Notes under the pieces: model-generated
Told to the model about the DNA's origin: nothing
Database searches by the model: none
The model's input: only the letters and a program-made list of their open reading frames with translations
In this document: in pieces, positions 1 through 64,000 of the stretch
Layout of the letters: every line of letters begins with the position of its first letter
Position numbering within the stretch: the first letter of the stretch is position 1
Made by a program: the position numbers and the translations under genes
Assembly: GCA_903813345.2 (NCBI GenBank)
Contig: CAIIXF020000003.1
Coordinates: 10,492,931-10,556,930, forward strand
Length of the DNA stretch: 64,000 bases
From: Owenia fusiformis
Lineage: Eukaryota; Annelida; Polychaeta; Sabellida; Oweniidae
Direction: 5' to 3'

Positions 1-27
1 GTAATTACTTTGTATCTCATTCTGTTT

Positions 28-187
28 GCAGAATGTGGCGACTACCAGAACATTTTAAGAATGCTAATTTCTGGAGGACCTTCCCGTTCGAGTGCGTTCA
101 TGAAGTTTGTAAATAGACCCCAAACGGTTTTAAGTACGTACGTCCAGTCCGTTCGTACACAGTTGAAGCCCGTTTTCGAGAACGTAT
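28..187 (+). mobile_element. Truncated copy of the 45.2-46.0 kb TIR element (right part)
   Basis: This stretch aligns closely with about 45815-45966, with shared blocks such as 'CCCGTTCGAGT', 'GAAGTTTGTAAATAGA' and 'AGTTGAAGCCCGTTTTCGAG'. It stops before the terminal 'AGTTTGGTGTGATAG' inverted repeat seen at 45 kb, so the right end is lost. It is non-coding; the short open frame across it is incidental. Confidence 0.7.
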
Positions 188-270
188 TGGTTTTCTTTGT
201 TTATGCAGGCCAATCTGATAACGTTTTGATTGGTCAATCAGCCTGAAGTCACACGTCGTCATGCGATCTT

Positions 271-819
271 TTTTTATATTTTTTTTATTTCAAAGAATAA
301 GCATGTTTAAGCAATTGCAAAAAACAATTACAGTACAGTTACATGATAAACATACATTTTACAATACAGTATTGGTTAAAAGTTAGTCTTGAAGAGACGT
401 TATACCATTGGCATTTTATACAAAGGAAAAAATCATCAGTTTCATTTGTTTAATTTTGCTTCCATGATTTTCTACTTATCGCCTCTGCCAACCCGTTTGT
501 CCATAATAAAATATTCCTTCACATTACTTATAAAACCTTTAAGTGTTGGTTTTAGCATAGAATATTTGCACAAATAAACATACCTTTTAAAAATACATAG
601 CATATTATTTAGGATGATTGTCTTCTCATTTATACTCTCAGGTCCTATCAATACATTTTGTTTAGTACATAACAATGTGAGCTCTAAAGGGAACCATTGT
701 TTAATGCCCTTTAATAAGGCACTTACAATAGTACATTCATACAGAAGATGGCAAATTGTTTCGGGATTTGCTTTACAAAAAGTGCAAATGTTTGACTCTA
801 CGAGTCCACACATTTTTAG
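271..819 (-). mobile_element. 5'-truncated LINE fragment (3' end of ORF2)
   Basis: On the minus strand the block ends in a T/A-rich tail at 268-290. It begins with an open frame (813 to 472) containing a CxxC...H....C zinc-knuckle-like motif ('CTFCKANPETICHLLYEC'), followed by a basic tail, as in the C-terminus of L1/Tx1-type non-LTR retrotransposon proteins. It is flanked by the 8-bp direct repeat GCGATCTT (263-270 and 820-827). The empty site is approximated by the 14.18-kb repeat copy. Only the last ~110 codons remain, so it is non-functional. Confidence 0.75.
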
Positions 820-904
820 GCGATCTTGTCAATCAATAATGCTTCGCGATACCCCTGAATGCGTAGGTATTGTGGAAATATCGAAACCGCTGAATAACTT
901 AGCA

Positions 905-1235
905 TAATAGTACAACAACGTCATTTCTAAGGGCAATATAGTGAAATATTGGACCGAGGGCCGAAGGCCCAAGCTCCAATATTTCACTATATTGCTCGCA
1001 GAAATAACGTTATTAGTATTATTACCACCGTTAACGACCAGGGCTGAAATAGCTAGAAAATCTTACGCACTGAACGATATCTAATTTCCCGGGGAAAAAT
1101 TGCCGGTCCAGAATATATTCTAGACCGGTCCATATGGACCACCACTATGACGTCACACATTTCTCAGGTCGATACAGTAAAATGAATGCCTTCTAAACTA
1201 GCACTAAAACCCCTAGAACTGGCCCGGCAAGGTGA
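905..1235. mobile_element. Inserted hairpin (MITE-like) element
   Basis: Absent from the paralogous site near 14275. It contains a long imperfect palindrome at about 918-1012. The arms are 'GCAATATAGTGAAATATTGG' and its complement, extended by AACGTCATTTCT and AGAAATAACGTT. A second short palindrome (CCGGTCCAGAATATATTCTAGACCGG-type, 1112-1137) lies downstream. No coding capacity. Confidence 0.6.
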
Positions 1236-1374
1236 TAACAATATCAGCGGATATGTATTGGATTGTACAAGGCGGTAATAATTCAAGATCAGATATTAAG
1301 TAAAAAAAATACCGACTTGGGCAAAATAGAAATCAAGATAAGTATAAGAGACCCACTTTACTGTATGTCATATT

Positions 1375-1550
1375 CTTGGAACTATTGTATAGAGTATACA
1401 ACTATCAGCTTGTTTTTATGTTGTAATAGAAAAGTTACAATATATATGTACATATTCTCTTGTATATGTCATATTCTTAGAACTATTGTCGTATGTTATT
1501 TCTGTAAAAGTAAAGCTACAATGATGCAATTTCCAAGATCAGATATCTTC
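1375..1550 (-). repeat. Short array of the ~100-bp satellite
   Basis: About two degenerate units in reverse orientation relative to the arrays at 21.9 and 32.2 kb. Hallmarks are the complements of 'AAGAATATGACATACACAAG' and 'CATATTGTAACTTTACTATT'. It lies downstream of the glycosyltransferase pseudogene, as the 21.9-kb array lies downstream of the intact gene. Confidence 0.7.
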
Positions 1551-1608
1551 AAGGAGCATTTCAAACGATTATTACCGTGAATGATGTAACACTCTTGTAA
1601 TGCGTGTG

Positions 1609-2106
1609 GTACACCCCCCTCCATAAGTTTGAACCGGAAGTGTTTATATTGGATAGCATCTCAAATCGGGTGTCGACTTTTGGCAAGCAGACGAAGATAC
1701 CTCAAGAAAAGCCGGAGATTATCGAAGATTGCCGGAGCTTTTCTTTGCAAACGAAGTTGGCCGAGAGTACCACGAATGTGAAGAGGACGTCTCTAATTGG
1801 TCAAAAATAGGGGCTCGGCATTCTCCGTCAGATTGAATCGGCAAAATTCGGTTGTATGGCTTACCTTCGGTTGTATGGCTTACCTTTGGCTGCATGGCCC
1901 AACCTCGATTGATTGGAAAAGATGCTGTCCCATATCAAATCTTGTCAGTGATTGAATCTAAATTTTGCTTATTTAGATTTCAATAATTTGGATATTTTTA
2001 CAAAATTGATCAATTTCATTCAATCGCAAGATATTAACAGGCTTTTATAAGTGATCTGAAATGATCTGAAACTTGCAATTATGAAACTTATGGAGGGGAG
2101 TGTACC
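1609..2106. mobile_element. 498-bp TIR element in the pseudogene 3' flank
   Basis: The ends are near-perfect inverted repeats of ~22 bp: GTACACCCCCCTCCATAAG... and its complement ending ...CTTATGGAGGGGAGTGTACC. The same site in the intact gene's 3' flank holds a 101-bp relative (21684-21784) with the same termini, so the insertion predates the duplication and the interior changed afterwards. The interior has three degenerate copies of 'CGGTTGTATGGCTTACC' at 1850-1910 and no intact ORF. Confidence 0.7.
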
Positions 2107-2143
2107 AATGATGCATATGTTACAATTCTTTGGAATTTCTTAA

Positions 2144-4786
2144 AATGGTGAGAGAACTTTCGGACTTTTTCTAAAATTGTCTGCCATCGTTGTGTTAAAT
2201 CAGTTTTTACTTTCTTGTTATATTCACGCATTTCATCAGACACTTTTCCTCAGATCAGTGTTTTCTAGTTTCTCGATCAGATCTTTGTACGTATCGAAGT
2301 AAACAATATGTGGCCATTGGTAAAAATCTGAGTACCCAGCCAATATTTTATGGCTTCGAGGTCTTTGTCATTATTTGGGTCTGAAACACTCTCTTGTACG
2401 CCAGGCATTATGGATTTGTCAGGGATTGTGCCGAAAACTGAACTCCAGGTTCGCTCGTTTAGGACATTATAGGTGAGTTGCCAACTAGAAAGTAAATCGA
2501 GAGAGGGGAAAAATAAAGGAATATTCATTCTGTATTGCTCAAACAGGCTCATCACTGCTGATACTTGATAAGGTACATACACAATCCCTCCATGGCTGGC
2601 CAGATCACTGTATTCGTAATGGCCATATAGCTTACGAAGTGGAGTCAGACTTACATTGGATTCTTTTTTTGCCTTGTTGAATTCATCAAGGAATATCTTT
2701 TCGAATCCAGCTTTGTGAACAGGACTAAGAAGATAACCCGGCCGAGTGGGGTTGTATTCAAAGTCAACATACCCACACTAACTTGGTAAAAGTGTTGGTG
2801 TGATTCCTGTAAAGTATCGCACATACTCCAAATCGTGCTGATTGTTTGCCCCTACCGTATTTTGTGGCTGCTCTGAAATACGTTTTAAATTCAGATTCCA
2901 AGCATTCCAACGCTCCTTCGTGTGTCTTCCCATCTCGAAACGCGTGGAGGGTAAAACAATTATTGATTTGTTGAATGGCATGAACATTTCGCACATCGAC
3001 GATGGATGGAAATAAACAAATGCGTCCACCTTTTCTATTTCAGGGTCATCCTTGTGTGTTTCATAAAACTCTGTATAGATGGCGGGTCTGTCCAAGTTAA
3101 TGCCATTCCCCTTATTCAAAACTTTCAAACCTGTTGCACAGGCTTTCGTGAGATGACAATGCCCAGACAGGCTCTTATCAATAAACGTAACTCCTATTGC
3201 TCCAAGGAAAGATTTAAGGTCATTTATGGGACTTATATGGAAATCGTTGCTCCATATTACAATTGGTCTAGTTTTTGCTGAAGTTGGAACAATCGTTGTT
3301 TCTTGAGCTTTGGCAGATGATGCGTTTGTACATTCTGGTGGTAATTTCTTAGATTAGATTTATTATATCAAGAATATTTGTCTTGGAATGTCATATTGGT
3401 CATAAACCCCACCAATGTGCTCTTTGCTGTTTTGGGCCACTGGAAACGGATGTGAGCTAGTATACTTCTTACATGATACACTGTCATGGCAGTAAAAGTG
3501 ATCTTTTGCTTTTGGCCAAACCATATTATTTAAAAAGTTCATATCCTCCAAGTACCCCGAACCGTATTGTGATGACAACTTGCTCCATGGTTTATCAAAT
3601 ATTTTCAAAATAGCTATAGGCTTACCTCCGAATAATCCACCACTTAGGGGAAAATTACCGTGACTAGGATGATCGCGAATACAGTGGAAGGGTTTGTCTG
3701 TATGTAACCACGCTTGTAGGCTTACTGTTGCAGCATCACGCTCCGCAAGTCGACTGTCCGCATCTCTTACTATAAACCGTTCGATTGTCAAGTCATCTGC
3801 GACCATGAAACGCCATATCATTGGTGCTAAGGTCACATTCTGTGTATCCAACGTATTGCGCCATATATGGTATATCTTTTGGAGTTTCCCCATAGACTCA
3901 TTGAAATAATCCAATCAGTCCTTTTACTTTGTATAGATTTCAAGCTATGTGTATAGTGCTCTAACATCGGTTTGTATTTGGTTACCAAAGATTTGATTAG
4001 ATCTGGTTTATTGATGGTTTTTAGATCACGCTCAGCAGTCAGAGCTCCTGATGTAATAGGAATGTTTGACGTGTAATTTGGAAAGTATAGATCATAGATC
4101 CAATGATCAACATCTGAATCCATTATATCTGGTGGAAATACAGATCCAAATATGTCCATGTGAGTTTTGTGAATAAAATAGGACATTTTTAGACATTTCC
4201 GGAACTCCTGTTTACAATCAAAAACAATCCCAACTTCTCTGTCCTTGCGATTCCGTAATTCATTCATATACACTTCTGCCCAGTTCTGTGATGTTGACAA
4301 AAACGTCTGATTATCAGTCATTTTGTAAATGTACGATGCCCCTGATAAATAGGCTATATACATGATATCATTGAGACCTCTACCTGTGTGGCCCCGATAA
4401 TCAATATCTGGGACGATTCGCAATGTTACATTAAACATTTTTGAACAATTTTCGAAAGATATTCATGATGACGTCATATTCAGTCACTTCTTGTTTTGGA
4501 ATAAATATTGCATAGTTGTATCTCTTTGAAGCAGCTTTACAAAACGAAGTGAGGAAATTTTGAAAAAACGGAATAGTTTGAGAGGTTTTTTGAAGGTTAC
4601 ATGCGACACATACCAGTGCTATATTCGGTTTAAATACTTCCCTGCTGTTTTCAGACTTAAAAATCTTTGAAAGTGCTCCGGGTAACTCAAATTGTTGAGT
4701 ATCATGATTGATATCCCTAACAGTAAAATAACGACAGCTACCTTACGTGGGTTCATCATTTTCTTCCAGCAAATGTTTTTAGCCAT
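2144..4786 (-). pseudogene. Broken paralogue of the 18.8-kb glycosyltransferase gene
   Basis: Read on the minus strand from the ATG at 4786, this parallels nearly the full 938-codon gene at 18835-21651 at high similarity. Lesions visible by comparison: an 11-bp deletion near 4452 (frameshift after the MNIF segment); a ~140-bp deletion near 3851 that removes about residues 325-371; a 1-bp loss near 3372 leading to an immediate stop; a Tyr-to-stop change (TAG) at 2778-2780; a 1-bp deletion near 2335; and loss of the native stop codon. Small in-frame insertions also occur near 3716 and 2562. The putative catalytic RDxDSR-type motif is still readable ('RDADSRLAERDAATV'). The N-terminal hydrophobic segment is preserved for ~30 codons. 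The protein cannot be made as one chain. It could only be transcribed as an RNA partly antisense to the intact gene. Confidence 0.93.
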
Positions 4787-5102
4787 TTTATCCTCCTATA
4801 CAGTTTAATTATTCGTATCCTTTCTTCTCACTATTTAAAATATAAATGTCTTTATTTGTTCTTTTGTTTGCTCGCAATGCAAAATTTATTTTTCTCATAG
4901 TCCAAAATCTAATAACTTATTATCAAAATGCCGTATGCTTGAGTAAATTGTAATTTTATATTATTATAAACGCTGCATTCAGTTCATCGTCTCTATCTGC
5001 CATAAAACGGAGATGCCTTTTACATATGACATCTCCAAGAGATGATATTGACAAGTGAAAAACATATTGTAAACATTGTAATCTAGTGCCAAATTAATTT
5101 TG
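4787..5102 (-). other. 5' flank shared with the intact glycosyltransferase gene
   Basis: The reverse complement aligns with 18522-18834. Shared blocks are 'GATTACAATGTT', 'TTGATAATAAGTTGATAAATTGG' (approximate) and 'GTGAGAAGA..GGA'. Homology stops at, or just beyond, the TACAGGGTGT terminus at 5102. The TATAAAA present upstream of the intact gene reads TATATTTTAAAT here. Confidence 0.6.
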
Positions 5103-5425
5103 TACAGGGTGTTAAAAAAACGCAACCCAACGAAATCGATATATTTTGGAAAATACTAATTCAATTGTGTTCATATTTTCAGGAAAGAAGAGACTGTATA
5201 TGTATAGCTCCTGTTGTTAGTTAGTTGTAAAACATGATGTCTTGTACACCTGCTCAAAAGACAGTTGTACTAAGAAAATACGAAAATCTTTCCAAATCTA
5301 AGTGGGATTTTATCAATGTGTGCCTCAATGATCCCATTAATACTAAGGTTATTTCATTTTCTAACCGTTTCACAAACATTTCTTTTCATATAATACTTCT
5401 AAATTGGCATCATTTCCATGTTTAA
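5102..5425 (+). mobile_element. Possible mariner/Tc1 terminus and remnant
   Basis: It starts with TACAGGGTGTTAAAAAAACG, a typical Tc1/mariner-style terminus. The related sequence TACAGGGTGTCAAAAAATAA occurs in the same relative position, complemented, at 18502-18521. A 63-codon frame (5234-5425, beginning MMSCTPAQKTVVLRKYENL) lies inside, but I cannot match it firmly to a transposase. No opposite terminus was found. Confidence 0.35.
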
Positions 5426-5429
5426 ATTG

Positions 5430-6105
5430 CTTTTACAGTTTTTGGCCATTGAGATTATCTCTATCATCATATTTCATTCCACAAACGAAATATCAATTAT
5501 TTTGTCCTGTATTTCAGTTTTAGTCATTATTTTGAAACATTGAATACATGTTTTATTGGCAGGTTAAAATGGTGCTCATTAACTAAGTCCAATATTCAGC
5601 GTCCCTTTAATACATTAATACATATCATCTGAATCTCAATTTAATTTTGATTTGAATTGATTCTCATAGGGACCCATATACGGGACTTTTCCCACCGTTC
5701 TTGGTTGAGTTTAAGTCATGGCTCTAATTGAAAACAATAGTTTGGACATTTCTGGATTATTTTCGATGTCTCCTTTTGTTGATACATCGTTTCTCAAAGT
5801 ATCCATGTCAATTTCTTGACTCTGTTGAAAACCCATGGCCCAATCGACCGTACCTCCTTATCTTATGATGACCGCGCGCACGAAATGATAGAGTGTGGGA
5901 ACCGACGATACGAAATGCTACGGAGATTGCATCTATGAGTCTTGTGTTATTTGACAAATCGAATTATGGGTTCGATGTTTGGTTCATTCATTTGACCAAT
6001 AAAAATCATAACTACCTGGAAAATTTTATGAATAAAGTATGTAAAAAATGAATTAAAACGTTAAATTAAGAAGCAAAAGTCTTTTCTGGGTCACTGCGAA
6101 TGGCA
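5430..6105. other. No feature recognised
   Basis: AT-rich sequence without a supportable ORF, repeat or structure. Confidence 0.5.
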
Positions 6106-6109
6106 TGAT

Positions 6110-6448
6110 TTCCTCGAGTCTCTTCAGTTGCAAGGCAACCATACTGGGACCGATTCGCGTCGTTCCACTACTGCCCTTGGTGGGGGCCCGCTACCATACT
6201 ATATGACTCCCGGAGTTTACTAAAGCACGTTAGTGGAGGAACCAACCACAGTCTCACAATCTGTCTCCGGCAAGAGCGGCCAGAGAACCAACCCATGCCA
6301 AGGGCCGGTAAACGGTTGGACCTTCGGACCGGGTGTCCGTAGTGACAATGATCAACAACTCCGTACCTGGGGCTCGAACGCGGGACCTCCGTATCCCACT
6401 ACGTTCAACCGCAAAGTAGCCTCAGTCTACGCCACTGGGCTACCCTGC
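6110..6448 (-). mobile_element. tRNA-derived SINE
   Basis: The minus strand starts with a tRNA-like head: A box 'TAGCCCAGTGGCGTAGAC' near 6443-6426 and B box 'GCGTTCGAGCCC' near 6382-6371. A GC-rich body continues to about 6110. GC content is clearly above the AT-rich surroundings. The A-to-B distance is longer than in a normal tRNA, so this is a SINE or tRNA relic and not a functional tRNA. I did not find clear direct repeats, so the 3' boundary is approximate. No other copy is in the window. Confidence 0.65.
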
Positions 6449-6459
6449 TTAGGTGTCAA

Positions 6460-8025
6460 AACTGCTAAAATAATGTAGTTATTACAATTATTTGCATGGT
6501 TAAACATGATATTACATTTTTTAATTGATTAATCTAATTTAGTTGGAATCGAAGTTCGAGCAACGATCAAGGCAATGCAATCAACAACTCTTGCAAATGT
6601 GTACGGGAGTCGTAAAGACAGAAAGTACAAGAATCGTGATCAATATAAAGAATAATATTTAAGACACATATTTGAATATCGGGTAGGAGAAATATTCCAA
6701 GATGAAGAAGAATCATCTAGAACATTTGATTTGTTGCTAATATATCATTTGCGTCTCAAATAAATGAAATACAAAATATCGCGGTCCACTTTATCCGATG
6801 AGTGAAGGCAATTATAATTGACGCATCTAGATCGCTCAATATAACGGTAAGTGAATACTAGGTTTGTGTAGAAACGTCCATGAAAATAAGCTATTTCGAT
6901 GCTTGAAATAATCTGATTACGCTTATTGTTAATTACGCGTGGCTATATTAAACACAAGTGTTGTGTAGAACAAAAACAAGAAAACTGAAAGACCTATTAG
7001 GGAACTGTACTTCAGTTTCAAAGTTTTCAAGATATTTCCGCATGTTCAAAAACACAAATTTATATTTTAGCCTAGGCTATCCATATTTTGTCAGATATCA
7101 CCAATTCATATTACAGGGAAAACATAATCATGTTTCCCAAAAGAATTTACACTCGCTACTCAAAATGAGGCACGGATACAAGTACAGAGAATAGCCTAGT
7201 GAAGGCATCTATCTAGTAGAAGCTTTTCCACAAAGCTTTGAAATCTCGTTAAGGTCTCGTTTTAATGAGATTCTAGTAGATCTGCATTTTTAACAACTAA
7301 AGACTAACATTTTCGTCTATTTGAATTCTGTATGTAATTATCTATCAAAACAACTTAGTTTTTGCACTGTTTTTACCTTTGTTCAAATTCTAGAGATTTT
7401 CAAGTTTTCTAAAAAATGGTCGGGGTGAGTGACTCTTGTCATGTTATTTAGCCCTCCCAATACTCATGAAGCCATCTATTTTCCATTTATATGGAAATGG
7501 TCAATTCTACAGAATCAGACTTTTTGGGGAATGCGTTAAGCGGGGACGTACCACATCCTTTCAGGGTGTATCATTAACATTCAGGTTAAATTCTCTATTT
7601 TGTTCAGGTAAATATATATCGCAAAAATAATGGTGTGCTTAACGTGTGGACTGTCATGCTTTACCACGATGAATAAATGAACGTTAACCTTTATTAACAA
7701 GTGAATCCCCTGGAACTTTCAAAAAGTGACCCCCCCCCCTTTGCAAATCCTGGCTACGGGCCTGCTGATTTGTGATTTAAATTTCAAAAATACACTCTGT
7801 GTTTATGCCATGGACTCTAAATGCATCAGATAGCCTCAGACTTAAAAAAAAAACCACGATATATCATTGTATGTAAGTTGTATTGTGTATTGTGATGTGG
7901 AAGTTTAGGATCAGATTTGTAAGACTAGGTACTAGTATTTCCTAATGCTAAAGACGTGAGCTTAAATTTGGGACATGCGGATGTTAAGACGTAAGCATGT
8001 ATAAATTAGAAAAAACGTGACGCGA
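6460..8025. other. No gene; a poly-C run and a possible TE terminus
   Basis: No supportable gene. At 7730-7768 a C-homopolymer is followed by 'AATCCTGGCTACGGGCCTG', whose complement resembles 'CAGGCCCGTAGCCAGGATT'-type ends of DNA elements. No partner end was identified. Confidence 0.4.
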
Positions 8026-8029
8026 CTGA

Positions 8030-8112
8030 GAAATCGAAGGTCGAATAAAGTATTCCCAAAAAATCTTGACACCCAGTAAGTCGTAGGTCGTAGGGTCGAA
8101 TGGGTTTTAGCA
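8030..8112 (+). repeat. Dispersed repeat, 'TTGACACCCAGTAAGTCGTAGG' family, copy 1
   Basis: Shares 'CTTGACACCCAGTAAGTCGT' and 'GGGTCGAAKGGTTTT' with copies at 57296-57396 (+) and 54888-54985 (-). The unit is a short, non-coding, palindrome-like block of GGTCGAAGG/CCTTCGACC words. Confidence 0.7.
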
Positions 8113-8322
8113 CATTCCGGGGGCATATTGTCTCTTTTATTATTAAATGTATACAATCCTTGTGTTATTATTAAAAGCAATCTTGTAATGTAATTTTGAG
8201 TATTTGAATGATTGTAAAATTAGTAACATTTTGTGTACAACACTAATGTCTGCAGATTTGTTCGATCTACACTACGGAGCTTTGATCAAGCAAATGACAG
8301 TTTACCACCAGAAGTTGAATAA

Positions 8323-10936
8323 TTTTTTTTTTTTAATAATCATTTATTTCAAATATATACTATACATACAATAATACAAATAACGTTTGACTAGGTTACA
8401 AGTAACATTATTGTCAAACTAAAAACTTTAATGTAGTTACATTCATAAATTTTTACTTTACAAAGAAAGATTCATTATTTTATTTAAAATGGTCAAGTTG
8501 TGTGCTTAATGTGTAGAGTTTGGTTACGGGTCCAGTAGGTCTTTGGTGGATTGCAAAAATGATACACTTGCTTTGATTATTAAAATATAAGTATTATGAT
8601 CAAAATCAGGGTGACCAAATAAAAGCATGTCTATTTTATCAGAAGAATTACAATCTAAAAATGCACTTAAGCAATCCGCCATATGGAGATCTCTAAGGAG
8701 TTGACATCTTGGGTTCGTGTATAGAGGGCACTGTAGAAAAAAGTGCTTTGGTGTTTCAGAGCGATGACCACAGGCACATTCTGGTGAAGGCACGTTGTTA
8801 AAATTATGTGCAAAAAGCTGGCTTTTCAAATAAAGATCTACTCTGAGTCTATTAAATGAAACTTCATTTTTCCTTTTAACATTACTATAAGTTATGAAAT
8901 TTGTACCATTGAAATTTTCAAAATGTGCCTTGATCCTGCGTTTAAAAATTGAAATTCGCTCACAATTTCTTATATCATCAGGTAAAGTATTCCAAGTTTC
9001 AATTGCTGCATAGAAAGTAGATTTCTCAAACCTTTTACTTATATCTAAAGGAATATTGTATTCTCTGAAAGCTCTTAGAGTTCGAGTTGGAATATTTCTG
9101 CAACCATTGAAAACTTGACTTACATATGGTGCTATTAAATTATGTCTGCTTTTGAAAAGAAAAGTACATAAATGAGATTTTCTTCTATCTGGTAACTTTG
9201 TCCAATTTAAAATATCTAACACCTTCTGAGTGCTAGAGCCATACAGAGCGCCAGTTATCAAACAAGCTGCATTATATTGAAGTCTGTCTAACTTAATCAA
9301 GGATAATTCAGGAGCACTAGAATATAAGATATCACCATAGTCAATTCGACTCAAAATGAAGGCATTATAAATGGTTTCTAAGTGTTTAGATCTTAAAACA
9401 TGAGTCAACCTTTGAAAAGGGTTTAGCAAAGCTTGAGACTGTTTTATTAATTCGTTAATATGCTCTTTAAAGGTTAGTTTTTGATCTAAAATGATACCCA
9501 GGTGCTTATGGGTATTTTGTTTATCTATTGGGTTAGTTCCCAAAAATAAAATTGGTTCATTTTGAATAACAGTTGTTGGTGAAGTGAAAGTCAAGTCAAC
9601 GGATTTTGAGGCTTTAAAGTTCATTTGCCATGTTTGGGCCCAGTTATATATTTTGTTAAGATCTTGTTGTAAATCAAGACAATTTTGTGGCTGATCTTTC
9701 GGATAGGGGCTAAAAATTGAAGTATCATCTGCATAGATAAACGTTTTGGATTTTAAATTAGTTGGTAGATCATTTATATAGATAAGAAACATCAAAGGCC
9801 CTAAGATGCTACCCTGGGGTACACCTGCATTTAGAAAGTTTGGTTCAGACAAATTTGAAAGTTTTTCATTTATCTTGACCTTAACCTGTCTACCAGAAAG
9901 ATAAGACTTTAAAAGCAAGAGTAAGTCATCTTTTATACCATAAGCTGATATTTTATGAAGCAAAAGATGATGAGGGACAACATCAAATGCTGATGCAAGG
10001 TCCAAAAAGATTGTACGGACATTGTTACCATTATTTAACTCCTCGTGGATACAATGAATAATATAGGCAAGTTGAGATGTGGTATTATGTAAAGGGAGAA
10101 AACCAGATTGGAGGTCATAGAAAAGATTATTCTGACTCATGTGATTAAAGATTCTATTATAAAGCACCTTTTCTAAGATTTTGGACATTGAATTTAAAAT
10201 TGTTATTGGGCGATAGTTTTCAATATTTGATTTATCTTTCTTCTTATGGAGAGGTATTATGATACCTTCTTTCCAAACCTTTGGGAATGAATGTGAATTT
10301 AATATCTTGTTAAACAATAGTGAAAGAGGACAGGCTAAACTGTTTGCAGAATAGAATAACATCCTATTTGTGATACCATCACTGCCACCCCCCTTTGATA
10401 AATCTAAATCTTTCAATAATTTTAAAACTTCTTCTTCACTCGTTTGTATACTACATAAATTATTGTTGCATAAAGTAGGAAACTCTGGTAACACTTCTGG
10501 ATGGACAATATTAATATGATTTTTCTGGGTAAAAAATTTGAGAAAAAGTTCAGCCTTTAGAAGTACCAGCTGATAATTTAGGATTTTCTAAATGTAAAAA
10601 AGGCAGTGATGTGTCAAAGGATTTACCTAGCAATTTCTTAAGAAGTACCCAATAGTCAGATGAGTTTGAATTAAGAATAGATATATTATCACAAGTATTT
10701 TCAATATACGATTGTTTAGCTTCTTTAATTAATTTGACTACCTTATCACTCTGTGTCTTAAATTTATTATAAAAGTCAGGATTATTTGAGCGTTTGAATT
10801 TGTGATGTAATCTGTCACGAATGTTGATCTCTTTTTTGATGTTAGGGGAGAACCATGGTTGATCAGTAGATTTGTGATTAATCTCAAAATTGGGTATACA
10901 ATTTTTGAAAATATCAAAAAGGCTATTTGAGAATCT
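8323..10936 (-). mobile_element. 5'-truncated non-LTR retrotransposon (CR1/Jockey-like)
   Basis: The element lies on the minus strand, with a 3' poly(A) seen as T's at 8323-8334 and flanking 8-bp direct repeats TTGAATAA (8315-8322 and 10937-10944). It contains the reverse transcriptase part of ORF2. The endonuclease and ORF1 are missing because of 5' truncation. About 190 bp of 3' UTR lie between the ORF and the poly(A). The crisp TSD and tail point to a fairly recent target-primed insertion. Confidence 0.93.
8524..10930 (-). pseudogene. LINE ORF2 reverse transcriptase, broken
   Basis: A 656-codon open stretch (10494 to 8524) carries the reverse transcriptase fingers and palm. 'ENYRPITILNSMSKILEK' is near residue 92, and 'AFDVVPHHLLLHKI' near residue 170. 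'GVPQGSILGPLMFLIYINDL' is near residue 224, and the catalytic 'YADDT' near 254. The C-terminal part has a CxC...H...C zinc-like motif ('CACGHRSETPKHFFLQC'). Upstream, the same protein continues in another frame from about 10930 (text such as 'DQPWFSPNIKKEINIRDRL'). One extra base near 10555 creates a frameshift and stop. Without the endonuclease and with this frameshift it is not autonomous. The motif order is that of the CR1/Jockey group; the exact clade is not certain. Confidence 0.9.
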
Positions 10937-10944
10937 TTGAATAA

Positions 10945-12334
10945 ATAAGATCTTTGCTCAGGGAATTGGTCATTGAATGGTACATATAATATGTCACCAT
11001 AACGTATGATATGTTAAGAGAAACGAGTGAAACAATACTTGCGGTCATAGTGGGATCTTCATTAGCCCCATTTCCACGTGAATGAAACGCTTTGCCGGGC
11101 ATGTAAGAGCGTTTGGGTTGGACACCGTGAAAGAATGCATAAGATATATTTATGTGATGAATTGATATTTTACACTTAACCAAAATTCTACAATTAATGG
11201 TAATTTTTTGTTAGATTCAATTTCTAATTTGCAAATTCTTACTCAAATTTCAAATCACCTTCCTGCTTGGTATTTCATTCCTCCTTACTGAACTTACTCC
11301 TTCCTTTCAGTGATCATGATGTCGCTGTAATAGTCTGTAATTGTGAATACATGGTAAATGTACTCGATAAACCATTTGATTTGTGAAAATCCTTCAATTC
11401 TTTAGGCTACGGTCATTTATACAAACAAAATTTATACTTTATATTACAGCTGTATTTGCCAAATCAGAGCTAAATAATCCGAGCTATAATGTGTCGACCA
11501 TCTTGGATTTTGGGGGGGGGGGAAAGTAAAAAAATCCATCGATCACAGGGGCAGATTTTTTTAAAAAAGGTTTGAAGTAGTAGAAAAGCAAAAGTTTATA
11601 CTTGTATCACCATCTGAAATATTCTGCCAAATATAGGGGTAAATTCCCCTTACTACAAGGTGAGGTAGGAACAATCGAAACTTTGTGGATCAAGATGCAC
11701 TTCAATTCAATGAACTATTAATAATCCGTTTGGCATGAATATTGTAAACCGGTGTGAAAGAAATTATGGTCCCCGGGGATTATGGTCCCCTTTCCTAACA
11801 GCCCTTTCTGGCCCTGATTGTGTATAAGATAATAAGGGAAAGAGGTCACCATATAAATCACTGAAGACTAGGACCATAATTTGATAGGACCTTCTACCCT
11901 TTTACACCGGCAAAAATTGTGACACTTATACCGACCAACATAAAACCCAGACTTTACTTTAGATGTGTGTCGTTTACCCAGTGATTGAATTGGTAACTAT
12001 TATAAGTCTAGGGAGAAAAGGTCACAGCCATGTTATGAAAAGTAAACTAAACACAACTTGTACAGAACTTGAAGACACCTGAAAACAATTCATCTATCAT
12101 GATTGATCATCTTTTTGACAATATAAAATAGAAATACATGCATTTTGTTTACATATGATTTTATGTAATCCATTATTACCAGGGAACAATGTTCGATGAT
12201 TACGAAGAACTACTTTACAGTACTGTCAATATGACCTCTGCGAGTATGTTGAAAATTGTTGAATGCTACCATTTTACAAGATTATTTCCGGAATTTTTCG
12301 TTGGTTTTACGAAGAGGCTATTTTACTATTACGT
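10945..12334. other. No gene recognised
   Basis: Contains a G homopolymer near 11513 and short duplications of 'ATTATGGTCCCC' near 11765-11790, but no supportable ORF or structured element. Confidence 0.45.
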
Positions 12335-12382
12335 ACCAAACTAGTTCTCACTACGTGTTCGAAAACAGGCCTAAACTGCATT
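12335..12382 (-). mobile_element. Terminal fragment of the 45-kb TIR element family
   Basis: 'ACCAAACTAGTTCTCACTAC' followed by 'GTGTTCGAAAACAGGC' is the complement of the right end at 45945-45990. Only ~48 bp are preserved. Confidence 0.6.
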
Positions 12383-12636
12383 GTTGTTTAATCACATCCA
12401 TACATTGATTGTGCTATAATTGCGATATATTGTTATTGGCAAGCAATACTTATTACCAAAAGTTCAAAAGTACAATAAATAATATACATGTGCCACTCTC
12501 AATTGATTAGCCTTGCTCAAGTCGGTATTTTTTTTACTTATCGGCCTATTTTATTGGTTTCACGCATATCTTCTACATTTATAATTATTGAAATTAATTC
12601 TATATTGCCCAGAAACAAAAACAATCACTGCGGATA

Positions 12637-13818
12637 CAGTGGCGTAGCCAGCAATTGGTGACCAGGGGTTCGATTTTTTATGTATCCACAAATCTCCCCC
12701 TTCATCGGTGTACCTCACATAAAAGTATTTTTTGTACATACAATTTACACCCCTCAAAAAAGTTTGGCAACAATTTGATTTTCTATATTGAAATAGTTTT
12801 TGGTGAATCTTTTACTGAAAGATATTGAATTCTGGTAGCAAAATCATACATTTTATATAACAATTGTTTAATTGTTCAATGAAATCCAAATCAAGGGTTA
12901 GCATACATTGAGACAACTTTTGTAAAGGGCAAATTACAACATATCTCTAAGGAACATATTCTTAACGAGCTACCATTGAAAAATCGTCATTCCCAATTCA
13001 TCATTCAAAGATATGTCAAATTCTGGCATGCTATTCCCACACTTTTAGATGATTTTTGAAAAGAATCCAAATCAAAATAATTTTATCTGCCATTTCATTT
13101 TGTAATAGAGGAGTTCATAATGACCTCATGAACTTACAGTTAGTTTCTGAATACTAGTATATTCAAAAGCAAATATTTTTGAAGAATGTAATACTTATTT
13201 AATCATGGCGCACAATAAAAGTCGTAATGGCTGCACGAATACTCTCAATTGGTACTGACGATAGAAGTGACAGATGACAACTAGTATTGTATTAATGGAA
13301 TGAAACATAGGCTGAAATTAAAAAAAAAATTGAAATAACAAAATATCCACTGTGCTCTGTAGGCTCTAACATTAAACATCTCTCTTAAATTTCAATGCCT
13401 TGCAACAAATAAAGAACAAATAATGCTGAAAAACTTATTTGTTGTGCTTTCTTTGAATTGAAAATAAAAAACTTTGAAAACATTCCATTTTCTATCACAG
13501 TTCCGCTGATTTTATCATTAATGACGAGAATCATGAAATGATCCCTATCTCAGCTTATGTGTGCCCCAGCACTTTAATATTTTCCAAAGTATTATGACAT
13601 TCTATTCTTCATGTTACACCTAAGAATGATTCATTATGACCATAGGGATATTTGCCAATACTCAAACCTCTTCCTTTACTATTTTTTCGTACTGGTCATA
13701 TAAATTGAATATATGTTTCTGGTTATTGCAATGAATTTTTCCACAAATATTTTTTTGGGAGAAATCCCGACCGGGGGTTCGTCCGAACCCATCGAACCCC
13801 CGGTCCCTACGGCTATGG
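12637..13818. mobile_element. Putative non-autonomous DNA element with GGGGTTCG subterminal hairpin
   Basis: The left end is 'CAGTGGCGTAGCCA' followed by 'ACCAGGGGTTCGAT'. The right end, complemented, reads 'CCATAGCCGTAGGGACCGGG' followed by GGTTCGATGG. The inverted ends are imperfect and need a gap. The right side holds a perfect 12-bp stem ACCGGGGGTTCG/CGAACCCCCGGT (13770-13781 and 13793-13804). A mariner-like 'ACACCCCTCAAAAAAGTTTG' start at 12741 and the 13.5-kb dispersed repeat are nested inside. No ORF. Confidence 0.35.
13535..13668 (+). repeat. Dispersed repeat (pair with 35535-35672)
   Basis: About 135 bp nearly identical to 35535-35672, with common words 'GATCCCTATCTCAGCTTATG', 'AGCACTTTAATATTTTCC' and 'CATAGGGATATTTGCCAATA'. 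The ends ATGATCCCTAT and ATAGGGATAT are weakly inverted. Non-coding. Confidence 0.8.
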
Positions 13819-14104
13819 GATATCCATATAACGGAGTAATCACCACTGCATTTTGTTAAGTTCTTTCACTGACCAATGAGTGCACTGAACGAAACACTTA
13901 GTACAGAGCCTGGGATTTGATCTCGAATATAACCCAGCTGAAGCATTGACTTTGTGCACTGTTTATAGAAGGCATGAATACAGTCATGTTCGAGTTTATA
14001 TTAATGACTGCTTACATTCCAATGTACATTTGATTATACACATTATATATTGTAACTCTGAAGAAATACTCGATCAGACCATTGAATTTCAAGTCGTAGA
14101 CGGG

Positions 14105-14355
14105 AAGTTGCTTTGTTTATGCGGGTAAACCCGAAAGCGTTTTGATTGGTCTATCAGTCTGAAGTCACACGTCGTATTCACTCGATCTGTCAATCAATAC
14201 GGTTTCGCGATACCCCTGACACACGCGTGTGACAGCGTATGAATTATGGAAATCGCGAAACCGCTGAATAACTTATTATAATATCAGCGATGATGCATTA
14301 GATTGTACAAGGCGGTAATAATTCAAGATCAGATAATTAAAAAAATACCGACTTG
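14105..14355 (+). repeat. Uninterrupted copy of the composite repeat at 188-1340
   Basis: Matches the three separated blocks at 188-270, 820-905 and 1236-1340. It contains an inverted pair CGGTTTCGCGAT (14200-14211) and ATCGCGAAACCG (14252-14263), with a small ACACGCGTGT palindrome in the loop. It is followed by the ~100-bp satellite. Confidence 0.75.
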
Positions 14356-14359
14356 GGCA

Positions 14360-14545
14360 AGGCTACATACAATAGTGAATATGTTAATACATATTGTAAC
14401 TTTACTATTACAATATAAGATACAAGCTGATAACTGTATACTCTTTACGCTATACACAAGCTAAAATTGTAACTTTACTGCAACAACATAAGTTAGCTGT
14501 TAATAATTGTATACATTTGATAATGATTTATGATTTGATAATGAT
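14360..14545 (+). repeat. Short array of the ~100-bp satellite
   Basis: About two degenerate units ('CATATTGTAACTTTACTATT', 'GATAACTGTATAC', 'TAATAATTGTATAC'), in the same orientation as the larger arrays at 21.9 and 32.2 kb. Confidence 0.7.
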
Positions 14546-14569
14546 TTTTGAAGTAACTACTCCTAGGGT

Positions 14570-16450
14570 TAAACAAATAGTTTCCTGCAAAAATCATACC
14601 TATAGGCTTACTAGTTACCCTTTTTATTAATTATTAAAGTAAAAAAACGCTTTCATGAGAGACCCGATTAAGGCCGCTTGTTGTATCTTTTTTCTCCATA
14701 TTGCACTAATATATGGTGAAACAGATAGTTTAGATTACTTGTATTATAATAACTTAATTATTTCATTGCATTTTAACATTAACATGTTAGAAGTAATGGT
14801 TAAAATACTAAAAGACACAGGTAGTTAAAAGAAACACGATTTTTCAATATTTTTTATACCCCTTATTGTAATTAGGCAATGATATCTCCTACTACAAAGT
14901 AGATAAATTATCAAATTATACGTCAAAGCACTCGGAATATAACAAGTTATCATCAGGCAATAGCAATAATTATGTAAATCAAGAATCTTGAGACGTAATA
15001 CATATGGTCACTTTTGGCTAGGGGGTACGATTCGAGATAGGGGGTACTTCGTACCCGCCCCCTCCCGCTAGTGCAATAAGCATTGGAACTTTAGGGTTTA
15101 TCAAAAATTCCAAATAAGGAAAATTGAAATCAGTCAATTAAACATGGATTCTTTGTAACACGGAATGTTTCTTTTTAGAGCTTATATCTAGTACACATTT
15201 CATGTTTTTGATATGTCACGTTGTACTTATTATAGCTCTTGATCAAACAGCTGCTACATTTATGTTATTCATATACTGGTCGTTTATGATGTCTTATCTC
15301 GCGAAAAAACGATTAACATTATTTATTACCATGCGTCATCAAGAGCAATATTCTGTTCGTTTTAAATGTTTGTTAAAATAAAATACCTGTCAGTGAGTAG
15401 GAAATGTAGTTTGAGTAGTATGGATATTTTATTTCTTAGAATTTGAAATAGATGAATAGTCAATAGCAAATGATATCAATTGGTTAATGCATGCTCACTT
15501 ATTTCAAAACTTTCACACTTCCTATTCCACGATTCCAACGATTTATTGGGCATGTTTTCAGGTTTTGCTTCATTTTGATATTTTACAGGGTGTCTGATAA
15601 GTCTCGCCACCCTGCTACAGCCAAAATCTTAATAGACGGTACAAAGTGAAATGTACCATTGGAAAGACCATGATGAATGTTCATGATGTCCTGGATAGTT
15701 TTTTTATTGCATAAAAATGCGAAGGATATTTTCTTTATTTTTCACGTTTTTTCGATAATTGATATCATTAAATTTTAAAATAATTTTCGGTTTACTGTAA
15801 TATTAACTGTGAATAGATTTTTGACTTAATCATCATGGTACTATTAAAATAAAAGTTTTCATTATCAAAACCTATGGAATAGTTGGAAAATTTGAATCAT
15901 ATTGAAAATGAAATGTATAATAACTTTATATAAATAACAAATCTTAACGCAAAATTATTTAAATATACCAATGAAAATATCGAAAGAATTTTTTAATTGA
16001 TTTTGACAAAACCTATGTTAATTGTTTCATTAAGGTAAAACACCAGCGTTTATTAAAAACATATGAATACTTTTGAATTCAAAACTTAGCAATAAGACAA
16101 TGCTGTTCCATCATTGTATTGTATTGCTTCATTGTCTTTCTCATTTTCACATCAACATCACAGGTCAAAATCGTTTGTTAAGTAAACGCATGGAATCTAT
16201 CTAAATTGAACCTATATGTGTGGATATACTGATTCTTCATTTTGATATAAATTTGATAGCTAGATATAAAAAATTAAGAGTAATACAATAGGCAAGATTT
16301 GAAAAGCTACAAAATTCAAACAAGAAAAATTACAAATAAGGAATCTTTTTTTACCTGGACCGAGGAGATAACAACAGATACGAAGAACGCTGGTATGATA
16401 TTATAATGGATTGGCTACAACAAGGCCAACATGACTTGAATCTTGAAATG
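14570..16450. other. No gene; one mariner-like terminus
   Basis: AT-rich. At 15588 'TACAGGGTGTCTGATAAG' looks like a Tc1/mariner-type end without an identifiable partner. At 15025-15065 a G/C-rich block GGGGGTAC...GTACCCGCCCCC forms a small hairpin. No supportable ORF. Confidence 0.4.
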
Positions 16451-16452
16451 GC

Positions 16453-16556
16453 AGAGAGAGAGAGAGAGAGGTGAAAACGTTTATATATACCAAATATTCC
16501 ATTCTATTGAGGTGAACACATTTCCAAATATTCCATTCTATTGAGGTGAATACATA
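16453..16556 (+). repeat. (GA)n microsatellite and a 34-bp tandem duplication
   Basis: (GA)n at about 16453-16468. Then two copies of the block 'CCAAATATTCCATTCTATTG' plus AGGTGAA are separated by 7 bp (about 16490-16551). Confidence 0.85.
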
Positions 16557-16568
16557 TCTTTCCCTCAG

Positions 16569-17562
16569 TACCAAGTCGTTCAATAAGTTCACGGAAAATG
16601 CTCTCATTTCAAAGATTTTTGATATTTTCTGATGAAATTTTCACAAAATGTACAAAAAATACTTTTCGATTGATTCTTATAATATCAGTATCTCTTATTT
16701 GATTGGCCAAAAATAAGGGTTACTATGGTAACTTGACTTTTTGGTAGGCGGGGCACTTTTTACGTCACACAATTTACCATTACAGAAAATCTATCAATAT
16801 GTGCAAATGAAAGATCCCTATTCTTTGTTTGTTCTTATTTAAATTACAAATATGAGAGGAAATTAATGTCCATTGTTTTCATGAACATTTCTGAAATCTT
16901 GCTAGTCAATGCTGTACCAATGGGCCAGAAAATCAACAAAAAAATAATGCTATAAGTTTATTAAAACTTAACCATTCAGCTAAACTCTAAATTTTTCCAT
17001 CGGGATAATGCAGCCAATCACACTGCTAATATGTGCAGGAAACCATCACAAATAACTGGCAAAATAGCTGTTTTCACTAGGATAAAGGATCAACTAAAAG
17101 GTGCACTTTATAGAACAATGGAACAACTTTCGACAGCAGTCCAGATGGCCCTTTAAACAAGTTTTCCAGATGGCTTCAGAGCAATGTATCGTCAATGGGT
17201 TGAATGTAAGCGACTGTGCATTAAACATGAGGGAGAATATTTCTGAAACCTTATGGGACAATAGTTGTGACTATTACATTAATGAAGTAGAAAGCGGAGA
17301 AGAAATTCATATGCTATACTCATAAATTGTCTACTATTCTGTTGTTTTTCTAATGAATAATGTGACGTAAAAAGTGCCCCGCCTACCCAAAAGTCAAGTT
17401 ACCATAGTAACCATTCCTTTTGACCAATCAAATAAGAGATGCTGATATTTTAGGAATCAATCACAAAGTATTTTTTATACATTGTGTGAACATTTCATGA
17501 GGAAATATAAAAAATCTTTGAAATGAGAGCATTTTCCCGTGAACTAATTGAACGACTTGGTA
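16569..17562 (+). mobile_element. Mariner-like deletion derivative with ~200-bp inverted ends
   Basis: Inverted arms at 16569-16769 and 17361-17562 match at high similarity; both contain 'GTAGGCGGGGCACTTTTTAC', or its complement, at the inner edge. The ~590-bp loop holds the C-terminal part of a DDD/D-type transposase. The arms are far longer than ordinary mariner ends (~30 bp), so this may be a fold-back rearrangement of a mariner. No TA duplication was resolved. Confidence 0.75.
16992..17246 (+). pseudogene. Mariner-like transposase, C-terminal remnant
   Basis: One frame reads a segment beginning 'FHRDNAANHTANMCRK', which contains the HxDNAxxH-style second catalytic Asp of Tc1/mariner transposases. 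An in-frame TAA follows at 17154-17156, and then a segment 'TSFPDGFRAMYRQWVECKRL' leading to CIKHEGEYF and a stop at 17244. The W....C....G.YF ending is typical of mariner transposases. The N-terminal DNA-binding domain and first Asp are absent. Confidence 0.7.
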
Positions 17563-17595
17563 TATTTCCCGCAGCCCGAAGCTTTTTGACATATA

Positions 17596-18040
17596 GTTAA
17601 CCACTGTAAAGGAATAAGTGATCCCTTCAGGGGTTTCAAAGATACCCATTATGGGTGACCAAACTTAGCTGAAAGCAGTGATTTTTCCCTATGGGAAAAT
17701 AACATGGGGAAATATTGTTTTTAACTTTATCTAAAAGGAATCATTTATTCCTTTTGAGGGGTTAACTGTGTGTCAAAACGCAACATATTGATGCAAGAAA
17801 AATTAAAAAAGCAGCAATGGGAGGGGTTGAAAATCAGGAAAACATTTCAGAAAAAACATGTGGGTGGGTTGTTTGCATCTACCCTGTCTCAAAGTCGATA
17901 TTATTTTATCATCTTTAGAAGTGATTTTCCTGGAGGTAATGCATTCGCCTAACATATGCACCTGTTTAAATCCCCAGGAAATGGCCAAAATCAAACATGT
18001 GACTGTCTAAAATCTGTTGCGCTAATTTCCCCCCTTTAAC
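17596..18040 (+). repeat. Dispersed repeat containing a 171-bp MITE (second copy at 42640-43020)
   Basis: The 17596-17766 part has ~30-bp inverted ends (GTTAACCACTGTAAAGGAAT and the complement of ATTCCTTTTGAGGGGTTAAC). The whole 17620-18040 region is matched at 42640-43020, including 'CATTATGGGTGACCAAACTT', 'TTTGCATCT.CCCTGTCTC' and 'TAATGCATT'. Non-coding. Confidence 0.75.
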
Positions 18041-18521
18041 GGAGGGGGGATAATATGTCTTTCAGGTGGAAAAGATTTATTCGAATTCGTGTACTTGAAA
18101 AATAAACTCTGTAACTCAGTAACAACTGGATGTTACAACTCTGAAGAATGAAACATAGGAATATTTGGAGTTATTGGTGATAAAGCAAAATAACAATTCT
18201 AATCATGTCTTATAGACAAACCACTTTCCCCTCCGTCCATCCCCCTGCGTTCAATTTTGATTATTTTCGATTTTGTTTGATATATGGAATGTATGGAAAC
18301 TAATTGTCAAAAGCCAGCAACTACATAAATTTTGTAATGATAACGTCAACCAATTTGCAATATTGCAGATTGCTTGATTTTTTGCTATTCAACCTCTGTT
18401 TCCGATCAGTAAATATGGCTAAAGGCAAAAAATATCGGAGGCACAAAAAACTTGCAAAATTGTACTATCCCCTTGAGTCATTACGGGTAAGTGGGGAGTT
18501 GCTTATTTTTTGACACCCTGT

Positions 18522-18834
18522 ATTGTGCTACTTTGCGATTACAATGTTCACTTGGTAATATTATTTAAACCTTACTAGAGTCATATGGATGAGTCGACGA
18601 TTCTGTGTCACAGTAAATAGAAACGATAATGAATTCAGTGTATATTGATATGCTATATTAAAAGGACAAGCAGACTACATTATGATAATAAGTTGATAAA
18701 TTGGTTTGAGGCCCCGAGAAATTAATCATGCATTGCGTACAGGGTCATTAAGAATAAAGGAAAACATATTGATATTTCAAATATAAAAATGTGAGAAGAC
18801 CGGACATGGAAAATTAAACTATTAGTAGACAAAA
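18522..18834 (+). promoter_or_regulatory. 5' flank and possible promoter of the glycosyltransferase gene
   Basis: About 310 bp are shared with the pseudogene's 5' flank and bounded by the mariner-like TACAGGGTGT end (complement at 18512-18521). A TATAAAA lies at 18782-18788, 47 bp before the ATG. This would imply a very short 5' leader, so it may be coincidental. The start context AAAATGG (A at -3, G at +4) is favourable. No splice acceptor is needed to open the ORF. Confidence 0.4.
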
Positions 18835-21651
18835 ATGGCGAAAAAGATTTGCTGGAGGAAGATGCTGAATCCACGTAGAGTGGCCATTGTTTTTCTACTT
18901 TTAGGGATATCAGTCATAATATTAAGCAACCTGAAGGTTTGGAAAATACCAAACGTGACCTCCATGATCTCTACAATTCTACATGAGGACAATAGAAAAA
19001 ATGTATACATAAATAAACTGGATATAGCATTGGTATGTTTAGAATGTAACCTTCAAAAAGGAAATAGTTTGGAAACGATTCCGTTTTTAAAGAATTTTCT
19101 CACATTATGTAGAACTGCGTCACCTGGATACAACTATGCAATATTTATTCCAAAACAAGAAGTGTCTGAAGATGAGGTCATCATGAATATCTTTCGCTCT
19201 GATTTTGAAAATTGTTCAAAATTGTTTAATATAACATTGCGAATCGTCCCAGATATTGATTACCGGGGCCACACAGGTAGGGGTCTTAATGATATTATGT
19301 ACATAGCCTACTTATCTGGAGCATCGTACATTTATAAAATGACTGATGAGTCCACGTTTTTGCCTACATCAAAGAACTGGACAGAAGTGTATATAAAAGA
19401 ATTACAGAGTCGCAAGGACAGTGAAGTTGGGATTATTTTTGATTGTAAACAGGAGTTCCGGAAATGTCTAAAAATGTCCTATTTTATTCACAAAACTCAC
19501 ATGGACATATTCGGATCTGTATTCCCACCAGACATAATGGATTCAGATGTTGATCATTGGATCTATGATCTTTACTATCCGAATTACACGTCAAACATTC
19601 CTATTACATCAAGTGCTTTGAGTGCTGAACGTGATCAAAAAACCATCAATAAACCAGATCTATGCAAATCTTTGGTAATCAAATACAAACCGATGTTAGA
19701 GCACTATACACATAGCCTGAAATCTACACAAACTAAAAGAAAAGATTTGATTATTTCAATGAGCCTATGGGGAAACTCAAAGAGATATACCTATGGCGCA
19801 ATAAGAAACGCCCAACTCGCAAGGATGAACTTCCCAGCATGGACTCTTAGGATATATATCGAAAAACGTAATACTCAGCATAAGCACTCTAAAGTTCCTG
19901 ATTATGTTCTCGAAAAGCTGGTTGACTTGGGCGTGGATTTATTTGAGGTGGATACACAGAATGTGACCTTAGCACCAATGATATGGCGTTTCATGGTCGC
20001 AGATGATTTGACAATCGAACGGTTTGTAGTAAGAGATTCAGACAGTCGACTTACGGAGCGTGATGCGGCAACAGTACAAGAGTGGCTACATACAGACAAA
20101 CCCTTCCACTGCATTCGCGATCATCCTAGTCACGGTAATTTCCCCCTAAGTGGTGGATTATTCGGAGGTAAGCCTAAAGATATTTTGAAAATATTTGATA
20201 AACCATGGAGCAAGTTGTCATCACAATATGGTTCGGGGTACTTGGAGGATATGAACTTTTTAAATAATATGGTTTGGTCAAAAGCAAAAGATCACTTTTA
20301 CTGCCATGATAGTGTATCATGTAAGAAGTATACTAGCTCACATCCGTTTCCAGTGGCCCGAAACGGTAAAGAGCACATTGGTGGGGTTTATGACCAATAT
20401 GACATTCCAAGAAAAATAGATCTTGATATAATAAATCTTGAGAAATTACCATCAGAATGTACAAACGCATCATCTGCCAAAGCTCAAGAAACAACGATTG
20501 ATCCAACTTCAGCAAAAACTAGACCAATTGTTTTATGGAGCAACGATTTCCATATAAGTCCAATAAATGACCTTAAATCTTTCCTTGGAGCAATGAGAGC
20601 TACGTTCATTGATAAAAGCCTGTCTGGGCATTGTCATCTCACAAAAACCTGTGCAACAGATTTGAAAGTTTTGAATAAGGGGAATGGCATTAACTTGGAC
20701 AGACCCGCCATCTATACAGAGTTTTATGAAGCCTACAAGGATGACCCTGAAATGGAAAAGGTCGATGCATTTGTTTGTTTCCATCCATCGTCGATGTGCG
20801 AAATTTTCATGCCATTCAACAAATCAATAATTGTTATACCTTCCACACGTTTCGAGATGGGCAGACACACGAAGGATCGTTGGAATGCTTGGAATCTGAA
20901 TTTAAAACGTATTTCAGAGCAGCCACAAAATACGGTAGGGGCCAATAACCAGTACGATTTAGAGTATGTGCGATACTTTACAGGAATCACACCAACACTT
21001 TTACCAAGTTATTGTGGGTATGTTGACTCTGAATACAACCCCACTCGGCCGGGTTATCTTCTTAGTCCTGTTCACAAAGCTGGATTCGAAAAGATCTTCC
21101 TAGATGAATTCAACAAGGCAAAAGAAGTATCCAATGTAAGTCTGACTCCACTTCGTAAGCTCTATAGTCATTACGAATACAGTGATCTGGCCAGCCATCA
21201 AGGGATTGTGTATGTACCTTATCAAGTTTCAGTGATGAGCCTGTTTGAGCAATACAGAATGAACATTCCTCTATTTTTCCCCTCTCTCGATTTACTTTCT
21301 AGTTGGCAACTCACCTATAATGTCCTAAACGAGCGAACCTGGAGTTCAGTTTTCGGCACAATCCCTGACAAATCCATAATGCCTGGCGTACTAGACAATG
21401 TGCCAGACCCAAATAATGACAAAGACCTCGAAGCCATAAAATATTGGCTGAAGTATTCAGATTTTTACCAGTGGCCACATATCGTTTACTTCGATTCCTA
21501 CAAAGATCTGATCAAGAAACTAGAAACCACTGATCTGAGGAAAGTGTCTGATGGAATGCGTGAATATAACAAGAAAGTAAAAACTGATTTAATACAAAGA
21601 TGGCAGACAATTTTAGAAAAAGTACGGACGTTCTCTCATCATTTTAATTAA
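18835..21651 (+). CDS. Intronless putative type II membrane glycosyltransferase, 938 aa
   Basis: A single uninterrupted ORF, the only long intact one in the window. The N-terminus is short and basic (MAKKICWRKMLNPRR), followed by a hydrophobic span at about residues 16-34. This fits a signal-anchor with the rest in the Golgi/ER lumen. Seven N-x-S/T sequons (NVTS, NITL, NWTE, NYTS, NVTL, NASS, NVSL) agree with a luminal protein. Three regions can be seen. Residues ~60-290 carry 'GRGLNDIMYIAY' (148) and end near 'HWIYDLYYPN' (241). Residues ~310-530 carry 'RDSDSRLTERDAATV' (from 400), 'RDHPSH' (428) and 'GGLFGG' (440); this DxD-bearing pattern is one I associate with GT-A-like glycosyltransferases of bacteria, algae and scattered invertebrates. 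Residues ~560-930 carry 'SLFEQYRMNIPLFFPS' (about 801) and resemble a second glycosyltransferase-like half. The likely role is sugar transfer in the secretory pathway; donor and acceptor are unknown. The inverted pseudogene at 2144-4786 is its paralogue. Being intronless, it may be an old retrogene or have been horizontally acquired. The family name is inference. Confidence 0.85.
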   Translation: MAKKICWRKMLNPRRVAIVFLLLGISVIILSNLKVWKIPNVTSMISTILHEDNRKNVYINKLDIALVCLECNLQKGNSLETIPFLKNFLTLCRTASPGYNYAIFIPKQEVSEDEVIMNIFRSDFENCSKLFNITLRIVPDIDYRGHTGRGLNDIMYIAYLSGASYIYKMTDESTFLPTSKNWTEVYIKELQSRKDSEVGIIFDCKQEFRKCLKMSYFIHKTHMDIFGSVFPPDIMDSDVDHWIYDLYYPNYTSNIPITSSALSAERDQKTINKPDLCKSLVIKYKPMLEHYTHSLKSTQTKRKDLIISMSLWGNSKRYTYGAIRNAQLARMNFPAWTLRIYIEKRNTQHKHSKVPDYVLEKLVDLGVDLFEVDTQNVTLAPMIWRFMVADDLTIERFVVRDSDSRLTERDAATVQEWLHTDKPFHCIRDHPSHGNFPLSGGLFGGKPKDILKIFDKPWSKLSSQYGSGYLEDMNFLNNMVWSKAKDHFYCHDSVSCKKYTSSHPFPVARNGKEHIGGVYDQYDIPRKIDLDIINLEKLPSECTNASSAKAQETTIDPTSAKTRPIVLWSNDFHISPINDLKSFLGAMRATFIDKSLSGHCHLTKTCATDLKVLNKGNGINLDRPAIYTEFYEAYKDDPEMEKVDAFVCFHPSSMCEIFMPFNKSIIVIPSTRFEMGRHTKDRWNAWNLNLKRISEQPQNTVGANNQYDLEYVRYFTGITPTLLPSYCGYVDSEYNPTRPGYLLSPVHKAGFEKIFLDEFNKAKEVSNVSLTPLRKLYSHYEYSDLASHQGIVYVPYQVSVMSLFEQYRMNIPLFFPSLDLLSSWQLTYNVLNERTWSSVFGTIPDKSIMPGVLDNVPDPNNDKDLEAIKYWLKYSDFYQWPHIVYFDSYKDLIKKLETTDLRKVSDGMREYNKKVKTDLIQRWQTILEKVRTFSHHFN

Positions 21652-21683
21652 TACCATGTAATTGTGACCTATATGCACTGCCG

Positions 21684-21784
21684 GTACACCCCTCTCCATA
21701 AGTTTGGCAATTGGATGTACTCGTTCAGATAACTTATCAAAGCCAGTTTAATTTATGTTTTGCAAACTTATGGAGAGGGTGTAT
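21684..21784. mobile_element. 101-bp TIR MITE in the gene's 3' flank
   Basis: The ends GTACACCCCTCTCCATAAG... and ...CTTATGGAGAGGGTGTAT are ~22-bp inverted repeats. It occupies the same position as the 498-bp element 3' of the pseudogene. It lies 33 bp past the stop codon, so it probably falls in the 3' UTR and could form a hairpin in the transcript. I see no AATAAA between the stop codon and this hairpin. Confidence 0.75.
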
Positions 21785-21879
21785 CATACACATTATAAGA
21801 GTGTCACATTCACAGTAATTTAATCGTCTGACATCCTCCTTGAAGAACCATATCCGAACTTGAAAATTGCCGTATTGTA

Positions 21880-22410
21880 ACTTTACCTTTACAGAAATAA
21901 CATACGATATAGTTCCAAGAATATGACATGCACATGATAATATGTAAATACATATCATAACTTAACAATTACAAAAAAAGAGATAGAGGCTGATAATGTA
22001 TGCTTTTGATAATAGTGTAGAATAGAATATGACATCCACAAGAGAACATGTAAATGCATGTTGTAACTTTACTGTTACAATATAAGATAGAAGTTAATAA
22101 CTTTATACCTTTGATAATAATTCATAAATATAAAACATAAAATAGAAGTAAATAAGTGTACACTTTTGATAATAGTTCCCAGAATATAGTAATACAAAAG
22201 TTAATACATAATAATAATAATAATTGTATACCTTTGATAAAAGTTCTAAGAATATGACATCCACAAGAGAACATGTAAATACTCATTGTAATTTTACTAT
22301 TAAAACAAAAGATAGAAGTTAATTTGTATACCTTTGATAATAGTACTAAAAATATGACATACCCAAGCGAATATGTAAATACATATTGTAACTTTACTAT
22401 ACTACAATAG
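21880..22410 (+). repeat. ~100-bp satellite, left array
   Basis: About five degenerate units carrying 'GACATCCACAAGAGAACATG', 'GTAAATACATATTGTAACTT' and 'TATACCTTTGATAATAGTTC'. The spacing of GACATxCxCAAG between 22256 and 22356 is 100 bp. Directly continued, in the same orientation, at 32133-32835 after the 9.7-kb inverted-arm structure. Confidence 0.85.
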
Positions 22411-23576
22411 AAACAGGATCTTAAGAGGTTCTGGACAAATCATTTGATTCTGGACTTGACATATTTTTTTCCAACGAAATCACATCCAAGGGTTGAATTT
22501 TTATTGGATATTTAGAGAGCGAGTCCTGTATTGATTTCAATAAAAAGGTTAAAATAGAACGCTATTTGAGAGTTAATCTTATACTTTCATTACATTGATA
22601 AATTAAGGCAAATTCTGAAAAATTTTAAAGTGCATTTTTTATGAAATATTATCCAAGTATTTAGATGAAACGGTCTTATTTAAATACAAATCATAACATG
22701 ATGATATTTTTTCATAAAATATTTCTTCAAGAAATTCAATTGAAGGCTCAAGATAAAACGAGCTAATTTAGGTGAAAACCCTTACATGATGATGTGTTTT
22801 CATGACTTCTTTCATAAAATTCCATCAAGGGGTGAAAATAAAATGATCGAATTTAAGTGATTTAAGGATCACGAGGATAGGTTTTCTTGGATATTTTCTA
22901 TGAAATCCCATCCAGTGGTCAAGGTAAAATTTTTATTTGGTATATTTGGTCACGTGTTCGAACCCATAGAACCATATAGGAACGTCATTTTGAATGTTAC
23001 GTGATAAATCCATATAAGGCTTTTAGAACAATGTGGGGAAAGATGAGGGGAAACCCCTGACACCTGTTCACGATTTTATCCGAACGTTCATCGGATCATT
23101 TCGGTTTTTATGCACTTCATTATTTTACCGAAGTTTGCCGATTCGATTCGTCGTATTTCGGAATATTGGGGACAATTTTATACTCCATTGGGAGTATTTT
23201 TAATCTACTTCTTATTACGAAGATTCCCGAACCTTGTTCGGATTAATCCGGATTTTCTGACCTACTTCATCTACCGAGATTTAACGAGTTTACATTCGGC
23301 TCATTTCGGAATCCTGGTGACAATTTTATACTCCATTGGAGTATTTTTGATCTACTTCTCTGGATTTTTGATCTACTTCTTATGACGAAGATTCCCGAAT
23401 CAGTTCGGATTAATCCGGATTTTCTGACCTACTTTATCTACCGAGATTTAACGAGTTAACATTCGTCTCATTTCGGAATCCTGGTGACAATTTTATACTC
23501 CATTGGAGTATTTTTGATCTACTTTTTCTGGATTTTGCCCTACTTATTATAAGTTGACAGCAAGCAAATCAAAAAG

Positions 23577-23653
23577 TTCGCCATGAACGGGTTTCGATCG
23601 ACTAACCTAGAGAGTGGAAGCTAAACACGCTAGCCATGAGGCTAACGTTCACC
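23577..23653 (-). other. tRNA-like module with Pol III A and B boxes
   Basis: The minus strand reads an A-box-like 'TAGCCTCATGGCTAGC' (complement of 23629-23644) and a B-box-like 'GATCGAAACCC' (complement of 23589-23599). I could not fold a full cloverleaf, so it is a tRNA-derived relic or SINE head and not a tRNA. Confidence 0.5.
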
Positions 23654-23762
23654 TGTGTGAGATGATAAAAGTATCATATATTTATACCGAGCGTCAATTT
23701 AGAATGATCTTCGCTTTTGACTCCACTTAGATACAACTCGTCAGTTGTATCCAGAATAGGTG

Positions 23763-23822
23763 AACGCCTATGGTGTTAGTGAATAACCAAATCCCAGGCG
23801 AGTGGTTCGTATCCCACCGTGA
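23763..23822 (+). other. Second tRNA-like module, opposite orientation
   Basis: A D-arm/A-box-like 'TATGGTGTTAGTG' (23769-23781) and B box 'GGTTCGTATCC' (23804-23814) lie ~35 bp apart, within tRNA spacing. The anticodon arm is not recognisable. Both modules begin with GGTGAACG and face each other. Confidence 0.5.
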
Positions 23823-23865
23823 TATGTTATTTTTGCTTTATTAATACGACAGAAAGGAGCAAGGT

Positions 23866-25826
23866 GTAGGTTTGAAAACAAGACGTACGTTTATTTCAAT
23901 ACAGTTTTAGAAACATTAACCTCTGATAATTGAAGGATTTCCACTTCTGAAGCGCGACTAGATCTAAGAAGTTCATTAATCAAGACAGTGTAAACCTTTT
24001 AGATATATGTTAGACAATGTACACGCCCCGTGTGGAATCAACTAAATGTTACATTTTGGATTTCATTGAGATCCTGTCATAGTCCTAAAATTTATTTTTC
24101 TGGAACATCATTTTTTCAACACTGATACAAATTTCCCTGACATTTCCATGACATGTCTACAGTTTCAAAATTCCCGGACTCTTTGGCCCTTTTTGACCTT
24201 ATTTTAAAATTCTCTGACATTTCAGGCACTTGGAAAATTAAATCAAAACCCTGACATTTCCAGGTGTGTACGAACGCTGGAATTATTCTTAAAATATCCT
24301 TCAAACAAAAGGGCAAAATGCTATGCACAAATACTCTAATTTAGTTTGTATTGTAATGCGTTGTATTACATTGCATTGCATTGTATTGTGTATTTATTTG
24401 AGTGTCCGTTGACGGTAAAGAAGGCATTTAAAAGTTATTTGTGAAACTTAATAAACTTAATAAACAATACTTTAACAAAATTCTGTTATGGCAAAGTATA
24501 TTTCATTTTTTCTCTTGTTCTCTACAATCTGCGTTGAGGACACTGAAGCATATGTCTGTATTTTGTTGGTGGGGAACAGCGTATCCTATCGTTCACGGAG
24601 CAAATTCAACTCTCGTTCACGAGTACCTTGTTTTTGGGCTCTTGTCCCAAAGATAACGATTGTATAAGGTTGCATAATCAGGATTATGAGCTTTCATGTT
24701 CTCATAGTTACATCTGTTGTAAAACAAATCTTGTCGCAACCTCTGCGAATCACGACAGCATAACATTTGAATCACGTTGACATCATTGCAAAATTAGGCT
24801 AAATATGCTAAGTCAAGACGTTAATTAGCCCACGAAAGTTCATGGGTAACTTGAGAACTACAAAATACAACCAAATACTTTTCGAACGTACAATAGCAAT
24901 ATTTCTCACCTAACGTCTTCATAGTTTTAGGAACGTATTTTAAACGCATGATAGACAAATATATCAAGATACTATATCTGCCTAAATGAAGTTATCTAGT
25001 GTTTACAAAGTTTTGAAATATATTATATCCAGATCCATCAGAAATTAACTTATCCATTTACATTACTTTACTAGTTCTAGTATCTTGCATGACTCGTTTA
25101 TAAGAATTCTTTAATTCTACCTCGTTCCCAATACGTCCTCAGACAGACAAGAAATTGAAGCCACACCCGTTTGTTTGCGTGGCATATTTATACGTATACG
25201 CACTTTCTCTGATTATTGTCAAACAAATACATTTCAGGAGAAGAACATAAAAAACAAATGCCTGAAACGAATGCCGAAACATAAATCCCAAGTGATTAAG
25301 TATAGAATGTTTTATTCTTTTACGATTTGATAAGAGACCGAGACTAAGAAATTAAATGCGACGAAATATTTTGACAACGTAATTTGTATACTGTTTTATT
25401 CTTAAAGTTCTATGCGATAAATTATTTTATCTGTTTCAAAATGTTTCATTTTATTTTGCCTATATAAAAGAGATTGAAGAAGATAAGATAAACTGTTCCG
25501 TAATATAGATTGTGTTTTAATAACCTTTTTTTAGAATCACAATGTAAAATAAATCTCCCGTTCCTGCCATTCTGGTAACGCCATGCAATGGATGCAATTC
25601 AAAGTGAGAGAGAGATCTATGAATAACAGAATGCGTCCATGCCATTAATTTGGCCAAATACATGGCATGAAACTGACGTAAGTTTAAGTAAGCTACGCCC
25701 CCCGCTTTCTCTGGTAAATTATGACTTTATTTTTCGGAGTAATGGGTTTCGGACAACTGGGTTTCGGAGAACTGGGGTGTACCCGATTACGCTTTGCACG
25801 CCGCTTTAAAATCCCGATGTCTCCAG
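23866..25826. other. Interior of the long-inverted-arm structure, no gene
   Basis: No long ORF. There is a block of degenerate 'CCCTGACATTTCCA' words at 24120-24260, a TTGTATTGCATTGCA-type simple repeat at 24345-24390, and a fragment of the 45-kb element family at about 25118-25150 ('CTACCTCGTTCCCAATACGT', 'CCTCAGACAGA'). Confidence 0.5.
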
Positions 25827-25829
25827 AGG

Positions 25830-26300
25830 TAGTTTAATCCGGTAGCCGACAGGCGTTTCTTGCATTATTGAATACAAGCTAACCTTATATTCGCGAATGC
25901 AACTAACGCCTTCCGGCTACCTGATTAACCCAGTATAATATGACCAAGTCATTTAAATATGAATGGAATAGTGGCAGGTACTATTCGTATTGACATGAGT
26001 TTCCAGTAAAATAATAGGTTAATCCGGTAGCCGACAGGCGTTAGTTGCATTTGCGAATACAAGCTAAGACTATAATTTGGGAATGGAAGATTTCAGCTTC
26101 CGGATTAACCTACCATTCTATGGGCGACTCATTTAAATATGAAAAGAACCTGACAATATTCCATTGATATTTTAATGAATTGCCCATAAAATAGTAAAGT
26201 AGGTTTATCCGGTAGCCGACAGGCGTTAGCGGCATTCGCGAATACAAGCTCCTTTATTTCATAATTTGGGAAATATATATTTTCACAATATTGAAATAGA
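25830..26300 (+). repeat. 185-bp tandem repeat with hairpin core, ~2.5 units
   Basis: 'ATCCGGTAGCCGACAGGCGT' starts units at about 25836, 26021 and 26206, exactly 185 bp apart. Each unit is followed by a 'GCGAATACAAGCT' block. In units 1 and 2 the complement 'CGGCTACC' or 'CTTCCGGATTAACC' closes a long stem ('TTAATCCGG...CCGGATTAA'). 'TCATTTAAATATGAA' fills the rest. The third unit lacks the closing arm. Confidence 0.85.
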
Positions 26301-26339
26301 TGGTGGTTCAAAGTGGAATACATATCATACAAGTGTCAC

Positions 26340-29300
26340 AGATATTTTTAGTGCATATATGGTCTGTCTTTGCATGACTTTGTAGAACATATCAAAACCC
26401 TGGGATCCACAGGGTAACAGTAAGTACATTTCGTTAGATCTTCCGAAGTTCATGCTTCAAAGTTGTCAAAGTTGTAAAAGGGTAATCCTTTTTTGAGTAC
26501 GAAAGCTTACTTTTTGTTCAATAGCCTTTCCCAGCTGCTAATCTTTTGAGTGCATCGTGCATTCAACGAATTGTATTCACTTATTAACCAATCAGTGCCA
26601 GGAACAAAATGCACGCTTACTTTTTGGGCTAAGTTTAGTGTTTTATGAAGCATGCTACATACAAATGTTACGCTTTTGCTCATTTACTTTGAGAACTATC
26701 TATAGGTACACATTACCAATTGACTCCTAGATTTGAGTGAACAAGTACCTCGTATTTTTCATTTTTCGATATTTTGAGATTTGTTGGCTGATGAGTAACT
26801 TGATATTTTATGTCTAAATATATTAAAGTGGTTAATAGTAATAGTTTTATTGTACACCATAAACTGTTAACGTTTTAGAATTGGGACACAATATATATTT
26901 GAGTCTTACTCTAAACTCGGTGGTTTGTTTGTTAGTATGTTTTCTTAACAGCTCAATAACTGTTGTATTAATAAGGCGTTATACTATGAAAAAAAGATTG
27001 AACGATGTAGGAATAGGCAGAGGGAGTATCACACTACCCTACCACGTGAACACATTTAAAAAGAATACAGGGTACAGTTAAGTTGCAAATAGAGCGGGTA
27101 TTCTTTGTCCTTTTCCATAGGACTTTTCTGGTGATAGTGCGTTGCAAACTGCTCGATGAATCTATACAATGTAAAATCTAGTATTCCTCCAGAACTATGG
27201 AAATAAACAAAGGTCCTCCATTTGCAACTTCACTGTAGCCTGTATTCCTTTTAAAGAAATACGGGCTTCAGTATTGGGGTATAGTAGTTTGATTTTTCAA
27301 TATATCACTAATCTAGCTTCTTTCCTTGAAAAAACATGAGTTTTGATGTACGTATATCAAACATGGGCCACTGCACTATATTGAACCAGGGTGCCGGTGT
27401 TACATAATGTGATTTTATGGGCCATCATACAACCACCTCTTGCCCACTTTATTCATGTTTTGGATTACAGTTTATACACAATGCATAAACAGCATGAAAC
27501 AATCATTTCTACTTGTGGATTAGATTTGTATACATCTCTTTGTGAACTGAGTGTTATGTTCAATATGTGAAAATATCATGGACTTAAATTGTACTTATAT
27601 TTATAACCTGACCACATTTGCATATGTTCAACAACTGACTGAGTGATCGAGTTCATCAAACAATGTTCGTAATAGAGGTCATGAACTTTGCTTAATCCTA
27701 TTTCTGCAACTGACTCATATTATGCATCTTATTATATAATATTATATGATTTATTTTGATTAGCAGTGTCTCATTAGCCATTGGTGGCTCGAGGCTTTTT
27801 GGATGATTGTACAGATGTATATGTATGAAATTAAGCATGCGACACTTAAATAAAAAACAATACAATATTAAGCTTATAAACTTGCTGATCATATGATTTT
27901 AATATTTTAATACTACATGATACTCATATCAAAATACCAATGTATTTGTGAACAACTCTTACGTTTGATATTGTACGAATTTTCTGATTTGCTGTAGTAG
28001 TCGTAAATGCAACATATAACAATGTTATGTTACTTTGTGTCATATGAAAAATAAATTCGTACAAAGATGAGTTTTATTTCGTTTGTTATTCAATGTAGAA
28101 TACACGTTGTACATTATTTCATGTATAGGATATTGACAATAATCAGACTATCGTATTACAATACAGAAGAATAAAAGAGATAATGATATATGCATTCTAA
28201 TTTGAGATTGACATGCGTAAAGGTATCAATATTTTATCTAGTATTTCATTTTATCCCTCCCATCCCATCCCACCCGCTCATCAGCAATCCCAAGAAAATT
28301 CGTTCGGTGCTTTTAAATGTTAATAGTTCGGTTGAGTTTTAAAAATAAATCTTAAGCACTTTAAATCTAGATAAAATATTCATGATTTGATTGTGATTAT
28401 CATTTCTAATTATTACATGACGGTTCCATTACATTCAATGCGTATCTAATCCTCATAGTTTATACTCGATTTTCGACAGGTAAAGGTAATATATCAACCC
28501 TCGGTCCCTACTATTTCTCGTGTAGATATATTGCATAACTTTCTCAGATATATCCTGTATATTAAATACATTAAATAACATTATATATGTTAGTCTCAGC
28601 CTAGACAGTATATATATCAATTTTATTGGATAATGCCATGGGCTTTCCCACGATAATGCGTAAATTCGAATGAACTTGAAATGAAATTCAACATCCAAAA
28701 TGTGTTAATTTGATCATCCACCGTGTAACTAAAAGCATATTCATGGCCTATTTGCCTTAAAATACGATTGTGATTATGATTTCGAATTCTGTTCTCCATA
28801 TGTAAAATCTAGAAACATAACAGAGTTAAGTTACACGAAATTCAGCCAACTTGAACATGAAGTCTTGTCAATTTACTTAATCGTTGATTGATTTCTAGGT
28901 TTATTAGAATTAAAAGAACGAACGTTTCATCAAACGAGTCCTATATTCAATATCTATTCGTTGGGCCCATTCTTTAAATGTAACTATATTCTTTTAACTT
29001 TAAAAGTATCTGTTTAGTGCTACTTTAACATATATTCATTATTTTTATCCGCACAACAGTATCAAACGTTAATGCACAACTAGCCATGCCAAGACATGGC
29101 CACTACCCTCGTCCAAAGTAAAATACAAGGTCCTCATTCTTTAATGATTATGTTTCAATTGATTTAGTTTAGTGATTTAAATGTAGGAAAATGAGTCGCT
29201 GTGATGTCATATCTGGCGCAGCAATTTCAGAGTCACTGCAAAAAATTGAAACATCAGTCGGATCATAAGACTAAATAAAAAAGCTATTTAGGGATGAATA

Positions 29301-29925
29301 ACATTCGGTGAAATCCGTGATATCGTTATATCATTCGTTAATTGTCAAAGCTGCGCCCATTTCTCGGTGCAGGCAGATATAAGGCGGCCAGACTGGGCAT
29401 ACACAAAATGTATTGTATGTGCTCCTTAGGTTGCACTCGGGTGCTATCAACATCGAACACACACACGTTTAAGATACACAGAGATAATTAAGGGATGAGT
29501 GACAAAGGGATGTTAAAAACAGGTGGCTATTGCAATTGATATTTTAATGTAACTTTAGTATGTAAGAATCTTTTCATCAATAAAAATAACATCTTAGATA
29601 TTACAGCTACATGTACAATGTGAGTGTATTTTAAAATGTAGTACATAGCTAGTTCCATCTATCAAGATGTCTGATGACAAAAAGCTCAATTTTCCTTGAT
29701 GTCGTGGTCAATGGGACTTTAACACGTGAACTAATGTTTTTTATTTTTTTGTTTTAAAGTCACTTATAGCAAACCTAATCTAACAATTATCTCACTATAT
29801 GCTTATGACATATTCATGTATACGTTGTTTGTCTTTTTTCAAATCAACCCACGGAAATATGCAATACACCAAGTTAAAAAAGTGGTACGAATCATAAAAG
29901 CGACGTTGGGTGTTTCACTAGTAAT
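26340..29925. other. Interior, no feature recognised
   Basis: AT-rich, only short open frames without recognisable domains. No repeat family from elsewhere in the window was noticed. Confidence 0.45.
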
Positions 29926-29929
29926 TTTT

Positions 29930-30480
29930 ATATGAAAAATCTAGAAATATTACCCAAATTAAACTATGACTATTCAAAAGAAGACATTCAAATCTATATT
30001 ATGTAAAAAAATCAAAGGACGATTCTCGGTTTGGAGAACAGCCTCCTGGGCTAAAAAAAATTTCATGAAAAATATAGAAATATTACCCAAATTAAACTAT
30101 GAATATTCAAAAGAGGACAATTAAATCTACAAGATGTAAAAATAACAAATTGGTCTGAAGCAGGGATAATGCTCAAATAGACCGATTCAATAAAATACAA
30201 GTCTCGATTTGGGGAAAGAAGTTCATCAGTGTACTGCGCTAATAGTTTTTTGCGAAAAATCTAGAAATATTACCCAAATTAAATTATGACGATTCAAAAG
30301 AAGACATTCAAATCTATATTATGTAAAAAAATCAAATTTGTCCGAAGCAGGGATAATGCTCATTTAGATTGATGAACTTCGTTCTCCAAACCGAGAATCG
30401 TCCTTTGTCCGAAGCAGGGATAACGCTCAATTAGAGTGACGAACTTTGTTCTCCAAACCGAGAATGGTCTTCTATGAAAA
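29930..30480. repeat. Degenerate local repeat with 26-bp perfect inverted pair
   Basis: Three direct copies of 'CTAGAAATATTACCCAAATT' or a near variant lie near 29941, 30074 and 30262. 'CCGAAGCAGGGATAA' recurs at 30343 and 30409. A perfect 26-bp inverted pair ('GGACGATTCTCGGTTTGGAG' core) lies at 30014-30039 and 30381-30406. Non-coding. Confidence 0.8.
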
Positions 30481-30695
30481 AAGTTATGAAAACACATCAC
30501 CAGATCATGTAAAGCTGTTTTACCTAAAAGATCGTTTTATCTTCACCATTCGATTGGATTTCATGAAAAAATATTTTTATGAAAAAATAGGATTTGTAGG
30601 ATATCGACGCTCTAACATGTAGTTTTAATCACACGCAGGTATCTGGTTTTATTGCGTGTAGAATGTATCGATATCAGGACCGCTACATGCCAGTG

Positions 30696-32132
30696 ACCTT
30701 GCTCCTTTCTGTCGTATTAAAAAAGCAAAAATAACATATCACGGTGGGGTGCGAACCACTCGCCTGGGACTTGGTTATTCACTAGTACCATAGGCGTTCA
30801 TCTATTCTGGATTCAACTGACGAGTTGTATTTACGTGCAGTCAAAAGTGAAGATCATTTTGAATTGACGCTTGGTATAAATATATAATACTTTTATCCTT
30901 TCGTATCGGTTGCACGTTAGCCTCATGGCTAACGTGCCTAGCTTCCATGCTCTAGGTTAGTCGATCGAGACCCGTTCATGGCGAATTTTTTGATTTGCTT
31001 GTTGTAAAGATATAATAAGTAGGGCAAAATCCAGAAAAAGTAGATCAAAAATACTCCAATGGAGTATAAAATTGTCACCAGGATTCCGAAATGAGACGAA
31101 TGTAAACTCGTTAAATCTCGGTAGATGAAGTAGGTCTGAAAATCCGGATTAATCCGAACAAGGTTCGGAAATCTTCGTCATAAGAAGTAGATCAAAAATA
31201 CTCCAATGGAGTATAAAATTGTCACCAGGATTCCGAAATGAGCCGAATGTAAACTCGTTAAATCTCGGTAGATGAAGTAGGTCAGAAAATCCGGATTAAT
31301 CCGAACAAGGTTCGGGAATCTTCGTAATAAGAAGTAGATTAAAAATACTCCCAATGGAGTATAAAATTGTCCCCAATATTCCGAAATACGACGAATCGAA
31401 TCGGCAAACTTCGGTAAAATAATGAAGTGCATAAAAACCGAAATGATCCGATGAACGTTCGGATAAAATCGTGAACAGGTGTCAGGGGTTTCCCCTCATC
31501 TTTCCCCACATTGTTCTAAAAGCCTTATATGGATTTATCACGTAACATTCAAAATGACGTTCCTATATGGTTCTATGGGTTCGAACACGTGACCAAATAT
31601 ACCAAATAAAAATTTTACCTTGACCACTGGATGGGATTTCATAGAAAATATCCAAGAAAACCTATCCTCGTGATCCTTAAATCACTTAAATTCGATCATT
31701 TTATTTTCACCCCTTGATGGAATTTTATGAAAGAAGTCATGAAAACACATCATCATGTAAGGGATTTCACCTAAATTAGCTCGTTTTATCTTGAGCCTTC
31801 AATTGAATTTCTTGAAGAAATATTTTATGAAAAAATATCATCATGTTATGATTTGTATTTAAATAAGACCGTTTCATCTAAATACTTGGATAATATTTCA
31901 TAAAAAATGCACTTTAAAATTTTTCAGAATTTGCCTTAATTTATCAATGTAATGAAAGTATAAGATTAACTCTCAAATAGCGTTCTATTTTAACCTTTTT
32001 ATTGAAATCAATACAGGACTCGCTCTCTAAATATCCAATAAAAATTCAACCCTTGGATGTGATTTCGTTGGAAAAAAAATATGTCAAGTCCAGAATCAAA
32101 TGATTTGTCCAGAACCTCTTAAGATCCTGTTT
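30696..32132 (-). repeat. Right inverted arm
   Basis: Mirror copy of 22411-23865. It carries the same two tRNA-like modules. The plus-strand one has A box 'TAGCCTCATGGCTAAC' (30918-30933) and B box 'GATCGAGACCC' (30963-30973). The minus-strand one spans about 30738-30800. A perfect 11-bp stem with TCAT loop (GCACGTTAGCC/GGCTAACGTGC, 30912-30937) overlaps the first A box. Confidence 0.8.
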
Positions 32133-32835
32133 AGATAGCATTTGATAACTGTATATATTTGATAATTTTTCTAAGAATATGACATACACAAGAGCATATG
32201 TAAACACATATTGTAACGTTACTATAACAACATAAGATAGAAGTTAATAATTGTTTACCGTTGATAATAGTTCAAGGATATGACATCCACAAGAGAACAT
32301 GTAAATGCATATTGTAATTTTACTGTGACAATATTAGATAAAAGTTATTAACTTCAAACCGTTGATAATAGTTCTAAGAATATGACATACACAAGGAAAT
32401 ATGTAAATACATATTGTAATTTTACTATTAAAACATATAAAGATAGAAATTAATGATTTTATACCTTTTTGATACTAGTTCATGAATATTACATACACAA
32501 GGGGAAATGTTAATACATATTGTTATTTTACAATAACAACATGATAGAAGTTAATAATTGTATACCTTTGATAATAGTTCAAGAATATGACATACACAAG
32601 ATAATGTGTAAATACATATTGTAAGTTTACTATTAAAACAAGAGATAGAAGTTAATTTGTATACCTTTGATAATAGTTCTAAGAATATGACATATACACA
32701 ATGGAATATGTAAATACATATTGTAGCTGTACTGTTACAATATAAAATAGAAGTAGATAAGTGTACACTTTTGATAATTGTTCCCAGAATATAGTAATAC
32801 ACAAGTTAATATATAGAAGTTAATAATTGTATACG
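32133..32835 (+). repeat. ~100-bp satellite, right array
   Basis: About seven units. GACAT.CACAAG-type anchors at 32181, 32282, 32394, 32589 and 32689 are ~100 bp apart or multiples of this. It has the same orientation as the 21.9-kb array. Confidence 0.85.
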
Positions 32836-32849
32836 ATTTCCAGCACCGG

Positions 32850-32905
32850 CGCCCGGCCGATGAGTACTTTGTTCATACAATTTCGAACAAAATACTCAAT
32901 CGGTG
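32850..32905. mobile_element. Core of a hairpin MITE related to 52798-52928
   Basis: 'CCGGCGCCCGGCCGATGAGT' plus 'GAACAAAATACTCAATCGG' form an inverted pair. The same GGCG.CTGGCCGAT...GAACAAAATACTCAATCG order is found at 52827-52893. The terminal repeats are missing here. Confidence 0.6.
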
Positions 32906-32914
32906 TTTTTAATT

Positions 32915-35300
32915 TCCACTAGATTAACACACTTCTTAGTAACTATAATTCAGATGCAACAATATCATTGTCATTGCACTTTTCTTGAATATACAGAACT
33001 GTTTTATGCATTCCATATATATTGTGATTATACATTCCATCAATTGTATTATAACATACGAATAAAGCGACCCTAAGCCATTCGCTTATTTTCTTGAATG
33101 GTGTCATGTTATTTTGTAGTATGGTATGCTTTATATGTAAAGGACATACTTTTAACATAAATTGCCTAAATTATGATCCCACCTCCGACCCTTTCCTCAC
33201 TAAACAATATTATAACATCTCTTAAACTGATAGCATTTGTATATTTTTACTTCCTGAATTATTTTAAGTGATTTGAATAAATGTGTTACTTGTTACTTGT
33301 ATGTACACATTTATGAAAGGGCAAAGTATGGTTTATTATGCTATCTTTCAATAGTATGCCACTTCTCGCCTATTTCACTTCTAATTCTTTTTTAAAACCT
33401 AGCAAAATGTCAACTAATTTGGCAATTGACCTTGTTGGCTCTCGTGTCACTGTTTGGAGACATGTTTAAAGATAACTCGTCATTCCACTGGATTCTAACA
33501 AAGTATTGGAGCATTCATCGGCTTTCGCTATAGGGAGCATCCAACTATATTTAATTACCGCACTTTGATTCATTTTGATTTATATTCAAGCGTGGTCCTT
33601 TTTGTAAATGATTGTTTACCCTTTGTACAATAAAACTGTATACATTGCCAAATGCATAGTTTTCAAAATATTTCAAAAACTACAGCCCTCACTCTACACA
33701 TCCAAGAATATTGAAACTGAACAACTTAGCACAACCTAAACTCATTTCAACAGGCTAAACTACTTCAAATGTATATATCCTTCTTTTATAACAATTGTAC
33801 CTTGTAATTGCAATTCTACCTTGTAATATATTTTGTTTGTTTTTTATCCTTAATTCGCAGTATATTTCATGTATTTTGTCTCGTTGAATTTAAACATAAA
33901 CTTCGGTGGTCAGTTCATACTCAAGTTAGAATAGCTAGTTATGACTTTTTTTATAATGCATTGTAAGTGTATACCAGTATAAAAATCGGTGTTTCTCATT
34001 TTTTTCTACGGCTATGAATTGAATGGATATATACATTGCGGTAAAACGTTGAGTATTAACATTGACATTGACATCCACGTACTGCGTTACTATGGATAAA
34101 TTGTTGTTATTGATGAGAGCAAGGTGTAGTATTAATTTTCATAAATTACCTATGCTAGACATAACATAATCGATCGAATCATATTTGCTAGATAAACCGG
34201 AAGTATGGCTTTGTAGCTACATGGTCCCCAGGTTATATGGTTCATTTCATTATCACAACATTTTTCAATAGCTATTCAATAAGTATTAATTTATTCCATG
34301 TTCATGTTATAGTAAAATATGACAATGTGCACGAGATTTCACTCATTGCAAATTATATCACCAGCAGAAAGGGTGGCAAACTGTAACAACCACTTTTGTG
34401 TGACTGACATTCAGTATTGTCCTGCCATTTTCATACATATATGTAATTAAAAGAATGTAATTTTTCTTTTCTATACTTTATTACTATTTTTACTGTAATG
34501 TAATATTTTATTGTTGGATGTACATTTTGTCTAAATATGGCACCAGTACAAATGATTCCTTTATTATACATATTAGTATTTGGTAACAGTATTTTATGTT
34601 ACTGTCAAGTAAGTGCTCCATGTGATGTTATTGTATTGCAACAAATGATGCGTTGTATTATTTGCTTTTTGCTCATTTGTTTGAATGATTGTAAACTATG
34701 ATATTGTAAACTGTAACTTAAATGTAGGGCTGCAGGATGTAATTACATTGCTTAACAAGATTGGCCCCAGAAAATAAGAAAAAATATTTGAGATAAAAGA
34801 TCCATGGCGTAATTTCGGTGATGTAAAATAAAGGTACATTGTCCAATAATAACTAGTCATTTGAAGAGGTAATTTAGCAATTCAAAGGACCTTATACACC
34901 CTCCATTGGGATCTCCCCATGGGGAAAAAATAATTCATCTGATTTTTCAAAATGAGTATTCTGCTTCAATTATTACATTTATATGCACACTAGTATCTTG
35001 TTTACCTATATTCAGCACTGTATTGATGTATAGGCCACGTATTAGGGTCATAATTCAATCATGAAGTGTAGAGGCATAGATTCCAAACCATGAAGTATTT
35101 TTGTGTCTGTCAAAATCCATTTACATCCTACGCATCCCTGCATCTTATCCAAATATGTTACTACATAATGAAATATAATAGTATAATCTTTGGTTTTACA
35201 AACTTGTATGATATTTGATAAGTGTAAAAGTTGTTTTTGGAGCATTTTTCTATAGCCATTTTGTAGGGAAAAAAATGATGAAAAAATGTACAATCTTTTA
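32915..35300. other. No feature recognised
   Basis: AT-rich, no supportable ORF. The AATAAA-like words (e.g. near 33630) are isolated, so I do not call a gene end. Confidence 0.45.
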
Positions 35301-35308
35301 ATTTTAAG

Positions 35309-35411
35309 TATGACCTGAATCGATTGCAAACTTCATATTTGCACATTTGATGAGATAAACCATTTGTGTCGTATTAAGAAATTATTAAGTTTGCAATCGA
35401 TTCAGGTCATA
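35309..35411. repeat. Perfect 25-bp inverted repeat, 53-bp loop
   Basis: 35309-35333 and 35387-35411 are exact complements (core 'ACCTGAATCGATTGCAAACT'). The flanks are unrelated. It may be the remnant of a small MITE or a cruciform-forming site. Confidence 0.9.
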
Positions 35412-35534
35412 GTGTATTTTTGGTATTTCTGTGATAATCAATGGAAACCAATGGCCTCTATTGGGATCTGCTGATATCCTCATGTTAAGTCAATGGTGCA
35501 CAGCCCCATGTAGGTCAATACAACCTTACTGAAC

Positions 35535-35672
35535 GAAATGATCCCTATCTCAGCTTATGTGTGTCCAAGCACTTTAATATTTTCCAAAGTATTCTATGAC
35601 ATTTTATTCTTCATGTTACACCTACGAATGATTCATTTTGACCATAGGGATATTTGCCAATAATTGCACCTT
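35535..35672 (+). repeat. Dispersed repeat, second copy of 13535-13668
   Basis: Same orientation and nearly identical to the 13.5-kb copy, including 'GATCCCTATCTCAGCTTATG' and 'TTCATGTTACACCTA'. Confidence 0.8.
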
Positions 35673-35679
35673 GTCCTTT

Positions 35680-38590
35680 GAACTCCTAAAACATCGCATT
35701 TAGCTAAGTTCAATTTACATTGTTCTGCTTACAAAATGAGTGCCAACTATTCCATCAACTATGAAACGATCCTAACTATGTTCATAATAATCATTGGGAC
35801 ATGTAGTCTATAAGTATTTTGTGTAATCATTTATAGAGTTGCTTTTTTGCATAGTCTTACACACGATTCAGATGATTATTTTTTCTAGCACAAGATACTT
35901 CTATTATACCCACTGTTAAGAAAAAAATGTATTTTACCAATACAATCATATCTTTATTTTTTCGTTATTATCAAACCAAACATGCAGAGGTATAATATAT
36001 GTATACGTTGGCCAAATGGAGAAATTTCAAAGAACTTCGTTAATATGGTAAAAAGTTACAAAGGATTGAATAGAACAACTCCAAAAATCGTGAGTGTGAG
36101 TGTGAAGGGGATCTTCTGAGACATGAAAGTACATTTTGGGTTACGCTTAGAGGAATACACTATTTTAAAAAGTATATAATGAAAATCCGATTAATTACAA
36201 CCATTTTGTTATAAAATCTGAGAAAATATCCTTCAGATTCAGAGGTCTCTTCTCAGTTCAAAATTAGGGGTATGGGTAACATATATTACAATAAACTGGA
36301 AACTGTAAGATAATCATAACACTTATTTATTATCAATGATTCATAAATATGTTATACATCCTTTACTTAGATGCATACAAAAATATATGTCAGTTGTGAT
36401 ATATAAATGTGTTCATTGAACAAAATGGTAACATCCTATCTCTAATTTCACTGCTATTTAAGACGTAAAATTGTCTAAAAATCATGTTTTAGGCAGGTTT
36501 GGGCACTTCCATACTTTTCTGTCAGTGTGTAATTATTTCATTTTACACCTGTCACTTATGACCAGTTTGGGACAGGCTTTAGAATGATATGAGGAATATA
36601 ACATATAGAATATATACTAAGCTTAGAGGAAAACTTTGAATTCTTTTAAACACAACATTAAAAAGGATCTTTTGGAAAATATGAATGAAAATATTATATA
36701 AGATCACATTGTATTAAATTAATTATTTCTATCAAGACTTTAAAGTTTCTGTATTGCATCTAAACAATGTAGAAAATGTATGTTATACTGTTATATATTA
36801 TATGTTTTTTTATTGCTCTGCAAAAATTTTGATTCAAGCACTGATACGTCCAATTACTAAAGGGTGTCGAGTGCACATGGTTTGTACATTATATTATTAT
36901 ATTATCATGAAATAAATAAATAAAAAAAATTAAATAAAAAATATATATTACTGTGTTATAGTAAATTGTAATTTATGACGTAATTTAATGGAAAAAGTCA
37001 CATAGGTGAGTTTGTGAGACAATGTATTTAACCATTGCTAACTTTTTTAAATTCCCATATAATTTGTTCATATTTCTACCAGTTATTAACAATATTTACG
37101 CCATGTGCCTCTAAGAGTTTAGTAATATCATACAAAATTCATAAAATGTTAAGACTGATAAAGTACCATGCACCTTTTTTTCTTTACAGAGGGTATGTCA
37201 TTGTTGTGTCCTAGATTGTGACATATGTTGCATGTTTGTATTTTTTTTAATGATAAATAAATAAATAATCATACTACATTTTTACAGGCGGTGTTTTAGT
37301 TTCAAATGGGACTCAACATAGGAAACCTGGTCATATCACATAAATATAAATTTTGCTACCGAACCAAAAATGTGCTCAAGAGGAAAATATGCTAAATTCA
37401 AATCCGTCTTTTTTGGTCTATATCTGCAAGGAAATATTGTCAAGACATGAGCCATGGTTAATTTGAAAGGTATCTTTGTGCTACTTAAGATAAACAATCA
37501 AAATATTAAAAACGACCCCTTTTCCTGGCTAAGATACATTATGATTTTATTTCTTTTCTAAATTTTTGTCCTTAATGAAGGTATATTTTGTTTCCTCATA
37601 TGCTTGCTCCTCCGGCTGCGGACATATTCAACAGAATTTGCAAAGGGATGTAGTAAAACGAAGACACTCAATTACTCAGATGCGAGTAGGTAGTTACCAG
37701 TTTCACCACGAGGTGGCTGATTCAGGGGAAATAACATGGCAGGGTATTACAAAATACCCTTAAACTTGAATATTCATCAGTTTTAGTGGTTCACTTTTCA
37801 TATTACCCTTATCTATGTATTATACAAATTAAAATATGCCCGGTAAAAGAAAATATTACCTGCCCAACACAAGAAACGATATTTCACTTTTGTGGTTTTA
37901 CAAAGTGGGGTCTATGGGGAATCTCCCCGACCTACAGGTCACATATAGTCCAAAGTTAGTTCAGGAAAACGGTATCTTAAAAAGATCGAGACATGTTGAC
38001 CTCCTTAAATGCACTATATATTGTGCTAAATGAATAGAATTGTGTAGACGTTGTAAAATCTTATGTTCATTATAGGTCACTGAACATGAATGTTCCCCTG
38101 TCAACCTTTTTTTTTATTTTATGATGATGCATTAGACGTGTAAAACTACACTAGGCAGATGTATACAACCTGAATAATATTATATGTGGTTGAGGGAGCG
38201 TTCGATATATTTAAAGATTACAAATGGCAGCTGCATGTTTTACACTGTTCATTTATGTGAACTCCCATGTTAGGGAAGATGTTTCTGTTGTGAGACAATG
38301 CAATTGCAGAAATTAATTATAATTATTTTAAAATATCCTTTACAAATAAACTTACGAATCCATTACCAAATGACAGATTTTTTTCATTTACGAGGACCTC
38401 CACGTGTAAATGGAAATGTCCTATCTTTTGTAAGGCAATTAAATCACAGATATTGTGTTTAAAGGCACATACAGATATTCTATCTATATTTAAAACCCCA
38501 AAAAGTAATGAATATGACACCGTGCTATGAGAAATTAGATAAAGAAAATATACAGTGTATAGTGGCTCAGAAAAAAGAAAATGATTTGGA
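35680..38590. other. No feature recognised
   Basis: AT-rich with A/T simple runs (AATAAATAAATAAAA near 36915 and 37255). No supportable ORF longer than ~96 codons and no recognisable domain. Confidence 0.45.
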
Positions 38591-38595
38591 TAGGA

Positions 38596-38637
38596 GACCA
38601 GTACTCTAACCACTCTGCCAAAGTATTAGCTTGACTC
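38596..38637 (-). other. tRNA-like fragment (A box only)
   Basis: The minus strand reads 'TTGGCAGAGTGGTTAGAGT', an excellent A box/D arm, followed by 'ACTGGTCTCC'. No B box follows, so it is a broken tRNA or SINE head. It directly abuts the MITE end at 38638. Confidence 0.45.
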
Positions 38638-40180
38638 TTACACCCCAGTCACATTTCCTACGGCGACCTTGTATAGTGTATTTATTGCATCAATATTCGT
38701 AACATTAATATCTTCGGTTTTTACCCCACGGAGTAAGTTAAACCGAACATAAACAAAACCGGTTACAACAAATGGTACCTACTATCCCACATATAATTGA
38801 CTGTCTTACACATCAGATATGTAAGATGCTTCAAAACTGTATTCGATCTCGATCAAATATAAATTTGATAAGTATTTTAAATATATGCGATGCCAAGTAC
38901 CATTCGCATTTGGTAAATATATTCATTTGTGGTAAACATATTCATTTGTGGGATAAGTCGCGTGACTTACCGAATGATTTTATGTAAACCAATGTTCACT
39001 GTTTTGATGTGGCGTAAGTCACGTGACTTCGGCCACGCCATCTATATATTCTAAGAGCTCTGGTGTGATTCTCCAATCGCGAAAACGTATCTTCTAATAA
39101 GAAAGGATCGCGTAGCCTTATGCTGCAATGATCATCAGTAGTAACTTCTCAATTTCCTCTCTGAATTGTGAATATGAATCTTATTCAAATTCTTTTTCCT
39201 CGCTTGTTTCATCCATTTTGAAATAATTTCTACGTCACTGGTCACGTGATTTACCGAATGGTTTTATGCCACATGCAGCATGCTTCATTTATGTGGGGTA
39301 AGTCACGTGACTTACCACATGATTTTATGCGAAAGTACATGTCATAAATTATGTGGGGTAAGTCACTATATGTCCGTGCTATTTTGTACTCTATGATTGT
39401 TCGGTAAATGAACATTGTTTGGTTCTAAAGTGTATTTATATTTGATGCGCGTTCTAAATATATGTGTCGACCGTCTTTGTTCGTGTGTGTACATGGGCTT
39501 AAATATGTGACATTTTACCAAACACTGAATAACATAAACCGCATATACAAGTGCATCTACCGCATATATAGGTACATAAATCAAATATATATGTGTAAAA
39601 ACAAACAAATTTATTACGTATTTCGAATTATTTTAATAGAGTGGAATATCGAATGCTTGTAATCAAATACAAAAGTGTGAAAATGGAATAAAGATGCAGA
39701 AAAAATTCCATAACCTTGCGGTCTATCATATCTGCGGCCAGTAACACTTCTACGCTCGCCGCAGAATTTCTGCGCTCTCATACTTTTGCAGTCACACTTC
39801 CCAAGGCAGCCACACGGTGAATTTTAAATTTCTGTTGATAAATAATACTTTTTTCATTTTATTAACATCAGAACAATTTATAAATGTTGTTCATAGTGTT
39901 AGGATGTAATATCAAATGAAAAGTGATCGTGAAACATTGACAAATAATGATTCAATCTTGTTGAGCCAGTTGATTTCTACGGGGACCTCAGAAATGAACA
40001 AAAATTATAACTCCGAGTTATAATTTCTACGCCTTCCCTGCGGCCTGTAAAAATCTGCATTCGCCGTACGGAGGCCGCAAGGCGAGCGTAGTTTTTCTAC
40101 GCTCGCCGCAGAAATTCACCGATTTAACTGATCTGCGGTCGACTTGCGGCCGCCGTGCGACAAATATGACTGGGGTGTAA
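38638..40180 (+). mobile_element. TIR MITE split by a 1,041-bp insertion
   Basis: The ends are inverted: 'TTACACCCCAGTCACATTTC' at the left and 'ATGACTGGGGTGTAA' at the right (40166-40180). The body has TCTACGCTCGCCGCAGAA-type inverted blocks. A foreign piece occupies 38672-39712 (see separate entry). Without it the element is about 500 bp. Non-coding. Confidence 0.8.
38672..39712. mobile_element. 1,041-bp insertion with 6-bp target duplication and CACGTG palindromes
   Basis: Flanked by ACCTTG (38666-38671 and 39713-39718). The adjacent MITE copy at 40200 shows the empty site, with CGACCTTGCGGTC uninterrupted. The ends are weakly inverted (TATAGTG...GCATC versus TATGGAA...GCATC). It carries four or five variants of GTAAGTCACGTGACTTAC (near 38955, 39013, 39238, 39298 and partly 39358), several followed by 'CCGAATGATTTTATG'. 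No ORF. The element class is unknown. Confidence 0.75.
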
Positions 40181-40395
40181 CACCCCAGTCACATTTCCTA
40201 CGGCGACCTTGCGGTCTATCATTTCTGCGGCCAGTAACATTTCTACGCTCGCCGTGGAATTTCTGCGCTCTCATACTTTTGCAGTCACATTTCCCACGGC
40301 AGCCGCACGGTGAATTTTAAATTTCTGTTGATAAATAATACTTTTTTCATTTTATTTACATCGGGACAATTTATAAATGTTATTCATACAGTCAA
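40178..40395 (+). mobile_element. Second, truncated MITE copy in tandem
   Basis: It abuts the first copy (GGGGTGTAACACCCC junction) and repeats its left ~215 bp, through 'TTTCTGTTGATAAATAATAC' and 'ACAATTTATAAATGTT', before homology stops. Confidence 0.8.
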
Positions 40396-40399
40396 TATG

Positions 40400-41985
40400 G
40401 TACAACGAAAATGGGACTTCTGCGCATGTTAAAATTTTTCGTCTAAACTCAACTTTTGTTCAAGTTGATACGATTGTCCTTCGAACTAGAGACTTACCTC
40501 ATTCGAAAGATCATAAAAGACTTTATCTATACTGAAAATCTTAGATCCCAACATAGTAGAATACGCCGTCAGTCCGCATTTGATTTTTTGAAGTGAGTTT
40601 CGTAGATCGTCAGATTTCTCCGACTGATATCTGGTTATCTCAAATTGGTTCGTTTATAAATACGAATTTCTTTACCGTTGTAAGGCGCATGCGCAACATT
40701 GATTTATAAACGTGATTGGTTGATGGTTTTTCTTCTGAGCATGCGTGAAGTCTGATGAACACTTATGACGAAGACCGGAGCAAACATTACTAGCTCTCGA
40801 ACGAAATTCCAAGATTCAGATCATTTCGCCGTGTTTGCTAAGCGTGTATACGTGAATGACAAGCTTTGTTTTGATAATAAAGAGTAGTTTATGTAGTATA
40901 TAATCTAATTGTGAATATCATCAAAGATTAAAAAATGCCAGAAATAAAGTTAAGAACAGATATATACCTTGATGTTAATTGTAAATTCAGTTGCCCTTGA
41001 AACAAGCTTATTTTGAAAAAGCTGCGACCACGCATAACCATTGGTAAAGTAGTAACAGGGTGTCTCAATTTTTTTTTGAATTCTTCAGAGGATGTAGTAA
41101 ATATAGACACACAGTTGAATACAGATATTTGGTTCGACACTGGAATGGTCGCTAGCTTTAATTGTTGACGGTGTTCGCGGTTGACGTCTGTAACGAATGA
41201 CAGTTGGTGAAATAAATGCATGTTATACCTTGTTTATTTTAAAAAGACACAGGCCTCCTATATATACCACTATGCTTTCTATAACAACCGTTCATTCTAT
41301 ATAATGTCATGATGAACCCCAAAACTGTCAACATTTCATTCAACGTTAACCACCCGCAGTTTCATGTCTAGCATTTTAGACTAATATTAACAGGTCATGA
41401 TATACGCTTCTTTGTGCTGTGTTTAAACAACCAGTGAAGCGATTCGGCATATCAAAATCTTCATCAATATATTTTTCAGTCAATACATCTACAAACAACT
41501 ACAAAATGTTCACATGTTTACCGAGCTTATGATCGAGTTAAAATAGATAAATGCAATATATGAAAATTTCATATCTTAGATTATTATAGATAATCATGAG
41601 GTTAGTACCTTTCTAAGGATCATATTTATCTCCTCTTCCCAAACTTGAGTCAATTTTACTATTTCTTATTTATTTATTAAAAATCTCTAAAAATTATAAA
41701 AATTCTGAAAACATTACGAAAAACAATGGTTTCTTTGGTCATTCTAATTGATCGAAATAATGTTATTACAAAAATTTAGCAATTCAGAGAGCAGGCAGTG
41801 TATGCTATGAGGAAGAACAATATGTCTTCTCAAAATGATAACAACAAATAAAGAGTGTTTTTTGGTAATGGAAATGAAAGGATCTGACCTGCTTTTCCCA
41901 CTATCTATCTTACCTTGGAATCTGATAAAATAATCTTTATATAAAGATGGCAGTACAATCAATTTGTTTAACTCATCATTTTTAA
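40400..41985. other. No feature recognised
   Basis: Short open frames only (up to 97 codons at 40928-41221 on minus) without recognisable domains. Confidence 0.45.
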
Positions 41986-41989
41986 AGAG

Positions 41990-42208
41990 ATGACAAAAAT
42001 AATGTTCTACCAGTGCTGCCATCTTTATTTTAGACGTAATGCACCTGATATCAGAAACATTTCCATGTCACTAGAGAATTTTCGACAAATATCAAACCAA
42101 AACATAGGAGGAAAACACAGAGGAAAGATTGTCAATACCTGTAAACATAGTACTATTGAGGATGAGTGTCATTTCCTTTTAACGTGTACAAAGAATGATG
42201 AGCATTGA
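41990..42208 (+). pseudogene. Probable LINE ORF2 C-terminal remnant
   Basis: A 72-codon frame ends in 'CKHSTIEDECHFLLTCTKND', the C....E.E.HFLL.C pattern seen in the C-terminal zinc-like motif of L1/CR1-type non-LTR proteins. No reverse transcriptase domain or poly(A) is nearby. It is a highly decayed fragment. Confidence 0.45.
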
Positions 42209-42639
42209 CAATTATTAGTCATAACTATGAAAAATCCTAATCTCTATATGGATTTTCAGAGTCCCAGATCTAAGCTGTGCTACGTACCTCCTATAGATCT
42301 GCTTCCTACTCAGCTGGTTTATGACCTACCCCTCTGGTTCAACTGCATGTGTTTTGTCTAGCCTATAGGTACGTGACTTGTTACCATTCATAGGAGATTT
42401 GCTGTCATCCCAGAGATTATGCATCCATGTGGTGTGATCCGCGGAGATGAGAATTTGCTTGAAGTGAGTATAAGTCTTAGTTCTATCAATTGAGACGTTC
42501 AGCAATGCATATAAAATCGAAACGTCAACCTGTATGCACAAGTTGGCCTATACAAATGCATGTAGTTCGTTACAGTGTTTACTTAGTCAATTAAATAGAC
42601 TACATATCATTGTGCAATATGCCATGATTCCTTTGGGTT

Positions 42640-43020
42640 TTTAAAGATATCCATTATGGGTGACCAAACTTAGCTGAAAGCAATGGATTGCATGAGTTTT
42701 CCCCATTGGAAAAGAACAACGAAAATATTGTTTTCCAATTTATTTAAATGGAATCACTTATTCCTTTAAAGGAGTTAACTGTGTGTCAAAACACAACAAA
42801 TTGATGCGGGGTTGAAAATCAGGAAAACTTTTCAGATAAAAACATGGGTTGTTTGCATCTTCCCTGTCTCAAAGTTGAAATTATTTTCTCATCTCTAGGA
42901 GTGCTTTTACTGGAGGTAATGCATTGTACTAACATATGCACCTGTTTAAATTCTCAGAAAATAGCCCAAATCAAACATATGTCTGCCCGAGATCTGTTGC
43001 GATAATTTCCCTCCTCCTTT
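42640..43020 (+). repeat. Dispersed repeat, second copy of 17620-18040
   Basis: Shares 'ATTATGGGTGACCAAACTTA', 'GTTAACTGTGTGTCAAAAC', 'TTGTTTGCATCT' and 'AACATATGCACCTGTTTAAA' with the 17.6-kb copy. The left inverted end of the embedded MITE is lost here. Confidence 0.75.
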
Positions 43021-43029
43021 CTAAAACGT

Positions 43030-45180
43030 TCTTATTTTTAATATAGTTAGCCATTAGCCCTTAATTTGACCAAAAATCCCCATTGGCTGCCATTATTATT
43101 GAGTTCAGACAAATAAATTATTATACACTGCTATGAACATGGATTTACGAATAAAGTGTACTTTTCTCCAAAAGCCCACTGTGAACTTTTCTGATCGTGT
43201 ATATTTCTATAATTGATATATCGTCTTTTAAAAAAATTCACGCACATTTCTAAACAATTCTTATTTTTAATATGTTTAGCCATTAAGTTAAATTGCATAC
43301 AAACACTTAAAAAAACAACATTGACGGTAAGTAACCTCGAACCATTGATTTCAAACAATCAACACGACAAATCAAGCAAAGATTTAAAATTTAACTTAAG
43401 ACTATTAAGATCTTGGTTTGCATCAGTTTAATGAAAGCTAAATAACAGCAAATTAAATGAATTACATGACCATAACTAGGCAAAGTCTGACTCGAGTCGA
43501 GCAGACAAATAACAAAAAGATAACAAAGTCTTTATTAAGACGTAGCTTCACCAGAGCGATTATAATCAAAACAACATCAGTTACAAGCTCCTGGTAAAGC
43601 GAATGTGAAAGGTGGCGCTCTGAATAAAAGCTCACTTGCGCGCTGAGCAGATCAAAAATCGCCAGTTGATTATCCAATCAATATGAAAAATTTCAGAACT
43701 CTGTCAAAGAAAATCATTTTACCAACTGGTCTAAATAACCAAATCAAATAAGTCTCAGTCAAAGACAAATCGAAAATAATTTCACAATAGGAAGCTTGCT
43801 CAGCACAGCAGTGGAGTTTAAATATACAAATACAACCTAAGGTCTTCATCTTCATTCAAAAATATGGCGCCAACTCTGACTTCTCGCTGTTTCTCGCGAG
43901 ACCAACCCTTACATAAAGTGACATTACAAAATGTACGTATTATTTTAAAATATCCTGACAAAATTAAAAGCTACTATACGATTACAAAATATATTTTTCA
44001 TGGCAGAAAGGTACGAGGGGAAAACAGAGGAGGTCATCCAACTCGCCGCCTGTCTACATTAGGGTTAAACATTGTCTTGATGACAAAAAAGTAGATCGGA
44101 AGGACACAGTCGTGCAATGAGAGCTATTTTTGGCCTATATTGCTATTGCAATTAATTAGCGTTTAACACTTTCTCTCTCTTTGAACATTGATTCTAGGTA
44201 CCCTAGGGGCCAAGCGTGGCGCTATTTGGAACAACGTAACAGCATTTTTAAGGTACTATAAAATAGGTCATACTTTTTATGTCGGTTGTATAAGGAGCCA
44301 GGCATCCTCAAGCAGGAAATGCGTCAAAGTGCCAAATGATTGAACGAAAAAGACAGAATCAAACTCAGATTTATGTCATTTTTAATCAGGATAACCATAC
44401 CTACTGTCAATGAAAACCTCAATATAATTGATCGAAGTAATCTTTTGGAAAGTTCTACTGTATTAAAAACAAGGGAATCGATTCGTTCATTGTAGGGGAT
44501 TCCCCTGAAACACTCCACTCCGCCATTTTGATGACATTAAAGAAACGAAAGAGATCGAACAACTTTAAGGAATTGTAAAGTAAGTAGGGGTTATTACAAT
44601 GCAAATCGACAGCAATAATTAACTGATCATCATGAACATTAATCTATCGCGGACAGAGGCCATTGTTGATATATATAAAGCCCTAAAATTAAAGCCAAGT
44701 ATACCTTCTCAAAAATATACTTTGGGAATCCCACTTCTAAATTATGGTCGGAATCTATTGAAATGAGATATGTCGGTGGGTTGATGAGGAGTTAAGTCAC
44801 AGTTAACCGAGGAAATATTACAAAATTGAAAGTAAACTCTCCATGTAAAGATAAACCTCCAGTTCATATTTTACCTCGTAATAATTTCTCTTCCACACCT
44901 CTTTCGTTTCGATCAAATGTTGCAGCCCCGGGGTTGCAGCATATGTTATATATGGTTAATTGACTCACATTCAAAAGAATTCACAAGAAGGTGCTAAAAT
45001 ATCCAGGACACACTCTGATATGAACTGTTTTATGCTGCAGCTATTTTTCAGTTTTACAATCATTCCATTCAACAGCAAGAACTTTCTAGACTGTCTAGAT
45101 TTTCCGTTCTCCGAGCTTTCGTTCAGTGCAATCCGTGCCTCCTCTACCCGTCCTCATGCAGTTCTTTAAATTCCCGCAAA
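43030..45180. other. No gene called; one TCTCGCGAGA palindrome
   Basis: No supportable ORF. At 43892-43901 the palindrome TCTCGCGAGA lies 28 bp past an ATGGCGCC. This word is a core promoter element in vertebrates, but no gene model follows from it here. Confidence 0.4.
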
Positions 45181-45182
45181 AT

Positions 45183-45998
45183 GTAACCCCCCTATCACAC
45201 CAAACTATTTCTTACCCGTTCTTGCCAGTCCTACGAAAATGTCGTAAAACGGGCTCAATCTGGCTGTGGTCGGGAAATATGTCTGAAATAATTAGCTTCT
45301 TCGTTCTTAAACAGTCTTCAATACGTCCATCTCGTTCGCAGTTCGTTCAGGTCGCACCACGTCGGTGTGCAACGTCGTAGAACGCGTCCCTTAGTGTAGA
45401 AGGTCAACATGACCTGATTACAGAACGGTAAGGTCGCCATCGAATTTTGAATCAATTCAAAATTCTAAAATCACATTCCCGTCTGAGAACGTTCATAAAG
45501 TTCGTAAATAGACCTTAGAAAGTTGCAGCTACGTTCATTCCGTTCGCACACAGTTTAAAACCAGTTTTGAAGAACGCAGTGGCAACTTGTTTGGTGTGAT
45601 AGCTATATTTTTGCTAACTCGTTCACATGCAGTGTTAAATACGTTCTTAATCAGTTTAAACCCGTTTGCAATTAGTTCTACCTCGTTCTCAACACGTCCT
45701 CAGACAGTTCAACTCGTTGTTAAAACGTCCCTAGTAGGATTGAAGTACGACGGTTCCGTTCGTAGTACGTCCAGTTCGTCGTTAGTACGTTGTCACTCGT
45801 TCTAATTGTAGAACGTGACGACCACGAGAACATTTTGAGCATTGTCTAAGTCCTAGAGGACCTACCCGTTCGAGTACGTTCGATGAAGTTTGTAAATAGA
45901 TCCCAAACGGTTCTTAGTAGGTCCACTCCGTTCGTACACAGTTGAAGCCCGTTTTCGAGAACGTAGTGAGAACTAGTTTGGTGTGATAGTAGGGTAAC
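45183..45998. mobile_element. ~816-bp TIR element with 'CTATCACACCAAACTA' ends
   Basis: The left end is 'GTAACCCCCCTATCACACCA'. The complement of the right end is 'GTTACCCTACTATCACACCA', followed by AACTAGTTCTCACT. A third, inner copy of the terminal word (TTTGGTGTGATAG) sits at 45590-45602, suggesting a compound of two elements. The interior is a dense field of degenerate CGTTC/GAACG and ACGTCC words. The three short open frames within it are by-products of that composition. Fragments occur at 28-187, 12335-12382 and 25118-25150. Confidence 0.75.
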
Positions 45999-45999
45999 C

Positions 46000-47000
46000 T
46001 TCTAAAAATTTTGACCTACTTCCAAAATTATATTTCTTCGTGTTTGCTATGATTAATTCACAATATTTTTTAAATGTTTATTTTCTATGTAGTAAGAATT
46101 CATTCTTTAGAAAGATATTAAGTTATTCGTAACAAACTGTTAAAAATAGGTGAATGCTTGGGATTTTTGCAAGGAATTTATATAGTAATATATAGTCAAA
46201 TTTCTTCACGCAAAAACGATTGAGTAAACGGTTCTATTGAACGACATAAATAACCGGTTTATTCTATAAAAATGTAAGAATAAAATTTCAATAACCTATT
46301 CAAGATTTATGTTTTGCAACCCTTTTTAACTTTGAAATGCAAAGAAATAAAGTAGGAGAACTGCATTTCTCAGAATTTGACAAGTGACTTTGATATACTC
46401 TTGAAGAAATTTTAAACATATTCATTCAAATAGCAAACAGCCTCAATAAGACCCCGGGGACATTTCAGTAAATCGTAAGTAGTACATTATAAAATCAAAT
46501 GCTAAGTGTGAATTCATAATTAATTTTGGAAGTTAAAAATTGGTGTCTTGACGGACATTTTTCGGATTTCAGTGCTGAATCTCCAAATTGTCATGGTTTT
46601 GCTGAACGCCTTGTATATGCAAATGTACTCACCTAAATATAATTAATATATTTGTATAATGTCACTGGCAATATGATCAACTATATCTAGTATATCATAC
46701 CAATATAGAATATATATAAGTATTACTTATCAAAATATGCAACATTTAGCCCGAGGAAAATGGTTGGTCTCGATAAATTAACCCCTCCCTGGAAATTCTA
46801 AGGGCTTCATATTTTTTCAATAATCCATTTAATCAATCTAATTAATGTCAAAGTATCATATGCGTAATCACCCTCATGTTGTTGATTTTTTTATGCTGAG
46901 GGCATGTGCATACTAGTAAGACATCTGGCATACCGATCTAAAAGAGACAAGGTCACACGCTATACGATCAAGATGAGGTACAGCGATTTAGATATTATTA
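46000..47000. other. No feature recognised
   Basis: AT-rich, ends at the assembly gap. Confidence 0.5.
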
Positions 47001-47500
47001 NNNNNNNNNNNNNNNNNNNNNNNNNNNNNNNNNNNNNNNNNNNNNNNNNNNNNNNNNNNNNNNNNNNNNNNNNNNNNNNNNNNNNNNNNNNNNNNNNNNN
47101 NNNNNNNNNNNNNNNNNNNNNNNNNNNNNNNNNNNNNNNNNNNNNNNNNNNNNNNNNNNNNNNNNNNNNNNNNNNNNNNNNNNNNNNNNNNNNNNNNNNN
47201 NNNNNNNNNNNNNNNNNNNNNNNNNNNNNNNNNNNNNNNNNNNNNNNNNNNNNNNNNNNNNNNNNNNNNNNNNNNNNNNNNNNNNNNNNNNNNNNNNNNN
47301 NNNNNNNNNNNNNNNNNNNNNNNNNNNNNNNNNNNNNNNNNNNNNNNNNNNNNNNNNNNNNNNNNNNNNNNNNNNNNNNNNNNNNNNNNNNNNNNNNNNN
47401 NNNNNNNNNNNNNNNNNNNNNNNNNNNNNNNNNNNNNNNNNNNNNNNNNNNNNNNNNNNNNNNNNNNNNNNNNNNNNNNNNNNNNNNNNNNNNNNNNNNN
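47001..47500. other. Assembly gap, 500 N
   Basis: Exactly 500 unknown bases, probably a fixed-size scaffold gap. Open frames spanning it are artefacts. Confidence 0.99.
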
Positions 47501-48266
47501 ACATGTTGGACATTGAGCTTAGAGACAACGGTGTGTCATAGTCTTGTTGTACAAGAGGAAAATACTCATAAATTGATGTGGCTTGCATGTAAGATGTAAG
47601 AATAAAGTTTGAGTGTAAATGTATGTTGAAAAAATTGCAAAATCTATAGTGGATACAAGGAGAATTTCCATGGGTGTCCACAAAGGGAAAATGCTCTAAG
47701 TGTCGTGACTGCTTACATAGCACCTCTACCAAAAGATTTCAGGAAAGGCAAGGAGGATTGGAAGCCAGGGTTCCAACTCGATATTCTTTAATCTCCACGC
47801 ATGCGTCATTTGCTATTCGTGTCTGTATAATTTGTACGACTGCATGGAGAAAAGGGGCAAACGCCTGACTTTTTATCTCGATTTACGTGGCCTCACTGGC
47901 CTATCTGAGGTTCTAAACCTATGTCTAAGCTACATTTTGACACTAAACTCAATAGGGGCCAACCGCCAAACATCTACTTTTTGAAATAATTGGTCAATTG
48001 TGACACTACCCCCTCTCTCTGCCGACAGTAATTGAAATTCATAAAAATGAAGGCAAAATTTATACGCCACTTGATTCGAAATTTTCCTTCAGATAACCCA
48101 AATAAACGCATTTTCAGAAGAAATGGCATGTTGTCATTGCAAAAAGATGACAACTGTGCCTACATACTAGCTTACTGACTCGTCATGATCACAATTGTGT
48201 TGGGACTACATTCACTTTTGAAAACTACTTTTTTCTATTCAGCGGAAGTGACGTATTAGGGCATTT
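47501..48266. other. No feature recognised
   Basis: No supportable ORF or repeat. Confidence 0.45.
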
Positions 48267-48726
48267 GGCATTGGGGTGTCACTCCTGTAAATCATTGAAA
48301 AATATTGAAAAAAATCACAAAGTTCTTATCGCCATTTTCGAACGAACTAGCCCATACAATGAATATATTTCTGCGTTCCCCTATACATAACCTTCATCTT
48401 GACACTATATTTAACATAGGGTTTGCGTCTAGATTTTTATATATCACTACGCCAACATAGGGACTCATTTTCAGGTAAAATCCCTGCTTCACTGATGAAA
48501 ATTAACGAATAAAGTAGTTCCAGTTTACGGGACTATATTCTTGCGATTTTTTCTAAAATGGCACATTTAGAAAGTACTTGGCCTCAGCTTTACATACATA
48601 CCTCAAATGGCCACAGTGCATACACTTAAACCTACTATACACACCATTGAAGTTGGCATGGCTTCGTTTTTAAAGTATTAAAAAACACTGTCCTACAGTG
48701 CTATTTACCGGAGTGACACCTTGGGC
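48267..48726. mobile_element. Possible ~460-bp TIR element
   Basis: 'GGTGTCACTCCTGTAAAT' at the left and the complement 'GGTGTCACTCCGGTAAAT' at the right (48702-48719) differ at one base, with GGC outside on each side. No TSD was resolved and there is no coding content. Confidence 0.5.
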
Positions 48727-48947
48727 CGAAGTACTATTCATATTTGCGCATGCGCAGAAAAATGATGTCTAAAAAGTAAAAGTTTTGTTTGACTCAAGGG
48801 TTTGTTTGACTATTATGTGTTATTTCCATGTAACTGATGTATTCAAAGACTAAGCTTAGAAGAACTTAGTCTAACTACAGAAGCAGCCTTACAATGGTGG
48901 GGGTTGAAGTGGAGCAGGGAGCATTGTACTCTCCGGTGGTAAGTTGC

Positions 48948-49188
48948 TACAGTTGGGGACAAAAATAAATGACAGGTCGATTTTCGATCACCATTTCCTA
49001 ATTATGGTGGTCTGAAAGCCCATAATTTCCAATATTGTCTAGATTCATATCCCTTAAAATTTGTATATTTTACATTTTGTATAATCTCATCCACTGATTT
49101 ATGGCCTCTTGTAAATTCTCTTATTTTTAACATGGGAAATCCCCACTTCAGCAAATCCACCTGTCATTTATTTATGTCCCCAACTGTA
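48948..49188. mobile_element. 241-bp Tc1/mariner-type MITE
   Basis: The ~30-bp inverted ends (TACAGTTGGGGACAAAAATA and, complemented, TACAGTTGGGGACATAAATA, continuing AATGACAGGT) differ at one base. Each starts with TA, consistent with the Tc1/mariner target dinucleotide. Confidence 0.85.
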
Positions 49189-49334
49189 AGTTTGGATTTG
49201 TTTTCCAGGGGACTGTTTCTCACAGGTAGAAAGCAACTTACTTTTTCACCCATTGGAATACATGTAAAATTGGCAAAGTTCAAATCATAATTTCTCAAAT
49301 CCCAGCCCATCGAATCCTCGCATCCATTCAGATC

Positions 49335-50258
49335 AGGGTTTTCGTAAAACACCGACCGCCGACCACCAACCAGTCACTCTCCACAGTTGGGTACATGTGG
49401 TCGGTGGTCGGCTGACGGTCTTTTACATAAGGATGAAAAAATGCAAAATTAGAAGTAAAACTAAAACTGGGAATCCAATGACTATAGTACCTTTACTAGG
49501 TCGTGATTTAAAACGTATAATTATCATTTCAAATCACGATGAAAACGTTACATCGTCATGGTGTGTAATGTCATATTTTTAAGTGATGTTTCAGTTGTTA
49601 GAAGAGTTAGACCAATTTCATCCTGGTTAGTCACTTTGGAAAAAAACGCACGTAACATTGCATTAAGTTCATTCTTCATTCATATGAAACGCAATAACAA
49701 TACATCGTCGATGTTGACGTCGTAACGTTATGTTTGATTTCTCAGTTGTTAAACGTCAACTGGTAAAAACTACATTTGATATGACAAAAAAAGCTTTCTA
49801 ATGGTGTACTGAAATGGTAAGTCACTTTTAATCCCGATAAGAGAACGCATGTAACATTATATCGTGTTCAGTATTCAGTAGGCTATGACGATAACAAATC
49901 ATTTTTGTTTCGAAATTGTTAAATTTCAGTAAAAATTAGGATAGATTCCCGTAGAAACGATAGGTTGGTCAATGATAGGTTAGGACCTAAGGCAGGGCAA
50001 TTAATCGAGAGGAGACGGTCATGACCAATTTGTTTGCTTGCCATTTGTTGCATGGTACAAAATCGGTAAAAAACGTTGCCTAGTCCAACGATTAACATTC
50101 AAAATCAAATTATTAATATTCTTAGGCTACAAATATGTTCGGTCTTTTACATGATATGGTCGGTCTTTTACACATTTTCTTCAAACCCTGTTTTGAGGCT
50201 ACCAGTGGAAAACACCGACCGGTCGGTGGTCGGTGGGGTCGGTCTTTTCCGAAAACCC
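49335..50258. mobile_element. 924-bp non-autonomous hAT-like element
   Basis: Flanked by a perfect 8-bp duplication TTCAGATC (49327-49334 and 50259-50266). The ends are AGGGTTTTCG and CCGAAAACCC. Subterminal arrays of CCGACC/GGTCGG words (49350-49420 and 50218-50244) are typical of hAT transposase-binding regions. No transposase ORF. Confidence 0.85.
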
Positions 50259-50640
50259 TTCAGATCATGTAGTCGTATTCAAAAACTTCCCGTTCGGTTA
50301 TATGGTGAAAAAAATATCCCACGAACGAAAAAAGATTTTGCTACATTTATAAGCGAGCATTGATTTCTGGGCCTGAAAAAAGCACGTAGGACCTGATTAC
50401 CTCATTGATTTACTGAGACCGCCAAAAATATAATTCAAATTTTTGGTTCAAAATTATAATCTGTCAGCGGTCCCTGACACTCCTACTAGCTATTACCAAA
50501 CATTAATTGTCAATGCATGTACACATGTCACATATACGTGCCATACATCTACAAAGTAGCAAACTAGTGTTTTAAGTACTACTTTTCCTATACTATGACC
50601 AAAACAAATCGCACGTGGGTTGTATTGACCCACAGTCACA

Positions 50641-51637
50641 CAGTAGACACAAGAGGGGTGAGAAACCTCAGGGTTCAAAGATGACATACGCTTTAATGAG
50701 TCGATTGTTGATTGGTTTAAAACTATAGGTCAATTTGAAACTTTGAAAACCAAGATGGAGGGTAAGCTTAAGGTGCTATGGAAGTTAACAGGAAATGACA
50801 AAACAAAAAATGTCAAAACCATGCTCGATTTTGAAAATTTTTTGAACCAAGATAACAGAGTTCTGTTTGGACCTCCAGTCAGTTTAACTAGTTCCACATA
50901 TTATTTACATGACTGGGAACACAATGGAAATGGTCAGAATGACCATAAACGTGATGAAATAACCTTTTCAGCCCTCTGAAAATGTGACTGAAAAATAGCC
51001 AAGAGTAGGTGCTCAGGAAAGGTCACTGAACAGAATCTTTTCACTTTTTCAGAAAATGTGCCAAATATATTGCTCTAAATGATACAATTTAAAAAAAATT
51101 CATATCATTCTTAGAAAAAGAAAAAAAATGAAAAAACTGAATTTAAAATCAATCTATTTTCCTTTTAACTACAGCCATTATTGCTTCAGACGATTTTTTA
51201 AAATTTCAAAGATTGTATCATTTAGAGCAATATATTAGACACATTTTCTGAAAAAATCAAAAGATTCTGTTCATTGATCTTTCCTGAGCACCTACTTTTA
51301 GCTATTTTTCAGTCACATTTTCAGAGGGCTGAAAATGTTATTTCATCATGTTTATGGTCATTCTGACCATTTTCATTGTGTTCCTGGTCATGTAAATGAT
51401 ATGTGGAACAAGTTAAACTGACTGGAGGTCCAAACAGAACTCTGTTATCTTGGTTCAACAAATTTTCAAAATTCAGCATGGTTTTGACATTTTTTGTTTT
51501 GTCATTTCCTGTTAACTTCCATAGCACCTTAAGACAAATCATGATATATGTACTTCCGGGAAAGGAGGTGTGCGAAGGAGGAAATCGTATGTCATCAATT
51601 GAATCATGGGGTTTTCCCTCCTCTTAGTAGACACGAT
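50641..51637. mobile_element. ~1-kb palindrome (fold-back MITE)
   Basis: The arms at about 50641-51095 and 51205-51637 are mirror images; the best part is from GGTGCTATGGAAGTTAACAG at 50771 and its complement ending near 51530. The spacer is ~110 bp. Both arms keep a ~70-codon open frame (KVLWKLTGNDKTKNVKTML...) solely because they mirror each other. It is not evidence for a protein, since start and context differ. Confidence 0.85.
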
Positions 51638-52436
51638 CACTAGAGTCGGGGCAATCTGCGCGAGATTCGGTATTTACTTGTTTCGGTTTTTCATAAAGAG
51701 ACTTTTTCATTCCCATGATTCAAAGTGCTTTTCTACCATCAGCGCCAGGGGGGGAGATTTCCCAAAGATGACCTTTCATATTGGCGCGTTCGAAAAGAAA
51801 TTTTATGAACAGGCCTCATTTGCCATTGAACTGAATCTCCTAATGTTCGCTGTAGTTTATGAGTATTCTCTACAAGTTTGGATCGAGTAACTTCAATAGT
51901 ATTACCATAGATTTAAAATGATGATATTGAACTGATGTTAACGCCATTTCCACAATTTCAAATTTTACTTTGCGCATTTGCAGCCCTGAGAGAGCACGTG
52001 CTCATGATTGTTCACATGATCGCATCCTGCAATTTGATTGGAGATGATGCGGAAGATGACGTAATGGGGAATCCCCAAATACGATAGACTATGAAAGAAT
52101 TATGGGAGCTACTCACTTCTTCTGCATCAGCACGGTTTAAGTTTGTACACACGTTAACAAATTCGGGGCATGTTGATATTATGTCATTACATTTGTTTCG
52201 GGTGTATACTTTTTGTTTTGACACTAAAAAATATTCCCACAATATAAGGAGCATTATGGGTAGGGACTGCTGTGAAATAATGATCGTAACATCTATCTCA
52301 AATTAAATGTTATTATTAAGTTATTAATTGCGCATGCGTTATAATAACTTGAACCAATTAAGTTGCTGGATTTGATGCACATGCGCTAAAAACCGAACCA
52401 AAAATGGAATCTCGCGCAGATTGCCTCTAGTGGATC
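51635..52436. mobile_element. ~800-bp TIR element
   Basis: The left end 'GATCACTAGAG..GGGCAATC' plus TGCGCGAGATTC is inverted at 52407-52436 (GAATCTCGCGCAGATTGCC, then TCTAGTGGATC). AACCGAA/TTCGGTT words extend the ends inward. It abuts the palindrome at 50641-51637. The short frames inside have no recognisable domain. Confidence 0.65.
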
Positions 52437-52797
52437 TCTGTTGTTAGTAAACCTGAAGTGCGGTTACTTCTCAACATTTAGGTTTACTTGTTGAACTATA
52501 GCTTAACCTTTATGCTTCAAAGTCCCAATGTATGATATCTTCACTCGTTTCCTCGGTTGCTTGTGAATATATCATATCAATTGAGTATTTCACAGTATTT
52601 CAGTTTGAATCCCGCTTTCAGATGCAATTTTTTTTCTGTGTCTAGATTATACATTTTGCTTCTTTTGTGGACCCAGTTTTGAAATTGTTTTTTTTATTTC
52701 TTTTTATATCAGTAGTAAATATTTTGAGCCATTAGCCAATATTTTGACGCTACTACAATGATCTGGCTTACCCTCAAAGGCTGGCTTGCTTCCTAAT

Positions 52798-52928
52798 GCC
52801 TGGGTCACATTTGCTCCTATCCATCGGCCGGCGCCTGGCCGATTGAGTGTTTTGTTCAATATTGTATTCAATTTTGAACAAAATACTCAATCGCTATAGT
52901 GAAAATCAGAGCAAATGTGACCAAGGCA
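52798..52928. mobile_element. 131-bp MITE
   Basis: The 20-bp inverted ends TGCCTGGGTCACATTTGCTC and TGCCTTGGTCACATTTGCTC (complement) differ at one base. The inner GGCCGATTGAGTGTTTTGTTC pairs imperfectly with GAACAAAATACTCAATCG, giving a second stem. Related core at 32850-32905. Confidence 0.85.
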
Positions 52929-53269
52929 TAATTCATGATTTCCCGATGTTTTTGTGATTTACAACCACAATACACGGATACTAATATTGAATACATTCTG
53001 TTTACGAAATGAATTGTCTCTAATAGAACTGCACTGAACTTTGATGAGAAATAAAACCTGTTTCGGAAAATATTGAGTGCAACATTGTTTGAGATTATTT
53101 TTCTAGTTGGTTGTATTAGTCCCCGATCTGATTTCCAAAAGGGCTCTAGAAAAGGGGTTTTGTTGTCCAGTAGTTTCCCACATAAAATGATTATACCGTT
53201 TGAAAGAACAGACTTCCCTCTTAAAGAAAGATGTAAACAGGGGCAAAAGGCACCAAAACGGGGTTAGAC

Positions 53270-53830
53270 AAGGTGGCATTCTGAAGTCTCACTTTCTTGT
53301 CATCACGATACCAGGTAAACCATTAGACGGATTTACTTCAAATTTTCACACATGTTACATGGTAAGAAGTTCTAGAGCTGATTAACTTTGCGGCAGCCAT
53401 CTTGCAATCTGGCGGCCATCTTGGAATTTTTTTCAGATAAATATTGTCATCGCAATTCCACAAAAAACACATAACAGATGTACTTCACATGTTCACACAT
53501 GTAACATGGTAAAAAGTCCTAGACCTCATTATTTTTTCGGTGGCCATCTTGCATTCTGGCAGCCATCTTGGAAGTTTAAAGATAAATCTTGTCATCACAA
53601 TTTCAGGAAAACCAAACGGATTTACTTCAAATTTTCACACATATTACATGGTAAGAAGTTCTAGAGCTAATTAACCTTTCGGTGGCCATCTTGCATTCTG
53701 GGGTCCATCTTGGAAGTTTTTTGGATAAATCTTGTCATTGTGATTCCAGGAAAACCACTTTACTGATTTTCTTGAAACTTTTACACATGTTACAAGGAAG
53801 GTTACATGCTACCTTTTATATTGATATAAA
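53270..53830 (+). repeat. Array A of the ~145-bp monomer family
   Basis: Four units, anchored on 'TTGTCATCxxxAT' at about 53299, 53445, 53590 and 53734 (spacing 144-146 bp). Each carries 'CCAGG.AAACCA', 'TTTTCACACATGTTACATGG' and 'GGCCATCTTGCA' words. Confidence 0.8.
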
Positions 53831-53849
53831 CAGAGGCAAAAGGCAGTAA

Positions 53850-54880
53850 AGTGGGGTTACACAAGGTGGTATTCTAAGGAGAATGTTATCTATTTTTCTG
53901 TATTTTAAACCACATAATTTGACATAAATGCATATTTGGTGTATGATAACATGTTTTATATTGATAGAAACATGGGTGCTACAATGGAGTAACACATGGT
54001 GATATTCTTAAATACATATTTTTACTCTGCTTCTGTACTTTATACCACTTGAATGCATTTTGTGTATGACATCGATTGATTTTTAGAATAAATAACTACA
54101 TTTCATCAAAAAGAAAAAAGATGATTGAAAACGTCAAACATTTCTTTGACATCCATTATTGCACAGTGATTTTTGAGAGCGAAATGTATGCTAAATTGGC
54201 CTTGATCTGAGTATATAATGGAATTAAAGCTCTTTTAAACGAAAATGTAAATGTGTGGAAAACCTTTCACTGTGCATCATGTCAACGAAATGTTCTTCAT
54301 GCAGTTGAATTATCTTCTGGACAGGTGATCACACAGAAGGAGAGACCTGCGTATCATATCCTTACTTAATATAAACAAAAATGACAAATGAGAAAGGAAA
54401 AAAGTGTAAAGCAACCTAGTGGGAAAAGCAAACTGTAAAGTGTAAAACTGGCAAACAAAAATCAAACCTGAATATCCCAAGACAATAATCTAATATGGGA
54501 ATAAACAGCATCCACACCGTTCAATGAACAATTCCTCATCAACGACCACAACTCCGAGGGACATTCCATTCATACTGAAGTCATTAAAATACATGTTGAA
54601 GAAAAATTGAAAATAATGATATCCAATACTCATAAGATCAAAAATAGTTGTAGATACTATAGTACTCATAAAAGCTGCAGATAACGTTTCTTCATCGGGA
54701 AAGCAAGCTGTCTCTTAGTCAGATGTTAACTAACGAGCTGGTTCAGAGCACCAGCATGTCAAACTATGTGAATGGGCTCTGTATCCACAATGTTGCAAGT
54801 TCGAGACACATGTGCTCAAAAATCACTTAAACCTGCACTAAAACTGTGTGTCAGATCGATATAAGTATGGAATGAACTAA
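53850..54880. other. No gene; weak tRNA-like block
   Basis: At about 54735-54825 a weak A-box-like 'GAGCTGGTTCAGAGCACC' and B-box-like 'CAAGTTCGAGACAC' occur ~65 bp apart. This is too degenerate to call a tRNA or SINE. Otherwise featureless. Confidence 0.35.
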
Positions 54881-54887
54881 AAAAAAA

Positions 54888-54985
54888 CTTCGACCCTTCG
54901 ACCCTACAACCTACGACTTACAGGGTGTCAAGAATTTTTGGAATATATTTTTATAAAAACCCTGTGACCTTCAATTTCTCAGTCC
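54888..54985 (-). repeat. Dispersed repeat, inverted copy of the 8.03/57.3-kb family
   Basis: 'CGACCCTTCGACCCTAC' and 'GACTTACAGGGTGTCAAG' are complements of the 8.05- and 57.34-kb copies. Confidence 0.7.
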
Positions 54986-54999
54986 ATATGAAGTTGCTG

Positions 55000-57290
55000 G
55001 AAATATTACTATGTTTATAGAACTTCAGAATCGGTCCCTGGGGAGTGTAAGATATTTGTTGTATTCAAGCACATAATTTTGAATGTGAATGTTTCTTACC
55101 TCCTCAGTAAAAATATTTGTGCTTTTCCCATCACATTGTAACAGTGGAAGGAAAATCGCCATTCAGCTGATTCCAAATCGAGTCAGCCCCGATAAGGACA
55201 ACTCACTTCAACTAAATGTCCAGCGAACCTGTCTAGTAGAGACCCAGACACACTTATATGAAGGGACATAGACCACTCGCGTCATAACTTATAAAATTAC
55301 ACTGTGAAATCTGAAAATACATGTTCAAGTTGAAAACAACAGTTCAAACTACCTACCGAACTACGTAGTGATTTTTATTTGATTGTTTCAAGGGGTCTTC
55401 AAAATTCTCGCAATGAAAGTTGCAATTACCATACTTATATAGAAGTCGCGCGATTGAAACCTATTTAAATCGTAAAAAGAAACTATACTTTATGTCTCTG
55501 CCAAGTATAAAGTGTAAATATTCTGTAGTTTTTGCAGGATTAGAATATCTATTCGGGAAGTGGGGATTCTGGACATATGCCGTGATTTTTTTAATCACCG
55601 GCGCGTAGTGATAATCGTGACGTCATATTTTGGTTTGGCCGCCCAGCTGAGTGTGAAAACTATTTCACTCTAACGATCGTTATAGCTGCTTAACAAGCAA
55701 TATTCGAATTGGTTGTGACGTTATTGGCCCCCACGTGATCTCTCACTGGTCCCCACGTGGCCCGTTTTGGTCCATTAGATCAAGACGTCATAATGCCAAA
55801 ATGTTTTGTTATTTGTTTACACAACAATCTATGGTTGCCGTGACGTTGTGATTACTATGGAACCAATAAACCAAAGCTATATTTTGTATATGACGTTACT
55901 AATCACGTGGGGGCCAATTTGATTTATCAGTTAGTTTTGTTTCGTTATCTATGACCGTTAGCAGTTATCTAACATTTATTTTATGATGGCTATCGCAAGA
56001 ACTCTACGGTGGGCTAACAATGGAAAAAAACGTATTTTTGTAGCTGCAAGTTGAGAAAAGCTATTTCAGTTGTCCTTTAAATATAAAAAATCGTGCCAAA
56101 GCCTATTACTCTTCCCAGTTACAGCAACTTAGAATTTTGACGCACATCAAATTGTCTGCTATTTCCGATTCTGATTGAACGAAATGTGATGGTACGTTCA
56201 GACCCTTGGGGTTGCTATTTGGAAGTGATTGTTTTTTCTGATTTGCTTAAAATCTTGCAAGCAAAGGAATGCACTTAAACAAATAATCTAATCCTTATGG
56301 CCTAGTCTACCCTTTGCATTCGTTTGACTTCACTTCTTAAATGAGAGCTTCGTCTTCGCTCTTTCAAACTAAAATAAACCTGTGAACTCACCGCGCCAAT
56401 CAGTGTTCGTCGGCCAAATTTGACCGATGTTCTATATATGGTCATTCCTTCTGATGTCATCATTGAGCCTGGAATTGACCAATGACATGCGTATATTTAA
56501 TTAGAACGCATTTGGTGTATGTTTCTTCAAGTTCGCTGATTGTTGGAAGAAAGGTCAGCGCGTAGGTTAAAAGTGATTTATTACCCAAACTGTCACCAGT
56601 ACTCGTCATGGGGGCGGGGCTACTAAACTGTAATATGGTCTCTTCTAGGCAGAGTGTAGTTTAACTAGACTCTGCACGCAGGGTAGGCCTAGTCTGAATT
56701 AGTGTGTTTGTTAATTTCCGGCCGATGGGCATAGAAGATAATCATTCATTTTCAGTTATTCATGTTCTTTCTGGTCAAATATAGAGTAAAAGTCATCAAT
56801 CCATTAATCATGAGAACTATTTCTTAAATTATCGGTGATTTAAGCTTTTTAATGGTGTATAAAACTTAGTAATTGGTCTTATATTTCTAGAGATATTGTA
56901 ATTTGAAAAGAGTGTTTTTCAGCGCGATTCTTATATTCCTTACGCAATTCAGCTGCACTATTCACACCTTTGATTGATAGGCTCACAGTAGATTATGAAT
57001 TCTTTGAAGTGACAATGTTTTCACATGTACAAACCTTCCTTACTCATAAATATTCATATCGTCATAGTTACATTTCCTTTTATGACCAGAGATTCTAGAG
57101 TTCTCAAGATTTCGACTAAGTCTAATAACCATCATATTTGTAATGTGTGTGGGGTTGGTAACAAGAGGACTGGGTACCAACTATGTTTCCATTGAAAGAG
57201 TACGTACAAAACATTTTCCGATTAGGTAGATTAAATCCTACGGGGAGCTCAAGTTGGAACTATACATAATCATTTAGAAAACTGGACTGG
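55000..57290. other. No gene called; CRE- and E-box-containing stretch
   Basis: 55615-55920 contains TGACGTCA (near 55619), three CACGTG words, and a perfect 16-bp inverted pair TTGGCCCCCACGTGAT/ATCACGTGGGGGCCAA (55724-55739 and 55902-55917). A GGGGCGGGGC box lies near 56610. These could be promoter-like, or the ends of a MITE. No coding exon can be defended. Confidence 0.35.
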
Positions 57291-57295
57291 GAAAT

Positions 57296-57396
57296 CAGAG
57301 GTCGAAGGGTTTTTCAGAATAATATGATCCAAAAATTCTTGACACCCAGTAAGTCGTAGGGTCGAAGGGTCATAGGTCGAAGGGTTTTTAGTACAT
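57296..57396 (+). repeat. Dispersed repeat, third copy of the 8.03-kb family
   Basis: 'TTGACACCCAGTAAGTCGTA' with tandem GGGTCGAAGGGT words; same orientation as the 8.03-kb copy. Confidence 0.7.
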
Positions 57397-58631
57397 TCCT
57401 ATAAGTATAGGGTTTGGAAACTAATTGTACCAACAAAAAGAACTTAAAAAACACTGCTACAATATCAACATAAGCTTTCAATAGTAATGACGATGCAGAA
57501 ACGTGCAAAATGTCACCACACCCTGTTAAGTATACAGTACACATTAACTACTGAACAGTGTCAAGATAAACGTTCGAAGCTATTACAATATGTCACTCAA
57601 TCACCAGTAGTATGCGCCAAATCGCTTCCAAAATGGCTTAGTTAGTCTAAACCGATGTTGAGGTAGATTACTAAGAAGTGTAGATTACTAAGAAGTGGCC
57701 CATAGTCATTAAAGATTGGTTCATTGACTTTTCATTTTCACTTGTCTGCAGTCAATTAGGTGACACGAAAGGGCTAAACGGCTTGCCCCAAGGTGCAACC
57801 GTCAAAAATATGAGTTTGAAAAAAATCATGTTTTTCAAATAATAGCAGTGAGAATATGAAATAGGAGGCATATTTGATATTGATATGTATGATAGTCTAT
57901 TTTGGTGTGGTCATTTTTATTAAAAACAATAATGGTGAAGAATTATACATTACTGACCTTGAAATGCCATTTTAATTCAAAAGTCACTGTTGCTAATGAT
58001 AATATTCCTATTTTACTTATTCAATGTTTTCTAAATGTTTCAATTACCATTATGTTAGTTTTTGGCAAAGTAAATAATTACAGTAAAACCTGTATATCTG
58101 AACACCTGGCTAATCCGAACACCTTCCAATTTGAACACTTTTTTTCGGTCCCATTTTTTCCTCCCATTGACTCCCATGTTAAAAAAACACTGAAATCTGA
58201 ACACCTCCTAATCTGAACAGTGAACAACCAGATTTGAAAAACTGACCTGTCTAATCTGAACATTTTATCAGAAATCAAATGTCTGGACATTTCAATAATA
58301 GCCACATATTGAGTCAATGTTATAGTTCTTATTATCTTTACATATGCAATGTAATCAAAGAACCAATATTGTTAATTAATTAACTTATTTAAGTCTCAAT
58401 GACATCCCTAATTGTGGAAAACAACAAAAAAGGTGTGAATACGGGAGTTAATTGGTTTATCCTATTAGAAAAGAACTGAAAGTTTTATGTTTGGATTAAG
58501 AGAAAGGTGTGAATCAAGAACATAATTGGTTTATCCTTATTTTAAATTAACTGGATGTTTTTGATTTGGATTATGAACAAGTCTTAACCATGGGTCTGTT
58601 ATGATAGCTGGGATTCAATCAGTAAATCTTT

Positions 58632-60098
58632 TTATCGCACTTTGAAAAAGTGCTATATTGTCGTCGTCTTGTGCTGTTGGGCGGGCGTGCGGGCGGGCGT
58701 GCGGGCGGGCGTGCGGGCGGGCGTGCGGGCGTGCTAAACCAAATCTTGTCATCAAATTTCCAGGATAACTGCTTACCTGTTCAACTTGAAATTTTTACAG
58801 ATGCAAGAGCAGACTAGTACCAAGATCTGATTAGGTTAAGGGCATGCTGGGTAAACTATGTGGCGGCCATTTTGAATTTTTCAACAAATCTTGTCATCAA
58901 AATTCCAGGAAAACCACTTATCAGTTCAACTTGAAATTTTTACAGATGCAAGAGCAGACTATTGCCAAGATCTGATTAGGTTTTGGGTATGCTGGCTGAA
59001 TTACATGGTGGCCATTTTGAATTTTTCAATTTGGCGGCCATTTTGAATTTTTCAACTTGCTCCAAATTGACCAAATTTTTTTTTAAAAAAACATCTACAA
59101 GTTCTCAGAAGTTCAAATCTGACCTTAGATTTCAGATTTGACCTTTCGTTGACCTTCAGTGACCTTTAAAAGGTAAAAAAAGTTTATTTTCTAAATTGAT
59201 ATTTTGGATTTAAATTTAGGTCAGCTTAATTACGAAACACCTACTGAGGTCTGAAAAAGTTAAATTTTCAAGGTCAAAGGTCAAGGTCATTAAACTAGGT
59301 CACAAATGATGTTATCCAAGTTTCTCAAAGTTTGTGACTACAAATCAATTCTTGTCATCAAAATTCCAAGAAAACCGCTAACCTGTTCAACTTGAAATTA
59401 TTACACATGCAATAGCAGACTAGTGCCAAGATCTGATTAGATTTAGGGCATGCTGGGTAAACTATGTGGCGGCCATTTTGAATTTTTCAACAAATCTTGT
59501 CATCAAAATTCCAGGAAAACCACTTATCCGTTCAACTTGAAATTTTTACAGATGCAAGAGCAGACTATTGCCAAGATCTGATTAGGTTTTGGGTATGCTG
59601 GCTGAATTACATGGTGGCCATTTTGAATTTTCAATTTGGCGGCCATTTTGAATTTTTCAATTTGCTCCAAATTGACCAAATCTTTTTTTAAAAAACATCT
59701 ACAAGTTCTCAGAAGTTCAAATCTGACCTTAGATTTCAGATTTGACCTTTCGTTGACCTTCAGTGACTTTGAAAAGGTCAAACATTTGATTTTCTAAATT
59801 GATATTTTGGATTTAAATTTAGGTCAGCTTAATTACGAAACACCTACTGAGGTCTGAAAAAGTGAAATTTTCAAGGTCGAAGGTCATCAAATTAGGTCAC
59901 AAACAATGTTATCTAAATTTTCCCAAAGTTCAAGACTACAAATAAATTCTTGTCATCAAAATTGCAGGAAAACCGCTAACCTTGTCAACTTGAAATGTTT
60001 ACAGATGCAAGAGCAGACTAGTGCCAAGGTCTGATTAGGTTTTGGCCATGCTGGGTAAATTGCATGGTGGCCAGTTTGCTCTTCAAAGTGCGATATTT
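58632..60098 (+). mobile_element. Nested element with array B of the ~145-bp monomer
   Basis: The ends ATCGCACTTTGAA (about 58634) and, complemented, ATCGCACTTTGAAG (about 60083) are inverted. The order is a header hairpin GCACTTTGAAAAAGTGC, then ATATTGTCG, then a GC-rich minisatellite, then monomers with 'CTTGTCATCAAA' anchors at 58745, 58890, 59351, 59496 and 59949. This gives alternating 145- and ~455-460-bp steps, i.e. a ~600-bp higher-order unit repeated twice plus a partial. It carries 'AGATCTGATTAGGTTTTGG' and 'GGCCATTTTGAATTTTT' words. No ORF of note. Confidence 0.75.
58679..58735 (+). repeat. GC-rich minisatellite, 12-bp unit
   Basis: About four and a half copies of GGGCGGGCGTGC in an otherwise AT-rich context, inside the nested element's header. 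Confidence 0.95.
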
Positions 60099-60445
60099 AT
60101 CACTGTGTGTCTTGTTTAATCACAGAGACAACACAGACACATTTGCAGACAAGATTATAATTGTTTTATCATTATTAGAAATTACCTGGATGTTTTTGAT
60201 TTGGATTAAGAGAAAGGTGAGAATCAAGAACATAATTGGTTTATCCTTATTTTAAATTAACTGGATGTTTTTGATTTGGATTATGAACAAGTCTTAACTG
60301 TTTTATATCCCATGGGTCTGTTATGATAGCTAGGATTCAATCAGTAAATGTTTTATAATCACAAAGACAACACAGACACATTTGCAGACAAGATTATATC
60401 ACGAGAAAAAGAAAAAAGTCAACTTCGTAATATCCTATCACTAAA

Positions 60446-60634
60446 ATGTCTCCTAAAAGGCATACATCTGACATCCTGAATGCCCTTGATATTTTGAAAG
60501 ATTATGCATCATCTCGAATGATCACTCATGAAAAATTCTTTTTAATTGAAGAGGGTATCTACTCAAATATTGCTAATGCTAAAAGTGCCAAGAAACAAAC
60601 AACAATGAATGACTTTTTCAAGCTCAGGTAAAGC
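60446..60634 (+). pseudogene. Tigger/pogo transposase C-terminal fragment
   Basis: A 61-codon frame ends 'KQTTMNDFFKLR', matching the K.TT..DFF tail I know from Tigger/CENP-B-like transposases, preceded by 'ILNALDILKDYASS'. The DDE catalytic core and helix-turn-helix are absent, so it cannot drive transposition. Its position before the right end agrees with normal Tigger gene orientation. Confidence 0.6.
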
Positions 60635-61009
60635 AGTGCTCTGTAACCACAATATGAGATAAGTCATTTAATAAGCATGAGATTTTGTACAAGACTATCA
60701 TATACTTATTCAGTGTATTACAAAGTTTTTGCCAAAATTAAAGAGTTATCTTTCCAAAAATAATGAAATTGTTCAAAATGTAAATAAAACATAGCATATA
60801 CATGTAGGCTATAGGCCTACATGTATATTCATGTATATCAACAACATGTATTGTTTTCTGACTAAGTATTAAGTGTTCAATATAGTGGACTGAACAATGA
60901 AAATCCCCCCCCCCCCCGACCAACAATATCCTCGAAATTTGAACACCTGCCAATTTGAACGCTTTTGGCTGGTCCCATGGGTGTTCGGATTAGACAGGTT
61001 TTACTGTAT

Positions 61010-61950
61010 AGGGGTCACACAAGGATCCACTTTATTTAAAACTTTTTCATATTTAGTGATGATTTAAAAAAATACAAAGTTTAACACAATTTTGTTTGTT
61101 AAATATTATATAAAATGATGGTATTGTGTTTGTTTCATTGTTTCAACTAAAAATCGCAATTCATTGCTCTTCCTCTTAGAGCTGCAGGGCATATACCAGT
61201 TCAAAAAGTCTTCAATAAAGTTGATCCTTGTGTGAGCCCTATGATTATTTACTTTGCCAAAAATGAATATAACGATTATTCAGATATATAAAAATCCTTT
61301 AATAGGTTAGATAGGAATACAATGATTGACTTTTGAATAAAAAGGCATTATACATGTACATATGTAGTTGTTGCAGTAAAATTACCAAACCAAAGTGGAC
61401 TATCTTTCCATATTAATAGCAAATGGGCTTTATGTGCATTTTACTGAAATTATTTGTATCAAAAGTTTATTGAAGCAGGCAGTGATTTTGATACTTTTTT
61501 AGCTTGCAGACAGTGATCTAGTCGAGACAACATCTTGTAGTAATGGGTGTAACAGTGATGAGGCAGGAATTGATTTTATAAATGCAACTTTTGACGATTC
61601 CATTATTGATGGTTTATCTAACAGTTAGCCATTTTGTCCAATATTCTGCTTGGACGCCAAATTAAAAGATACTGATTTGCATCACATCAAGTTTGATTTG
61701 TTCACCGATGTTTGTCAGAGTGATACCTGTAGTTGCAGCACTCGACTGATATGCAGCAAGATTTATTTGAGCTTTCATTGCAACATTTACATTTAGAACA
61801 GTTACAATTTTACTTAGTCTGTAGTATATTTCTTTGAGTTTATTCAATTTGAACATTACTTTTACAATACAGATACCTTCGTTTTGAAACATTAGCAGCA
61901 AACGGTCAGTTTTCAACTTTGAATGTTTTTGTTCATAAAAAGTGTATTCT
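61010..61950. other. No feature recognised
   Basis: AT-rich between the Tigger-like element and the AGGTCA-rich block. No supportable ORF. Confidence 0.45.
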
Positions 61951-61954
61951 ACAA

Positions 61955-62830
61955 AAGTCAAGGTCATTTCAAGGTAAAATGTCAATATTTAGGTAGTTGG
62001 CTTTTTAAGACCACAACCAATGATTAGGTGACCTGAAGTCAAGGTCTGAATAGATCAAGGTAATTTTAAGGTCAATATCTAGCAAGTTGACATGAGAACA
62101 ATTGTGACCTTTGGCGACCAATGATAAGGTGATTTCAAGGTCATTTCAAGGTCAAAGGTCAATATCTAGGTCATAGGTAGTTGGCTACTGTGGGTCTTCA
62201 GTAACATTTGATCACCAAAGATAAAGTGACCTACGGTCAATGTCACTGTTTATGGCGCAAGGTCATCTCAAGGTCAGAGGCCAATATCTGAATATTTGGT
62301 ATTTTGGGGATGCTGCTTCATGTGAGGACCCATTGATATGTGTTCTGAGGTCAAGGTCATTCATACAAGGTCAAATCTCTGTATTTGGCGTTTTGAGGCC
62401 CTGGGGGCTGCTATGACCCTTGGCAACTCATGCTAAGGTGATATGAGCTCAAAGTCAATATCTATTGTTCAGAATTATAATAAGGTCAAAGGTCAATATC
62501 TAGGTAGTTGGCTCGTTTGAGGCTACACCGACATTTGATCACCAATGATAAAGTGACCTGAGATCAGTGTCATTGTTATAGGTCAGGGTCAAAGATCAAT
62601 ATCTAAATATTTGGCGTTTTGGGGCGGCTGCTGTACTTGACTCCATTGAAACGTGACCTAGGGTCAAGGTCAAATTTCAATATCTTATTGTTTGGCGTTT
62701 TTAGGGCCACAGGGGCTGCTGTCGTGATGAGACAGTCATCATTTAATGGTTCAATTCAAGATCGTCTCAAGGTCAATATCTAGGTATTGGTGTTTCAAGG
62801 CACTCGGGGGATGCTGTGACGCTTGGTGAC
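61955..62830 (+). repeat. AGGTCA-rich degenerate tandem region
   Basis: Diverged units of roughly 150-200 bp built from 'CAAGGTCA', 'AGGTCAAAGGTCAATATCTA' and 'TAGTTGGC' or 'TTTGGCGTTTTG' words. AGGTCA, or a variant with one change, appears more than a dozen times. Non-coding. Confidence 0.75.
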
Positions 62831-62904
62831 ACATTACAATGGTGACACATTTCAATTGACATTTCAAAAGTAATAGTCGATCATTTCTGTTTTATCATGT
62901 CAAT

Positions 62905-64000
62905 TTTTATGTCCCCACCACATAGTGTGGGGCCATATTGTCGGCCTAGGCGCGTCCGTCCGTCCGTCTGTTTGTTTGTCTGTCTGTCCGTCCGTACGTC
63001 CGGCAGTTTTCTCCTAAACCGCTACAGATATCACCTTCAAATTTTCAGGGATAACTTATGAGTGCATACAGATGTGGACGAAAAAGTTTCAACTCGATAC
63101 CCACTTCCTGTCGGCCATTTTGAAGTCAAATGCTAAAATCCTTGTCTGCAAACTTTAAGAAAAATGGCTTCACTGTTGCTTTTAAAACTTTAACATCCTG
63201 TTCAACTCACTTGATTCTAGATCTGATTAGGTTTTGGACCTGTTAGCCCAGTCATGGCAGCCATTTTGAATGTCTTAAGAAAAGTTAGCGTGCGATAATA
63301 CTTTGTATCATATTGAGTGGTGTTTTTGAGTTTTCATACTTAGACTATTTAGTAGCTTTATAAAAAAATTCAGGTGTACTTTATTGTAAAAGCCTATGTT
63401 ATTGTTAACAGTAGCTATATGTGCTAATTTTGTAAAAAGAAATCAACAAAAACTTATAATCACTTTTTTATTGTCGGCCATTTTGGATTTTTCCATCCTT
63501 AAATCTTGTCTGTAAAGTCTTGTCTATGCGTTTTCAGGCGAACCATTTGGTAGATCATTTCCAAATTTTCAGGGATGTTTCTTAGTATGAAAATCTAGAT
63601 CTGATTAGTTTCTTGGCATTCTGGGTAAATGTCAAGGCAGCCATTTTGGATTTTCCGTCCTAAAATCTTGTCTATGCATTTCCAGGTGAAGCGTTTGGTA
63701 GATCAATTTCAAATTTTCAGGGATGATTCTTAGTATGAAAATCTAGATCTTATAAGTTTTTTGGCATTCTGGGTAAATGTAAAGGCAGCCATTTTGGATT
63801 TTCCGTCCTAAAATCTTGTCTGTAAAGTCTTGTCTACGCGTTTTCAGGTGAACCATTTGGTAGATCAATTTAAAATTTTCAGGGATGATTCTTAGTATGA
63901 AAATTTAGATCTGATTAGTTTTTTGGCATTCTGGGTAAATGTCAAGGCAGCCATTTTGGATTTTCCGTCCTAAAATCTTGTCTGTAAAGTCTTGTCTACG
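62905..64000 (+). mobile_element. Element with array C of the ~145-bp monomer, runs off the window
   Basis: The header 'TATGTCCCCACCACATAGTG' closes a small hairpin with TGGGG. ATATTGTCG follows, then a CCGT/CTGT tetranucleotide run (62950-63000), then monomers. 'CCATTTTGGATTTT' anchors at 63479, 63641, 63789 and 63951 give steps of 162, 148 and 162 bp. The short step lacks the 14-bp GTCTGTAAAGTCTT-type duplication. Monomers share 'AGATCTGATTAG' and 'GGGTAAATGTCAAGGCAGCC' with array B. Confidence 0.8.

Follow-up and report, generated by a model that had tools for sequence, protein, structure and literature searches.

A 9.7-kb insertion with long inverted arms in a satellite array of Owenia fusiformis, probably a foldback-type transposon with homogenised outer arms

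In the 64,000-nucleotide stretch of Owenia fusiformis DNA analysed here, hereafter the window, an array of a ~102-bp satellite is interrupted by 9722 bp (22411-32132) that open with AAACAGG, close with CCTGTTT and carry long inverted arms at both ends. A first-pass annotation of the sequence saw in this structure a candidate for an undescribed type of mobile element, and the locus raises the question of what kind of element it is and how two arms of one insertion came to be almost identical in their outer part while differing further in. Our results are best explained by a non-autonomous foldback-type DNA transposon, present as a single 9.7-kb insertion in one satellite unit, whose outer arms were homogenised by arm-to-arm conversion. 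We consider this reading probable, and the status of the structure as a mobile element plausible.

Arm anatomy and the step in arm identity

A repeat search in pieces, MAFFT alignment and BLAST confirmed the inverted-arm structure and placed the left arm at 22411-23865 (1455 nt) and the right arm, its reverse complement, at 30696-32132 (1437 nt). The arms are 95.5% identical over 1458 columns in the MAFFT alignment and BLAST, with 41 substitutions among 1434 aligned base pairs and four indels. Each opens with an outer domain (~0.72 kb), continues inward through three tandem units (~147-167 bp) and closes with an inner domain (~0.3 kb). On the left, read on the forward strand, these are the outer (flanking) domain at 22411-23132, bordered by a first tandem unit taken as starting at 23133, the tandem-repeat domain at 23133-23550 with units spaced 148 and 167 bp apart, and the diverged inner domain at 23551-23865. 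On the right, read on the reverse strand, the outer domain occupies 31410-32132, the tandem-repeat domain 31012-31409 (spacing 148 and 147 bp) and the inner domain 30696-31011. Both tandem-repeat domains were delimited by anchors, TRF and alignment of the units, and the right outer and inner domains by alignment and BLAST. Long, internally repetitive terminal inverted repeats, one of the marks of foldback elements, are thus present here as arms of 1.44-1.46 kb with three tandem units each.

The first-pass annotation had described an identity gradient between a near-identical outer ~1.1 kb and a more diverged inner ~330 bp. The two parts are real, but they measure ~0.96 kb and ~0.47 kb, and they meet at a sharp step rather than along a gradient: the outer part has one substitution in 962 columns and one indel in a T run, whereas the inner part has 40 substitutions in 472 columns. 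The best single change point lies after 23393, with a log-likelihood gain of 41.3 that none of 1000 permutations reached (permutation maximum 9.7). The left outer domain is separated from the right arm by one substitution (22778) and one indel (22463, in the T run). The step zone, which we place at 23343-23393 on the forward strand, takes in a 21-bp length difference between the arms at ~23343-23363, that is, ~30-50 bp before the change point. Unit alignment showed that the step falls within one tandem repeat unit that is collinear between the arms.

Collinearity of the arms inside that repeat unit is what a conversion tract would show, and not what the junction of two elements would. The sharpness of the step within a collinear unit is consistent with the gene conversion suggested by the first-pass annotation, short of proving it. 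The arms would have drifted ~8% apart before one of them had its outer ~0.96 kb overwritten with sequence of the opposite arm. A break at or near one terminus, repaired by copying the opposite arm inward, is a possible trigger, and the copying would have ended in the tandem-repeat block, close to the 21-bp length difference. Inward copying of this kind would account for the identity of the outer part, and a site of unequal arm length is where it could come to an end. A single conversion tract is not sufficient for everything, since the inner divergence is uneven: of the 40 substitutions, six fall between 23394 and 23458 and 34 from 23552 inward, in the inner domain, with a stretch free of them (23459-23551) in between. 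Selection as a cause of the outer-arm identity was rejected by argument only.

The same near-identity could have been produced during assembly, either by a collapse of outer-arm reads, which would give a false identity that mimics conversion, or by a misjoining of the arms, and the near-perfect ~0.96 kb is a stretch that short reads cannot place. However, the outer arms are still separated by one substitution and one indel, the inner parts differ, the satellite keeps its phase from one side of the insertion to the other, and the only N run in the window (47001-47500) is not near the element. We therefore regard an assembly artefact as unlikely. The two levels of divergence in the arms would also fit a composite in which a younger outer inverted repeat was placed round an older one, as the first-pass annotation had offered as its second possibility. 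This idea fared poorly, as the step lies inside a collinear repeat unit and not at a junction, and additions on both sides would need the same end base; a composite origin is very unlikely.

The arms enclose a middle domain (23866-30695) with local repeats of its own. Imperfect inverted and direct repeats (about 70-83%) with a hairpin-like arrangement occur at 25828-26265 and are perhaps a nested small element. Near the right arm, on the forward strand, BLAST found at 30464-30589 a diverged direct copy, ~125 bp long and ~80% identical, of a piece of the right-arm outer domain (31717-31837).

Insertion into a satellite unit

The satellite lies on the forward strand on both sides of the element, to the left at 21909-22410 (BLAST to the right array, nhmmer units) and to the right at 32133-32812, where TRF and nhmmer recovered 6.7 copies of the ~102-bp unit. 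BLAST and nhmmer agreed with the earlier statement that its direction is equal on both flanks. On a satellite profile in rotated phase, the end of the left flank falls at about position 52-53 and the start of the right flank at position 52, the latter being fixed by how the consensus was built; the flanks agree in orientation and within ~2 nt of unit phase, for which the reckoned chance is ~5 in 102. Since both ends meet satellite of one direction and of nearly matching phase, the 9.7 kb has the behaviour of a single insertion within one satellite unit, which supports the placement of the structure inside a satellite array and is in line with a proposed entry of the element as one 9.7-kb piece.

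Fifteen satellite matches were found, one of which enters the left end of the element. Twelve could be aligned across the junction phase, and all twelve are uninterrupted; two of the 15 were dropped as short, and the junction match was represented by its flank in the joined rows. One of the twelve (1362-1631) adjoins the inverted second copy of the gene neighbouring the element, and is therefore a paralogous stretch without the element, not the exact empty site. That gene (18829-21651, forward strand) is a long single frame of 938 aa with no Pfam family above cut-off; its inverted second copy (2036-4941, reverse strand) is read in two frames and matches it in two blocks that are 92.6% and 80-83% identical, and satellite is found downstream of both copies. 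A further short stretch of the ~102-bp satellite, at 14365-14531, lies beside sequence that is shared with 192-1324 (region 192-1490), and the satellite may for this reason travel inside another dispersed repeat.

The first-pass annotation had suggested that satellite sites be aligned for a target site duplication. Two solutions fit about equally, no duplication at all, with the satellite unit one base longer than usual, or a 2-bp duplication (AG), with the unit one base shorter, because satellite length itself varies at the junction spot; neither is provable. The AG match is weak evidence, since two random 2-mers, one from each array, are identical in 10% of draws. A duplication of 7-10 bp is absent from the flanks, where the numbers of equal bases are 2/7, 1/8, 3/9 and 1/10.

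The possibility of a one-off rearrangement, either host DNA duplicated in inverted orientation or two solitary repeats facing opposite ways, draws on the single copy known here and on the presence of an inverted gene duplication elsewhere in the window. Against it, the ends of the two arms coincide to the base and lie at a near-equal satellite phase, and no satellite match occurs at their inner edges, which leaves such a rearrangement only a slim chance.

Other repeats in the window are recorded for completeness. Tandem arrays of ~145-162-bp units were found by TRF at 53295-53794, 58740-59029, 59346-59631 and 63513-64000. The second and third of these belong to a 746-column repeat that is 91.6% identical, and the array at 53295-53794 matches these two at ~75% and the array at 63513-64000 at ~68%, in parts. 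At 50767-51533 there is a palindrome of 767 bp, 86.9% self-complementary, with CTTAAGGTGCTATGG at both ends, and the TTAA just inside both of its ends could be the target duplication of a hairpin element. A LINE-like frame of 656 aa with a reverse transcriptase domain (PF00078, E 1.6e-34) lies at 8524-10494 on the reverse strand.

Coding content and the search for further copies

The longest stop-to-stop frame in the middle domain encodes 83 aa, and base-shuffled versions of the domain have a mean of 95.9, with 169 of 200 shuffles reaching at least 83 aa. Eight of the 25 element frames of at least 60 aa (seven of the 18 such frames in the middle domain and one in the left arm) were put to Pfam, and none had a match above the curated cut-off; sub-threshold matches occurred in two of the eight, the best with E 0.013 and 15.6 bits against a cut-off of 26.6. 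No coding is visible in these results, which agree, for the 8 of 25 frames scanned, with the earlier remark that the element has no transposase. A middle without visible coding capacity, such as non-autonomous foldback copies have, is present here. Elsewhere in the window, the Pfam search for a transposase covered the two largest frames only. RNA genes were not seen either: ARAGORN reported no tRNA anywhere in the window and every Rfam family stayed below its gathering score, the single listed match being a bacterial RNA that scored 21.4 bits where 55 would be needed. An impression by eye that the inner domain is tRNA-like was dropped, as neither ARAGORN nor Rfam listed a tRNA.

For an element of this kind, we infer that transposition would depend on a transposase made elsewhere, acting in trans and cutting at the AAACAGG ends. 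The arm repeats would perhaps serve as further transposase binding sites, in the way proposed for Galileo (PMC2775673, PMC3573991).

Long inverted ends are also characteristic of Polinton/Maverick elements, a class that makes a 6-bp target duplication and carries genes for polymerase B, integrase and capsid. A remnant of such an element would account for the long arms here, and four of six flanking bases are equal in the 6-bp comparison (P 0.085 for random satellite pairs). However, this duplication is imperfect, the element lacks a long frame, and the 8 of its 25 frames that were scanned have no Pfam match above cut-off, although a gutted copy would still fit. We judge this origin highly improbable.

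Outside the element, a sensitive search of the window recovered one 36-bp match, to the middle domain, and none to the arms. The first-pass annotation had suggested a search for copies of the terminus. Within the window, with up to three mismatches allowed, the terminal 18-mer has two occurrences, both exact and at the two ends of the element (shuffle mean 0.07). This 18-mer has one exact match in IMG/VR, but the stretch around it has a G+C content of 64% and resembles the query over no more than 18-19 nt, and the match was taken as chance and not as a copy of the element. A 21-mer from the arm repeats and a 22-mer from the outer arm had no match in IMG/VR or among prokaryote contigs, which are the wrong collections for a eukaryotic element, so that this result carries little weight.

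Relation to known foldback elements

Tetris, a foldback element of Drosophila virilis (PMC4079207), has arms of up to 1735 bp made of an outer domain of up to 866 bp, tandem repeats of ~220 bp and an inner domain, and a variable middle with no apparent coding; its authors report no autonomous copy. The same succession of outer domain, tandem repeats and inner domain around a middle without visible coding is seen in the element described here, a likeness of layout. The two differ in the length of the repeats, ~220 bp in Tetris and ~147-167 bp here, and in the target duplication, which is 8-9 bp in complete copies of Tetris and 9-10 bp in rearranged ones, against 0-2 bp here. Since this layout matches published foldback elements, and Tetris above all, the proposal of an undescribed type of mobile element is not upheld.

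Galileo, a member of the P superfamily in Drosophila (PMC2775673, PMC3573991), also has long, internally repetitive arms, of up to ~1.2 kb; the two arms of a copy can carry unequal numbers of repeats, and exchange and conversion have been proposed for them. The same literature touches on growth of the inverted repeats of Polintons. However, neither its 7-bp target duplication (consensus GTAGTAC; two of seven bases equal here) nor the P-type transposase of its family was seen in our element. Tm1, a Mutator/foldback element of root-knot nematodes (PMC3169594), has repeats of 13-15 bp, compared with ~147-167 bp here, and 45 of its 53 complete copies are flanked by target duplications of 8-10 bp, compared with 0-2 bp here. 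The arms of one Tm1 copy are on average 93.15% identical, and in five of 61 copies they are 100% identical. In Galileo F and Tm1 the arms of one copy differ in the number of repeats, whereas here they differ in the length of one unit.

Membership in a Mutator-type foldback group, as for Tetris and Tm1, is not supported, as the 8-10-bp duplication is absent (1/8, 3/9 and 1/10 equal bases), and neither is membership in the P superfamily, as for Galileo, in which the 7-bp duplication would be expected (2/7). The element has a foldback layout but not the 7-10-bp target duplication of these groups, and we therefore assign it to neither the Mutator nor the P type. The authors of the Tetris paper cite the suggestion that the foldback structure may arise independently in different transposon lineages (PMC4079207). 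In a literature search on foldback elements in molluscs, the term 'foldback element' occurred in none of the 20 papers listed, although such elements may still exist there, and the word foldback is not present in the main text of a bivalve transposon paper.

Least probable of the explanations is a large non-autonomous element of the Helentron/HINE type. In its favour are the internal tandem repeats and a target duplication that is not provable here, 0 and 2 bp fitting equally: the Cg_HINE elements of the Pacific oyster, non-autonomous Helentrons, are described as carrying satellite-like arrays and making no target duplication (PMC7492417). Their inverted repeats are described as subterminal, with a short palindrome at one of the ends and the array in the centre, unlike the long (1.4 kb), terminal and symmetric arms found here with repeats in both.

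A family of large, gene-less elements of foldback shape, with a duplication of 0 or 2 bp, could also be behind this insertion; such a duplication would imply that they are moved by a transposase or recombinase of a kind with which foldback arms have so far not been associated, and we hold this to be improbable. Our preferred reading remains that of a non-autonomous foldback-type transposon with outer arms homogenised by conversion. As a single copy, the element is an ordinary addition to the foldback-type elements. If other copies exist, it would be a clean case of insertion inside a satellite unit together with arm-to-arm copying that ends sharply in a repeat block, and the proposal made for Galileo that long arms attract conversion would become testable in another lineage.
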